From the NCBI GenBank assembly GCA_019426215.1, contig CM033408.1, forward strand, positions 8,435,077-8,499,076: a stretch of 64,000 bases of DNA, read 5' to 3'. The translations under genes and the position numbers were made by a program. How positions within the stretch are numbered: the stretch's first letter is position 1; the number at the start of each line of letters is the position of its first letter. This document shows positions 1 to 64,000 of this stretch, piece after piece. The notes under the pieces were generated by a model. That model did no database searches. It worked only from the letters and a program-made list of their open reading frames with translations, and was not told where the DNA came from. The DNA is from Buddleja alternifolia. Taxonomy: Eukaryota > Streptophyta > Magnoliopsida > Lamiales > Scrophulariaceae.

Positions 1-433
1 TGACCCTCCTCAATGAAGCTTGGCTCGAGCGCGATCACGAAGCTTCCAAAATGGAACAACCTGAAATCAAAGGACCCTCGTTAGGGTCGAGCTGGGGTTG
101 ATCCCAGCGTAGACCCTCCGACGATCAAGTCAGTTATCGACTATAAGGATCGAGATCACAATATTTAATATGGAGTAATAAATGTCATACCTCCTAATTG
201 TGAAAGTGGGTGTATTTATAGTGTTGGGCGCTTTGTACTGATCAGCATGGGCCACGTGGCTTAATCTCAAGCTTCCTGGTGAAGCTAATCGATGGCTGAG
301 AACATGGGTTGGTCGGGTCGGGTGGATCGGGTCAACCCGAACCCGATCTAAAAAGCGCGGATCCTGGAGTGTATTGTGAATATAACCAAGTATAAAGGGT
401 AAAATTGTCTAAGGGTCATTTTGACCTATATCA
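1..433 (-). mobile_element. Partial LTR at left window edge
   Basis: The block ends in TATATCA at 433, like the LTRs of the element at 37803-40328. It shares a related internal stretch with them (ACCCGA..., then AAAA followed by CGCGGATC) and a reverse-strand TATAAATA box (seen as gggtgtatttatagtg near 208-223). It is therefore probably the right-hand part of an LTR of a related family, oriented on the minus strand and cut by the window edge. Whether it is a solo LTR or one end of a longer element cannot be seen. Confidence 0.55.
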
Positions 434-958
434 CCATTATTCTTTATATATAATAGACCCGAGTTCGAACCATAACATTTTATTATGAACTTATCTAGCT
501 ATTAATTACAAATATATATATATATATATCAGTTAACTTATCTTGTTCGGTTGTTCCACGAATTATGTAAATTCATAAAAAATATAAATATTTAAAAATA
601 TTTACACACATAGAGTGTGTCAAAACTGCATATTTATGATAATATGAATAAGTTAATAACTATTCTTTTGTTATTATATATTCGTAAAAATATCTCAGTT
701 TGTACAAAAACAAAAAAATCATAAAAGAATTTGGGGTCCAACTTGCTTATTGTTTGACAAACATTATCAATATTCTTCTCTATAATGAACGCTGTCAATT
801 TCCACCAAACCGAAGGTTAAAGAAAAACCAAGATGTTGCTTTCCTAGTAGAATAGCAAATCACATTAATTATTCATTAACACCTACCAATAAAGCAAAGA
901 GCAAAACAGTGGGTGGTCCGTAGTTTTGTCTTCCATAAACAAAATATTATAAATAATA
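434..958. other. AT-rich intergenic DNA
   Basis: No gene is recognised here. A short (AT)n run lies near 513-530. The rest is AT-rich with no open frame or repeat pair that I could identify. Confidence 0.5.
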
Positions 959-1666
959 GGGAAAATGGCACTTCACCCCTCCACTTTTTGCCATTTTAGC
1001 ACATTAACCCAAAAGTAATCCAAAATTATACTTTCTCCCCTCAACTTACATCAATTGTAGTGTTATGTCCCTGAATGACATTTTTAGATTAATTTTCCAT
1101 TAGAGAGCTATTCGTCACCGAGATTGTGCTTTTGGGACTCTAAATTACTATATCAAGACATATGAGTTGAGCTCAATCATCAACCACTTATCAATTGTTC
1201 GTATTGTGATCAACATTATTCATAGCAATAATACGACCATTTAGCGTGCTCTCCCCATTAGTCATAATATAAAATGGTCATGAAACCTTTTATTTGTCTT
1301 TTTATAGGAAATATATATATATATATATATAAAAGACACTTTATCAATCATCACCAACCACTTTATTAGTCTTTGTACTATGATCAATATTATTCATAGC
1401 AAAAGTGATTACTGTTTAACTTGCGTCATTATCAGTAATATAAAACTACCACGTCGCATTTTGCTTTATTCTTTTATACCAAATGTATAAGGGGAAGATA
1501 CCAACGATGGATGACGAAGAGCATTCCAATAAAAAATTGATCCATAAATATCATTAAGGGGGGTCGTAGTTGTTAGTAAGTAGAGGGTGTAAAGTGTTCT
1601 TTAAGTTACTTATAGGGATTAAACCACTACGACAACATAACTTGTAGGTGAAAGTGCTATTTACCC
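959..1666. mobile_element. MULE-type MITE, about 0.7 kb
   Basis: The ends are imperfect inverted repeats: GGGAAAATGGCACTTCACC on the left against GGGTAAATAGCACTTTCACC read from the right. The flanking 9-mers TAAATAATA (950-958) and TAAATTACA (1667-1675) match at 7 of 9 positions, as an aged 9-bp Mutator-type duplication would. No coding capacity is seen. A tract of AT dinucleotides lies near 1310-1331. Confidence 0.55.
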
Positions 1667-1959
1667 TAAATTACACGAGTTTTTGCCATTTCATATATAT
1701 AATTATATATATATATATACACACTACCGTTTTAATAGTGAAAGCATATGCCTTAAAGTTAACATGAAATCTGCCTATTGAAACCGGCAGGCAATCAATC
1801 AGAGTGCGGATTGATTGTCGAATTACAAAATGGTAGTAGTGGGGATTCATTTTCTAAAACACATTCAATTAATTATCAATTTATTATTATCATCGTCAAA
1901 CCTCATTTGTACGGATCCAAAAGTAAAAGGAGCTTTGTTTGTAATTAAGTCTTCTTTCT

Positions 1960-3067
1960 TCTTTACTTTTTCTCTTTACCCCCTCTCTGATTTTTATAGC
2001 CCACCTCTAAATTCGCCCAACAATCTTGATTCTCTGTTTAAAATTGAATGGCCCTCGAAATTCAAGATTGAGAGCTGCGCTCGCTTTGCTCTCTGGTGTA
2101 TATTTTGTATTTGAGAATGTAGAGACATGTGATTCCTTTATTTTTGAGGTTTAAGCAATTATTCAGGATTTTTATTGAATTGGGTTTGTTTTTCTGCTTT
2201 TAGGGGTTCTGTCAGGAATCCTTTAATTTTTCCAATTTTATCAATTTGGTGTTGTTTTGGGGATTTCTTCTTTCTGTTTATGTTTCTACTTGAGATTTAC
2301 AGGGGCTTTTGGGCTTATGATAGTCTTTATTGATTTTTATCAGTTTCAGCTTGTAAACTTTAGAGTGATCAATTTATAACATCTTTCAAGAAATAAATTT
2401 TAATCCTTTTGTAGATCATTGACTTGCAAACATCCATCTTTTTTTTTGATTAAAAATTTCTTGACCAAGATGATAAGGAATGGATTCTTTTATATATATA
2501 GCTTCAACGTTCGTATCTTAATTGTGTTGTGAATTGCACTCCATTGTCACTTTGATGAGAGGAGATTACCTTAAGCTGTTCCTCATTCTATCACGAACTA
2601 GCTCTACTTATTGATTCCTTTCCTTCTCTATTTAATTTTTGCCCAAATTCTGTTTTTCATAATGCTAAGTGATCAGAATATATTAAGAAATAAAATTTTA
2701 GAATATGTTTAGAGATTGCTAGTAATGCTGGCAATGTCACGTATTTATTGTTTGTGATTTCTTGATCTTTATATATTTGGTTTCTTGTTTGTGTATGGAT
2801 CTTATCACTTGCTCATGCTGTTTCATTTCTTTTTGCAGCCTGGACATATCTACTATACTTTGAAACGATTGGCTACATCCCCAGATATTCACCATCTATA
2901 TGACAGCTGTTGCATATGAGAATCACTAAGCTATATCAATCCCTTGTTTGATTTAATCCTGCTGTTTTGGCTCGGTAGATGAGACTTAGAAAGCTCATCG
3001 GGATACAACTATGCTGCCATAACAATAGAATCTAGTTGCCTATGTATATGATCTTAACGGTGTAAGT
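1960..3067 (+). other. Probable 5' leader exons and leader intron of the ZIP gene
   Basis: A CT-rich leader-like stretch (about 1960-2095) ends at a possible donor (CTCTG|GTGTATAT at 2095/2096). A strong acceptor, CTTTTTGCAG, ends at 2839. The second leader exon would run from 2840 into the coding start at 3068. The region between is T-rich, like a plant intron. No transcript evidence is available, so the leader structure is a prediction. Confidence 0.4.
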
Positions 3068-5509
3068 ATGACAAAAATGGGTTTAAGGGTTAGGCAGGTT
3101 GCTTTACTTTTTCTTTTTATAGCCATATTTAGTCATAGTGTTATAGCCGAACCCGAAAGAGAAACTTCACAAAGATTAAGAACTGCTCCGAAAAGAAATG
3201 CAGGGGGTGGTGTCATAGATGGGTCAGGTACAGAGCATATTGTTAACTCCGATAAGATTGAAAATGATATGGGTGGGTATGAAGGTGGAAATAGTAGAGT
3301 TTCAGTTTCGACAGTTGCAATTTTCACATTGGCAATGGCTGCAGCTACTGGTTTAGGTGCTGTACCGTTCTTTTTTGTGGAGCTTGATCCTCAATGGGCT
3401 GGAATATGCAATGGAATGGCTGCAGGGGTAATGCTGGCTGCCAGCTTTGACCTTATACAGGAAGGACAGGTCCATGGGAGTGGCAGTTGGGTCGTGTTGG
3501 GTATCTTGTCAGGTGGTGTTTTCATATGGCTTTGCAAGAAGGTGAAGCTCTCAGACTTATAATAAATTTATTTGTTGAAATCTGGATATGTTTTGTTAAG
3601 CTTGTTATTTTGTTATTTTATAATTATGATGTCAGTTGATAAGCTTTGAAACCAGTAATTATTTCAGCATTCTGTTGTGGCTTTAAGATTACCATATGAA
3701 ACGACCAAATTAAAGCCGTTGTGACTTTCTGGGAATGTCATGTTTTGATTCTTCATAAATGGTGTTATCTAGTAAATCATTGTACCAATTGATGCCTCCA
3801 TAAATATGTTTTGATTCTGTAATAGCTCTAAAGGTTCAACATGTTCCAGATTAATATTGTTTTGTCGACTATTTAAGTCTTGTTTTTCATTTCTCAATAT
3901 GCTTGCCTGAAAACACCTTAATTTCTTTACTCATTATCAAAAGCCAAAGATTTCATCATGCTCTAGCTTATTGGATACGCCAGGGAACTGAGTCTTATTA
4001 AATGGTATTTGGTTGTTTATCTTGGTAGGATCTATTCTTTCTATCAAAATGGAGTTTCAACCTATTCCTGTAAACCAATTGTTTTCTCCTTTATCATTTT
4101 TAATCTAAATAGTATCTTCATAATAATTAAGAATCACATTGGAACTCTTCCTAAGTTTTTCATGTGGGATATGGTAGTCCTGAATTTTTAACTGCGAATC
4201 ACCTTCAATTTTATGTTTCCTTTTGATGCTCAGATTCTTGAGCAATACGGTGAAGTGAGCATGCTAGACATAAAGGGAGCAGAAGCAGCTAAAGTCATTC
4301 TTGTAGTTGGAATTATGACTCTTCATTCTTTTGGGGAGGGCTCGGGTGTTGGAGTTTCCTTTGCTGGCTCTAAGGGTTTATCTCAAGGCATATTGGTTAC
4401 CTTGGCCATTGCTGTGCACAATATACCCGAGGGCTTGGCTGTCAGTATGGTTCTGGCATCAAGGGGGGTTTCTCCACATAAAGCTATGTTATGGAGTGTA
4501 ATTACATCACTGCCCCAGGTAATTTCGTTTTTATTTTATTATGGACAACCATGGATAACACTTGAAGCAATGTTATAAGTTGGAAATGAACCAAGGGGTT
4601 TGAATCCGTTTGTGAGTGTTTATAATAATAAATTGAAAATTTAGCATTTTACATAATTTGTTGATGCAGCCCATTGTAGCGGTTCCTTCATTTATATGTG
4701 CTGATGCATTCAACAAGTTCTTGCCTTTTGCTACGGGATTTGCTGCTGGGTGTATGATTTGGATGGTTATGGCCGAGGTCCTTCCAGATGGTTTCAAGGT
4801 AATTTGATTCATTGTCCTTTATGCCCAATGGAGCACGACCATTCACTGCCAAAAGATTAAATAAAAGAGAAAAAGGGGGAAAATGAGATTATGGCAAATG
4901 CAAACAAGAATTTTCTTGTGATTGATTTTGCTATCCATATTACTTCTTATGTAAATTGTTTGAATTTCCTAAATTAGTTCCGCGATATATTGATTCTCAA
5001 GTGGTGTTTTAATCTTCTGACAAACGAATATAGGACACTACCAGGTAGAGAGTTCTTCTGTGGAATTAATATTAAGAGCTAATTTTATGCCTAAAATTGA
5101 ATTTTTGTAAAAGTAACAGTTCTTTCTGGATTACGCCCCTCTTTCAAGAACTCGGTTATCTACAAAATTGGACGACGCTATTCCTGAATTTTGCTCATGT
5201 AATTGTGATGCTTAAATTCTCATATTGAATAAAGAAAAATGCATACTTATGTCGATGTGTTACCCACCGCTTTTGAGTTGAATACCCTATCTGAATTAAG
5301 AGTAAATTTGGTCTCTGGCCCCAACAGTCCAAGATTCCTCAATGTTTGTACCTAAACTATGATTAGAGTTTTTAACCATATTCCTTATTGCAGGAATCTT
5401 CCCCATCTCAAGTTGCATCTGCTGCTACACTTTCTGTAGCATTTATGGAAGCTCTCAGTGCTGTGTTTGAGCATTTTAGCCACAACTACAAGTGAGATCC
5501 CTCTCTCTC

Positions 5510-5545
<36 letters not shown>

Positions 5546-8412
5546 AGGTCAACCCATGTCCCTCTTTCTTTGTTTTTTGTCTGTCGGATTATGTTTGCTG
5601 CTCGTGCACTCGAACAGAGCTGATACACTCATCGTTTTGCTGTATTTTATGCTATCTCGAGAAATTGCATAATGATGACTTGCCTTTTATTATTTTCATC
5701 TTTCTCTCTAGTGCCACCAAAGGAAAAGCTAAAACCTTGTCATGACATAACCTACTTAACCATTCAGGGAGTTTCCTTAAGTTGGTACTTTCCATCTAAT
5801 TGATATCCAAGGATGCTCATTTAGCTAACTCCATTATTGGTGGCTCAAATGTTGACATGCATGGGTAATTCTTTCCAGTGTCTTCAGAGCATATGAAAAT
5901 GAAGAATTATATCAGAAGTTTTTTCGCATATTATAGACATACTATTGGTTGAGGCATATTCGATGTGCGTGCTTAAAAATTTAAAATTACGATAACTTCA
6001 TGTATTTGTTTATAATTATGATGAATCATTAATAATCATATTTAAAAATTATATAATAATGTGATTGAAAAATAAAAATAACATGGAAAGGGAAAGGGAA
6101 AGGGAAAAAACAGAAAATGTGAAAGAGGGTGGGAGGACGTGGGAGATGGAGAAAAGAGGAAAGAGAATGTAGGAGAACATAGACGAAAGAGAAATAAATC
6201 AACAGTACATTGACACTTCTCAAATTCTTAAGGTGGTCAGGTGCAAGGTCTTAAATATCGGTTTCGGAGTAGATATCGGTGTGGTAAATTTACGGAAATT
6301 TCGATGGAAATTTCGGGGATATTCAAAATTTCGGTTTCGATTTTAAAGAAATCATGGAAATTTATAAAAATATTTGGAAATTTGCAATAAAATTTTGGGT
6401 AACTTTAATTGTCATTCTTATGCATCTTTTACATCAATAATATTCTATATATAATATATGGATAATTAATTTGTTAAATAATATCACTAAAACTGTTGCG
6501 AAAAATATGAAATAAATATAATTTGATAGTAAGATAATAACCAAATCTCATAGGAACTTCATTAAAATAAAATGTACCAAGATTTAAGTAAAAGTTACTA
6601 CTCAATACTACATCGAGTTTTTAGGAGGATCGAAATCGCTATCACTAGTATCTGTCCTACCTCTACTTTCATATTGCAAGTGAAAATTATTAGTTACATG
6701 TTGACAATATTCCGCCCATGACATGGAATGTTGGTAGTATTGCATATAATGATGATGATGATATTCTTCTGGTGTTGAATCTTGAAGAACCTCAATGGAT
6801 ACAACATACTCGATAGGAGTAGTAACATAAACTTATGGCAAAGGATATGAGTAAGATTGGTGTGACATTATATCCACTATGTGTCCAATGTGGATACATA
6901 TTATGTGTATAAATATAACTTTCTAATTATATGATATTTAAAAAAAATATATATATATATAAAAAAAAAATTCGGCCGAAATGTCGGTTTCGGTAAATAT
7001 TTCGGGAAATATCGGGTTTCGGCCGAAATTTCGATGGATATTTGACAAAAATATTTTAAATTTCGGGGAAATTTCTGGTTTCAGCCGAAATTTCGGGAAA
7101 TATCAGGTTTCGGTCTAAATTTCGGAAGATATTCTGCAAAATTGGATCGAAGGTTCGATTTCACTTCGAAACCCCCCGAAATCCGACCGAAATTTCGGTG
7201 TTTCGGTCGAAATTTTAGACCATGGTCAGGTGTCATACCAAAATGCGAGCAGACAACTTGTTGGAATATGGTCTAGATTTACGGATATAATATTGGAGAA
7301 GAATGAAATTCTGATGAAATTCCTGATTGTTCCAATGAATTGCAAATTTTTGTACAACTTAATTCTCACAAAAATTAAGGCGTAGGATTTCATGGTTCCG
7401 GAACTCTAAGGATATCGGGTTCTCTCATTTTGTTACTTCACATGGTGTTATAAACCATATTGAATCTTGAAAGGCTTCCACTTCATTACATTTTGCTCTA
7501 TGATACCCCTTTAAGACGTATTAGTCAAAATGGAGAATCTGCAAAAGTTACCTTCATGTAACCTATTTGTTACTTAACTATATTATTTTCCTTTGCAGTC
7601 CAGAGGATGCTTCGGGCTTGATTGTTTCTCTACTTTTTGGGCTAGGCCCGTTGCTCGGTGGTGTCGCTCTTGTTGCATTTGCTCTTGCTTTCCGCCTACA
7701 GCATGCGCTCCTCACCGGTGTGGCCTCTGGCATTGCCTTTGTTCTCGGTATCTGGCGACCCCTGCAACTACTTCTCTCCTCTAAAATCGGGCTTTTCCCA
7801 CTGCTATTTCTTCTCGGGCTGGGCTTTGCATTCGTCCACTTATCTACAACCCGCACAATAAATCTCGGGACCCGCAAAAAAACTTCCGCAAATACGTTAT
7901 CTGCTGTAACAGGCTTTTCTGTCAGTGCACTCACTCTTCAATCAATCTTATCTTGCTTAGCAATTGCCCTCCACGCTCTTCCGGAGGGTCTTGCATTGGG
8001 TGTAGCCGCACCAAAGGCTTACGGGCTCGGGCGACACATGGTCCTACCCGTTTCCCTACACGGGTTTCCCCGGGGTGCAGCTGTCGCCAGCTGTATCTTA
8101 GGGGCGACCAACAGCTGGCATGGATCCCTTTTATCTGCTGCGCTTATTGGGCTTGTGGGCCCGATATCTGCTATCGGGGCGATACTTGCTGGGATTGACT
8201 ATAGCGGGTTGGACCACGTAATGGTGTTTGCTTGTGGGGGACTTTTCCCGTGTTTTTGGAGCGTTGTTAGGAGAGCGGTTAAGTTAGATAAACGGAAGAG
8301 CATTTGTGGGGTGGTTGTGGGCGTGGTGTTTGCTAGCGTGTGTTTAATGTGCACGAAGCTAGTGTGTTTGCATACTCCGTATTGCAATTCTGCACCGGAA
8401 GCTGTTAGATGA
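3068..8412 (+). CDS. ZIP-family zinc/metal transporter (At3g08650-like)
   Basis: Five coding exons, 3068-3541, 4234-4518, 4670-4798, 5394-5491 and 7599-8412, join with GT-AG splices and no internal stop into 599 aa. The start gives a hydrophobic signal-like N-terminus (residues 1-27). A lumenal spacer follows, then hydrophobic segments typical of ZIP transporters. Metal-site motifs are visible: HSFGEG at H189, HNIPEGLAV at H220/E224, and a second HALPEGLALG at H454. ZIP proteins move Zn2+ or related divalent metals into the cytosol across plasma or organelle membranes; the substrate here is not shown by the sequence. Length agrees with the roughly 600-aa plant group typified by At3g08650. Intron 4 (2.1 kb) holds a hAT relic and a CA microsatellite. 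The gene is convergent with the AATF gene downstream. Confidence 0.9.
5513..5543. repeat. (CA)n microsatellite in ZIP intron 4
   Basis: About 15 CA/AC units lie just 3' of the exon-4 donor and follow a short CT run. This is a likely length-polymorphic marker. Confidence 0.9.
6244..7224 (-). mobile_element. Non-autonomous hAT transposon inside ZIP intron 4
   Basis: Perfect 8-bp target duplications GTCAGGTG (6236-6243 and 7225-7232) flank ends that are inverted repeats: CAAGGTCTTAAA on the left and CATGGTCTAAAA read from the right. An 8-bp duplication and CA-starting ends fit the hAT superfamily. Both ends are rich in TTTCGG/CCGAAA words. On the minus strand, around 6870 down to 6611, a decayed frame with one internal stop ends in a His/Tyr-rich tail with a SRGRTDTSDSD motif. 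This resembles the C-terminus of plant hAT dimerisation transposases. The insertion sits in an intron, so the coding sequence is untouched. Confidence 0.75.
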
Positions 8413-8456
8413 TAACGGTCCAGATGGTCGAGTTCGTGTGTAGTATATACTTGTTA

Positions 8457-8674
8457 GGGATAATTACATGCACACTCCTTCACTTATTGAGTCATTACTA
8501 CGAGTCCCCTGAGATTTTGTGAATAGCAAGACACCCCTTGTCATATCCTAACAACTCGAAATTTAGGTGAATTTGTTACTTGCTTTTACTGACCAAGGGT
8601 CACGAGAATTTCTAAAACTTTGGGGTATTTTTTGTAATTAAAGTCTCACACAGGGGTATCAATGTAATTTGTCC
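8457..8674. mobile_element. MULE-type MITE (family copy 1)
   Basis: This 218-bp element has inverted ends, GGGATAATTACATGCACAC against GGACAAATTACATTGATAC. It is flanked by TACTTGTTA (8448-8456) and TACTTATTA (8675-8683), a 9-bp duplication with one mismatch. It lies about 45 bp past the ZIP stop codon, so it may be part of that gene's 3' UTR. Related copies lie at 10662-10948 (inverted) and 49811-50064. Confidence 0.75.
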
Positions 8675-8683
8675 TACTTATTA

Positions 8684-9863
8684 CTTTTATAGACACATGA
8701 ACATATTGTGGAAGCAATTCTTGAAGAAACGACTATTTGTTTTAGTTATCAGTGGGGATGCCTCTTTCTGGCTGTAACTTTTGTGGATATTTGGGATGCT
8801 TGAGAAAGTAGCAATGTTGGTTCATATTAATTTGATGTACTGAAATGGGAGATAAAAAGTTGCATTACTGTGATAGTGTTGGTATGTTTTCAAATTAAAT
8901 TTTTGAAAATTATGCATATTTACATGTTTAGTTGTGTATTGTATAAGAAATGGGAAACTGGACTCATTCATTTGTCACTATAATTCTGGATGTTTTTTCT
9001 TGTCACTTGTGGGATTATGCCAAAATAGTCCCATTTTTATCAAAACTCTTTAGTCGAATTAAACATTCAACATCCTTCTGCAAATTTGTACTGGACCATC
9101 TCTTCGTTTACTGGATCTTCCTCGCTCTTAAGAAAACATTAACTTAGACATTGTAGTTTAGTCCTACAAATCGTACAAAGTGAACAAGCTATTGGAGATT
9201 GTGATGTTAATGATATATGCAAGGCTTGAAATACCAGTGAAGATGTCGATTCTGTTGTTGCCATAAGTTTATTAAACGGGAAAGCCCCTTGGTTCGTTAC
9301 AGAACTATTATTTTACTTAAAAGTTTTATGTAAAACTTAAAACAAAAGTTTCACTTTTAGAAAACTAAACAAATAACTGAAATTAATATTTATTTCAATG
9401 GATACAAGAAGACACTACTAATTTCACATAAATCATAACAAATACATTATTCGTATTTGTGTTCATTGGAGTAAATGCTCAAAATCCAAGTAAATCCAGA
9501 TTAATCCAAAATCCACTAACCAAATACACCCAACTCCAACATTAATAAATATGGTAACTACATGAAAAATAAATTCAAAACCATTTTTTGACTAACATTC
9601 CAATCTTCTACACTTTTATCCTTGAGACCTGAGAGTATACACTATGAACCAAGCTTTAAGCTTAAAGAGCAGTCTCGAGACAACGCTGGAGCAGTTAAAT
9701 TACACATGAAATTTAACTGAATAATCTCGCAAGACAATTCAACCTCAAAATTTACACAATCCATGGCTTCTGAGGTTGCATAAAAAGCTGGCTGTGCCAC
9801 TGAGGAAGGTATCCACAGGTTTACAAGATCCATGAATAATTATGCGGTGTAGAGAATCGCTGG
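8684..9863. other. Spacer between convergent ZIP and AATF genes
   Basis: This 1.2-kb stretch presumably holds both 3' UTRs. No further open frame with recognisable content and no clear repeat was found. Confidence 0.5.
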
Positions 9864-12800
9864 TTATGCCCCTGAGGCAGATTTCTGGGTTTTAAGGCCA
9901 AACAAGTCTTCAAATAATTTAGAAGCCATGGGAGGGAAATCCATGGGTCGAGGTGCCATAAAATTGACAATCTTTTCATGAATGTTGTACCTGACAGTCA
10001 TTCAATGTGTAAGACTTGAGAAAACTACACATAGAATGATTGGTGCATAACTAAGCCTTGAATGTTATTATCCTTGGGCATTGCTTAACTCACCGGATTT
10101 TGCGACTCTTTGAAGCACGACGGTCAACAATTTTTCTTTTCTTGGTTTGCATTCTTTTCAGAGCATAGAAAGCCGCCTCTGTCAATAATTAAAAGAATAT
10201 TTTTGAGCAATTGTTCAATTCATGGAATTGAAAAGTCTAGTTGTTTCATTTGAAGACCTCATTGATACACTATTCACAATTTAAATATTAATTAACCAGG
10301 GCTAATATAGTTAATTTTGTTTTTTTTTTCCATCTTTTTCATGTGACAATCTCATCCCGTGATAAAGAAAATAGCACTGTTTATACTACCAACTCAACAA
10401 AAGCTGGCAATTAGATCAATTGTGATTTGTGAAATATCAGGATGTTCAGATTATATGTTCTTAGTATAGAAATCAATATAATGCTTACCAGATGATGCTG
10501 GATCAATTGTCTCAAAGAACTCTTTCAGTAATTGCTGATAGAAATCCGAGTCATCCAGAAGTTCAGGGTCACCATTTGTATATGTCTCCTGGTCAATACA
10601 AGTTCAGATACCAAGCGTAACAAGAACATAATATTGACATATTGCATATTGTTATATTAAAGGGTAAATTACAGACACCCATGTCTGAGAGCCTAATTAC
10701 AAAAAATACCAGAGGTTTGAGAAATTATTACAATTTCCCTGACAGTAAAAAGCAGATTACAAATCCACCCTCCTGAGTAAAAGTAAAAGTAAAAGTAAAA
10801 GTAAAAGCAGATAACAATTCCACCCTCCTATTAGTAAAAGCAAATTAAAATTTGACTGGTTTTTCATGTTGTCAGGTCTGACGGGGTCTTGGCCATTTGC
10901 AAACCCTCGTACAATACCCAATAAGTGAGGGAGTATACATAATCATCCATATGTGGTAATTATACACGAAAAATATATAATTGCTTAATGCAATTATTAT
11001 TGCTACATAAACTAATATGCATCCTGGGAATAAATTAGTACCTCTTGCTTAATAATATCAGCAGAATCTGGAACCTGCTGAAAAACCAAATGTAAACACT
11101 CAGCATATATACATATACAGAGAAAAACTGAAGTACCATATGCACATTTGTAATAATTGAGCTGATTGTTCGAACCCAAATTAAGCTAAGAATTAAAATC
11201 AAACTTACATTTCCAAATACAGCAACAAGCGATCGATTCTGCTGCATCCCCTTAACCATTTTACTTGGATCCCTCATATAAGCAGCCACTTGTTCACTTA
11301 TACTCTGAAAGAGAGTGAATGTCAGTTGCAAATACTTTTAGATTCCACAGCATAAGATAATCTTGGAAGACTTAAAAGGAAAACCTGATTAAAGGCGTGC
11401 AATTTGTCTTTAATAGCAGCTGCACCAGTTGTGACCTGGGTCTTCCTCTGCCATTTATCAATTGATTTGTTTCTAAAAGAAGCCATTCTACAACGTACAA
11501 AATCAAAAAATTTAATGCACACTATGATCCCAGTAAAGCCAATAATGTGATATACAGTGGTTGGAATACAAGAATATGAATAAGTGCATTTCTGTACAAG
11601 TCATTTGATGGACATGTAAAACTGAGTTGCACATATAATCCAAAATGAACAAATTCAAAAAGTATTTCCCAACTGTTGACAATGGGCAACTATAAGACCT
11701 TAAGTAGTACAAACAAAATGTATGGAACATAACAAGAACCAAACTATCTGTAAGACTAAGACAACTATCTGAACTAAAGCAATTGAAGGTAAAGCTCAAC
11801 TGTCCAAGGTGTAGCGTGCAAATAGAGGAATCAGATACAAAACATAAAATCTAGCAGAAAAATTACTGATTATTAAAAAAAAAAAGAGTACTATAATTTG
11901 GTGCCTAAACAGGTGAGGAATTAAATTGCCATGACATGAGGCCATTAGTTAATTGAAGATGATCGAGCAACTATTGACTGAATGTAGATTATATAGTATG
12001 ACTACAGAGGTGATCAACACCTGTCAGATATCGGAAGTACCTTGATTGCATCCGAGAAATCTGTAACCATTCTTCATCAATATCTCCATTTGAATTGGCA
12101 GAAGCTTCTAATTGCTTGGAATCTCTCACTGTTTTGGAATCTCTCACTGCAATAGCTTAAGAGGAAAAAATCCAACCACAACTTTCGGATCAGCACTCAA
12201 CGAAAAGACACAGAGATTATCTTCATATAATATGGATTTTTTTAGAGCAGGATTTTTTATTATTATTATTATTTGGGTTTGGTTTTGGTTTTGGGGGGGG
12301 AGGGAAGAAAAGTTATGATTTGTAAGACTATTCGCTCAGAAAACAGGTATATGATGGTTCAGCCCTACTTCATGAATTCTATGTTTAAAAAGCGTTCAAA
12401 TGAAAACCGCGCGGAGTCCAAAACCACATTCAGTGTATTCTAAAGCATTTGAAATGAAGTTCTTAATCAAAGATTTCATTCATTAGAAGTGTTCATTTCA
12501 CAACTAGTCAAATTTCTATACACTTATCGCACTGCTGATAAGTGATAGAAATACTAGCGAATTTTAAAGTTAAGCTAAACCGTGGAACTTTCATAGAGAA
12601 GGGATTGGGACAGGATTAGGAACTTTCATCACTATTAAGAAAAAAAAAGGCACGTGCTAACATCCATACCTTCTTCAGGTTGAGTAATTGATGGATTGTT
12701 CTCTAGCAGTGCCTGCCAAAATATTTCAGTTAAGCGCAGAAAAAGGAAATTAGCAGGGATGGGTGACGTTACACTAACTAATTTAAATATTATCATAAGG

Positions 12801-15149
12801 AGATTAAAGTTAAGCTAAATGGAGATACATATTTTCCACATTATGCACCTGCTGTAATTCCATTATAGAATCCAATGTATTCTTTGAGGAAACAATTAAA
12901 TCTGAATATGCTTCACTGACTCCACTATCAGTATCGCAAAATAAGGATCTCACTGGTTCCTGCAGAGTAAAGATAACCATTTTTTCTTCAGATATGATGT
13001 TTTAATTGCACTATATGCCTTTCAAACATTAGTAAAACGGATCAAATCTCAAAGTGAACCTGAGGAAGTCTGTTAGAATTTGAGAATGCTTTTTGCAGCA
13101 AGAATCTGAATTCAAGTGTCTTGTCCCAGAGAGCCTTATCAGGAGTATAAGAAGTATATCAGCATACTAAATAACAACATAAAGACCACATCAACTAGAT
13201 GATAAGTCCAGCAAGGGGAACAACAAGAAGTAATAGAAAGCCGATTATGTAAGAGCGAAGACGTCTCTCATCATGCTACTTCAAAAAAAAACACTCATTG
13301 GAAAAACAAAAAGTGCCTTCCACTAAATCATTTTAACACAAACTCACACAAAAACCATCACGAATTTGAAGACATATGAAATAGTTTTTCAAAATCAAAC
13401 ATGTTAATCGCACCAATATTTAAACTTGAACCGGGTTAGTGAATGATAACATTTAACTAAACAATTAGAGCGAGTTCAGTAGTAGAATTTCAGGGAAAGA
13501 ATGATACGTATGGTGAAAATCCAATGGGTCAGTAGCATTATACCCTTTGATTTTTTACAGCTTGACCTTTTTGAAAATCCTCATCCTTGTGGCGCTTGAG
13601 ATTCCTCCAAATATCTCTGGGTCGATAAATCAGAAGTGCAAATCAGCATATTGCCACAAAAGTAGGCTAAAGGTCTCTTGGAGATGGGTCAATAATACCA
13701 AGACAGAGAAAACGCCATTGTAGAAAAGTATCTCTAAGAGATGAAAATAGTTTACCACAATCATGACACACAACACACCACTTATGTACATAAGAACAAA
13801 AAAATGCCAATTCACCTCAATGTTATCTGCTGGGAAACCAAATTGACTTGCAATATAAACTCAGGCAACAACTCTAGCATCAAAGAATAAATATAAAATG
13901 AAAAATTTATGGATGAACTTCTAATCTCACAACTACTTCTATAGCCAAACATGCAAAATAAATAGCAAGAACCTAGAATGTCTTATAAGGTGAATGAAGT
14001 TATCATCAGTCAAAGAGGCAATGGGACTTCAAAGAGGAAAAATAAAAATTCACAAAGCTCAAGTGCCAAAAAACAGAAATTGCACTTTTTGTTGTTTCTT
14101 CGTTAAGCTACCTTTGACTCTATTGCCAAAGATGGTCCTGTCTGTAGCATACATCAGAGGTGCGATTCTTTCACATTTGTAGAGCTCAAATTATGATTGT
14201 TTAAATGGAGACCTAGTCATGGTTTCTTAGCTACACCAACAGTTACCAAAGGTAAGTAATATTACAGAGCTACCAAATAACGCATTAAAAGAAACACATG
14301 AAAGAGCCTGAAAAGTAGCAGGCTACATATTTCATAAACTTTACAGCCCTGTGGCCTCAAAAACTCAATTGCCCTAGTGGTGGAGAAACATGTTTTTATT
14401 ATTTATTTTCTCCTCTGGCCTAAGCAATTGCTCCTCAAATTTTAATCTTCCCTTACTATATTTGTTAATAAGAATTACAAAATAATTGTGGCTAGACTTG
14501 ATTCTTTTATTATATGTATTCACCGGCTTGCTTAAAGATTACCACTAATCCTTTTGCCAATTAAACCTGAAATGCACAGATACCAGAAACCAAAACCCTA
14601 ATGAATAGTACAAATGCTACAAAATATGCGACCTAAAAAACAATCAGATTCTAGATCTCCTCCAAAAAGAAAATCAATTTGAAAAACGTAAAAGCAATGT
14701 TAAAAAAGGCAGCCCAATTACTTACTGCTCCTCGTTTCTAAGCTCTTTGTACTCTTTCTCGAGCTCCTCCATCTCCTCGCCCTTTTGTACATCATCGTTG
14801 TCAGAGGTGCCTTCTTCTTCATCCTCTTCTGAGCCTTCCTCCTCATTGTCATCCTCATCCTGGTCGCCGTCATCCTCGTCCTCCTCAACATCATCCTCAT
14901 GATCCTCGCTACGGTCATCTTTATCCTCGACATGGTAACGGTCAGCAGCATAATTATCCACCTATGAACAAGCAAAGGACCAGGGTATAAGTTTCAGTAA
15001 TAAAAATAGAAATGATATTCCAGAAACAAAAGTCGGTAACTGGGGAAACTAAAAAGGTGTCTAACATGCATAATTGTATCATCCATGTCACTGTCGAATT
15101 CCAAATCGATGTCACCCTCTACCGTCTTTCTTGATTTCTTCTTCCCCAT
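9864..15149 (-). CDS. AATF: AATF/Bfr2/Traube-domain ribosome biogenesis factor
   Basis: Thirteen coding exons read on the minus strand: 15149-15066, 14961-14726, 13616-13544, 13134-13060, 12959-12849, 12712-12670, 12146-12041, 11487-11385, 11304-11209, 11077-11042, 10588-10489, 10178-10094 and 9990-9864. They join in frame to 424 aa. After a short Lys-rich start comes a strongly acidic stretch (about residues 29-106), then the AATF central helical domain, which includes DIWRNLKRHKDEDF. The C-terminal TRAUB domain (about 331-397) carries DDSDFYQQLLKEF, VDRRASKSRKIRY and NFMAPRP. The family acts in the nucleolus in early small-subunit rRNA processing. The plant protein is shorter than human AATF. 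Exon 7 and exon 10 have tandem in-frame acceptors (see findings). The promoter abuts the large MULE. Confidence 0.92.
10662..10948. mobile_element. MULE-type MITE (family copy 2, inverted) in an AATF intron
   Basis: The left end GGGTAAATTACAGACACCC and the right end, read in reverse as GGATGATTATGTATACTCCC followed by TCACTTATTG, match the copy at 8457-8674 in opposite orientation. A run of (AAAAGT)n units near 10777-10806 lies inside. I could not pair a clean target duplication. It sits between exons 11 and 10 (10489-10588 and 11042-11077). Confidence 0.55.
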
Positions 15150-15428
15150 TACTGAAAAAATAGCTAAACACAAGAAAGAAACAAATGGAAATATTAATTA
15201 CCAAAAACAGGTTGAAGAGTATGAAGAAATAACTTGTAAGAATCTGTAACAGCGCACAAAAAATGCATAATTTTGATTTTAAACTACAAGAAATTGATCT
15301 TTAGTGATAAATACTGAAATAAAACGATAAATAGACGGCTCGGGAGCCTGGGCTCGAATTTGTTATTCCGCAGTTGTTAATGGAGTAAACAACTCCATAA
15401 AACCCTAAGAGATATGTGTTTACCAACG

Positions 15429-15590
15429 ACAAGTTGGCGGAGGCGATGGTGGCTTCGCCGGCGGTGGTGTGGTGCGCGGGGTTGTAGTGATATTCCGGCG
15501 GCGAAGGCGGAGATGTGATGGCCTAGGGTTTAATCGAATTGTTACAGGTTGGGGTTTAAGGCTTTGAGCGTGCTGTATCTATGCCCAAGG
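15429..15590 (-). promoter_or_regulatory. AATF 5' leader and promoter with telo-box
   Basis: Read on the minus strand, a leader-like CCGCCG-rich segment ends at a possible donor, TCGTTG|GTAAAC near 15424, suggesting a leader intron before the ATG at 15149. Upstream, at 15524-15531, is AAACCCTA, the telo-box common in promoters of plant ribosome-biogenesis genes. Only about 60 bp beyond it the large MULE begins, so the more distal promoter has been pushed 12.9 kb away. Confidence 0.5.
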
Positions 15591-15650
15591 GGCAACTTAG
15601 CAATTTTAGACCCCAATTGCAGGTGTGTTGCAGTATTAGACTCCTTATGT
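15591..15650. repeat. Left terminal inverted repeat of the large MULE
   Basis: It contains TAGACCCCAATTGCA, which is repeated in inverse orientation at 28441-28455, and a second AGACTCC box. The outermost 22 bp align without gaps to the right end. Confidence 0.85.
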
Positions 15651-15969
15651 TTTGGAATTTTTTTTATTATTTTTTTTTAATAGTGAGAATGCTATTTTGG
15701 TGTGAAGTGCCCAGAATACCCTCCATTAAAAATCCCCCAATTGAAGAAATGTTGAAGCGTTTCTTGTTTGCCTTTTTTTTTATTTTTTTTATTTTTGATT
15801 TAATGTATTATCTAATTACATTTAAGCCCTTTGAGCCAAAATAATTGTAAAAATGTGTGACAACTTTAGAAAGCGTACTTTTGAAAACCTTCCAATTTAT
15901 CATTTGGCTGGGAAGTTGAAAGTCTGAACGGGCAAAAATCAAGGGGGGAGAGACGAGAAGGGGAAAAAG

Positions 15970-16192
15970 CACAAGAACCATATCGGCCGATATTTATACA
16001 GTATATCGGAGGAAAGAAGCCAAGTAAATCTTGTATTATTGTTCATAAACATCCTCCTCCCACCTCTTCTTCATTTCCCCAAGGTAATTTGAATTTTGAA
16101 GCCAGATTCGCAATTCTAGGGTTTTTGTGAAACTATTTTAATTTTGTAATTTTGATTGTTAAACCATTATTGTTTAGTCCCATTATCGATCA
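15970..16192 (+). promoter_or_regulatory. Promoter/leader of the MULE protease gene
   Basis: A perfect 14-bp palindrome, ATATCGGCCGATAT (15980-15993), overlaps a TATA-like TATTTATA (15991-15998). Another CAGTATATCGGAGG follows. Poly-pyrimidine leader sequence comes next, before the ATG at 16193. Confidence 0.45.
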
Positions 16193-19100
16193 ATGGCTGC
16201 TTCCTCCTCATCGGGTACCAAACGCCAACGTGAAGTGGCTTCAGCCAGCCCTGGAACTTCCTCCACACCCCCTGTAAGTGAACTAGCTTCGAAGTATTTT
16301 ATATTTTTAGCAAAATTTATAAATGTAGTTTTTTTGGGTTGTGTGTGATGTATTATTGACTGTGTTTTAGGTTTTATGGTTGGTAATTGTTGATTTTTGT
16401 TGGATAACCTGATTTTTTTGTATGGTATAAAAGTTTAGTCGTTAAATTTGACAAATGTTTTTGTTGAAGCGTGTTGTTTCAGGGCAATTAGGAAGTATAT
16501 CTTGATATAGGGTTATATCAGTTTGTGTTTATAAGTAATTTAATTGAATTTTGTCTTAGGTTTCCGACCCAAACGACATCCCTCGGCCCACTTTTACATT
16601 GAGTCCCGATAAATTTAACTTGAAGTGTAAAGTTGGCAGCAAATGCAAATTGAAAGAGGATCTTAAGTATATTGAAGAGTGTTTAAGTGACCATCCTGAT
16701 GGTATAATGTGGTTTCAAAACTCTCAATTTGCCCCATTATTCGACGTTGCTTCGGACATGGACATGGTTTTAACTCCTCTGTGGATGCTTCTAACACGAA
16801 TAGTGGATTCTCCAGACCATTCTGAAATTTGGTTTGTTGTAAATGGCATTCCTATTCGTTATTCTTTGTTGGAGCATGCAATTATGAGCGGGTTGAATTG
16901 CTCCCGGTATCCTGCAGCTTCAAAGGTTGTGGAGGATGATAATTTTAGTCGTAGATACCTTAGCCCTAAAGCCACCGTTAAAATTCTTAGGGAACAACTT
17001 AAGAAGCGTGTGATTTGTGGAGAAGTAGACCGTTCTAGAACTCGTCGAAAGTCTTCGAAGAAGGCTGCGAAGAAGGTGGCGAGTAGTTCCAGTGACAAAG
17101 CATTAGAGATCCTTCCATCTGACAAGTTAAAGCTTGCGTTATTGTATTTGTTGGTTTCTGTTTTTTTTATCCCGCCACATGATGATTCACCAATTGATTC
17201 CCGTCTTCTTGCAATTGTTGATGACCTTGAGTTTGCGAAAACTTATCCATGGGGTAGGCTTTCTTATTCTGTTATGATGGACCAATTGAAAACCTTGGAC
17301 TTGAAGAAAAAATTGGTTGCGGCAAATCCACAGTGCAACTTTCGTTGTTTTGTTCTCCCACTTATGGTAAATTTGGTTTTTATCTTTCATTGTTAATTGT
17401 CGACTTACTGTTATGTGAATATTTGATAATATCTTTTTTGTTCCGATGTTAGCTTCTTCCTTTCGAGTGTATACCCGTACTCTCACCAATGATTGGGCGG
17501 TTGAGGGAGAATATGCCCGGACAATTGCCGAGAATGTGCAAGTGGACCACTAAACTTCTTCACAAGAGACAATATCCCACCTTGTCTCAAATTCTTATGT
17601 TGGTTGGAAACACCCAGGTTAGTATTTTCATTGCCAATTTGAAATGTTAAAATCTCAAACCTTATTTGCGTATCAATCTTCGCCTTTTATAATGAATTGT
17701 ATTAATTCTATTATATTTATTTGTTTATTTGTTTGATAGGATATTAAAAGCCTACTTCAAGCCACGCCGGAGGAACTGGCAACAGACCACATGCAAAGCT
17801 TTGCTCCTTTTGATCATGCCAACAGCAAGGTCCATGACCCCACCACCAAATTATGGACTGAAATACTCGAGAAAGGAGGTAGAATTGTATTTGATGACAT
17901 TTTCCGAATAGATTTGGAATCTCGACATTCCATTCTTCCAGTGAGTAAAATTGCAACCATAATCGACGATGAAGGTAGAAGACCTGAAAAGGAAAATGTT
18001 GAATGTGAGGCAGGCAAAGTTGCACAGGACAGTGTTCCTGGTGTTTCATCCATTCCCATGAATACCAATGATATGGTTATGAAAGTCCTTCGTGAGTTAA
18101 TAGCAAAGGGTGATTTGTTATCACAAAAGATTGATTTGTTATCACAAAACAGTATTGGTATGAGTGAAAGGTTAGAAAAGGTTGAAAGTGTGTTAAAAGA
18201 CCTTTCAACAAAGGTTGGAGGTGATGAGGATGATGATGATGGGGTTCTTGGTGAGGATGAAGGGGTCGGTGGTGATAAGGATGATTTTGTTGTTGAGGAT
18301 GTGGATGAAGGAATTGGTGGGGATGCAGGTGAAGGATTTGGTGAGGATAAAGTTGATGGTTTAGCCATGGTCCTTTTTAATCATGGTGGAGTGGTTGTAG
18401 GTCCTGATCCCATGGTAGATGTAGTTGTACAAGAAGAATCTGAGTTTTATTTGAAGAGGATGCCAAAGAAATCCAATTACCAAAAATCTCCATTTACCAA
18501 TCCGGATGCAAGGAAGAAGAAGAAGAAGAAAGTACGTAAGACGTAATATGGCATTATGTGTAATGGTTTTATTAGTTGGTTTGGTTTGATGACTGTGTTT
18601 GTTTGTAGTACTACGGGTACTGTGTTGGTATACAATATTAGTAATGTTATTCAGTATTTTTATTTTTGTTAGTACTAGTACTTGTATTAGTATTAGTATT
18701 AGTATTTGTAATATTGTATTTGCTGCACTGTGTTTGTTTATAGTATTATGTGTACTGTATTTGTATACAATATTAGTATTAGTAATTTTATTCAGTATTA
18801 GTATTTCTGTTAGTACTAGTACTTGTATTAGTATTAGTATTTGTTTTTGATAATATTCCACTGTGTGAATTCATCTTTTTTTTCGAACCCCAGGTGGAGT
18901 CGGGCCCAAATACTGGTACAGAACCGGTGGAGAATGATTTGGCTGGGGATTTTTTTGTGCCTCTTACTCCAGAAGAAAAAGATGTTGTTTCTGAAGCCTT
19001 GACCCGTTCAAGTTCTGAAAAAGTGTTGGTGACTCACTCTAATATTCAGATTACCGACGAACAGTTACGGTGTTTTTTGGCAAGAGGTTGGCTCAATTCT

Positions 19101-19658
19101 GATGTGATTAATGTGTATTTTCACTTGTTGAAAGAAAGAGAGAGGAGGGAGCCAACCAAATTTTTAAAGTGCCACTATTTTAACACTTTCTTTTACACCG
19201 CTTTGGTTCGTAATGGCGTATATGATTTCAAAACTGTCGAGGATTGGACCACCCCGACCAATCTGGGATATCACCTCCTTGATTGTGAAAAAAAATTTGT
19301 GCCTATTCACAAACCCGATCATTGGTGTTTAGCTATTATCAACAAAAAGGAACAAAAGCTCCAATATCTTGATTCTGATGGTGGACAAGATGAAGAAGTT
19401 TTGAAATTTCTTGCTATGTATTTTGTTGATGAGGTGAAGCAGAAGAGTGGAGAAACCATTGATCTGAGTTTGTGGAATCACGAGTACACCAAGAACCTTC
19501 CTCGACAGGAAAATAACTACGACTGTGGAATGTTCATGATCAAGTACGCCGACTTTTGTAGTAGTTCGGCTGACATTGGTCTTTGTTTTGGACAGGCTGA
19601 CATGTCATATTTTAGGCAGAGGGTAGTTAAGGAGATTTTGAACTTGAGAGTAGATTGA
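16193..19658 (+). CDS. DUF1985 + Ulp1-like (C48) cysteine protease of the MULE
   Basis: Five exons, 16193-16273, 16560-17366, 17453-17617, 17740-18531 and 18894-19658, all in phase 0, join to 869 aa without a stop. Residues 1-27 are Ser/Ala-rich. The next 300 or so contain the DUF1985 signature (EIWFVVNGIPIRYSLLEHAI, then MSGLNC). A Lys/Arg patch, a middle coiled-coil-like stretch with repeated LLSQK, and an Asp/Gly-rich acidic tract follow, ending in a Lys run. The C-terminal 250 residues are a C48 protease with His758 (DHWCLAI), Asp775 (LDSDGG), Gln820 and Cys826 (NNYDCGMF), so all catalytic positions are present. C48 enzymes cleave SUMO or similar modifiers; DUF1985 proteins of VANDAL MULEs counter silencing. 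Which activity applies here is unknown. The intact frame and splice sites suggest recent function. Confidence 0.88.
18594..18850 (+). repeat. Duplicated AGTATTA/TAGTACTAGTA-rich tract in the protease gene's last intron
   Basis: Two diverged copies of roughly 125 bp lie in tandem. Each starts near TGTGTTTGTTT, contains TATACAATATTAGTA, and ends in TTAGTACTAGTACTTGTATT plus short TTAGTA runs. The 7-mer AGTATTA occurs six times by my count, once as TAGTATTAT (18741-18749). Confidence 0.75.
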
Positions 19659-20435
19659 TGAACAATGAAATTGCTATTAACTTGTAGATACTTTTAATGT
19701 ATTGTATCAGATTGGCATGCAGTATAACTAGTATTATCCGTATACTGGCCAGATTGGTACCAAGTATAACTAGTATATTCCTTAAAATTTATTGCTTTGT
19801 ACTATATTTTTGTTAACTTGTAATTCACATTTAGCATTAGTGTGATAGATTTTTTTGGACGGTATTTAAAAACTTATTGGCCATTAGTGGATAGATTTTT
19901 TTGTTTGGTAAAAAAGTAAGATGAAATTTATTGCATTATTGAAGTGGGTTGTTCTCAATCCCATCCATCCCATCTATTTATTCAATACATGGTAGTATAA
20001 TAGTTATACTAGCTATACTAGTGGTCATTCAAAACAGTATAATAAATGTGGGGAAGTTATCACATTAGTTTGGGTGAGAGGAAGTTTGAACGCCTCACAC
20101 CACACGTTCACCCTCCCACCATATTAGTGTATGCTTCAGTTTTTGACAGCTGTTAGAGGAGAGGTTAATTTATTAAACTCCTTCCCCCCACTTCCCCTGC
20201 CGTTTCCCCTTCCTCTCCTCACTTATGAAATCTGCGTAGCTCTAGAAAAACATTTTCACCATCTCTCTTCTCTGTGCACTCATCCGAAGCTTCACTCTCT
20301 CTCACTTTCTACCTTTCTTCCTTCCTCACTTATTTTACCCATCATTTTTCACTCATCCGAAGCTTCACTCACTCTCAGTCATCCGAAGTTTCACTCACTA
20401 TCACTTTCTACCTTTATTTATTTAGGAAATCTACC
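19659..20435 (+). other. Spacer and leader between MULE protease and F-box genes
   Basis: This is the 3' region of the protease gene, with TAACTAGTAT repeats at about 19723-19772, followed by the pyrimidine-rich F-box leader. The leader holds three copies of a short unit, TCATCCGAAGCTTCACTC or a near match (about 20280, 20350 and 20380), and two of TCACTTTCTACCTTT. No separate gene is seen. Confidence 0.5.
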
Positions 20436-22002
20436 ATGGATATTGAAGATAGATTAAGTGTGCTTCCTCCTGATGTGATTTTTCACATTATGGATCAGCT
20501 ATCAAAACTATCAGTGGTGGAGGCATCAAGGTTGGGATTTATATCAAAACATTTCCAACATCTTTGGTACTCAATCCCTAAACTAGAGTTCAATCATGGC
20601 GCTTTTTTACATCATAATATGTTTTTGTATAGTGGGTTACATTTTTCAGATTTTGTTAATCGCACGGTTGAACAACATAACAATAGTGTTGTTCATACTT
20701 TGATACTTGATTTTGGTAGGGGGGAGGGAGGTGGCGACCGTATTAGGGAAGATTGGGTATTATTTGGTGTTGATCACCATGTTCGAAAACTCAAAGTAGT
20801 TGGTCGTTTATTAAACTCTCTCCCTAGCACCCTATTTTACTCACACACTGTTGTTGATCTTAAACTATCTCTGCCTAAGTATGTTATTATGTGGGAGGAT
20901 GGAATCTTATTGCCAAATTTGAAAAAATTAGTATTGAAGCGTGTAGTAATGATTGACAATAGGTTTGGCCTTAAGAATTCAAAATGGTTTCCCACATTAG
21001 AGGAGTTGCAACTACTTAGTTGTGATTTTGAAAATATTCATGAATTTTTGGGTAATTTCCCCTGTTTGAAAATAATAAAAATGGCTTTCAACCAAGGCCA
21101 GAGCAATATCAACACTCGGCTATCGATCCCAAATTTAGATTGGTTGGTTATTTTAATGACCCAAAATCAGGGCGTGTCGGGGCATATGCAAGTGTCCAGA
21201 GCTCGTACCTTGAAATGGATATTACGTGGTGATGCCATGGACTTTGAAAGCAATTGCACTGATAACCTTTTCCATCGAGAGGTTGTTAAAATGGTTAAAG
21301 AATTATTCCTCACCGATGACGCTCATGTGTCGATGGTTTTCGGACAGGTATACCTCTCATTGGTTTTGATATCTGTGTGCATTAAATCTATGAAATTGTT
21401 GTTGATTTTACGTTTTTGGTACTTTGGTAGGTTTTGGCCAGCGTGGCTGGTCTACATCGTCATGTGTCGTCTTGTTATTTTGTCGACATGTTCAGCTTAA
21501 ATATGACATGTTTGAACAAGATCGATCATTTCGCAATGACACTGGTGATGATTAGTAGATGTCCGAACTTGGAAACATTTTCAATTAATTTGGTGGTAAT
21601 ATTCTACATTTTATGATTTGTTGATTATAACATGGTTAATTAACAATTTGATATCGGATATTCCGTCAATAAAATGGTTTCTGTTTTTTACCTGTTTTGT
21701 AGCCGAGTGACATGTTGGTAAACAATCCCACAACGGTTGGTCAATATGTAGAAGAGTGGAATTTGGGTGAGTTGGGATTGGACAATTTGGACGTGGTGAG
21801 CGTAACAAATTTCACGGGCATTGAATCCGAGATGAGCTACGTTATGCACGTGTTATTGCACGCATCTCAGTTGCAGAGGGTAAATATTGTGTGCAACGAC
21901 GTTTTTGCTGCTGACCGACATATATGTCAGCAAAAAATTAGGACGATAAGGTTGTTTCCAAGATTATCGGAAAATGTACGGCTTCGTTTCTCGTTTATGT
22001 AA
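20436..22002 (+). CDS. F-box / LRR-like (FBD-type) protein carried by the MULE
   Basis: Three exons, 20436-21347, 21431-21595 and 21703-22002, join in phase 0 to 458 aa. The ATG at 20436 is chosen because an F-box begins a few residues later: DRLSVLPPDVIFHIMDQLSK, then SRLGFISKHFQHLWYSIPKL. F-box proteins bind SKP1 and give SCF ubiquitin ligases their substrate choice. The middle has irregular leucine-rich repeats (LPNLKKLVLKRV, FPTLEELQLLSCDF, FPCLKIIKM), and the end resembles an FBD region (ASQLQRVNIVC). Splice sites and frame are intact. Plants have hundreds of F-box/LRR genes, and this one is probably a captured host gene. Its target is unknown, and no WD40 or Kelch domain is present. Confidence 0.85.
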
Positions 22003-22049
22003 TATATATACTGAAAATATTGCTATTGTATACCCAATTTGACATTCAT

Positions 22050-23740
22050 TTGATGGTAGAATATTGCTATCCAGTATCCAGAATGGTAGTTATACCGTAC
22101 GAATATTGAACCGGTATAACCCGTATACAAAGCAGAATGATAGATATACCGGTAGAATGGTTATCCAGTATATTCAGTATACCGGACAGAGTCATAGGTA
22201 TACTAGCAGAATATTGATCCGGTATACTCATATACTGGGCATTTAGGGTAGCTATACCGGACGAATGGTTATCTGGTATACTAGGCAGAATGATAGGTAT
22301 ACCGGACGAATATTAACCAGTATAACCAGAACAGCGCTAAAACATTTAAATTGCTTGAAATAATAATATGTCTATGGATTACATATATGCTTCTACAACT
22401 AATTAATGTTTAGGATATATTTATAGATTAAGTTGCAATAAGAATTTAATTTAATAGGTCCAAAAAGAATAGGTATAGCGGACGAATATTGACCCGGTAT
22501 ATGTAGTATACTTGGCAGAATGATAGATATACCGGACGAATGGTTATCCGGTATAGTCAGTATACCATGCTGAATGATAGGTATACCGGACGAATATTGA
22601 TCCGGTATATTCAGTCTACTAGGCAGATTAGAAAAACAATTGGAAGTGAATCCATCGCCAAATGACATATGATTGGTTGAAATAGAACAGAGCTAAAACA
22701 TTTAAATTAATGTTTAGGATATATTTATAGATTAAGCTGCAATAAGAATTTAATTTAATAGGTCCAAAAAGAATAGGTATACCGGACGAATATTGATCTC
22801 GTATATGCAGTATACTTGGCAGATTGAAAAAACAATTGGAAATGAATCCATCGCCAATTCACATATGATTGGTTGAAATAGAACAGTGCTAAAACATTTA
22901 AATTGCTTCAAATAATAATATGTGAATGGGTTACACCACAATTGGCGGCAGCAATACACATGGTTTAGGGTATCGAGTTTTAGGGTTTAGGGTATCGATC
23001 AGAGGTAATGTGAACCTAAATTTTGTGATGTTTTAATAAAATATACCGTGTGCAACAATGCATATTTGAATGTGGAACAATTGATGTATTTCATATATGC
23101 TTCTACAACTAATTAATGTTAATAGTTTCTCATACCTAGTAATAACATGTTTATATGTTGTACTTAGTATACTAGGCAGATTGTAAAAACAATTGGAAGT
23201 GAATCCATTGCCAAATGACATATGATTGGTTGAAATAGAACAGAGCTAAAACATTTAAATTAATGTTTAGGATATATTTATAGATTAAGCTGCAATAAGA
23301 ATTTAATTTAATAGGTCCAAAAAGAATAGGTATAGCAGACGAATATTGACCCGGTATATGCAGTATACTTTGCAGAATGATAGATATACCGGACGAATGG
23401 TTATCCGGTATAGTCAGTATACTATGCTGAATGATAGGTATACCGGACGAATTTTGATCCGGTATATTCAGTATACTAGGCAGATTGGAAAAACAATTGG
23501 AAGTGAATCCATCGCCAAATGACATATGATTGGTTGAAATAGAACAGAGCTAAAACATTTAAATTAATGTTTAGGATATATTTATAGATTAAGCTGCAAT
23601 AAGAATTTAATTTAATAGGTCCAAAAAGAATAGGTATAGCGGACGAATATTGACCCGGTATATGCAGTATACTTGGCAGAATGATAGATATACCGGACGA
23701 ATGGTTATCCGGTATAGTCAGTATACTAGGCAGAATGGTG
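22050..23740. repeat. Palindromic 54-bp minisatellite in about 305-bp higher-order units
   Basis: The monomer has a TATACCGGACGAAT half and an ATCCGGTATA half, so each monomer can fold (TATACCGG...CCGGTATA). Successive CGGACGAA marks at about 22479, 22533 and 22587 are 54 bp apart. Blocks of two or three monomers are joined by a common roughly 150-bp spacer (ACATTTAAATTAATGTTTAGG ... ATTTAATTTAATAGGTCC). This gives higher-order units starting near 22438, 22741, 23293 and 23598, with the middle interval longer and diverged. Two TTTAGGG words lie at 22962-23000. Stop-free stretches here are repeat artefacts, not genes. Confidence 0.85.
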
Positions 23741-23994
23741 AAGGCGGGAAATCCGAAAAAGTTTGAATAAAAAAGCGGGAAAAGAAGAAAAGCAGGTTTC
23801 TTATATTATTCCCAGCATCTAGATTATTCCTATTATTCATTATCCAATATCCACATCCAACATTCCATTTTCCACAATATCCCTCTCTCTCCACTTCCCC
23901 TCTCTCTCTCTCTCTTCTCTTCCCTCTTCACTATTTACTGTCTCTCTCGTCTCTCTCCCTCTCCTACCTCGTCTCGGTATCAAATTACTGAATC

Positions 23995-24474
23995 ATGGAG
24001 GGATTTTGGTCACCTACTTGTAAGTGCAGGCGAGGCAGAATGATTATTCACCGTGCCAGACCGGATACAAAAAATCCAGGTCGCTACTTTTATCGATGTC
24101 CCGGCTGGAAAAGACATACAGATTGTTATCTTTGGTGCGATGAATACCATAACGAAAATCCTCATATACCACAGCCAAGTTTTATGGACAATAACGTCCG
24201 CCCAACGCAGACAGAGCAAGGTGCTTCGTCTAGTAAGGACAAGGGTTCCGCCACTGCTTGCCCGAGCTTTGATTCAGCCATTGACCGGTCAACGGAAAAT
24301 AATATATGTATGACTGTTAGATTTGGCAAGCCGCTGCAAACTGAATTGAGCCTAACTAGTAGGGGGTTCTCCCTAATGTGTTGTTTCGTAATCGTTGCCT
24401 TGATTCTGCTTGCAATTTTCATATTTGTGGCTGGTCTATCAGTTGGACTGATCATTCATCAGTCCAGTATTTGA
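23995..24474 (+). CDS. GRF-type zinc-finger protein with C-terminal membrane anchor
   Basis: A single-exon frame of 159 aa follows a CT-rich leader. Residues 9-48 form a GRF zinc finger: C9-x-C11, the family's NPGRYFYRC motif with C35, then C44 and the aromatic YLWC. GRF fingers bind single-stranded nucleic acid in the better-known members (topoisomerase 3, APE2, NEIL3). A low-complexity Ser/Thr linker follows. Residues 126-154 are a strong hydrophobic segment (LILLAIFIFVAG), making this a small tail-anchored protein. Small GRF-plus-membrane proteins of this plan are common in plants and lack a known role. It lies between the satellite array and the transposase, in convergent orientation with the latter. 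Confidence 0.8.
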   Translation: MEGFWSPTCKCRRGRMIIHRARPDTKNPGRYFYRCPGWKRHTDCYLWCDEYHNENPHIPQPSFMDNNVRPTQTEQGASSSKDKGSATACPSFDSAIDRSTENNICMTVRFGKPLQTELSLTSRGFSLMCCFVIVALILLAIFIFVAGLSVGLIIHQSSI

Positions 24475-24943
24475 GTGTAAAATCAGTAGTTTTCTTTCCT
24501 AGATTTTGTATATAGTTGTATGTCACCAGTATTTTATATGTATGTATATTGTTCAGATTATTCAGATTCGCCTGCCTAATTCTGCCACATGCTTCCCCGC
24601 ATAACCATAACTTGCAAAAAATCTCCAATTTAACAGTTCAACATCAAGACACATGCAAACGAGCATTTACAGCACAAAAATGAATAGCCAGAAATTAAGC
24701 ACACAAAAAAAAAGCAAAACTAATTTAAAGCAAGCTTGCTATTTTATTCAGTACAACCTTATATGATTGAAAAAACACAACATTATATGATTGAAAAAAT
24801 ACAACATTATAGTTCCCACCAGTTGGATTGGAGAAACAATCATTGATTAATCCATCCTAGTTTTATACCAACTATTAATCAAATTATTAAAAAATAAGGA
24901 AATAAAAAATCATACATCTCTATCTCTCCATAGCTCAGTTTAT

Positions 24944-27505
24944 TTAGAACTTTCTTGGATCTTTTTGTCTCTTTGACTTCTTCCGAACCTTCTGTCCACC
25001 TGCCTCCATTCTAACAGACTGAGGCACTCCAGGCCTTTTCGTGTAGTCCGGAGGTACCACCCGAATGGCCTTTACTTCATCAGGTATGATCCAAGTGGAT
25101 TGATTAGGAACGGGGTATATGGTTCGGGAATACGCCAATGCCCATAATTCCTTCAAGTAGTACTTCGAGCATAAAGAGACCAATTCTGCGTCATCACCAG
25201 AAAATGCAGCAAGCGCGTGCTCACAAGGGAGATGGTCAATGTCGAAAACTCGGCAACTACATTTTTTCTTCTGGAGGTCAACAAAGAAAATTTCTTCCTG
25301 ATCCAAAGCCCCCGTGCGATTGACCATATACTCACCAGCAAACTTATTAAGTTCTTTAGCTATATAGAACTGGCACTCGCGTTTCCTTGCATGCAATGTG
25401 CTTTCCGCTTCTGGAGTTAGGAATTGTGACGATCCACCCTCACAAGATTCGTTGCGGTGCTTATTGAACCACCGACATATCAAGTTCACAATCTCATCCA
25501 TCAAAAGAATCAGCGGAAATGATCGAGCACCAACCAAGGCAGCATTAATGGACTCAACTCCGTTGGAAGTCAAAATGTTGTATCGTGAACATTCAAAGTA
25601 GCACCTGGCCCAACGCTCCTTTATAAGGAGTAGATCTTGCATATACTCGTGAAACTTGATGCATGTACGAGGTTGCCTTCTTGTTAGGTCATCAAAACAT
25701 TTTCCGAACTCTTGAACAGTGTATGCTTCAGCACAAGCCGTGAACTTCCCCAACACGCTTTCGCGATGTTCATTTTTCTGTTTACCCCTGCCGGTATTAA
25801 CGCGAGTCCTAATATTTTGAGAAATATGATAAGCACAGAATTCATGTGAAGCCTTGGGATACACTATCGGAACTGTATTTATGATGCTTCCGTTTCTATC
25901 TGAAATGATGACCAAATCTTCAGAATCGGGTATCACCTCGCTAAGCTTGTCCAAGAACCAAGACCATGATGCATCGCATTCACTTTACACCAAAAGCAAG
26001 AGGATATTGATGTTTGTTGCCGTCTTGTGCAGTACAAACTAATAATACACCTTTATACTTGGTCTTTAAATGTGTGCCGTCAATAACGATTACCTTCCTC
26101 ATGGCCTTAAATCCTTCGATGCATGCTCCCAATGCAAAGAATAAAGACACAAACTTGCCATCCACATCTGTACATATGTCAGTAACTGTACCGGGATTCA
26201 CCACCTTCAGCATATACAAATAACTCGGAAGAAAAGCATAACTTTCCTCCGGGTCACCCCTGATAGTACTTCTCGCTAGATGTTTACCCCACAGGGCTTT
26301 GGAGTAAGAAATATGAAGGCCCTGATTTACCATTTTTGAACTATTGTCTTTGGCGACGGTGTATCATACTGACATGGGAAAGTCTTTAACAACATGTTAC
26401 AAACCTGCGATGCGCTACTTTTTTCTGCTTTAAACCCCACTGAAGGTGAGCATGTATGGATCTTACTATGAATGCGCAAGGAGAAAACATCTAACCCTCC
26501 GGTCTTTCCAGCACGCAATCTCCACTTGCATTCCGGATCCCTACACTTAAAAGAGAATATCTTTGTGTTTGACTTAGATCTTTTAAAATTGAAAGTTGCT
26601 TTCAACGAAGCATTCAAAACCACGTCGAACACCTCATCTTTGCTTCTGAATTCATGTCCAATAGGCAGATCTATACCATCCTCAAAACTATAGGTCTCAA
26701 CAACCTCACCAGGAATAGGTTCACTAACCGTAGCTCGAAGAATTGGAATTGAGTCTTCCCTTGAGAAACAGAGAGGTGTACTGGAAGCATGTATTGGACT
26801 TGAGTCATCCCTTGAGAAATAGAAAGGTGAACTGGAAGCATGTATTGGACTTGAGGGAGCGGCAGGAGTAGATTGGAGATTTTCAACATTTGGAGTCGAA
26901 ACGGGAGTTGATTCTAAATTTTCATTGCTTGGAGGATTTTGTTTGATAGGAGTTGGGGAAGAGGCCATAGATATGGGCGGAGACATCGGCTTATCTAAAA
27001 CAAAAGCCGGCCTACCTGGGGCAGATGTATAGTCGTCAACCACATTCACATCCACATCCACATAAGAACCTGAGTCCTCACTATCAGAATCCACTCCATC
27101 TATATCAACACCATTACCATCATCAAACCAATTGTGTTCAACAGGAACCCTCTTCTTAACAAGCTCAACATGGAGAATGCTTCTACACTTGGATACACGA
27201 CATTGGTCCATAAGATAACATTTTACATCAAAATCGGTCAAAATATATTTAGGGTTTAAACCTTTACAGGACAAAGGCGTATAACTCAATTTGATTTCAA
27301 AGTCATTCCGGTTAAAAGGAGCCTTTTCAAATATGAAATCCTGAAGCTTTGAAAATGTAATCGCGTTAAGATCATCTCCCTCTTCTCCGATTATTGCATT
27401 GTGCATTTCATAATTATTCCTTGAAATCCATTCATATGCTCCTAATTCTCCGTCTTTCTTCTGCCACTCTCCATCGTATCGGTAGTACAACAAATAGTCT
27501 GACAT
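24944..27505 (-). pseudogene. MURA (MuDR-type) transposase, two frameshifts
   Basis: The minus-strand start at 27505 (MSDYLLYYRYDG) follows an acceptor-like CATTTTAG, implying a leader intron. The N-terminal part holds a PB1/ubiquitin-like start, then the MuDR DNA-binding domain (FRSKDEVFDVV ... CRDPECKWRLRA ... HTCSPS). The reading frame breaks in a poly-A (T5 on plus, 26333-26337), where one base appears missing. It resumes with SYSKALWGKHLA and the DDE core (VIVIDGTHLKTKYKG). It breaks again near 25981-25990, then continues with the second acidic motif (IISDRNGSI), a helical domain and a SWIM zinc finger (CSCRVFDIDHLPCEH), ending in a basic tail. Both breaks lack splice signals. Mobility would need another copy's transposase, unless the breaks are sequence errors. 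Confidence 0.85.
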
Positions 27506-28409
27506 TTTCCTAAAATGAACAACAACAAAAAAATTACTGCTATTGAAACTATTTATGATCGAACTATGCACCACCAGTATACAGAATGATATTCCTTTTA
27601 ACGAGTAAACACATTATTCTTCAACCTGCCTACATGGGATTGCCTACTGCACAACAACAAACAACACAAATAATTTTCAAAACTATTTATGATTCAATTA
27701 TACACCACTACCATTATACAGAGAGGGCTATTCCTATTATTTAACGAGGATTCTTCAACCTCTCTACATTGCCCACATGACAATTACATTGCCTACCGCA
27801 CAACAGCAGAATTATTCTTCGAAATCAACCACAAAATACAATCCTACACACATTCACAATCATGAACAAGAAGAAGGCGAAATTGGTTCAAAAAACTCAT
27901 GAAAAACGAAATTGAAATAATTACCAAGAATTCGGGTGGATTAAACTCCAAATGCACCTCGAACAACTACAAACAATCGTCTTCCGAAGTCGATGAAAAC
28001 AATGTTGCAAGTTTTCTTTGGTTAATATCAATCAGGGAACAATTGTACATGATTTCGAATCAATTGGGAAAAAAGATTTGGGCCAAGCAAGAACCCTAAA
28101 TTTGGACTGAATTGGGGGAAATATGCTTCAGCAGAAACTCAGCACTTCAGCCCTCAGCAGCGCGGCGGGAATGGGAGGGAAATAGATGATTTTTCTTTTA
28201 TTTTTATTAATTTAATTGAATGTAAGGATATTTTAGACATTTCATAAATCACTAATTTATCTTTTCTTTTGATACAATTTTGTTAGTAAGGGCAATTTAG
28301 AACATTCACTTGAATGAATATTCTTTTAATTTAAAACAAATGAGTTAGTAAGGGTATTTTAGAACTTTCAATTGAGTGGGTCCCACAGGGGTCTAAAATT
28401 GAGGTGGTT
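27506..28409 (-). other. Leader and sub-terminal region of the MULE transposase gene
   Basis: This is an AT-rich region between the transposase start and the right TIR. A GC-richer segment with CAGCAG repeats (about 28130-28175) near the TIR is the likely transcription start area. No independent gene is recognised. Confidence 0.4.
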
Positions 28410-28471
28410 TTTTAAAAAGGTCTAATTTTGTAGTGTGATATGCAATTGGGGTCTATTTTTGTTAACTTCCC
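28410..28471. repeat. Right terminal inverted repeat of the large MULE
   Basis: It is the inverse of 15591-15650, with mismatches. TGCAATTGGGGTCTA is the most conserved core. It is followed by the target duplication GCCCAAGGG. Confidence 0.85.
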
Positions 28472-28647
28472 GCCCAAGGGTGAGACACAGGAATTTCATA
28501 CTCTTGAGTTATTTTTATTAAATTATTAATATAATTAATGTCTCATAATATTAAAAATAAATATATGAAAAATAGAGCTCGCGAGCTTCAAGGAGAGCAA
28601 ATTTGGCTCGGGCTCGACCTCGCATTTATGTTTCTGAAATAATGTAA

Positions 28648-29852
28648 GGGCAAAATTCATTTTGATTGCCCCGAAGCCCCATCAAATGCCCCCTTTGACA
28701 TAAAACCTTCAAACACCATCTCTACTATATTAAAATACATCAAACAAATCATACAATATTGATAGACAAAAATGTCCTTGATTTATGTAAAATTATAAAT
28801 TATTTTCCACTCATCTATAATAATCTAAAGTACTTGGCCCCCCTTATGATTATATTTCAATATAATTTGACTCCAAAATTGATTTAATGCTATATTCATT
28901 AAATAAATTATTCTTTAGTATATATGAAATAAATATTAAAATATGATTAAAGTATTATGAAATGTAAAAATTCTCATATAAATTTTTATGGTCACTATTA
29001 ATACATTATTTTCTTTATATATAATACTTTATTTTTATGTAAATAACTATTGATAATCTATGTTATTCATTGTTAGCTTTTTTATAAAACTAATCATTTA
29101 TTTTTGAAATCTTATATCTTATTAAGATAAAGTGATAAACTTATTCATATCATCTTTCATTATATAGAATGTACACACTTATTTATGAGTAGACTTTTTT
29201 TTTATACGTTAATTAGTGATAAATGTTTTTCTTTTCTTTTTTACTCTTTCTTTAATTGGTATAATTAATGCTACTATGTGAATATGACTTGCATACATAG
29301 TTAATTATATATTAAATAAAATATTACATTATTTAGTTATTTAATTTTACTGATATGCAATCAAAATTAGAAAGCACAAAATAAAAAAAATATTTTCTAA
29401 TATCTATTAACGCAACTACATTATCGAAATAAAAAAAGAAGAGTAAATTTATTAAATTCTTTCTAAAGGAAAAATATATAATAATTTAGTTATATAAATT
29501 TACATGAAACAGTTTAAAACTTATTCTTTATTCTCTCTATATTATAGCAAATATTTTTATTTATTTAATTTATAATTAATTCAAAGATTATGTATTTAAT
29601 AAATTTATCCTTAAATAAAACTTTAGGATCAAATCAATTAAATTTTAATCATAGACGGGGCCAAGTACTAGATAGATTGTATTAGATGGGTTCTAAGTGA
29701 TTTTAAAATTTTAAATCAAGAGCATCTTTGTCCATCAATGTGTCCATGTGGTGTTTGCTGTATTTTAATATAGTAGAGGGGATGTTTGAAGGTTTTAGGT
29801 GTATATGGGGATATTTGATAGGGTGTCTACAATAGAGTGAGGAAATTTGCGC
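28648..29852. mobile_element. 1.2-kb long-TIR element (MULE-type, non-coding)
   Basis: Both sides carry the perfect 9-bp duplication ATAATGTAA (28639-28647, 29853-29861). The ends are inverted repeats of about 180 bp: GGGCAAAATTC against GCGCAAATTTC at the tips, then shared TAAAACCTTCAAACA, TCTACTATATTAAAATACA and AAGTACTTGGCCCC. The centre is AT-rich with no open frame. Confidence 0.85.
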
Positions 29853-29861
29853 ATAATGTAA

Positions 29862-31927
29862 ATTATGTAATTAACGAAATACATTAAGAGAGTGAATGGT
29901 TGAGCTTATAAACTGTTTAAAGCATCTCATAAACTGTTTGAGAGCTTATAAGTTATTACCCCAATAGAAAAGTTAAAGCCTGTCATGATCTGGTTGAGGA
30001 GATAAGAACAAAAGACTACTGACTGGTCACTGACCGAAAATTCAGGAGCTAGTATTTTTGCACTTCTCGCGCCATGACATAAAGCTCCATGTCGCTGCAT
30101 GACTTGTTCATTTTTCTACATGGGAGGGCCTGCCTATGCACGCCCCATGACATCCAACGCCATTGTCGCTATGTGACGTTTGGAGTCCCTGATTTTGTTT
30201 TGATTCTTTCTGATCTTCTTTCATTTATTTGCGATTTTCTTCATTTTCTTTGCGATTTTCTTTCTTTTCTTTGTGATTTGCTCCTCATATTTGTTGATAT
30301 ATGCAAATGAAGACCTATAAAACACAAATTCATTCAATTGCATCACCCAAACTCAAAAACACTCAAACATAACAAAAACGCAACAAACAACTAAGACTAC
30401 TACAAAAGACGACTCAACAACGAAAAAACGAAAAACAGAGAAAAGACTCGAAACAACTAATAAGAAACGACGAAAAAACATGCAAACTACTGAACAAAAG
30501 CTAGATAATTCTATAAAATACAGAATTACCATTTTCTTAATCTGGTAATATTTTTTCGCATCTTCATCTCTAGATGTCTTTTCATTTTTCTCACTAAATT
30601 TTTAATTACTGAAGAATTAATATATGTTATCTAAAAGCCTAAATATGATGTTATGTTTAACATAATTTCAGTGAATCATCTAAAATACTAAGACATCCCA
30701 AACTATAAGACAATAAATTAGTTATCTAATTTTAATTATTTTTATTTTATTTTTTGGATATTTTTTATATAGTAACTTGTTTTTTATAAATAAAACTATG
30801 TTTTTATTAATTAAGTATGCACACCGGGGTTTGCGTTACTGGTAGACTATTGCATGAGATTTCGTTCAAGCGGTATCGGCCAACTTTATAGTTTACAGAA
30901 TAATAGTATTTGGGAGTGGGCTGAAATTTATTGTTGATCCAACTCTTAGCTTGTAAATCTAACATTTTTTCTTATAAAAACCCAAATCAAATACTCCGAA
31001 ACTGATAATTCTCACCCAATCTTAACAATAAGCTAAACTGGACGTACAGTTGGTGGTCTAATAGTTAAGCCTCTAACTTTCGGTTAAAATGTTATAAGTC
31101 TGAATCTCGTCAAGAATTTAGAACTCAATATATTATGGGATTGCATTATGAGTTGGTGTTGATCGACTTATAATTTTTAATCCAATAGTGATTATCAATT
31201 CTTCTTAAGTATGTTGTTGTATTGCGATGATTAGGTTGAGTTATATGTCAGCGAGCTCTTATGAAATAAATATTTTCATAGCGATTAAGTTAAATTGGGG
31301 AGTCGATAAATTTCATCTGATCTAACGCTCTACTAACTAAAAAACAAACAATTTGAACCCCATACCCAACTAAAGGAGCTCCACTGATATCCAAAGGCCA
31401 ACAAATGTGGATCAAGCTCAATCTCAGCCCAATGTAATAACATTTCCGACATGCAGTGCATAACGCGTGAACAAAATGATGCTGAGTAGATCGGATTTTC
31501 AGTTTGATACGGTGTTAGGTCCTCTAACCCATTTATTAAACGTATGTCACATGTCTAAATACTTTTATAAAATATTTAAATGGCGTGTGCATATCAAATA
31601 AAATAAGAGACGAAATACACTTTTGAAATAAAGAATCATGTGTATAACGTGGGTTCGCGAGACTCGAGCTCAAGTTGTTTACATAGCCTACGAGGTCGAG
31701 CTGTCGAAATACGACCCGATGAGCTCGAGTAATCACACTTAGCTTGAACTTGACTCGTTTATATTCCTAGTGTGGCGTCACTGGATTGAGGGGCAAAAAA
31801 TTAATTTTCAATTTGATTTTAATATCTTTTCAAGTCCTAATATTGTGTTTAAGTTACGCTTTTTTTAAATAAAAATAAAATTTGTGGAGCTGAAATATGA
31901 GTTTAATTCAAAGCTTGATGTTCTTTT

Positions 31928-31968
<41 letters not shown>

Positions 31969-33054
31969 CATTTGTTGATTTGTTGAGTTTGAGTCAATAT
32001 CACTCTGTAAATAACTTGATATGTCAAATGACTTGTCCCCCACATTGGAAGTCAAGATGATCCGAGTATCCGACCATCTAAGTCACATTTATGTGTGGAA
32101 ATTTGTAAGAGTTGATTAGTTGATTATGGAAATGTTTGCAAACTTTTAAATTAAATGATTCTTGGATTATGGATTAAATTAATCTATTTGAGAATGTTTG
32201 CAAATTCATATTGTAATTTTGATTCTTTTAATTTAAGTGATATTAATTCATAATCTACAAGTTTGTAAAGGGGTGCTTAAAAGTGATTATGGTATTTTTG
32301 TAATTAAAATAATTTTATTTTAGATATATTAATCACTTTTTTTTACAAACAATCATCTGCAACTTTTTTCACTTTTCACTTATGTTTGCAAACACTACCA
32401 ACTTCTGATTTTTTTATCAATTCTAATTATTTTTAATTATAATCACTTTTATATAATCAGTTGAGTTTGGAAATGCTCCCTATATGTTATTATTAATTAT
32501 TAATATATTAGCTATTGTAATTAGTTCAGTAGTAATCTATGATGTATGGAATCGATTACAGCGAAAGAGAGGGAAAAAAAACAAAACAGACCAATGTACA
32601 AAAAAAATTATAAATTTACCAATGAAGGTTGACCTTTAGTGGGAAAAGTTTTTATCACTCACACAAGAATACATTTTTCTTTAATGAAATGGCTATATCG
32701 TTGTATCAAATATCTAATTAATTATCACCAATTTTTTATTACAAACTATCACTAATGAATTTGTATATATCAAAAAAATATTTAACTAACTATCACTAAT
32801 TTTTTATTACAAATTATCAATAACGAATCAGTATATAAGTAGATAAACATTTACATATTTGGTGGAGTCGAACTCATGAGTCATGACCTTTAAATTATGG
32901 AGTTTTAATCTTACCACTATGTCAATATATTATTAACAATATTGTCTTTGATTGAGTTAAACATATAGACTATATTGTGGCCCAAGCCCAACAAACTTAT
33001 ACTCAATTGGGGTTTTTTGTATCATATGGTGAACTATAAATATGAGTTTTTTAA
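29862..33054. other. Intergenic AT-rich DNA
   Basis: No gene is recognised. A (TA)n run of about 35 bp lies at 31931-31965. An A-rich tract at about 30330-30520 and ordinary dispersed-repeat-looking sequence fill the rest. A stop-free stretch near 30089-30310 has no family features. Confidence 0.45.
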
Positions 33055-33070
33055 GATTCAAAGGGGGAAC

Positions 33071-34424
33071 TAGGGGTGTGCATATATTCGTACATCCTGT
33101 CTCAAATCGAGCTGATCGCCCGAAAATCACCGATTAAAATTTTTTAATTAATGATGATGGGTTAAAAATATTGCCACCCGTCATTTTTAGGTTGGTGGTG
33201 GATTTAATAATTGCAACCCTCCTAACTCATAACCTGACCGCTAATTGTATATGTTGCAAGTATATGTACATATAGTTAAATATTAGAACTAAACTTTGAC
33301 ATTAATATATACATATATACTGTATAATAAAAATATTATTATTCATTTTCATGTCGGCTCGTATGAACACTTATTTTTACTTGATTTGAACAAAAGCTTT
33401 ATTTCATAACCAATAATATATATATATAATTGATATGGCCATTAATATCAAACTTGCTATTTGGGCTTATATGCGAATTGGGCCCCGAGAAACATCAATT
33501 ACTTGGGCCAATGAGACAATTGAACATCTAAGGAAAGATCAAGGTCAAAGCTCTTCAAGAGGAATTCAAGGCATATGCTACGTGGAAGCTCCTACGTCAA
33601 GCTAATAGAAGAATTAAATGGATAGCTGGAAGATGGAAGGAAGGCTCAAGAAGAACAACTGACGAGAGGATAAGATTGGACCAAATCAAAGTCTAACCAC
33701 TATCTCCTAAAATAGGGGATATGATCTCCATATCCCCCACCACATTAAAAACGCCCAACATTACCAAAATAGAGGGAGAAATCGGCCATTAGGCCATATT
33801 TAAAAAGATTTTACTCATTTCATGTATTATTTACATTCGCTTAACAATTTCACTATATTACTTGTATTTTCTCTCAAGAAAGTTAATAGAAATTCATCAT
33901 TTCTACTCATCATGTAAATTCAAGTCTTTATTACGTATTTTAGCATATTATTTCGTAGTAGTTTTAGAGTATAAATCGCATTTTGATTTATACATTTTCT
34001 TGGTGTAAATTTCGAACCGAACCAATAATATTTATGATAAATTTATAAAGCAATTTAATTTTATTAATATTTTAGAGTTTTCACTCATTGCAAGTCATGA
34101 TAATATGATTTTCATTTAATAACATTATTTATTTTTATATTCACCAGTTCGATTGTTTTCTAGTTAATCTATATCACAAGTATGTTCTTTAGTTTCTTAC
34201 TTGCTAGTTGTAACTGAAAGTAACTAATAAGAACTATAATTATAGTTTGATAATCCGTTAACCCGTCCATCCGCTCGCTAAATACATTAAACCCGACCAA
34301 CTCGAACTACTCGATTTGAAAAGTGGTTTCAGTTTAATATTTTGTCAACCCGCATATATTGGGTTGGGTTGAACTTCTTTTTTTTAAAAAAAAAATTGTC
34401 CGAAACCGACCGTATATACCCCTA
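33071..34424. mobile_element. Possible non-autonomous hAT element, 1.35 kb
   Basis: The tips TAGGGGTGTGCATAT and, in reverse, TAGGGGTATATACGG are typical of plant hAT MITEs. GATTCAA occurs directly after the right tip (34425-34431) and near the left tip (33055-33061), but there it is separated from TAGGGG by 9 bp, so the duplication is uncertain. The interior (about 33430-34020) differs in composition and may contain another insertion. Confidence 0.4.
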
Positions 34425-34848
34425 GATTCAAGTACTAATATATTCATTTTATAAAATTTTCATGGAATGATTTTTGATTGGAGCGGCCAATGGCAGGGAA
34501 ATCCTCGACGAACTTTTTAACTCTCTTTTCTTTTGTAGGTCTATAGATTTTATTGATAAAATTATACAGGAAATTTTAATAATCTATGGTGCAAAATTCA
34601 TTTGTGTCAAGCACACACATTCGAGAAGAAAGAATGGATTTCAAAATTGCACATGGGATGATGGAAGCAAGGCTCTCCATGAGTAAATCACGCCATGGAC
34701 TCCGGACCAATAAGAGTGATCTTCCGGGGCCCACCCTCCAACTACATTTGAATTGGAATTTGCTAAGACCTCAATTATTCATTCTAAAAGAATTACAAAA
34801 ATAAAATAAAAAAACTACTAAATTTGAATAACGTCCAACGAAAAGGGA
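34425..34848. other. Short unannotated stretch
   Basis: No family features were found in either strand. One frame (34474-34686) stays open but matches nothing I recognise. Confidence 0.35.
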
Positions 34849-34857
34849 TAATATCAA

Positions 34858-35233
34858 GGGATAATTGCATAAAACTCCCTATATTATTTCAACAATGCTA
34901 AAAGCCCTCCTATGTTAACGAAGTAGGCTAATCACCCCCCTGTGTTTCTAAAAAATGTGCAAAAAAGCCAAATTTTGTTAAAATAATAGAAGAAAATATG
35001 TGTTTTTTTGGGTGAATTAACACTATTTACCTTTTATAAAGTATGAAAATATATAAATGACAAATGAACATGTCAATAAAGGTGAAAAACATGAAAAATG
35101 CGCTCATTTTTTAATAAAATTTGATTTTTTTGCACACTTTTTAAGAACGCAAGGGGTGATTAGCCTATTTTGTTAATATAGGATTTTTTTTAAATATTTT
35201 TGAAATAACATAAGGGGTTTATGCATTTACCCC
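34858..35233. mobile_element. Fold-back MULE-type MITE, 376 bp
   Basis: The perfect 9-bp duplication TAATATCAA (34849-34857, 35234-35242) flanks an element that is nearly a complete inverted repeat. The left side has GGGATAATTGCATAAA, TTATTTCAA, AGGCTAATCACCCC and GTGCAAAAAA in order, and the right side repeats them in reverse. The stems are roughly 130-150 bp long. Confidence 0.9.
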
Positions 35234-35242
35234 TAATATCAA

Positions 35243-37797
35243 TAATAATGAACCCATATCACATGCTAACGTCTTGTACACGTGTAGATGCGACCATAAC
35301 TCCATTATACAATATGGACATAACATGGGACGGTATGAGGAATGCACACGATTTCATATACTTTTTTTTTTGAAAACGGGATATATGTATTAATGCATCA
35401 TTAATATTAATTATTTTTTTAACACTTCAAAATTATTAACAATTTACAACAACGAAAAACTGTAATAAAAAATATGATGATTTGTTGTCATATAGTTAAG
35501 TTATTCTTAAATTAGATTATATTGGACTTAAGTGAATGAAATGCATATGTTAGTGTTAAATTTTATTTTAAAGAACTTTACATTTTGTGGTCATCTCATA
35601 TGTATATAGAAAACCTCTAAATTTTGATAATTATTGTCATAGATCATTAATAAAACTTTGCAATTATACATATTTAGTACTGTAAACTTTTATTTAATGT
35701 ATTATTCAAGAATAATTTCTTAATATGTATTCTATTGAATACTTCTTTTTTGAGGAAAAAAAATAATAGTGTGAGTCGACCTGAAATAAACATGAAGTTT
35801 CTTGAAAATATGTGAGTGGAATTTGAGCCGAACCAAAGAAAAAAGTTTATGAGTCGAGCTTCAGCCTAAAGTATTCAAGTTCGATGATTTTGAACTTGAG
35901 TCACCCTAAGTTCAACTTATAAAATCCAATAGATAGATCTAATCAAGAACAAATAATTTTTTTCTTTCAAATTGATTAACTGGTTGTAATATTTAAAAGA
36001 CAATATGATATTACTTTATACGAACAAATATTAAATATGTGTAGTTAATGTGAAATTTGACGAACACCATATTGTAAAATGATGAAGAGATATCGGGAGA
36101 TAATGATAAAAATTTAATTTCAATATTCAGAATAAATGGATGTCTTTTACTACATTTTTGGGTAAAAAATGTGAGAGAATGTGAATGATTTAAAAAGTTT
36201 ATATGGTTGAAGTTGAACTATTTTTGGATAAAAGTTGTAGAAATCGTCCGGGAACTTTCCAATTGATGAAAAGGAAAGTATTGTAAAGAATACTTGTAAC
36301 TTTGTATATCACAAATATGACTGATCTGGTATGGTATTCTTCATTATTGTTTGCATAGATTTGAAATCATACCAATTTTACCAATACGTTAATCTTTTAC
36401 ACCAATACCTTAACTTTTTTAAAAAAAATCATAGACATAGTACAATCAGATACGGTACTCAATACAGTATAGTAAGATTTCAAAAAGAAGGAAAGATTGG
36501 TAGACTTCATGGACATTAAGTTACATACTTGAGAAATGAAACAAATAAGTGGACATAAACATAGGCTACATTATTGACAATTCAATTATGAAATCAGTAA
36601 CATGTTCAATTCATAGTCCATGTCTTTTTGACTTGCGAACCTATATAATTTATATATTTTTTTGTTTTTAGAAATAATTTGGAGCGCAAACTTATAGATT
36701 ACTCACAAATTCTAAATTCTTCTTCTTCTTCTTCTTCTTATTGTTATAATTTGAAATTCTGAATTATGGACAATCATTATCATTGGTCCGTTAAAAATTA
36801 TAATTATAGATAAAAGAAATTACAAAAAATCATTCACAAAATTTCAAGTCAATTTTCTCAATTGTAGTGACTCTTTTTCCAAACTAATGTAGAAGTTAAT
36901 GTACACTCTATTTTTCTTTTCATAGGAAATATATATAACCTAATTAATGCATTGATTGCGCTATTAAATATGTTAGGACTAAAGAGAGAGTTGTTGCTGC
37001 ATTTTAGTTGAGAAAGAATTTATTGGCAATTATATCTAGGCTGCTTTGCAGTTTGCACTATTTCTTAGTTAACCGACATTAATTCTCTTACACAATTTAT
37101 ATCTTTATTTTTACTGTTAAGACAAAAAGCAGTTCACCACTTCTTAATTTTACCTTTTAGAACTAAACCTCTTCAAAATCCAAAAAAAGAGACCATGTTC
37201 CACAGAAATTTATATGTAGCAGTTTTCATTGTCTATTTGTATGGTCTCAAAAGCTATTTTTTTAATCTTCGCATCGAAATCTTCTATATTCGGAATATAT
37301 TTTTCTCAAAAATTATTAATAGTTGTGTGATAATTTATGTTTTTAAAGAACGCAAGAAGCCAATTTTAAGAATTCAACTTTTCACTTATCACCTCTGATG
37401 CCAACTTATATTATAGAACATAACTGATTCACATGAGAGTTGATAAATGACATTCACGATCTTACAATAATGGCTGACATGCGACTGATTTCAACAAAAG
37501 TATCATCTAAATATTGATTTTGAGGCAAAGTGCTACAATATTTTAAACTTTTTAGTAGGTACAATTATCTGTTTTGAATTTTGAAGGAGTTTAATGCTAA
37601 AAAGTAAAATTTAGAGGGGGTGAATTGGTTTTTACCCTTTCTTGTATATGTTTTTCATCACTTTTCTTGCTTCTACCGTCTTCTTTACCCGTCCTCGCAC
37701 ACATGTTACTCTTACTATAATGCTAATGAGGTCATAGCCAAGTAGTTAGAATGAGACTCCATTACTTTAGAGATATTAAAAACTATATATATATATA
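35243..37797. other. Intergenic AT-rich DNA
   Basis: There is no gene that I recognise. A (TTC)n run lies at about 36719-36739 and an (AT)n run at 37784-37802. The latter is the insertion site of the next LTR element. Confidence 0.45.
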
Positions 37798-38580
37798 TAT
37801 ATTGATCTAATCCAAATCCGGGGACTTGAATCAATCAGTCTTGAAGGACTCGAACCCTACACACGAGTATGATTATGATGGTTTTAGACTGCACTTAAGG
37901 ATAATTAAGCTACCTACGTACTTAATTAGTATCAAACCAACGTAGTTCTATAATAAGGTGAATAGTCAGGGTCGTACTCGAGGAACGATTTTAACTTCCA
38001 AATTTATATGTATATAGGAACGTACTTCTCAGTCTATAGACTCGTTACTAATGAATATACGAGGCTAAAACCGGAGAGATTATTCTCCAGCCCCCCCGCA
38101 ATAAGTGTTATGAGGGGGTATTTATAGATGCAAGTGTTGTACGGATCTGACAGCGATAAGTGGGTCGCACCGATGATGCCACGTGGTGCCTATGAACGGT
38201 CAGGATCTTGACTCATATCTAGCGAACGACCCGACCCGGATCACTTAAAAACACGCGGATCTTCCATTATGGGCCGGTTTCTGGGTCTGTGTTGGGCCTC
38301 ACATGCTATAATATTTCATTCTTGGGCTAAATACCATATTTTGGTATATCATTAAGTCCCCCACTTCATCAGTATTAAAGAGGAGACATTTATGGCTTTA
38401 AATTTACTACTGAGGAAGTAAAAGTCAAAAGTAAATCTGAATTTTTCAAACAGAATGACACTTTCACATGACCTTCGTCAAAAGAATGAACAAGCAGAAA
38501 ACAGGTAACGAGATTGGCGTGACCCTAAATAGCGATATTACAAATATGATCTGTGTTTCACATCAAAGTTTAAAGTCGAA

Positions 38581-39030
38581 TTAGACTTAAGAGTTAAAAA
38601 TGTGATCTTTTATCTCGGGTCGTTCACGACGTACGACTCCAGAGTTAGAGTCTAATTCGACTAAAGAGTTGAAAATGTGATCTCTCTAAGATCATCTATC
38701 TCGGGTCGTTCACGACGTACGACTCCAGAGTTAGAGTCTAATTAGACTAAAGAGTTGAAAATGTGATCTCTCTAAGATCATCTATCTCAGGTCGTTCACG
38801 ACGTACGACTCCAGAGTTGAAAATGTGATCTATCTAAGATCATCTATCTTCGAGGCTAGAGGCTAATTAGACTAAAGAGTTGAAAATGTGATCTTTCTAA
38901 GATCATCTATCTCGGGTCGTTCACGACGTACGACTCCAGAGTTAGAGTCTAATTAGACTAAAGAGTTGAAAATGTGATCTCTCTAAGGTCATCTATCTCG
39001 GGTCGTTCACGACGTACGACTCCAGAGTTA
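38581..39030. repeat. 86-bp tandem repeat inside the LTR element
   Basis: The marker CGTTCACGAC recurs at about 38621, 38707, 38793, 38918 and 39004. Spacing is 86 bp, except one 125-bp interval with a partial unit. Each unit contains GGTCGTTCACGACGTACGAC, which is self-complementary in part. Confidence 0.9.
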
Positions 39031-39640
39031 GACAATCCCTTTCATTTGATGGGTTGCTCGTAATTACGAGTCTGACAATGCTTTCATTTGATGGTTGCTC
39101 ATGATTACGAGTCTGACAATGCTTTCATTTGATGGGCTGCTCGTGATTAGAAGTCCGACATCCCTTCATTTGCTCGGCTGCTCGTGATTACGAGTCTGAC
39201 GATCCCTTCATTTGCTGGGCTGCTCGTGATTACGAGTCTTACGATCCCTTCATTTGCTGGGCTGCTCGTGATTATGAGTCTGACGATCCCTTCATTTGTT
39301 GGGCTGCTCGTGATTACGAGTCTGACGATGCTTTCATTTGATGGTTGCTCGTGATTACGAGTCTGACAATGCTTTCATTTGATGGGCTGCTCTTGATTAC
39401 GAGTCCGACGATCCCTTCATTTGCTAGGCTGCTCGTGATTACGAGTCTGACGATTTCTTCATTTGTTGGGCTGCTCGTGATTACGAGTCCGACGATCCCT
39501 TTATTTGCTGGGCTGCTCGTGATTACGAGTCTAACGATCCCTTCATTTGCTGGGCTGCTCGTAATTACGAGTCTGACGATCCCTTCATTTGTTGGGCTGC
39601 TCGTGATTACGAGTCTGACGATCCCTTTATTTGCTGGTTC
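39031..39640. repeat. 42-bp tandem repeat with CTCGTGATTACGAG hairpin
   Basis: About 14 units read GGGCTGCTCGTGATTACGAG followed by TCTGACGATCCCTTCATTTGCT, with variation. Adjacent CTCGTG marks at about 39181, 39223 and 39265 are 42 bp apart. Because 42 is a multiple of three, both strands stay open for over 100 codons; these frames are artefacts. Confidence 0.9.
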
Positions 39641-40333
39641 CTCCTTCAACATGCGGATCACCAACACCTTGATCCAACTTTCCCTCCACTTGAACCAAAC
39701 GAGTCTTCATATTGCCAGCCTCCATTCCTAATAACAAGTCTCAGCAACTTCAAAGTAGTTTCCCACAGACGGCGCCAACTGATCTAATCCAAATTCGGGG
39801 ACTTGAATCTATCAGTCTGGAAGGACTCGAACCCTACACACGAGTATGATTATGATGGTTTTAGACTGCACTCAATGATAATTAAGCTACCTACGTACCT
39901 AATTAGGATCAAGCCAATGTAGTTCTATAATAAGGTGAATAGTCAGGGTCGTACTCGAGGAACGATTCTAACTTCCAAATTTATATGTATATAGGAACGT
40001 ACTTCTCAGTCTATAGACTCGTTACTAATGAATATACGAGGCTAAAATCAGAGAGAGTATTCTCCAGCCCCCCCGTAATAAGTGTTATGAGGGGGTATTT
40101 ATAGATGCAAATGTTGTACGGATCTGACAGCGATAAGTGGGTCGCACCGATGATGCCACGTGGTGCCTATGAACGGTCAGGATCTTGACTCGTATCTAGC
40201 GAACGACCCGACCCGGATCACTTAAAAGCACGCGGTTCTTCCATTATGGGCCGGTTTATGGGTCTGTGTTGGGCCTCACATGCTATAATATTTCATTCTT
40301 GGGCTAAATACCATATTTTGGTATATCATATAT

Positions 40334-40990
40334 ATAAGTGCGTGTATTTGTTAATTTTTTAAAAATGTCTTCATTTTATTTATACATTTTGATTTAAATC
40401 TAAATTGTGTTTAATTAACTTTTGTTATATTATATTTGAGTTGAATGATACAAGTTATAACTAGTCATTTCTATCATAAAGTGAAGAAGTTGTTATAACT
40501 TATAACTATATTCGAACCAAATCACTTCCAACTTTATTGCCCACGTACGCGTGTGTTGAATACTAATTTAGATAGGTGGTGCACATTTGTGTCGAACAAG
40601 ATCGCGAGCCCGACAAATTGGCCTGACTTAAATTGAGCTTTATTATTTCTGTTCACCAATTCAAGAGTTTCTTAATTATTATAATTTTTAAATGCTACAT
40701 TTTAATAATATGAATTTTGACAATACATGAGCTCCAACAAAAAACTCAACTTCAAACTTGAACTTGAATCTTTGAAAAGAGGCCCATCAAATTAGGAAAT
40801 TTCATCAAGCTTGACTCAATGATTGGCAACCCAACTTAGTGGTTTTGGTGCGGTCTTTTGTATTTATGGTTTCTTATATTTAATTTATGGTATTTATGGT
40901 TTCTTATATTTAATTTATGGAAAGTTTTAATTCAGATTCGATCAAATTTGACTATAATTTGTAAATGGATTAAACTATATTTGTCATGTG
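40334..40990. other. Intergenic stretch with a perfect 30-bp tandem duplication
   Basis: At 40861-40920 a 30-bp unit beginning TATTTATGGTTTC is repeated exactly twice. Nothing else is recognised. Confidence 0.6.
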
Positions 40991-40995
40991 ATTGA

Positions 40996-42666
40996 TGATA
41001 AGAGGCATTTTTACGTGTTTTTAAGCCCCTTTGCGTTTATGTCTTAGGTTCATTTATCGCTTGATTCTTGCCACATGTGCGTTTAATTCGTGCATTAAGT
41101 GATTTCAGGTCTTAAATGGATACAATCAAAGAACGGGATGAAAAATGACGTATAAAACAAGTTTAGGCCAAATTGCTACGCACCCCTACGCCTAGGCGCC
41201 ATCTTGCCCACGCCCGGGCGCCGTATCTACACCACTTTCCACGTTCGAGCGCTATTTCCATATGTTTAGAGGCCGAATTGGATGAAGTTTCCTTCTACAA
41301 TGTTGTAGAACTATGTGTTAGCTTCAAATGAGGACTTGAATCATCCAAATCGGAGTTTCGTGGAGAAAGTTATGAATGAAATACGATTGCTGCGCAGGAT
41401 ACATTGCATTTAATTTCAGCATTCTGAATCCCGCGCCCAAGCGCCGTAATGCCACGCCTAGGCGTGTCCACACCCGAATTGAGATTCTTTTCAGCCAAAA
41501 GATCATCATTTGATGGGGGAATGGAACATTTAAAGCCAAGAGGTCATCACATGTATGAGAGGGATGTCATAAGTATGTTTCTTAATAGATCTACTTTAGG
41601 GAATTTTATACTACTCACTTTAAGAGTAGTGGATGACACACTAGTGGAGGACACACACTAGGAGCTGATTTGTTGTGGTCTTCTTAAGGCATTTTTGAGC
41701 ACAATTGACCGACACATCTTGGAGGAGGAGAGAGAGAGAGGCATTTTGACCATCACTTTTCACTCATCATCATTCATCACCATTTCTTCATCACTTTTGG
41801 AGGGGAACAAAGAGAGAGGAGCTAAGGATTGAAGATCAAGAGAGCAAAGATCCATCATCAATCAATTGAGGGAGTTTTAATTATTTGCATTTACATGTTT
41901 ATTTCCATGAGTATGTATATGTTTGTATTAGATTTTCTTAAGGCTTTGATGAGAGGCTAATATTGTAGAACTAAGGCCATGTGAAGGCCAAATTTATGAA
42001 TCAATATATGTGAAGTTGCTCTTTGTATTAATTCTCCTATTGCTTTGTGTGTTAATTCTATGCTTTTATTCCAATCATGTGTTTGATCACCATATGCTTG
42101 CTATCTTGCCTAATCTAGTTGTTCGAGAGAAAATAGATTAGGGTGCAAGAGAATTAACACATCATCCGAAACAAATGAGGGATTGCCCTAGAAATAGGTA
42201 AAGATTCCCGGGTGTTGTTAGCCGGATTCGTTCGGGGAAGCTCTAGAACGTTAATGCGTGATTTTTGATTAGATTCTCGGATAGACATATTTAGAGAACC
42301 GTCAATTAATCATAGGATTATTATGTGCCGAGACATCGGGTAATAGTTAATTTAGGAGTTTCCACCAAAGCAATAGGAGTCTAATAATTCGAAGAGTAGC
42401 TCATATATATTGACGAGTAGATTCGGTTGTAGCATGTGCCTTAGTCATTGTATCATACGTGAGATTAAATCTATAGTACGTTTCTTTTTGGTTCTTCGTT
42501 TGTTTAATCTTTTTCTTGCACTTTACTTTAATTGTCTTATCTTTTATCGAAAATCATTAACTAGAATTCAAGTCCTTGTGGTTCGACAACCCGGACTTTT
42601 TGTCCACTTATTACTACACACGTCTAGTGCACTTGCTATTATAGCACGTTAGCTTTTAGCGTGTCA
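40996..42666 (+). mobile_element. Solo LTR of a Ty3/gypsy element (Athila/Tat-like)
   Basis: A 1671-bp block starts TGATAAGAGGC and ends TTAGCGTGTCA, flanked by perfect ATTGA duplications (40991-40995, 42667-42671). The 3' part (AAGTCCTTGTGGTTCGACAA, then TTATTACTACACACG and GTGCACTTGC) resembles the downstream LTR region of Athila/Tat-type elements. No internal domain is adjacent, so it is a solo LTR left by recombination. The family assignment is from memory; the LTR structure is directly seen. Confidence 0.8.
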
Positions 42667-42792
42667 ATTGATCATATGGTTAGTACATATTTAACATTTA
42701 ATAAGAGATATTCTATAATATATATATATATATATATATATCAAGTTCGGAGTCATTTTCTTCTGGCTTGTCCAGCTATGCCGAGCATTGTT

Positions 42793-45700
42793 GGGTTTTT
42801 TATTAGATTAATATAAAAAAAAGAAAAATTCTCAAAATAATATGATTTAAAAAGCGTTATATTTTTAATATAAAACGGCATGCAGTATGTCGTCTTCAAT
42901 TTTCATTTTTTTTTATTTTCGAAAATTGAAGACGACATGCCAAATGTCGTCTTCAATTTTTTCTTCTTCTAATTTTTGAAAATTGAAGACGACATGACCG
43001 ATATCTTATGCTTATATTTTGTGTATAGATGTATTTCGTCTATGCATATGACTTTACAACAATGTCAAAATCCATCTATACACGGCTTGAATGCCCAAAA
43101 GACATATTTGATCACCTTTTTTCTATCATCATATCTTGTATCATAGTTATCCCATTCAACAACAGTGCCCGGGTTCCATTTTTGGATAGTTCCCAAAAAC
43201 TTAGGCAATTTTCATACTGATTCCTCCAAGTCCCATAAACAACCTCGCGTTCACGTTTCAAGCTGTACAAGCCTTAGCATATGAAATATCAAACCCGAAT
43301 TGATCATTCACCATTGTAATGACGTTGGTGATCTTGTATGCTGGATCAGTGCAAACAATCCCTATCAAAAGGGTAGCAACCAAATTTTTGTCCAAGTTAC
43401 AGTGATTGCGAGATACTAAATCTAAGAGACATGTATGAGGCCCATAATACTTTGTGATCTTGAAGCATCGAATATTTTATTTGTATATTGCTCGGAGGAA
43501 CCATTTGCATTTAATTCTTGAGTCTTTATGTTTGCATTTCACTCTCCATAGTGTCGGGTTACTCAACTCCACGTAATACTCACGCTTCGCATGTCGCACT
43601 GAGTAATCTTTCACAGCACAAATGAGATGTTTCTTGTCTTTAAAGACCATGTGTAAGTCGAGATTTCCATTTTTGAAATCATAAAACTTACCCTTTGATG
43701 CAGCTTGGATATCAATAGAGTCTGCTTCTACCTCTGGATATGTTCTTGTGTAGAACGGAGTGACTGGATATAACATGTCCACATTTACTGTCGGAGGTAT
43801 TGGATCGTTAACCGACACTTGATGTTGCGATGATGTTCTTATGTCAGGCTGTGACAGTGTCTCCAATATGACATTGACACCAACTTCTCCCTCATCATCA
43901 GGTGGAATAGGGTAATCAATTTCATCTGGCTCTGAATCACTCAATTCTGAATCATTAAAACATTTTTATTGTAGCTCACGGGCAAATTCACTATTATCAG
44001 GCTCTCTAAAACTCTGCGATTCAGTATTGTGCTGCCATATGCCCCCAATTTCATGTGATGATGTAGAGGCACCTACACAATAGTCATGCAACCTAAAACT
44101 TTTCATTCCTTGTGTCACCGCTGGCAGATCAGGTATAGCAAGTTGTGTTAAAAGCGACATGTAATGGTCAAGCTCTTGGCTAACGGACGTCTCTTGGGAC
44201 AAACGCATATCAGGAACAATATTGTTGTACCTTTCATTTTTCTCAATATAGAGATGTAGGCTAATAATCTTACCATCAGGATTCATGAAAAACCTTAAGC
44301 TTTCATCATCGGTTATCTCCAAAATAGATTATTTTATCATAGATCTATACTCGCATGAATACTTAGCAAATACTTTTAGTGAAAATCCATCAATATCTAT
44401 TCGAGTTCGCATATACAATCTCACCATAAATCAGTAAAGTTTGTCGGACGTAGTATTCTCATATACCCAACTGAAGGAATGCTATATGTGATAAAAATTC
44501 GACTCTTGTAGTATTTGAACTCCCGAGTACACCATAACATCAATTTTGTTGAGGTTCGACATATCTTCAAAAAATAAATAAACTAGAAACATTAGTTCAA
44601 GGGACCACTAACTTATCAAATTATAAAAAGCATATTTTGTAGTTTAATGGGCATAAAAAATTGATTTTCTTGCCACTCACTATTATATTAAGACTAGAGA
44701 TGGCAACGGGGCGGTTTTGGGTTTGTTCTCGTGGATCCGGAACCGGAACCACATAGATTTTTGAAATTCGGAATCGGAACCGCATAGATTTTTGAAATCC
44801 GGAATCGGAACCGAAACAACATAATGAAGGACCCAGAACCACGAGATCTGCGGGTACCCGTGAAACATGTTTCAACCAGAACCGCAAGACTTTGTTCTTT
44901 TTTTTTTTTTTTTTTAAATTAGTGAGATTTACAAATTAAACACCCCAAGATTATCAACTGATCTTTGTATAAATGAAATAAGCAAAAGACAAAAACTAAT
45001 TTACTAAGTTGCAAATGAACAAAAACGGATTGATGCTTAGATATGAACAAATAAACTAATTCAACTCAATCTCACGGCTATTAATTAGTTACTCATCCTT
45101 AACCAAATTCTAACCATCAGCTCAAAACTTCCATCTTATTGGTCGGACCAAACCCTAAACTTCATCTGACCATCAAATTACCACAAAATTGAAATTTCAA
45201 AAATTTGTGAAGAGGCTCATACAACACAGAATTCCATTCAAAATACTTCATCAAACCTTCCTTAGTTTCTCTAGAAAGCTGAAACAAGTTCCAAAACATA
45301 AATATATATACAATGTGTATACAATCGGAAACAAGTTCCAAAACATAAATAAGACCTATAATTAAATTAAACAATCAACTCTTTAACATATTTAAAAAGA
45401 GATATTCACCAATTATAACATATTATTTACCTGTAATCCGTAAATTTGAAGTTGAATGACTCCAAATATGAATTTTTTTTCTCCGAAGCACAATGTGTAC
45501 AATCTACAATTAAGACAAACAAAACCATTAACATAAATAACTATTGTATAAGTTCACAAATAATAATATGTAAATTTATTTTTTATCTGATAATTTAAAA
45601 TTTAAAAAGTATCCGGATATTAATTCTTCTCAACCAAAAAAGAAAAATCCGCTGAAAGAAAGTTCTGTTGAAAGAAAGTTGAAGAAAAATATAGAGTAAA

Positions 45701-46060
45701 ACTCTGTTAAAGTTGAGAGAATGAGAAAATCTTGCAAAAGTGGGAGTGAAAATTTTTTGCAAAGTTGAGTGAATTTATAGATGAATTTAGGATAAAATAA
45801 TAAAAAACAAAAGGTTTTCCGTATTAAAAAAAAAGAAAAATTGAAGATGACATTTGGCATGTTGTCTTCCATTTTCAAAAAAATAAATAATTGAAAATTG
45901 AAGACGACATGCCAAATGTCGTCTTCAATTTTCAAAAATTAAAAAAAAAGAAGAAAATTTATGAAGACGACATATTTCATGCCGTTTTATATTTTTAATA
46001 TAACGATTTTTAAATCATATTATTTTGAGAATTTTTTTATATTATTCTAATAAAAAACTC
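42793..46060 (-). mobile_element. Deleted Mutator-like element, 3.3 kb
   Basis: The 10-bp duplication GAGCATTGTT (42783-42792 and 46061-46070) flanks roughly 200-bp inverted repeats beginning GGGTTTTTTATTAG on the left and GAGTTTTTTATTAG read from the right. Each TIR contains further palindromes built from GAAGACGACAT and ATGTCGTCTTC. Inside, on the minus strand, is only the N-terminal part of a MURA transposase. A segment near 44700-44880 with GGAATCGGAACCG repeats may be a nested insertion. Confidence 0.9.
43020..44322 (-). pseudogene. MURA transposase N-terminal remnant
   Basis: From 44322 to 43966 a frame begins MEITDDESLRFFMNPDGK. From 43944 to 43477 another carries an acidic stretch and the MuDR DNA-binding domain (FKDKKHLICAVKDYSVRHAK, VKCKHKDSRIKCKWFLRAIY). 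Downstream, to about 43020, only a stop-ridden remnant of the region around the first catalytic Asp remains. The sequence then runs directly into the left TIR. The rest of the catalytic core and the SWIM finger are absent, so this is an internal-deletion derivative. Confidence 0.75.
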
Positions 46061-46070
46061 GAGCATTGTT

Positions 46071-47284
46071 AGACTACCACTGGTGTGACCCCTACTGATA
46101 TGTGTATACATATATATAATTATATTATAATAATAATGGTTGTATATTTGTATTTTTATTTCTTGTACATTTATAATAAAACTTATATGTTAATATGTGT
46201 TTTTTTATATATATAGATACGACTATCTACATATAAATAGTTTTTCATAAAAGTAAAATAAATTTAATATATATATATATATATATATAAATTATTTCAT
46301 CTGATAATAAATTCAAACATCACCCAAATATCATTTGGAAATGAGCAAGCCTATCGCATTTCCACCCAAAAATAAAATAACATCAAATACGCTTCTATCA
46401 ACACATTTCCCAATAATATTTTTCACTAAATAATCTCACCGAAAATCTCTTCCAAGACATGACCAAAGGAGGTCCAGATTTTGAACTGTTTCGTCAACAG
46501 TCCCCCCTTGTCAACTTTTTTTTTTAATATATATTTTGTATATATTTTAAATTATCCATGTACCAATTAATTAAAAAGTGATAATTTTTTTTTTCTTTTG
46601 CAATGATCCAATCTGAAACGCAAAATAGGATATTCTATTGTAAATGTCTATTGCATCTCTTGCTACAAGATATTAAGTGAATGACAATTCTTGTTGTAAA
46701 ATATTAAGTGAATGACACGTGTTCATTAAAAATTCTGACAATTATTTTAATTTTAAATACAATAAAACACGTATTATCTACCTAATAACTTATAATAAAA
46801 AATGCAATAGGAGTTGCAATAGAATATCTAACAATCTCAATCTCGGTCTATATCTACTTTGGACGATTTTTCCACAATGATTAAAATGGTAAGTGAGATT
46901 CTCATCGAAAAGATGAAACTATTTTCAAAATTCAAATCTTAAAAGTATACAAATAAGACACTTTTTTGTCAATAAAGCAAGCAATTCACATTAAAAAATG
47001 GATTTTAGCTTTTATAATATAATAACATGATTAATTGCATGGATTAAGGAGAAAGGATAAAATTTACAATTTCTAAAAGAAAAAAACTGTTTGAGACAAA
47101 CAGAAAAATTATCAACTCTGCCCATTAAAGCCATGCACTTCTTCCCATGCTCTTTCCTCACATCTTCAATTCACACACACACACACACACACACAACATT
47201 ATTCTGTATATATATATATATATAAAGCACACAAGCCCTAGTACCTTGTACATTAAACCCCTCTCTCTCTCTCTCTCTAAAAGG
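46071..47284 (+). promoter_or_regulatory. Upstream region of the DUF642 gene
   Basis: AT-rich DNA with (TA)n near 46269-46288. Close to the gene are a (CA)n run (47172-47195), TATATA repeats ending in TATAAAGCAC (about 47209-47230, a likely TATA box) and a CT run (47262-47279) in the leader. Confidence 0.5.
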
Positions 47285-50200
47285 ATGAGAATGAAGATGT
47301 CTTTCTTGGTCTCTCTCTGCTTTCTCTCCTCAGTTTTGGCTCTTGCACACTCTGCTTCTTTAGAAGGTATAACACAACATTCACTTCAGCTAATTATTTT
47401 TAAGTTTCTTTTAGTACTTAACATTCTGATCTCCACTAGTGTAGAACTAGATCTTTGCTAGTGCTTAGACATTCTTGAAATGCAATTTTTGTTTCTCAAA
47501 GATATGAACTTTATGTTATATGCTATCTTCTTGTTTAGCTAGTATATGGGATGTGCTTCAAATTATTCCAAAATCTCTAATTTTTCAAAATAATTCTCAT
47601 TTCAAGCATTAGGGGGTTCTCCTACACTTTTTGTGTGTGTGGTGTTTGCTATTTTGTCTGTGAGAGAGATTTAAGTTTTTTAATAGAGCAGCACTTTCCC
47701 AATATTTATCTGGAAAATTCTTGTATGCACCGGACGTTGGATGCGTCGAAGTTCATATTATGCCACATTAGCACATAGCATCTGCCATTGTTGATCTGGC
47801 ATGATCCAAAGCATTGCTTTTCAACAAGAAGTCTATATAAGAATTTCCTTAGTTGTCTTGGGTTTCTTTAATGTTTTCATCCCCTGGTATGGATACATCA
47901 AAGGTTCCGATTATGCCACATTAGCACATAACGTATGCCATTGTTGATCTGGCATAAACCAAACCCTTTGCTTTTCGACAACGGGTCTATAGAAGAATTT
48001 TGCTTATTTATCTTATGTTTTTCTTTTTACAGGGCTCCTTCCTAATGGTAACTTTGAAGAACAACCAAGGCCCTCAGACATGAAGAAAACAGTGCTCCAA
48101 GGCAAAAATGCCCTCCCCAAATGGGAAACCAATGGCTTGGTGGAGTACATCTCAGGTGGCCCACAGCCCGGCGGGATGTACTTTCCCGTGGCCCACGGGG
48201 TCCACGCCGTTCGTCTAGGGAACGAGGCGTCGATCTCCCAAACAATCCCTGTCAAGAGTGGTTCACTATATGCACTCACATTTGCTGCATCAAGAACTTG
48301 TGCACAAGATGAGGTTTTGAGGGTTTCAGTCCCCACTCAAACAGGGGATCTTCCGTTGCAGACTTTGTATGATAGCAATGGTGGTGACACTTACGGTTGG
48401 GGATTTAGGGCTAATTCAAATTCCGTGAAGGTGGTTTTTCACAATCCAGGGGTGCAAGAGGATCCAGCTTGTGGACCTCTTTTGGATGCCGTTGCTATCA
48501 AAGAGCTTTTCCCTCCAATGCCCACTAAAGGTTTACTATCAGCCACCCTTTATCTTTATGTTCTTGCTTCCTTATGCTTTGTTTGGCCTTATTCTTTGTT
48601 TGATAAGAAGAAGTGAACGAGAAGGCAGTCGTGATCATCTATTTCATCTCGTATTCCATTTGATATACACATGTCCCATATGAATGTCACTTGCATAACT
48701 AAATAAAATCTTTACAGTATGTATTAAATGGATTACGAGATGAAACAGCATTTGGAACAGAAGATCTGAATTGAAGGGAAATGGAATTAGACCTTACTTT
48801 ATATAGGGATGTATAGCATTTTCTTCAACTATGCACGACTAGTGTTTTAAATATTTCCAAAAACATAAAGATGAGATAGAACACATATACAAGATGATAC
48901 GCTATTTTGGAATAGAAAATCTGGTGTTTATCTGTTTGGGTCCTCTATTTGTTCATATATTTGCACACCAAACATATACCATGTTCCTTGTTCCTTTTAA
49001 GTACTAAGATGAAACAGAAATTGAAACTCAAGATCATACACATATACATTCTTATACTTTCAGTTTTCACCTTAAGAAAAACAAAACAGTAATTGCTTTG
49101 TCAATTGCTAATCAATAACGCCACATGTTGGATCACACGATTTTCAGTAGATTTGCAGGCTCTTCCACATGTTTCGTGTTGTACCTACCATATGGATCAT
49201 TTGACATTTTCTACTTGACAATTGTGTTTCATCTTGTATAACACAACTCACTCACACGACTAGTGTATATAATCTACGCCAAGTTTATATTCAAGAAAAT
49301 ATTTTATGCACTGGTCGTGGATATGTGAAGTGGAGCCACTAGATAAAAAACCATTTTGCAATAGACGATCCAAAACTAATTGCATGAGCTATGAATGGTG
49401 CTCCAATTTTCGTAATTGAGTCTATTTTAACTCAATATGTCTCAGATTTGTGCATTATATCATAGGCTAATAAAGATTTCATCTGATCTAGTTTTCACAA
49501 CATTATTTTATGGTTTGACTTCTGTTATATTCCCTGCAATCTCTAGGTGGGACCAAGTTTCACTTTTCTCTATGATTGTACTGAAATTCTATTCCCAGAT
49601 CTAAACCTGTTTATGTGATCTGTAGGATATATTTAATACTCCGTTTGTCATAGAGTTATTTTCATAGAATGACAACATATGGAGTTTTAAATGAGACTTG
49701 AAAAAATATATATGAAAGTTAGGACTTTTATAATCTTGCATCAATACTTCGAGTATATATTTTATATTTCAGGATATATAGTCTTATCTGGGACGTCTCG
49801 AAAAAATTAAGGAATAATTACATGCATTGCCTCATTTATTGAGTATTTATTACGAGTCATCTAAGTTTTTTTCAAAGTATCAAGATACCGCATCTCAGAT
49901 GCTGACAACTCGAAAAACAAGGGTGAAATTATAACTTGCTTTTACTCACAAGGGCCAAAATTGTAATTTGCTGACACTGACAAGGGAAGTTAGTAATTTT
50001 CTCAAACATTCGAGTATTGTTTGTGATTAAGGTCTCTTGTAGGGGATGTCAATGTAATTTATGCAAAACATAAATATATTTCATCTACCTTTATTACTGC
50101 AGAGAACCTGGTGAAGAACAATGGTTTTGAGGAGGGTCCTCATCTGTTGTTCAACTCCACTTATGGTGTCCTCCTCCCTCCAAAACAACAAGATACAACC

Positions 50201-50623
50201 TCCCCGCTTCCCGCTTGGATCATCGAATCATTAAAAGCCGTTAAATTCATAGACTCGAGACATTTCAACGTGCCCGTGGGTAAAGCCGCAGTAGAACTAC
50301 TTGCGGGAAGAGAAAGCGCGATTGCCCAAGTCATAAGAACAGTCCCCAACAAACGCTACAATCTCTCATTCTTCGTTGGAGATGCAAAGAATGGTTGTCA
50401 TGGATCCATGATGATTGAGGCGTTTGCTGCTAAAATGACCATGAAAGCACCGTTCGTGTCTCAAAGCAAGGGTGAGTTCAAGAATTTCAGTTTTCAGTTC
50501 ACAGCAACGTCAATTAGGACAAGATTGACTTTCTTTAGCTCGTTTTATCATACGAAGAAGCATGATTTTGGCAGTCTTTGTGGTCCGGTTCTTGATGAGG
50601 TTCGGGTTTCCCCCATTGCTTAG
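47285..50623 (+). CDS. DUF642 cell-wall protein (BIIDXI-like)
   Basis: Three exons, 47285-47366, 48033-48530 and 50103-50623, give 366 aa, the usual family length. Residues 1-24 form a signal peptide (FLVSLCFLSSVLALAHSAS). Two galactose-binding-like DUF642 modules follow. The first starts LLPNGNFEE and includes GGPQPGGMYFPVAHGVHAVR and DPACGPLLDAVAI; the second starts LVKNNGFEEGP and includes NFSFQFTAT and LCGPVLDEVRV. Cysteines sit at the conserved CAQDE, DPAC, GCHG and LCGP places. These plant-specific proteins are secreted to the wall and associate with pectin methylesterases in studied members. The first in-frame ATG is used; in-frame ATGs two and four codons later would also keep the signal peptide. 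Intron 2 carries a MITE. Confidence 0.93.
49811..50064. mobile_element. MULE-type MITE (family copy 3) in DUF642 intron 2
   Basis: The sequence follows the copy at 8457-8674 in the same orientation: GGAATAATTACATGCATTGC, then TTATTGAGT, CTTGCTTTTACT and TCAATGTAATTT. The flanks AAAAATTAA and AAAACATAA match at 7 of 9 positions. It ends about 38 bp before the exon-3 acceptor. Confidence 0.75.
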
Positions 50624-51357
50624 GTTTGATATGTAATAGAGTTGCGGTAATGGTAAACTCAATCTCCTTTGGAGGGTGATCCATTGATATATGCTTTGGT
50701 AATTTGTAATTTGTAATTTGGATAAATTAAGTTTTTTTCAGTGTTGCCTTAGTTGCTTGAGTTGATTTATCACTGAATCAAAGAAGAATACGTTGATCAT
50801 GAAGAGTAATTTGGTCATTCACATATAATATAAAATCAACCTGGTTAATCTTAGAACGTTCTGTTTGGTTCAAGGATTTCACGAGAGAAATAAAATTAAA
50901 TTTTTTCTACAAGTGTTCTGCTTTCATTGCAAATTTGTTTCTGTTCGATCTATAAGGAACCAAAAGATGAACGATGGTTTCCATTGATGGGGTTATGATT
51001 TATTTTTGTAAGTATCTCTGTAAACGATTGCACCCAAACTTTTTGTAGAAAATAAAGAATAAGCTGTGTATATTTCTACACTTTGTTAATATAATTTCTT
51101 TTGGTTTAAATGAAATAAATAAATATAACATTCACCACCAACATTAACTTATAAGTTATAACATTCCATGATCTAAATAAATAAATAAAGACTTTTGAAC
51201 AAGTGCTGTACAAAGAGAGAAGCCGATGGCAAAATCAAAAACTTTCCAATATATATTGAACTTTTTCAATCAAAAAAGAAAAATTCAGCCAAAAAGAATA
51301 TAAACATTTTTAAATATTCTCTGTATCCAAGTTATAATATAATTCCGTTAATGTCGA
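50624..51357. other. Spacer between convergent DUF642 and 78-aa genes
   Basis: AT-rich 3' flank with AATAAA-like words (for example about 51051-51060). No further gene is seen. Confidence 0.5.
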
Positions 51358-51594
51358 TTATGACACAACAGTATAAAGAATGAAGTCAGCAGTATCAATC
51401 CGCTTGGATCCAAATCGGCCCACGATCGCCGCCGCGTCCCTGGTGGCGCTGCTGCTGCCTTCATCGTGGTTATGGCGGATGGATTTATGACCAGACGGTG
51501 GGTGGTAATATTTACGGGCAGTTACCGGGCAGTTAGAATGAAATCTCCAAGCAGCTCTTACACTAGCGTCCAAAAGCTCCATATATTTACCCAT
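51358..51594 (-). CDS. Conserved small plant protein, 78 aa, unknown function
   Basis: The frame begins MGKYMELLDASVRAAWRFHS and continues with NCPVTARKYYHPPSGHKS, a His/Ser/Ala-rich variable middle and a conserved-looking end, RIDTADFILYTVV. I recall a family of similar small proteins in many plants (MG-Y-E-LDA-VR-A-RFHS, CP-TAR-YYHPP, DT-EFILY), but I cannot attach a gene name or function. The frame stays open upstream to 51690, but the start at 51594 is preferred because the conserved part begins there and the upstream part is made of leader repeats. There is no signal peptide or membrane segment. Confidence 0.65.
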   Translation of the reverse strand: MGKYMELLDASVRAAWRFHSNCPVTARKYYHPPSGHKSIRHNHDEGSSSATRDAAAIVGRFGSKRIDTADFILYTVVS

Positions 51595-51860
51595 CTCCCT
51601 TTTTACCTTCGTTTTATCCCCCAGGGTAAAATAGTACAAATTTTCCTCCTTTTTTGCCTTGTTTTTTCTCCCTAGGGTAAAAACTTGCAAATTTTTACCC
51701 CTCCTCCTTTGCCTTTGGATTTCACCCTAGGCTTAAAACTTGGGATTTTACCTCCTACTTTGCTTTGGTTTTGTCCCTAGGGTAAAAACTTGCTAATGTT
51801 TCCTTCCTTCTTGGGGAAAAGGTAAAAGAAAAAAAAAAAAAAGAAGGAAAAAAGGGATAT
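51595..51860 (-). repeat. Tandem CCCTAGGGTAAAA-type repeat in the leader of the 78-aa gene
   Basis: Four diverged units of roughly 55-57 bp, each with CTAGGGTAAAACTTG (or a variant such as CAGGGTAAAATAG) and a TTTGCCTTT-like tract. They lie near 51618, 51673, 51727 and 51777 on the plus strand. On the minus strand they read as TTTTACCCTAGGG, upstream of the start codon. Confidence 0.65.
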
Positions 51861-52245
51861 TTTTTGTGAAGGGTTAGAGCTTAAAAGACGTCCCAAATAT
51901 TTGAGCCCATGAAATGGGAAAACTAGTGTTTGCTTGAGAGAAATTTGGGGGTGGAATTGTGGCTTTTTATAGTGGCTTGATTTTGGTTCCTTTCGTTTTG
52001 CATGAAAACCGCAAACAATGATGGAGGGTGATAAATATACATTGTCCCCTCAAATTATAAATTAAATACAAAATACCCCCTTAAACTATTACAAATAACA
52101 TTTACTCCCTAAAAATTTCAATATAAATTAAATTTCTATGTATACCCTTGTTTGTCAATTTTTTTTTATATATTTGGTTTTTTCATTCTTTCACATTTTC
52201 TTTTTCCAGTTTCCCCTTCTTCTTCTTAACCTCTCCGTCCCCGAC
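51861..52245. other. Upstream flank of the 78-aa gene
   Basis: T-rich DNA, with a (A)n tract just before it. No feature is supported. Confidence 0.4.
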
Positions 52246-52599
52246 TGATATGGTTTGTAATCCAGTTTTGCTTCGAGTGAGAACTAAACTACTAAGAATT
52301 GATAGATTAAGAGAGAACACAAGAGAAATTAAGGAAAATCTTCTATTTAATTCTTTGAATAACGTCTTCCTCTTTTTTACAATAATTCTGGGTGATAAAA
52401 AAGGAAATCTAAACTACCACTCAGGCCACTAGTAACGTGAAACAAACTGATAACAACTAATAATAATAAATTCAAAATAAAACAACTAATTGAATTAAAA
52501 ACATAAATAAATTCAAACATATGCCGCTTGCTCTCACGATTGGGGTTCAGCTTCTGATTATCTATCATATCATATGCGTAATTCAGTCAGAGCCTAGTG

Positions 52600-53619
52600 T
52601 CACGATTGGGATAAAATTTGAGAATGGGTGTCAAGTGTGTCATCAATTGATGTGGTTTTGGAATTGCCTAGTGTGTAGGAGGGAAAATTTGGAGGTGGGC
52701 ATTCAATCAAGGCCTGAAATGGGGGCATGTTGATGGCTTTACGGTGGCTTGTATTACACCAATATTCGGCCAAGTGTATGTAGCTGGTCCAATTATCACT
52801 TGTGAAACACCTTAGGTACGTACCTAGACATCGATTTAATACCTCCGTTTGGCCATCTGTCTGAGGGTGATAGGCGCTGTTGTAGTGAAGTTTGGTGCCC
52901 AGTTGAGAAAACAGTTCATTCCAGTAATTACTCAAAAAGAGAGGGTCTCGATCTGATACGATGGTTTTCAGGACACCATGTAGCTTATGTATTTGGACAT
53001 GAAGGTGTGAGGCCGTGAATTTTGGGGGTAGTGCTAGACAATGGGCGAACTTGGTTATGCGGTCCACAAGGACCTATATGGTTGTTTTGCCATGGGAGTT
53101 TGTGATGAAATCCATGGTGATTCTTCCCAAACTTGTTTCGGAATTGGGAGAGGCTGGAGTAGGCTGTATGATTTGTGCGTGAAAGTTTTGTTTCGTTGGC
53201 ACACTTGACGGATGGTGATTTACTGTTTGACAGTCTTGCTCATAGATGACCAATAGAATAATGCAACAAGTCGGGCTAATGTAGCTTTGATGCCCGAATG
53301 TCCACCAGTGGTGTATCGTGGCTTTCAGAGATAAGAAGTTCCTATAATTCAATGATGTTAGGAATAAATAATCGATTATGAAAATAAAACAAACCATCGT
53401 GTATTTTTTAGTGTTGAAACTAATTTGGATTTTTGTGTATTTGTTGCAGGACTTTAAGCCCTTCCGGAGATGAAGCGAAGTGATCGCGCAACTTGCAAAG
53501 CCAAAGAAAACAGGGGAGAAGACATTGGACAAGGTAAGAAACTCGACCCTTGATGGGGTGACTACTACTTTATTGTCTCTACCCGGTTTGCACACAATTT
53601 CGTACTCATAGCCCAACAA
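52600..53619 (-). pseudogene. Integrase remnant of the Ty3/gypsy element
   Basis: The core motifs DRITKFAH, TIVSDRDPLF and YHPQTDGQTEVLNR include the expected D, D and E positions. A frame break near 53070 separates them from the upstream part. The zinc-binding HHCC region is degraded. Confidence 0.75.
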
Positions 53620-53730
53620 CTTTGATAATCATTTTTGTTGCCCCGACGTTTGAATAATCCGTGTTAACATATGTTTCAAACTCTTTTGATCTGTATAACT
53701 ATGAAATTTCCTTCCCAATAAGTATTGCCT

Positions 53731-53937
53731 CTATTTGTTTACTGATTCCTTTATGACATACATTTCCCCGTTGTAGGTGGACGTCATTTGCATTCTAGGA
53801 GAGAGCTTTTTGCTAAAAAATGCAATCGGGTGATTGTTTTGGGATAGTAGTGCCCCGATGACAGTGCCGGATGCATCCGTGGTGAGATTGAAAAGCTTAG
53901 AGAAATCAGGTAGAGCGAGAACCGGTAGTGATGTCAT
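53731..53937 (-). pseudogene. RNase H remnant of the Ty3/gypsy element
   Basis: PVLALPDFSKLFNLTTDASG, GALLSQNNHPIAFFSKKLSP and YNGEMYVI are typical of the gypsy RNase H start. The frame then ends prematurely. Confidence 0.75.
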
Positions 53938-53970
53938 AATCCGTTTGAGGCTAGAGAATGCTTGTTGTGC

Positions 53971-54636
53971 CTATTGACTCCATGTAAAACAATGTAACTG
54001 TAATAGATTTGTGAGAGGGCTCGCATAGGTTGTGTAATGGCGAACAAGTTGCCTATAGCAACCTGGCAGGCAGAGGAATCTCCGCATGCCCGCAATTGTC
54101 TTTGGTTCGGGCCAATCTAAAATAACTTGAATTTTTTCGGGGTTCACTCGAACACCCTCTTTGGCTATAATATGGCCTAGATATTGCACAGTAGGAACAA
54201 CAAAAACACACTTTGACATTTTTGCATAATATGAATGAGCAGATAATAGTGTAAAAACCTGTGACAAATGCTCCAAATGAGCTGCCCAACAATCACTATA
54301 TACGAGTATATCATCAAAAAATATGAGTACGAAGCGCCTTAAAAACGAATGAAAAAGATCATTCATAGCAGATCGGAATTTTGAAGGGGCGTTAGAAAGC
54401 CTGAAGGGCATTACCAGAAATTCGTAGTGTCCGTCAACAGTCCAAAAAGCCATCTTGCACACGCCCTCTAGGATGAGCGCGAATCTGATGATACCCCGAC
54501 CGGAGATTAAATTTTGAAAACACAGATGCACCGTGTAATTCATCCAATAGCTCATCCACTGTAGGAATTGGAAACCTGTCTCGCACAGTAATCGCATTGA
54601 GGGCTCGATAGTCAATGCAAAACCGCCAAGTTCCAT
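53971..54636 (-). pseudogene. Reverse-transcriptase remnant of the Ty3/gypsy element
   Basis: Palm motifs are visible: YEFLVMPFRLSNAP, then FFDDILVYS with both catalytic aspartates, and the YLGHIIAKEGV and GMRRFL connection motifs. The N-terminal fingers lie in another, interrupted frame upstream (to about 54660). Confidence 0.8.
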
Positions 54637-55152
54637 CTTTTTTTTCTGACTAAGAGCACCGGGGAGGAAAAGGGACTTTGGCTCGGGTTGATAATTCCAT
54701 CTTGTAACATGTCAATTATGAGTTGCGTCATGACCTCCTTTTAACAATATGAATATCTAAATGGTTTGACGTTAACGGTCTTGGTTGAAGGGTCTAGATG
54801 AAATGTATGATCATGTGTGCAGTTGGGTTTTGGAAAATTTTAGTGACTTGTGTTAAGAGAACTTGTATATCTAGGTGGTTGGGTTTAGATTCATGTGGGC
54901 TAAAGTAGGTGCTGAGGGCTTTTGAGTATAGGTTAAGGTGTGAAAAGAGGCTATTTGATCTGTTTGTAGGAAACAGTGCATTTGGTGGGAGGTGGTAGGT
55001 AATAGGTTTGTTCCCTCTTTTAGTTGCACTAGAGTTCCATCATGATAGAAACTCATTGTTGGAATAGAAAAATCAGCCAAGATAGGCCCAAACGTGCCAA
55101 GCCATTGTACCACTAATAAATCAGCCAAGATAGGCCCACACGTGCCAAGCCA

Positions 55153-55719
55153 TTATACCCCTAATACAACATCTGCTCCTTGGATCGGTAACACAAACAA
55201 AGGTATAGTGAAATGATGATCCTTAAACGTGATTTCCACTTCTGTACACTCACCAACACATTTCAAAAATTCATAATTTCCTACCATGACAGGAAATGAT
55301 GGGACGACCATCACATCTAATCTTAAAAACTTCACAATTTCTGGCCTTACAATGTTGTGCGTGTTCCCGAAATAAATTAAAATAGTAAACATGTGCCCCT
55401 TAATCATACCTTGTAAATGCAATGTTTTGGGTGAAGCGAGCCCCCAATAAGCCGCTTCCGATAATTGAAAATGGATGTATTCGGTGTTCCCGCCGTGCTG
55501 TTCATGTGGAGTTAGAATCAGTTCATCCAAAGTAGGGAGGCTTTCGGTGTGAATTGCGGGTGCTTCGGGTTCTTCCGGCTCGAGGAAAGGGTTGTTGTAC
55601 ATGGATTTTTCATCCGGGGAGAAACAAAAGAAATTGAGGCACCCGACACTTGTGCCTCGGTTGAAACTTTTCATCACAATTGAAGCATAGCCCCTTGGCT
55701 CGGCACTGCTGTATCTCAA
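55153..55719 (-). pseudogene. Zinc-knuckle and protease remnant of the Ty3/gypsy element
   Basis: The start looks like a degenerate zinc knuckle that has lost cysteines. The aspartic-protease region follows, ending GADVVLGV. The catalytic Asp-Ser/Thr-Gly motif is replaced by Tyr-Phe-Gly (TILIYFGNTHNIV), so the protease is inactive. Confidence 0.7.
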
Positions 55720-55757
55720 TAGGGAGAGACGTTTGGTAGGGATTGTGGTAATTGGTT

Positions 55758-56703
55758 TTAGAGGGTTATTGTATGTGGGGCGTGAGGGTTTGGTAAGAGT
55801 GGGCTATTGGTTTTGGGACTATAGGCTCGTGGAGTGAACTGGGTTCTTATCTTGGTGTCCTTGATCTTAGCTTCTATCAACTTAGCAGGACCAATGACGT
55901 TCATTATGGTTTGTGGTCGAAGGACGGCAAGCTCTTGTTGAATGTCCCACCTCAAACCCGAAATAAAACAGTTGAATATCGCATCATCCGAGATACCCAC
56001 CACACAATTGCAAAGCCTCTCAAAACTCGCTTGGTACTTCGAGACACTACTTGTTTTTCTCAACTTGAAAAGAGCTGCCTGATGATTCTCATATGATGTC
56101 GGCCGCAAATGTAACTCCCAGGTACATGTAAATTCCTCCCAATGATTCAATTGGTGATTGTGGTACATCCATTTGTACCAACTCAGCGCCTCTCCTTGTA
56201 GGTAATAAGAGTTTGTGTCAAGGCGTTGCTCTGCTAGAATTTGATAAAAATAAGTGTACTGCTTGGCTTGAAAAAGCCAATTGAGTAGTTCGATCAGTCG
56301 AAAAAGGACAATTAGATTTTGGGTGGCTTGGGGTTGAATGGGTTTGGAATAGGGTGGTATAAGGGATCTTGATTGATTTATGTGAGGATGATCCTGGTTG
56401 ATTTATGTGAGGTTGGACCTGTGGTGATGATGTTTGTATGAAGTTAACAGACGGATGTGGTTGTTGGGAAGAAGATGCCGAGATTTAAGTTTGCAAAATG
56501 GCGACGACTATGACCAACGATTCGAGGCGTTGATCCGTCCGAGCGACCAATGATTCGAGGCGTTGATCTGTTCGAGCTCGATCATCATCCAATTTCTGTG
56601 TCAAGCCGTTCATGATCTCTGTCAATCCAGCTATGGCATCATCATAGGCGGGGGTGACGGTTTGATTGGGTGTGGGAGACATAGCTCTCAATGAAAACAC
56701 CAA
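55758..56703 (-). pseudogene. Gag remnant of the Ty3/gypsy element
   Basis: A start with MSPTPNQTV lies just inside the right LTR and is followed by a tandem-duplicated coiled segment (ARTDQRLESLV twice). After a gap of broken frame, the retrotransposon-gag capsid motif appears at 56168-55758 (ALFKLRKTSSVSKYQASFER). The pieces are not in one frame. Confidence 0.75.
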
Positions 56704-57030
56704 TGATATGGTTTGTAACCAAGTTCTGCTTCAAGTGAGAACTAAACTCCTAAAAATTGATAGATTAAGAAAGAACACAACAGAAATTGAGGAAAATCTT
56801 CTGCCTAATTCTTTGAACAACGTCTTCCTCCTTTTCACAATAATTCTGAGCGATAAAAAAAGAAATCTAAACTACACTAAGGCCACTACTAATGTGAAAC
56901 AAACTGATAACAACTAATATTAATAAATTCAAATAAAACAACTAATTGAATTAAGAACATAAATTAATTCAAACACAGGCGGCTTGCTCTCATGATTGGG
57001 CTTCAGCTGCTGATTATCCATCATATGCGG

Positions 57031-58734
57031 CCCATTGTTCATATTTTTCAGTTTGGGCCACATAACATAGACCTACCTCGAGCATCCTAACTAGCCCATC
57101 GGACAATCCACACCACCTCTCCACCAGGCCTAGTCTCTTCGCGTCACCTACCTCTCACAGACCGGACACCACTTCCCGCCCCCATCACAATAGCTCCTCG
57201 CCCAACTCAAACTTGACCTGACAACTTCTTCGACCACCACATCCAGCCCATATGATCCTCAATGTCCAAACTCGAACTGTTGGTCCCAAGTGGCATACGA
57301 AAAGGTCTAGAAAGGGAGGGGGGGTCTAGAAAGGGAGGGGGGGGGGGTTGTTGAATAGACCCTTAAATTCTTTTCGAATTTTTAAGGCTTGTTTTAGAAA
57401 GATAACTTAGATACTGTTTTGAGTTCTTGATCATGAGTGGATCAGGCGCTTAACACTTATATCACGATTAGCATAGCAGAAGGTTTTTACAAGTCTCTTG
57501 ATGAGATTAAACAGGAGCTAAGAAAATGCTTAGTTGCTTTGATTTTTAGCTTGCAAAGGTATGCTTTATGACAATATGATAAGATGATAATAAAACAATA
57601 GAACAGTAAAGAATGAAAGACACGAGAATTGAAAGGTTCACTGGGTGTGTGTAATCCTAAATACGTCCTTCTACTCCTTTCCACACAGGAGGAATTTACT
57701 ATAATGAATCAAAAAGATTCACAATAATAGCTTAAACGCAATGGCAAATGTTGAAGACTTGATCTCGAGTTCTCTGATCACGCAGATTTCAACTCGGCTA
57801 AGATCTTCTTCTGACAAGCTTCTCTCACTCAGAAATAATACTTCGTCTTCAACAACTTCGTTACACAGATTGAAGAGGTTGATGGTTTTTATCAAGGGTT
57901 TGTTTGATTTGGAAAGTTCAAACACTTTTGGAATATCTATTTAGAAATGGTAGTTCTTCTATGAATAGGTAAGAGATATTGGTTTGACTGTAGAGATGTA
58001 TAGGCTTAAAAGATTTTGGCTATGGAGGATTTAAGCTTTTTCGTGTATGGATAGATTTGATAATTTTGATAATTTTCTCGGTATTTAGGGTTGAGCTGTG
58101 AGGATCTATTTATAGACTATCTTGGGATTTGTCCGTTGGACACATGTAGGCGCGTGAACTAATCTTTTTCTGACATCTTCGAAAATTCTGTTGTACAAAG
58201 TTGGTAGCAGACTTACTATGAATTGACGGCCAATGGGGAAGGCTTATTCGTACGTTAATAGTTCTTATCTCATTTAATGCTCTTAAAACATTTAATGCAT
58301 TTGAATTTACTTCCCGTTGAAAATAAATGTCCGTTGAATGATTGCATTTAAGTCCTTATTAACTTTTGATATTAATTTAGGTGAATGCAGGCGCTTGTGG
58401 TTTGTTCACCTAGAATGATTCTCAAGCGCTTGACAGCCGCTTAAAGAATCTCTTATCTTCAAAGCCTTTAGACGCTAATCTTCGATTTCACTTTAATAAA
58501 CTCAACTAGAATTTTTTCATAGCTCAAGCGCTAGATGCTAGTCTAAAACTATAAAGATAAAAAGTCTTGTCTAAAATTACAACTCAATAACTTGTCAAAC
58601 GCTTAGACATATTCTATTAAAAATAAACTTACATAATCTTTGGGGTTTAACATAAAACCTATCTTTTCATCATCAAAACATCTAACATGAAATTTCTTAA
58701 CGCGAACTCACGCTGTGTCAACTCAAACATATAT
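57031..58734. other. Unclassified repetitive-looking DNA
   Basis: A G-rich direct repeat, GGTCTAGAAAGGGAGGGGG, occurs twice at 57304-57347 and is followed by GTTGAATAGACCC. The remainder to about 58690 looks like low-copy retrotransposon non-coding sequence, but I could not pair ends. A stop-free frame at 57741-57944 shows no family features. Confidence 0.3.
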
Positions 58735-58990
58735 CACTACAAGAAAAATGAATTTTAGCCATGCATAAAATCTCGTAACAAAAGGCCAAAATTCGTAACA
58801 AAAGAGCTCCTACGATCTGGCTACGAATTTTATGGCGTTCCAAATATGGGAGTAACAAAAATTTTGTTACGATTTATCAGCGTAGCAAATACTTTTTACT
58901 CCGAATTTTAAAACTTTTCCTACCCCTACCATTGCATAGTCAATAACATGCAAAATCATCCACCTTTTGGTACGACCATAGAGTTGTAGC
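58735..58990 (+). mobile_element. CACTA-type transposon left terminus
   Basis: CACTACAAGAAAAATG at 58735 is the canonical CACTA tip. It is followed by sub-terminal repeats of GTAACAAAA and TACGAATTTT in both orientations. The partner end (TTTTCTTGTAGTG) was not found downstream in the window. The element is therefore truncated, or its right end lies beyond 64000. The extent given covers only the repeat-rich tip. Confidence 0.6.
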
Positions 58991-61573
58991 AAAAATCATA
59001 TTTTTACTACGCTAGTCAATTGCATGTGGCGTAGACGTAGCCATAGTTTTACTGCATTATTTAAATATGTGATTTATTTTTATTTTTATTCAAATAATTA
59101 ATTTCTATACACATTATTTTAATCAAGCAATTAAATATCATTATATAAAGAAACAATATCAAATTTTATAATATATAGTTTATAACTATTTCACGCAAAA
59201 TATATAGAAGTCATAATTTTTTTACAACATATCTAAACGAATATAATTAGACTTTATATTTACACCAACACCGGGTAGCAGATAAGTCAAAATAAATATT
59301 AAATAGCTCTTTCTATCCCTACAAAAATAAAATTAACATCAATAACATCCAACAACATGAACTTCTAAAAATCCTTTATCAAAATGAACAAGGGAAAATT
59401 AGGCTTAGGGGAGTAGTAAGTTTCAAAATTAATAAAGAGACATTAAGTTTTAACTAAGTAAGGAGAAGAGATTGTTAAACTTTACAATTAATAAAATAGT
59501 AATTTTATCACAAAATTTCATTTATATTATTTCTTTCCATTTTTTTTAAAACAATTTCAATTTCTTCTTCCATATATATTCAACATTACTTAACGTTTTA
59601 TTTTTAAACTTTTTTTATGTTAAATAATAATTTTTGATCATTTTGGTTGAGAAAAATTACAAGCAAGTCAAGAAAACTATATTTATATAAGAAGTTGACA
59701 AAAAAATTTTCCCCTCAATATGCCATGTAAATTTTATTTTTTGAAAAAATTAAGGTCAGGGCAATAAAGATTTGAAAAAATTGTTAAACTTTATAAATTA
59801 TTAAAACGACAGTTTTATCACAATTGAAAGATCTCATTTATATAATTTTTCAGCATTTTCCCCAAAAGCTATCGATTTCTTAATTGCTCAATATGTTTTC
59901 AACACCACTTCATATTTTATTATTAAAATATCTTTCACGTTAGATAATTGTTTTTTGACCTTTTTATGGAAAAACTTGTAAACTACTCAATTTTTTTTAT
60001 TTTACTTTTGTATCAAGCGACCACAATTGTCAAAAAATGCATTTTTGTTCAATCGTTTTCTACTCTAATTTCTTTATAAATAATATCATCATCAATGATT
60101 TAATGGACGAAAACTCCACTATCCCATTTGTTGAGTGCCAATACCGATCAATTTTTGAATCTCATTTCATCTTTTTGTGTCCAAGAAGTAAGAGGGACTT
60201 GGGACCCCAAGAAATTTAAGATTTATTGATTCGGTGAGTATTTGGTGTACAAAGATGAAAAATTATTTATAAGTCTGATTATTATATTCCCTATTGTGTA
60301 AAACTACTAAATAATTCAACAGTTTTGAAATTAGCTTATCTGCAGAGCTCTTCTTCAAGACTTTTTTGCTTTTATTAATTCGTTGCAAATGAAACATAAA
60401 ATATGATTGTTTTGTTGATAGACATCATATGTATTGCGAGCTCACATTTAGATATTTGTTTTGCATTATTATATAAAAAAATTCAAATTTTCATGACATA
60501 GAAGAGAAAAATAGAATTTGTCAATTTCTTATCTGAAATATCATTTTCTTGATTCACATACAATTTTTTCCAATTACAACAGTCAAAAAAATATTATTGA
60601 ACATTAAAGAAAGACTTAAAGTTTTTTGATATTAATCTTTCTTTAATATTATTAATCTAAAAATATTATTAACGTGAAAGATTAATAATAAAACTTTTTC
60701 CTACACAATCTAAAAATATGATATGAATATGATGTATATATACACTTTTTCCTACACAATCCAACAGGCACAACTTTGAACTAATGAAAGGTAATCATCC
60801 AAATAATAAAGAAGAAAAAGAACTAATTATACGCAATATTCTATTACTGGTGTAGCTACATCTAGACTCCATGTTCATAGAAACTAGTGTAAATGTATGA
60901 CTTAGATAATCAATTGGCAAGTGGGAGGTATGGATGGATGGCAAATTTGTAAACTTAACTTTCCCATAAATTCAGTCGAAGATCGATTAACATTTCCATT
61001 TCGTGTTAAAATAGATAACAATAGAACTGTTGATGATATTTAAATAAAATTATTTGAAAATGTCGCTTTACAAAGATCTTAAAGCAATAAAGAGAAGAGA
61101 TTCAAGTGGCAGGATAACAACTAATAATATATTATGCTGCAAAAGGCAATGAATTAGATGGATTTGGTATGTATGTTGATGATGGGTTATTGATTCCAAA
61201 TTTACAATGCTAAATTAATTTATTTATCTCCATGCTGAGAAAAAAATGTTTAATTAGTTGAATTGTCTTGATCAAGACCCCACAAAAATCTAATGACACT
61301 CACACTACACACAAGATTTTGTACTCTTAACCACCACATTCATAGTACCTCACACTTTCGGAAGATCATTTGAAAAGATCACCTATAATTGTTAAGTTTT
61401 TCACAAAGTTATATGTATACAATAATTCCAAACAATTAAACCATGGATCTTAACCGTGCAATTTGGTAAATTTGAATAATTAGTTATATAGATTTAGCAA
61501 TTTATGATTTCTAAACCTTAATTTGAAAAGCACAAGAAAAAGATATTAAACATTCATTCATTCTATGTTCGCA
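58991..61573. other. AT-rich intergenic DNA
   Basis: No gene, RNA or clear transposon end was identified in this stretch. It may in part be interior of the CACTA element. Confidence 0.4.
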
Positions 61574-61578
61574 CTCAA

Positions 61579-62244
61579 TGTAGGAAAATATTCAATCACA
61601 TAAAAGATTTTAGGGGAGAATAGAAATAAACACAATATAATAAAAGTTGAATAAACTTATCTCTTGGAACTGAGACGTGCAATTGCACTGTCCTAAAGAG
61701 TATTTTTGCCCCTCGGAGTCAATGACTCGATGCAACAAGGCTTCACGGCGATTACTCCCCAGGATTCAACAGTTCTATCCCACCAAACGTGCACACGAAA
61801 TGATGGAATCTCAAGTGGACAGCCCTTACGAATGTTCTCTTCAAACTACGAATGACATGAATATGTAGAGAAAATATATAATGTATACGAAAATGATGGT
61901 GGTGTTTCATGAAATGATTGGTTTTCAAGATTAGGAGTAATTGGTTTTGGTTACGGCTAAAGGGGCTTCAATTCTCTCAAAGGTTTGAGAATAATTTCTC
62001 TAGCAAAAGGAGAAACCAAGTTAAAGAATAAAAGGCTGGAAATTCATTTTTCTTCTACTACTTTAAACCTCAAAAGGGAGCACTTATTTATACAAGTAAA
62101 ATACATCACTTTAGGAAAGGATTTTATTAAATCAATCAATTAGAGGGCTCAAATCTTCAGATCCCAAAACTCAAGCTTAATGGGAGCTTAATTATTGCAT
62201 TTTCCTTTTCTTTGAAATACACACATGTAAAATAATATCCTACA
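61579..62244 (-). mobile_element. 3' LTR of a Ty1/copia element
   Basis: The tips are inverted: TGTAGGAAAATATT at 61579 and AATATCCTACA ending at 62244. A minus-strand TATAAATAAGTGC box lies near 62085-62098. A purine tract, ATGTGGGGGATTG, abuts the right end as the minus-strand polypurine tract should. The 5-bp flank CTCAA (61574-61578) is the presumed half of the target duplication; the other half is outside the window. Confidence 0.75.
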
Positions 62245-64000
62245 ATCCCCCACATATTTCAAAAGAAAAGGAGACAAACATGAGGATGAAGGAAAAACAG
62301 AACATATAAGAGTGTAATGCATAAGCACGGGTGCCTTTAGGGCTATGAACCAGTGCATAGAGTAAACGAGTGTTAATCCACGAGGATTTGGTGAAATGTA
62401 ATATTTCTATGAACCTCATCCTCTTATGTAAATCAATTTACTCATCACTCACATCACACTCAAAGTAGGGCTAATCCGACGCGGTTTGGTACATTTTACG
62501 GCCGTGCACCACTCCCGGTTTCATGAGTGCTCTAGAGAACGTGCCAAATTCTCATAAGAGGCGGCCCCACCTCTATACCCACATAGGTGAATTCATCAAG
62601 TGTGTATCACAGTCAAACACACCACCCAATTCAGGGCTATGAATTCATTAAGAGCTTTTGCTCAGCCTCACAGTTGCAGTAATACACTATCCTACACCAT
62701 AGGGATGAACACATATACACTGGATATTGTCTTGGTAGGTTAATCAATGACTAGTTATTACCCATATGAACCTACTTCATGGGATCGCCAATCACATAGG
62801 TTGGGTTACCATCATTGTTAACTTTCACATAGGCGTCAAGCCCATCCCCCTCGATGTATTTGCCACTATTTATCTATTACGTGGCTAAGTCAGAGAATCG
62901 GCCGACTCATCTTCGACTTCACAATAAATAGGGATATAGTCCCATCATTTTAGCAATTGCCTCAAAGTGTTATATCTCAAGTATGTGCCTACTCATTCGT
63001 AGGTCTTACTTCTTGCCTTTGCTACCGTAGCTTGGCAGTCACAAAGAACACATGCCTTTGATAGGTCTCATCTCAACAAGATATGAGTGGTCTCATCCAC
63101 AAAAATATATCCAACCCTATAAGCTTTGGAAGTCACTCATCCCCAGTAGTTGCATCATTATAGGCAATAAACTCCGATTCCTCGGCGAATATAGTAATAC
63201 ATGTTTCCTCACTTGATTTCCAAACACATCCACTTGGGATTTCTGTCTCAGGTAATCAGAAAGAAGTAACATATCCTTGTTATACAACAAATCAAATAAA
63301 ATCTAAAGTACTCTCAAAATACTTAAGAACACGACATAATACACATTAATGATCTGCACAAGGACCTTAAGTATATCAATTGAGTATATTCACAATATAA
63401 TATCGACACTGATATACTCAATCAAATACGTAGGACTTCAATTATATTCTACTATATATATATATATATCATACATCATTGCTTAAGACCCTTCTTAGCT
63501 GCAATATCACATTAAAGGATGTACTTGGTCAATGAAACCAAATTTATCAGATTTTCTCAAATATTGTCAACAAATTGTTCCAGGGACAAAACACAATTAT
63601 TCATAAGATAATATCTATTGGCATAAACTTTCATCAAGTTATGTTGACAATTCTTTTCCTATCAACGCACGAGGACACTATTCCAATGAGGCTACTCATT
63701 AGATTTAGTATAAAGATAGTTAGCATATCCAAATAAGTAACCATAGAATATAGAGATATTCTTCCTCTTTTTGCTTCCCAAAATAAAATTAGCGCCAAGC
63801 ACCCCCCACATTTTATGGGTTTAACAAAATCAATTTTCTCATACCACAAAAATTGTACTTACCAATTTCCACAAATTCAATCAAGGCAGTTAAATAAATT
63901 TCACATATTTAATGTTCTTGACTTTGACACACAATTATTAAAAGTCCAAATTTATACCCACATACTTCAAAAGCATCTTAATTTTTTTATTTTATTTTTT
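62245..64000 (-). pseudogene. Ty1/copia pol 3' remnant and 3' untranslated region
   Basis: On the minus strand near 63245-63140, CVWKSSEETCIT and EESEFIAYNDAT match the copia RNase H end. Stop-ridden remnants then follow the order HI-RRH, GVIS, SK-N-ADPLTK and SEGMGLKP that normally close copia pol (about 63030-62830). The frame is broken many times. The element continues past the right edge. Confidence 0.6.

Follow-up and report, generated by a model that had tools for sequence, protein, structure and literature searches.

Ulp1 domains recur across plant transposons, and a 2026 review, in its available portion, describes their precise function there as unknown (PMC13317346). The closest described systems are the VANC anti-silencing factors of VANDAL transposons and the KIU proteins of KI-MULEs, which are considered here from the available portions of the cited papers. 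VANC binds short motifs in noncoding tandem repeats, VANC introns included, and these repeats change fast (PMC5735166, PMC10398659). DUF1985 together with PF03384 is the domain pair reported for these factors (PMC5735166). KIU-type Ulp1 proteins have been tied to VANC-like anti-silencing activity, a link that comes from one review (PMC13317346), with zero occurrences of the terms 'ulp1' and 'kiu' in the available portions of the two VANC papers (PMC5735166, PMC10398659). KIU proteins themselves are considered unlikely to act on SUMO, on the grounds of their distance and low expression (PMC6117577).

Here we describe a MULE copy that spans positions 15591-28471 (12.9 kb) of a 64,000-nt stretch of DNA, referred to as the window. 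The element is bounded by 31-bp terminal inverted repeats (TIRs) at 15591..15621 (plus strand) and 28441..28471 (minus strand), whose arms match at 25 of 31 positions. Target-site duplications of MULEs measure 8-11 bp. The flanking sequences read GCCCAAGG at 15583..15590 and GCCCAAGGG at 28472..28480, so that the duplication in register is the 8-bp GCCCAAGG; both this length and the 9 bp found in sister copies lie within the MULE range. For comparison, ten sister copies, chosen as the best F-box matches, were fetched from the host genome. Their duplications were exact over 9 bp in six cases, matched at 8 of 9 positions in three and were not clean in one, and the terminus GGGAA was present in 8/10. 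Comparison with these sister termini suggests that the window duplication is the usual 9-bp GCCCAAGGG from which one G was probably lost at the left end.

The 31-bp TIRs were found in all 11 copies, the window included (19-26 of 31 positions matching in an ungapped comparison). In each of the ten sisters, homology ended at the termini of the window copy to within a few bases; for C6_25M, the BLAST match starts 67 bases inside the element and the terminus itself was located separately. The 1-kb flanks on either side of the window copy yielded no match of their own of at least 100 bp. The first-pass annotation had described a TIR-bounded MULE with three open cargo genes and a satellite array that travelled as one unit, and the host genome bears this out: both ends, all four genes and the array are common to 10/10 fetched sisters, and the cargo is thus not specific to the window. 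Each copy diverges from the family majority by 0.3-0.9% (0.28-0.91%). At least 35 F-box copies at 91% identity or more were counted by hand in the host genome. Among the 93 F-box matches listed, 68 have a GRF match downstream on the same strand, in 61 of these 68 within 5.7 kb. The window element is a degenerate member of a MULE family, about 13 kb in length, that has amplified recently and whose copies contain as a standard set a transposase, a DUF1985-Ulp1 protease, an F-box-like gene, a GRF-membrane gene and a noncoding dyad array.

The protease gene occupies 16193..19658 on the plus strand, opposite in orientation to the transposase gene. Its model comprises five exons (16193-16273, 16560-17366, 17453-17617, 17740-18531 and 18894-19658) separated by GT..AG introns, and the predicted splicing leaves an open frame of 869 aa. 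Profile searches identified DUF1985 (PF09331, above its cut-off; E 2.9e-20) and a C48 peptidase domain (E 3.6e-31). The C-terminal half is SENP-like, with the catalytic H, D, Q and C aligning with those of SENP2 (E 3.9e-36). PF03384, which we take to be DUF287, gave no match in the window protease in a Pfam profile search. Residues 30-414 aligned at 29% identity with one Arabidopsis DUF1985+PF03384 protein, and a query with residues 1-400 found 16 proteins, of which eight carry DUF1985+PF03384, four DUF1985+C48 and four DUF1985 alone; these come from Ficus, Arabidopsis, Raphanus and Cuscuta in a set of 5.8 billion proteins whose plant coverage looks thin. The structure predicted for the DUF1985 exon was poor (mean pLDDT 61.9), with four solved-structure matches at E of 10 or less and none at E 0.001. 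The N-terminal half consists of a DUF1985 region with homology to Arabidopsis proteins that have the DUF1985+PF03384 pair; for this reason a KIU/VANC-type transposon protein is a better reading of the predicted product than a proteostasis factor.

Downstream on the same strand lies an F-box/LRR/FBD-like gene (20436..22002) with three predicted exons (20436-21347, 21431-21592 and 21703-22002). Its three Pfam matches are weak, all of them below cut-off, but mutually consistent: 15.3 bits for F-box (cut-off 20.5), 19.0 for FBD (22) and 24.4 for LRR_At5g56370 (27). It is followed by a single-exon gene for a GRF zinc-ribbon protein with a C-terminal hydrophobic segment (23995..24474, plus strand). 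The intact frames that had been claimed for the cargo stand at 869 aa for the protease and 159 aa for the GRF protein; the F-box product is 457 aa rather than 458, the 1374 bp including the stop codon. The MURA-type transposase gene (24944..27505, minus strand) is broken in the window, as had been noted: its reading frame changes twice, near 26345 and near 25983. It is open, at 855-857 aa, in 6/11 copies, the window included; an open 855-aa sister matched PF10551 (MULE domain; E 2.8e-21) as well as DBD_Tnp_Mut and SWIM. In the same 11 copies the F-box frame is open in nine, the GRF frame in eight and all four genes in two, and because such fully open copies exist the family may be autonomous. 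Relatives of the F-box gene at 48-49% identity occur at five genomic places; at the one place whose sequence was read, 10 kb yielded no match to Ulp1, GRF or transposase. Searching the 5.8-billion-protein set with the F-box and GRF products gave no homologue at E 0.001; as plant coverage there looks thin, this is not evidence of orphanhood.

The first-pass annotation had proposed examining dN/dS of each cargo gene. The estimate comes from the one subfamily pair that is divergent enough, consisting of an older copy (S71) and the sister C3_52M, whose genes are 77-85% identical. S71 has the gene order of the family, and the pair gave 0.48 for Ulp1, 0.50 for F-box and 0.51 for GRF, equal at about 0.5 to the transposase (0.47). 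Pooled over close copies, dN/dS was 0.59-1.07 (F-box 1.07, transposase 0.98), values that mostly record post-insertion decay among near-identical copies with too little divergence. The content shared by all ten sisters and the dN/dS of about 0.5 for cargo and transposase alike show that the cargo is the transposon's own.

The noncoding array (22080..23737) lies between the F-box and GRF genes, immediately upstream of the GRF start, and is internal rather than subterminal. It is built of 54-bp units containing a TATACCGG / CCGGTATA pair, together with a 304-bp higher-order unit. Counting both strands, the window contains 20 copies of TATACCGG where 0.92 would be expected; all of them lie at 22111-23716, and none of 100 shuffles reached 20. 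The motif alternates between strands within the array and is found in none of the four coding regions of the element. Dyads with 8-bp arms numbered 13, exceeding all 200 shuffles (mean 1.4, maximum 12), in agreement with the earlier description of a higher-order palindromic array. Array length depends on the copy: the interval between the F-box stop and the GRF start ranges over 1808-2690 bp across sisters with about 99% identity elsewhere, and is 3107 bp in S96. A further tandem repeat lies in intron 4 of the protease gene (18585..18844, plus strand), where AGTATTA is present six times in a single orientation. This VANC21 core is not enriched across the window (15 matches versus 15.3 expected), and 6/8 of its matches in the element fall in intron 4. 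Because the intron-4 repeat has no dyads by the 8-bp-arm count and the main array is rich in them, the two are not obviously one target.

A second, distant Ulp1 family in the same genome also carries a palindromic array, different from the one in the window; it lies about 1 kb downstream of the Ulp1 gene in 4/8 loci examined, dyads having been counted in one of these four. At locus L006 of this family, no array was seen within the 3.5 kb examined. The similarity between the two arrays amounts to a 14-base match that 5 of 500 shuffles equalled, too little to infer a shared origin.

The best explanation of the whole, to which we give a probability of about 0.6, is an amplified four-gene MULE whose DUF1985-Ulp1 protein is a KIU/VANC-type anti-silencing factor targeting its own array. 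The array is built like a VANC-type target and is the putative self-recognition site of this factor. The protein would act sequence-specifically, binding the noncoding array at 22080-23737 and perhaps the intron-4 repeat too, and binding would lower DNA methylation across the element and allow the transposase to be expressed. The protease half may act at the array by cleaving SUMO-like modifiers off silencing proteins, rapid change in array length and sequence could confine the system to a single family, and the F-box and GRF proteins would be accessory factors. Counting against this model, VANC21 motifs are reported in one orientation and those of the window array lie in inverted pairs, and tandem repeats can drift without function. 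The same holds for the missing PF03384 match, the single review behind the Ulp1/KIU link, the unenriched VANC21 core, the 3.5 kb at L006 in which no array was seen, the single pair behind the dN/dS estimate and the poor structure prediction.

MULEs can have transposase-binding repeats. The array might be a cis element, used for transposase binding or as a promoter or terminator between the two genes that it separates, just 5' of the GRF start, or else a product of replication slippage of the kind to which tandem repeats are prone, in either case unrelated to DUF1985-Ulp1. We consider this rather unlikely in view of its internal position, of the palindromic array beside Ulp1 in half of the examined loci of the distant family, and of an anatomy that fits VANC targets in the available portion of PMC5735166. 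Very unlikely, in our view, is that protease, F-box and GRF genes are passively captured host genes that bring the element no benefit, as in Pack-MULEs. The pooled ratios of near-identical copies, which resemble those of decaying copies, and the F-box relatives at five places, with none of the other genes matched in the 10 kb of the one place read, speak for such capture; the ratio of about 0.5 that cargo and transposase share in the S71 pair, the gene order kept by S71 and the frames still open in most copies (F-box 9/11, GRF 8/11) speak against it.

The first-pass annotation had also suggested a mobile proteostasis module, in which F-box adaptor and SUMO-type protease jointly act on host proteins to the benefit of host or element. 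Both product classes do act on protein modifiers, but the other half of the protease is a transposon-type DUF1985 region and an action of KIU proteins on SUMO is considered improbable (PMC6117577, available portion); the idea is not supported, and we regard it as extremely improbable. An extension of the self-recognition model that we find quite unlikely is a two-armed counter-silencing kit: DUF1985-Ulp1 would find its family through its own dyad array and strip SUMO-like marks from silencing proteins, the F-box adaptor would send a silencing component to degradation, the GRF-membrane protein would be a third accessory, and Ulp1 families would each have a matched pair of factor and array.

One genome here offers no fewer than 35 F-box copies, open genes with the appearance of being selected, and two distant Ulp1 families that have different palindromic arrays. 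Whether the DUF1985-Ulp1 protein recognises its own array, and what the protease does there, become directly testable questions outside Arabidopsis. No MULE-borne F-box-like gene was seen described in the open-access literature listings searched, at the level of listings rather than full papers, and 'f-box' has zero occurrences in the available portion of a paper covering ULP1-carrying MULEs (PMC2528002). As far as this open-access search reached, an F-box-like gene that a MULE retains through purifying selection would represent a new type of accessory gene.

Judged from the available portions of the papers, the family resembles VANDAL21 (Hiun) and VANDAL6 with VANC in being a multigene MULE with a DUF1985 protein and fast-changing noncoding and intronic repeats (PMC5735166). 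VANC is shown there with DUF1985+DUF287, whereas the window protein has DUF1985+C48 with PF03384 undetected, and VANC target motifs are reported in one orientation at high density (PMC5735166), whereas the units of the window array are inverted pairs. VANDALs are without TIRs or have short degenerate ones, although some relatives grouped with them have TIRs (PMC6446971); the window family has TIRs of 31 bp. It shares with the KI-MULEs and their Kaonashi ULP-like (KIU) genes in Arabidopsis a C48 gene opposite the transposase and many copies, but KI-MULEs are described as non-TIR (PMC2528002, PMC13317346), and the window family has 31-bp TIRs and in addition F-box-like and GRF-membrane genes and a dyad array. 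ULP1-carrying MULEs of melon, rice and grapevine share the Ulp1 domain, which in melon is also found in TIR-MULEs (PMC2528002). Pack-MULEs are likewise MULEs with non-transposase genes; they lack a transposase and carry host gene fragments, whereas in members of the window family both the transposase and the other genes are complete.

The first-pass annotation had described 15591-28471 as a MULE that carries four genes and a satellite array, and the element proved to be real: its terminal arms are 31 nt each, and GCCCAAGG(G) stands on both sides. Our rebuilt gene models upheld the protease frame of 869 aa (Ulp1, five exons) and the GRF-membrane frame of 159 aa (one exon) along with the splice sites, all introns of the Ulp1 and F-box genes being GT..AG. 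The F-box gene (three exons) likewise has an intact frame, although its product is 457 aa and not the 458 aa proposed, a figure that counted the stop among the codons. The transposase gene, on the strand opposite to the other three, is indeed broken, its reading frame shifting twice. The array at 22080-23737 consists of 54-bp units nested in a 304-bp higher-order unit.

That genes and array had travelled as one unit was borne out when other copies were sought in the host genome and their cargo compared: the full element is present in 10 of 10 sister copies, which were taken as the 10 highest-ranking F-box matches other than the window's own and form a sample biased toward close relatives. They are 12,715-14,245 bp long, homology ends at the same termini in all 10, and, compared with them, neither 1-kb flank of the window copy gave a match of its own of at least 100 bp. 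Exact 9-bp target-site duplications border six sister copies and duplications matching at 8 of 9 bp another three; that of the remaining copy, C18_2M, is not clean. Over ~11.1 kb outside the array, the 10 copies differ from the family majority by 0.28-0.91%, and their tree is nearly star-shaped, which means that the family amplified in a recent burst. At ~17.83-17.85 Mb of contig C6 (L035-L036), an older, related element starts, left end first, immediately beyond the 9-bp duplication of a family copy.

Within the 853.6-Mb assembly (429 contigs), the F-box protein has 164 matches; a hand count among the matches listed gave at least 35, the window's own included, that are at least 91% identical and span from residue 10 or earlier to residue 308 or later, at least 29 of them stop-free. 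The GRF protein has 148 matches, 45 of which, by hand count, are stop-free and full length. For linkage, 93 F-box matches were entered, those to the second or third exon only being excluded; a same-strand GRF match from the top 79 of the 148 lies within 20 kb downstream of 68 of the 93, and within 5.7 kb of 61. A listed Ulp1 match lies within 6 kb upstream of at least 32 of the 93, and at least 28 have both neighbors; these two counts are lower bounds because 150 of 1905 Ulp1 candidates were scored. Passages of PMC2528002 and PMC13317346 describe MULEs with Ulp1 from Arabidopsis, melon, rice and grapevine, and the open-access literature, judged partly by title and abstract opening, yielded no MULE combining Ulp1, F-box and GRF.

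Other repeats occur in the window. A second, shorter MULE-like element (42793-46060) has inverted repeats of ~200 bp (82%), a 9-11 bp duplication inside CGAGCATTGTT and, by eye, a minus-strand transposase-like N-terminal fragment at ~43480. Two 550-bp direct repeats (96.5%) at 37803-40329, which begin TGATCTAATCC and finish GGTATATCA, enclose tandem arrays at 38604-39637; the arrangement resembles that of a small non-autonomous LTR element with a satellite filling. Two 325-bp direct repeats (90%) at 52246-57026 enclose minus-strand frames that by eye resemble Ty3-type gag/pol fragments, and 378 bp at 34857-35234 match their own reverse complement at 70%.

Across 11 copies, the window's included, the F-box is open in nine, GRF in eight, the transposase in six (855 or 857 aa; the window copy is not one of them) and Ulp1 with all splice sites in four, one of 861 aa; the Ulp1 of sister copy C6_25M is a fifth open frame but has lost one splice acceptor. 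All four genes are open in two copies. Intact copies therefore exist, and judged by these frames the family may be autonomous.

The older-subfamily copy S71 (C15:12.02 Mb) has the same gene order, with genes 77-85% identical. Comparing this one pair, S71 and sister copy C3_52M, with gapped and stop codons skipped and the transposase taken over 736 of 855 codons, where the stretch ended, we obtained dN/dS values of 0.48 (Ulp1), 0.50 (F-box), 0.51 (GRF) and 0.47 (transposase), which we take as upper estimates for the active lineage because decay has reached three of the four S71 genes. Against the closer copy S96, whose Ulp1 and transposase frames are broken, dN/dS was 0.40-0.84 on few changes; pooled within near-identical copies it was 0.59-1.07, as expected of dead copies. 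Between S71 and C3_52M, the F-box carries an excess of synonymous change over its three companion genes (77 of 282 sites; Fisher p = 0.0004), with synonymous divergence (4950-6620 of L039, the locus of S71, against C3_52M) of 0.34 against 0.19-0.21; one possibility is that the F-box was swapped between lineages. An opposite-strand GRF-like coding sequence was seen by eye in the F-box to GRF interval of S71 (~6600-8000 of L039, G000:C15:12016640-12024639).

The F-box was identified from three mutually consistent Pfam matches, each below the cut-off. Among the matches listed, its first exon has five stop-free relatives, 48-49% identical, at five places in the host genome: L041 (C6:45564000-45573999), C8:42835659, C3:385702, C7:54930 and C10:785406, those on C3, C7, C10 and C6 being at most 0.8 Mb from the end of their contig. 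The L041 relative shares, by eye, the intron positions of the element's F-box, and matches to Ulp1, GRF and transposase were all absent from the 10 kb of this locus. Among viruses, an F-box protein directed against silencing has a precedent in polerovirus P0, with ARGONAUTE1. The GRF protein scores above the Pfam cut-off for Zn_ribbon_GRF and has a strongly hydrophobic stretch starting at ~residue 127.

In the protease, the Pfam search found DUF1985 and C48 and no PF03384, which we take to be DUF287. Residues 1-400 have 16 protein matches (from Ficus, Arabidopsis, Raphanus and Cuscuta), all with DUF1985, partnered by PF03384 in eight, by C48 in four and by neither in four; over 390 alignment columns, this region is 29% identical to one Arabidopsis hybrid protein. 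The C-terminal exon matches SENP2 (E 3.9e-36), including the catalytic H, D, Q and C residues.

Throughout the 54-bp units, TATACCGG/CCGGTATA recur on alternating strands, with all 20 sites inside the array; the other 10 copies have 11-23 such sites, confined to one stretch of each element. From F-box stop to GRF start there are 1992 bp in the window, 1808-2690 bp in the 10 sister copies and 3107 bp in S96. Among eight loci at the genome's best Ulp1 domains, four (L002, L003, L005 and L008), which belong to one Ulp1 family of 38-39% protein identity, carry a tandem array unlike the window's, with a palindromic consensus, ~1 kb downstream of Ulp1; in L005, the single array of the four counted, 59 dyads lie in 407 bp, where shuffled sequence averaged 0.5. 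The other four loci had no array within the ~3.5 kb examined, L006 among them though it is a member of this second family.

Arabidopsis VANC proteins, the anti-silencing proteins of VANDAL elements, are annotated with DUF1985 and DUF287 in passages of PMC5735166, and passages of PMC5735166 and PMC10398659 describe their binding to short motifs in noncoding tandem repeats, the repeats being family-specific and fast-changing. A VANC-type reading of the window array is weakened because the protease has no PF03384. It is also countered by the terms "ulp1" and "kiu" (Kaonashi ULP-like), which have zero occurrences in these two papers; the Ulp1-VANC link is asserted by one review alone, in passages of PMC13317346. 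Moreover, the motifs of VANC21 lie in one orientation, whereas those of the window array form inverted pairs. It is because of the anatomical likeness to the VANC systems, together with the DUF1985 homology, that we consider that the array may be a VANC-type target of the DUF1985-Ulp1 protein, which would bind it and promote demethylation.
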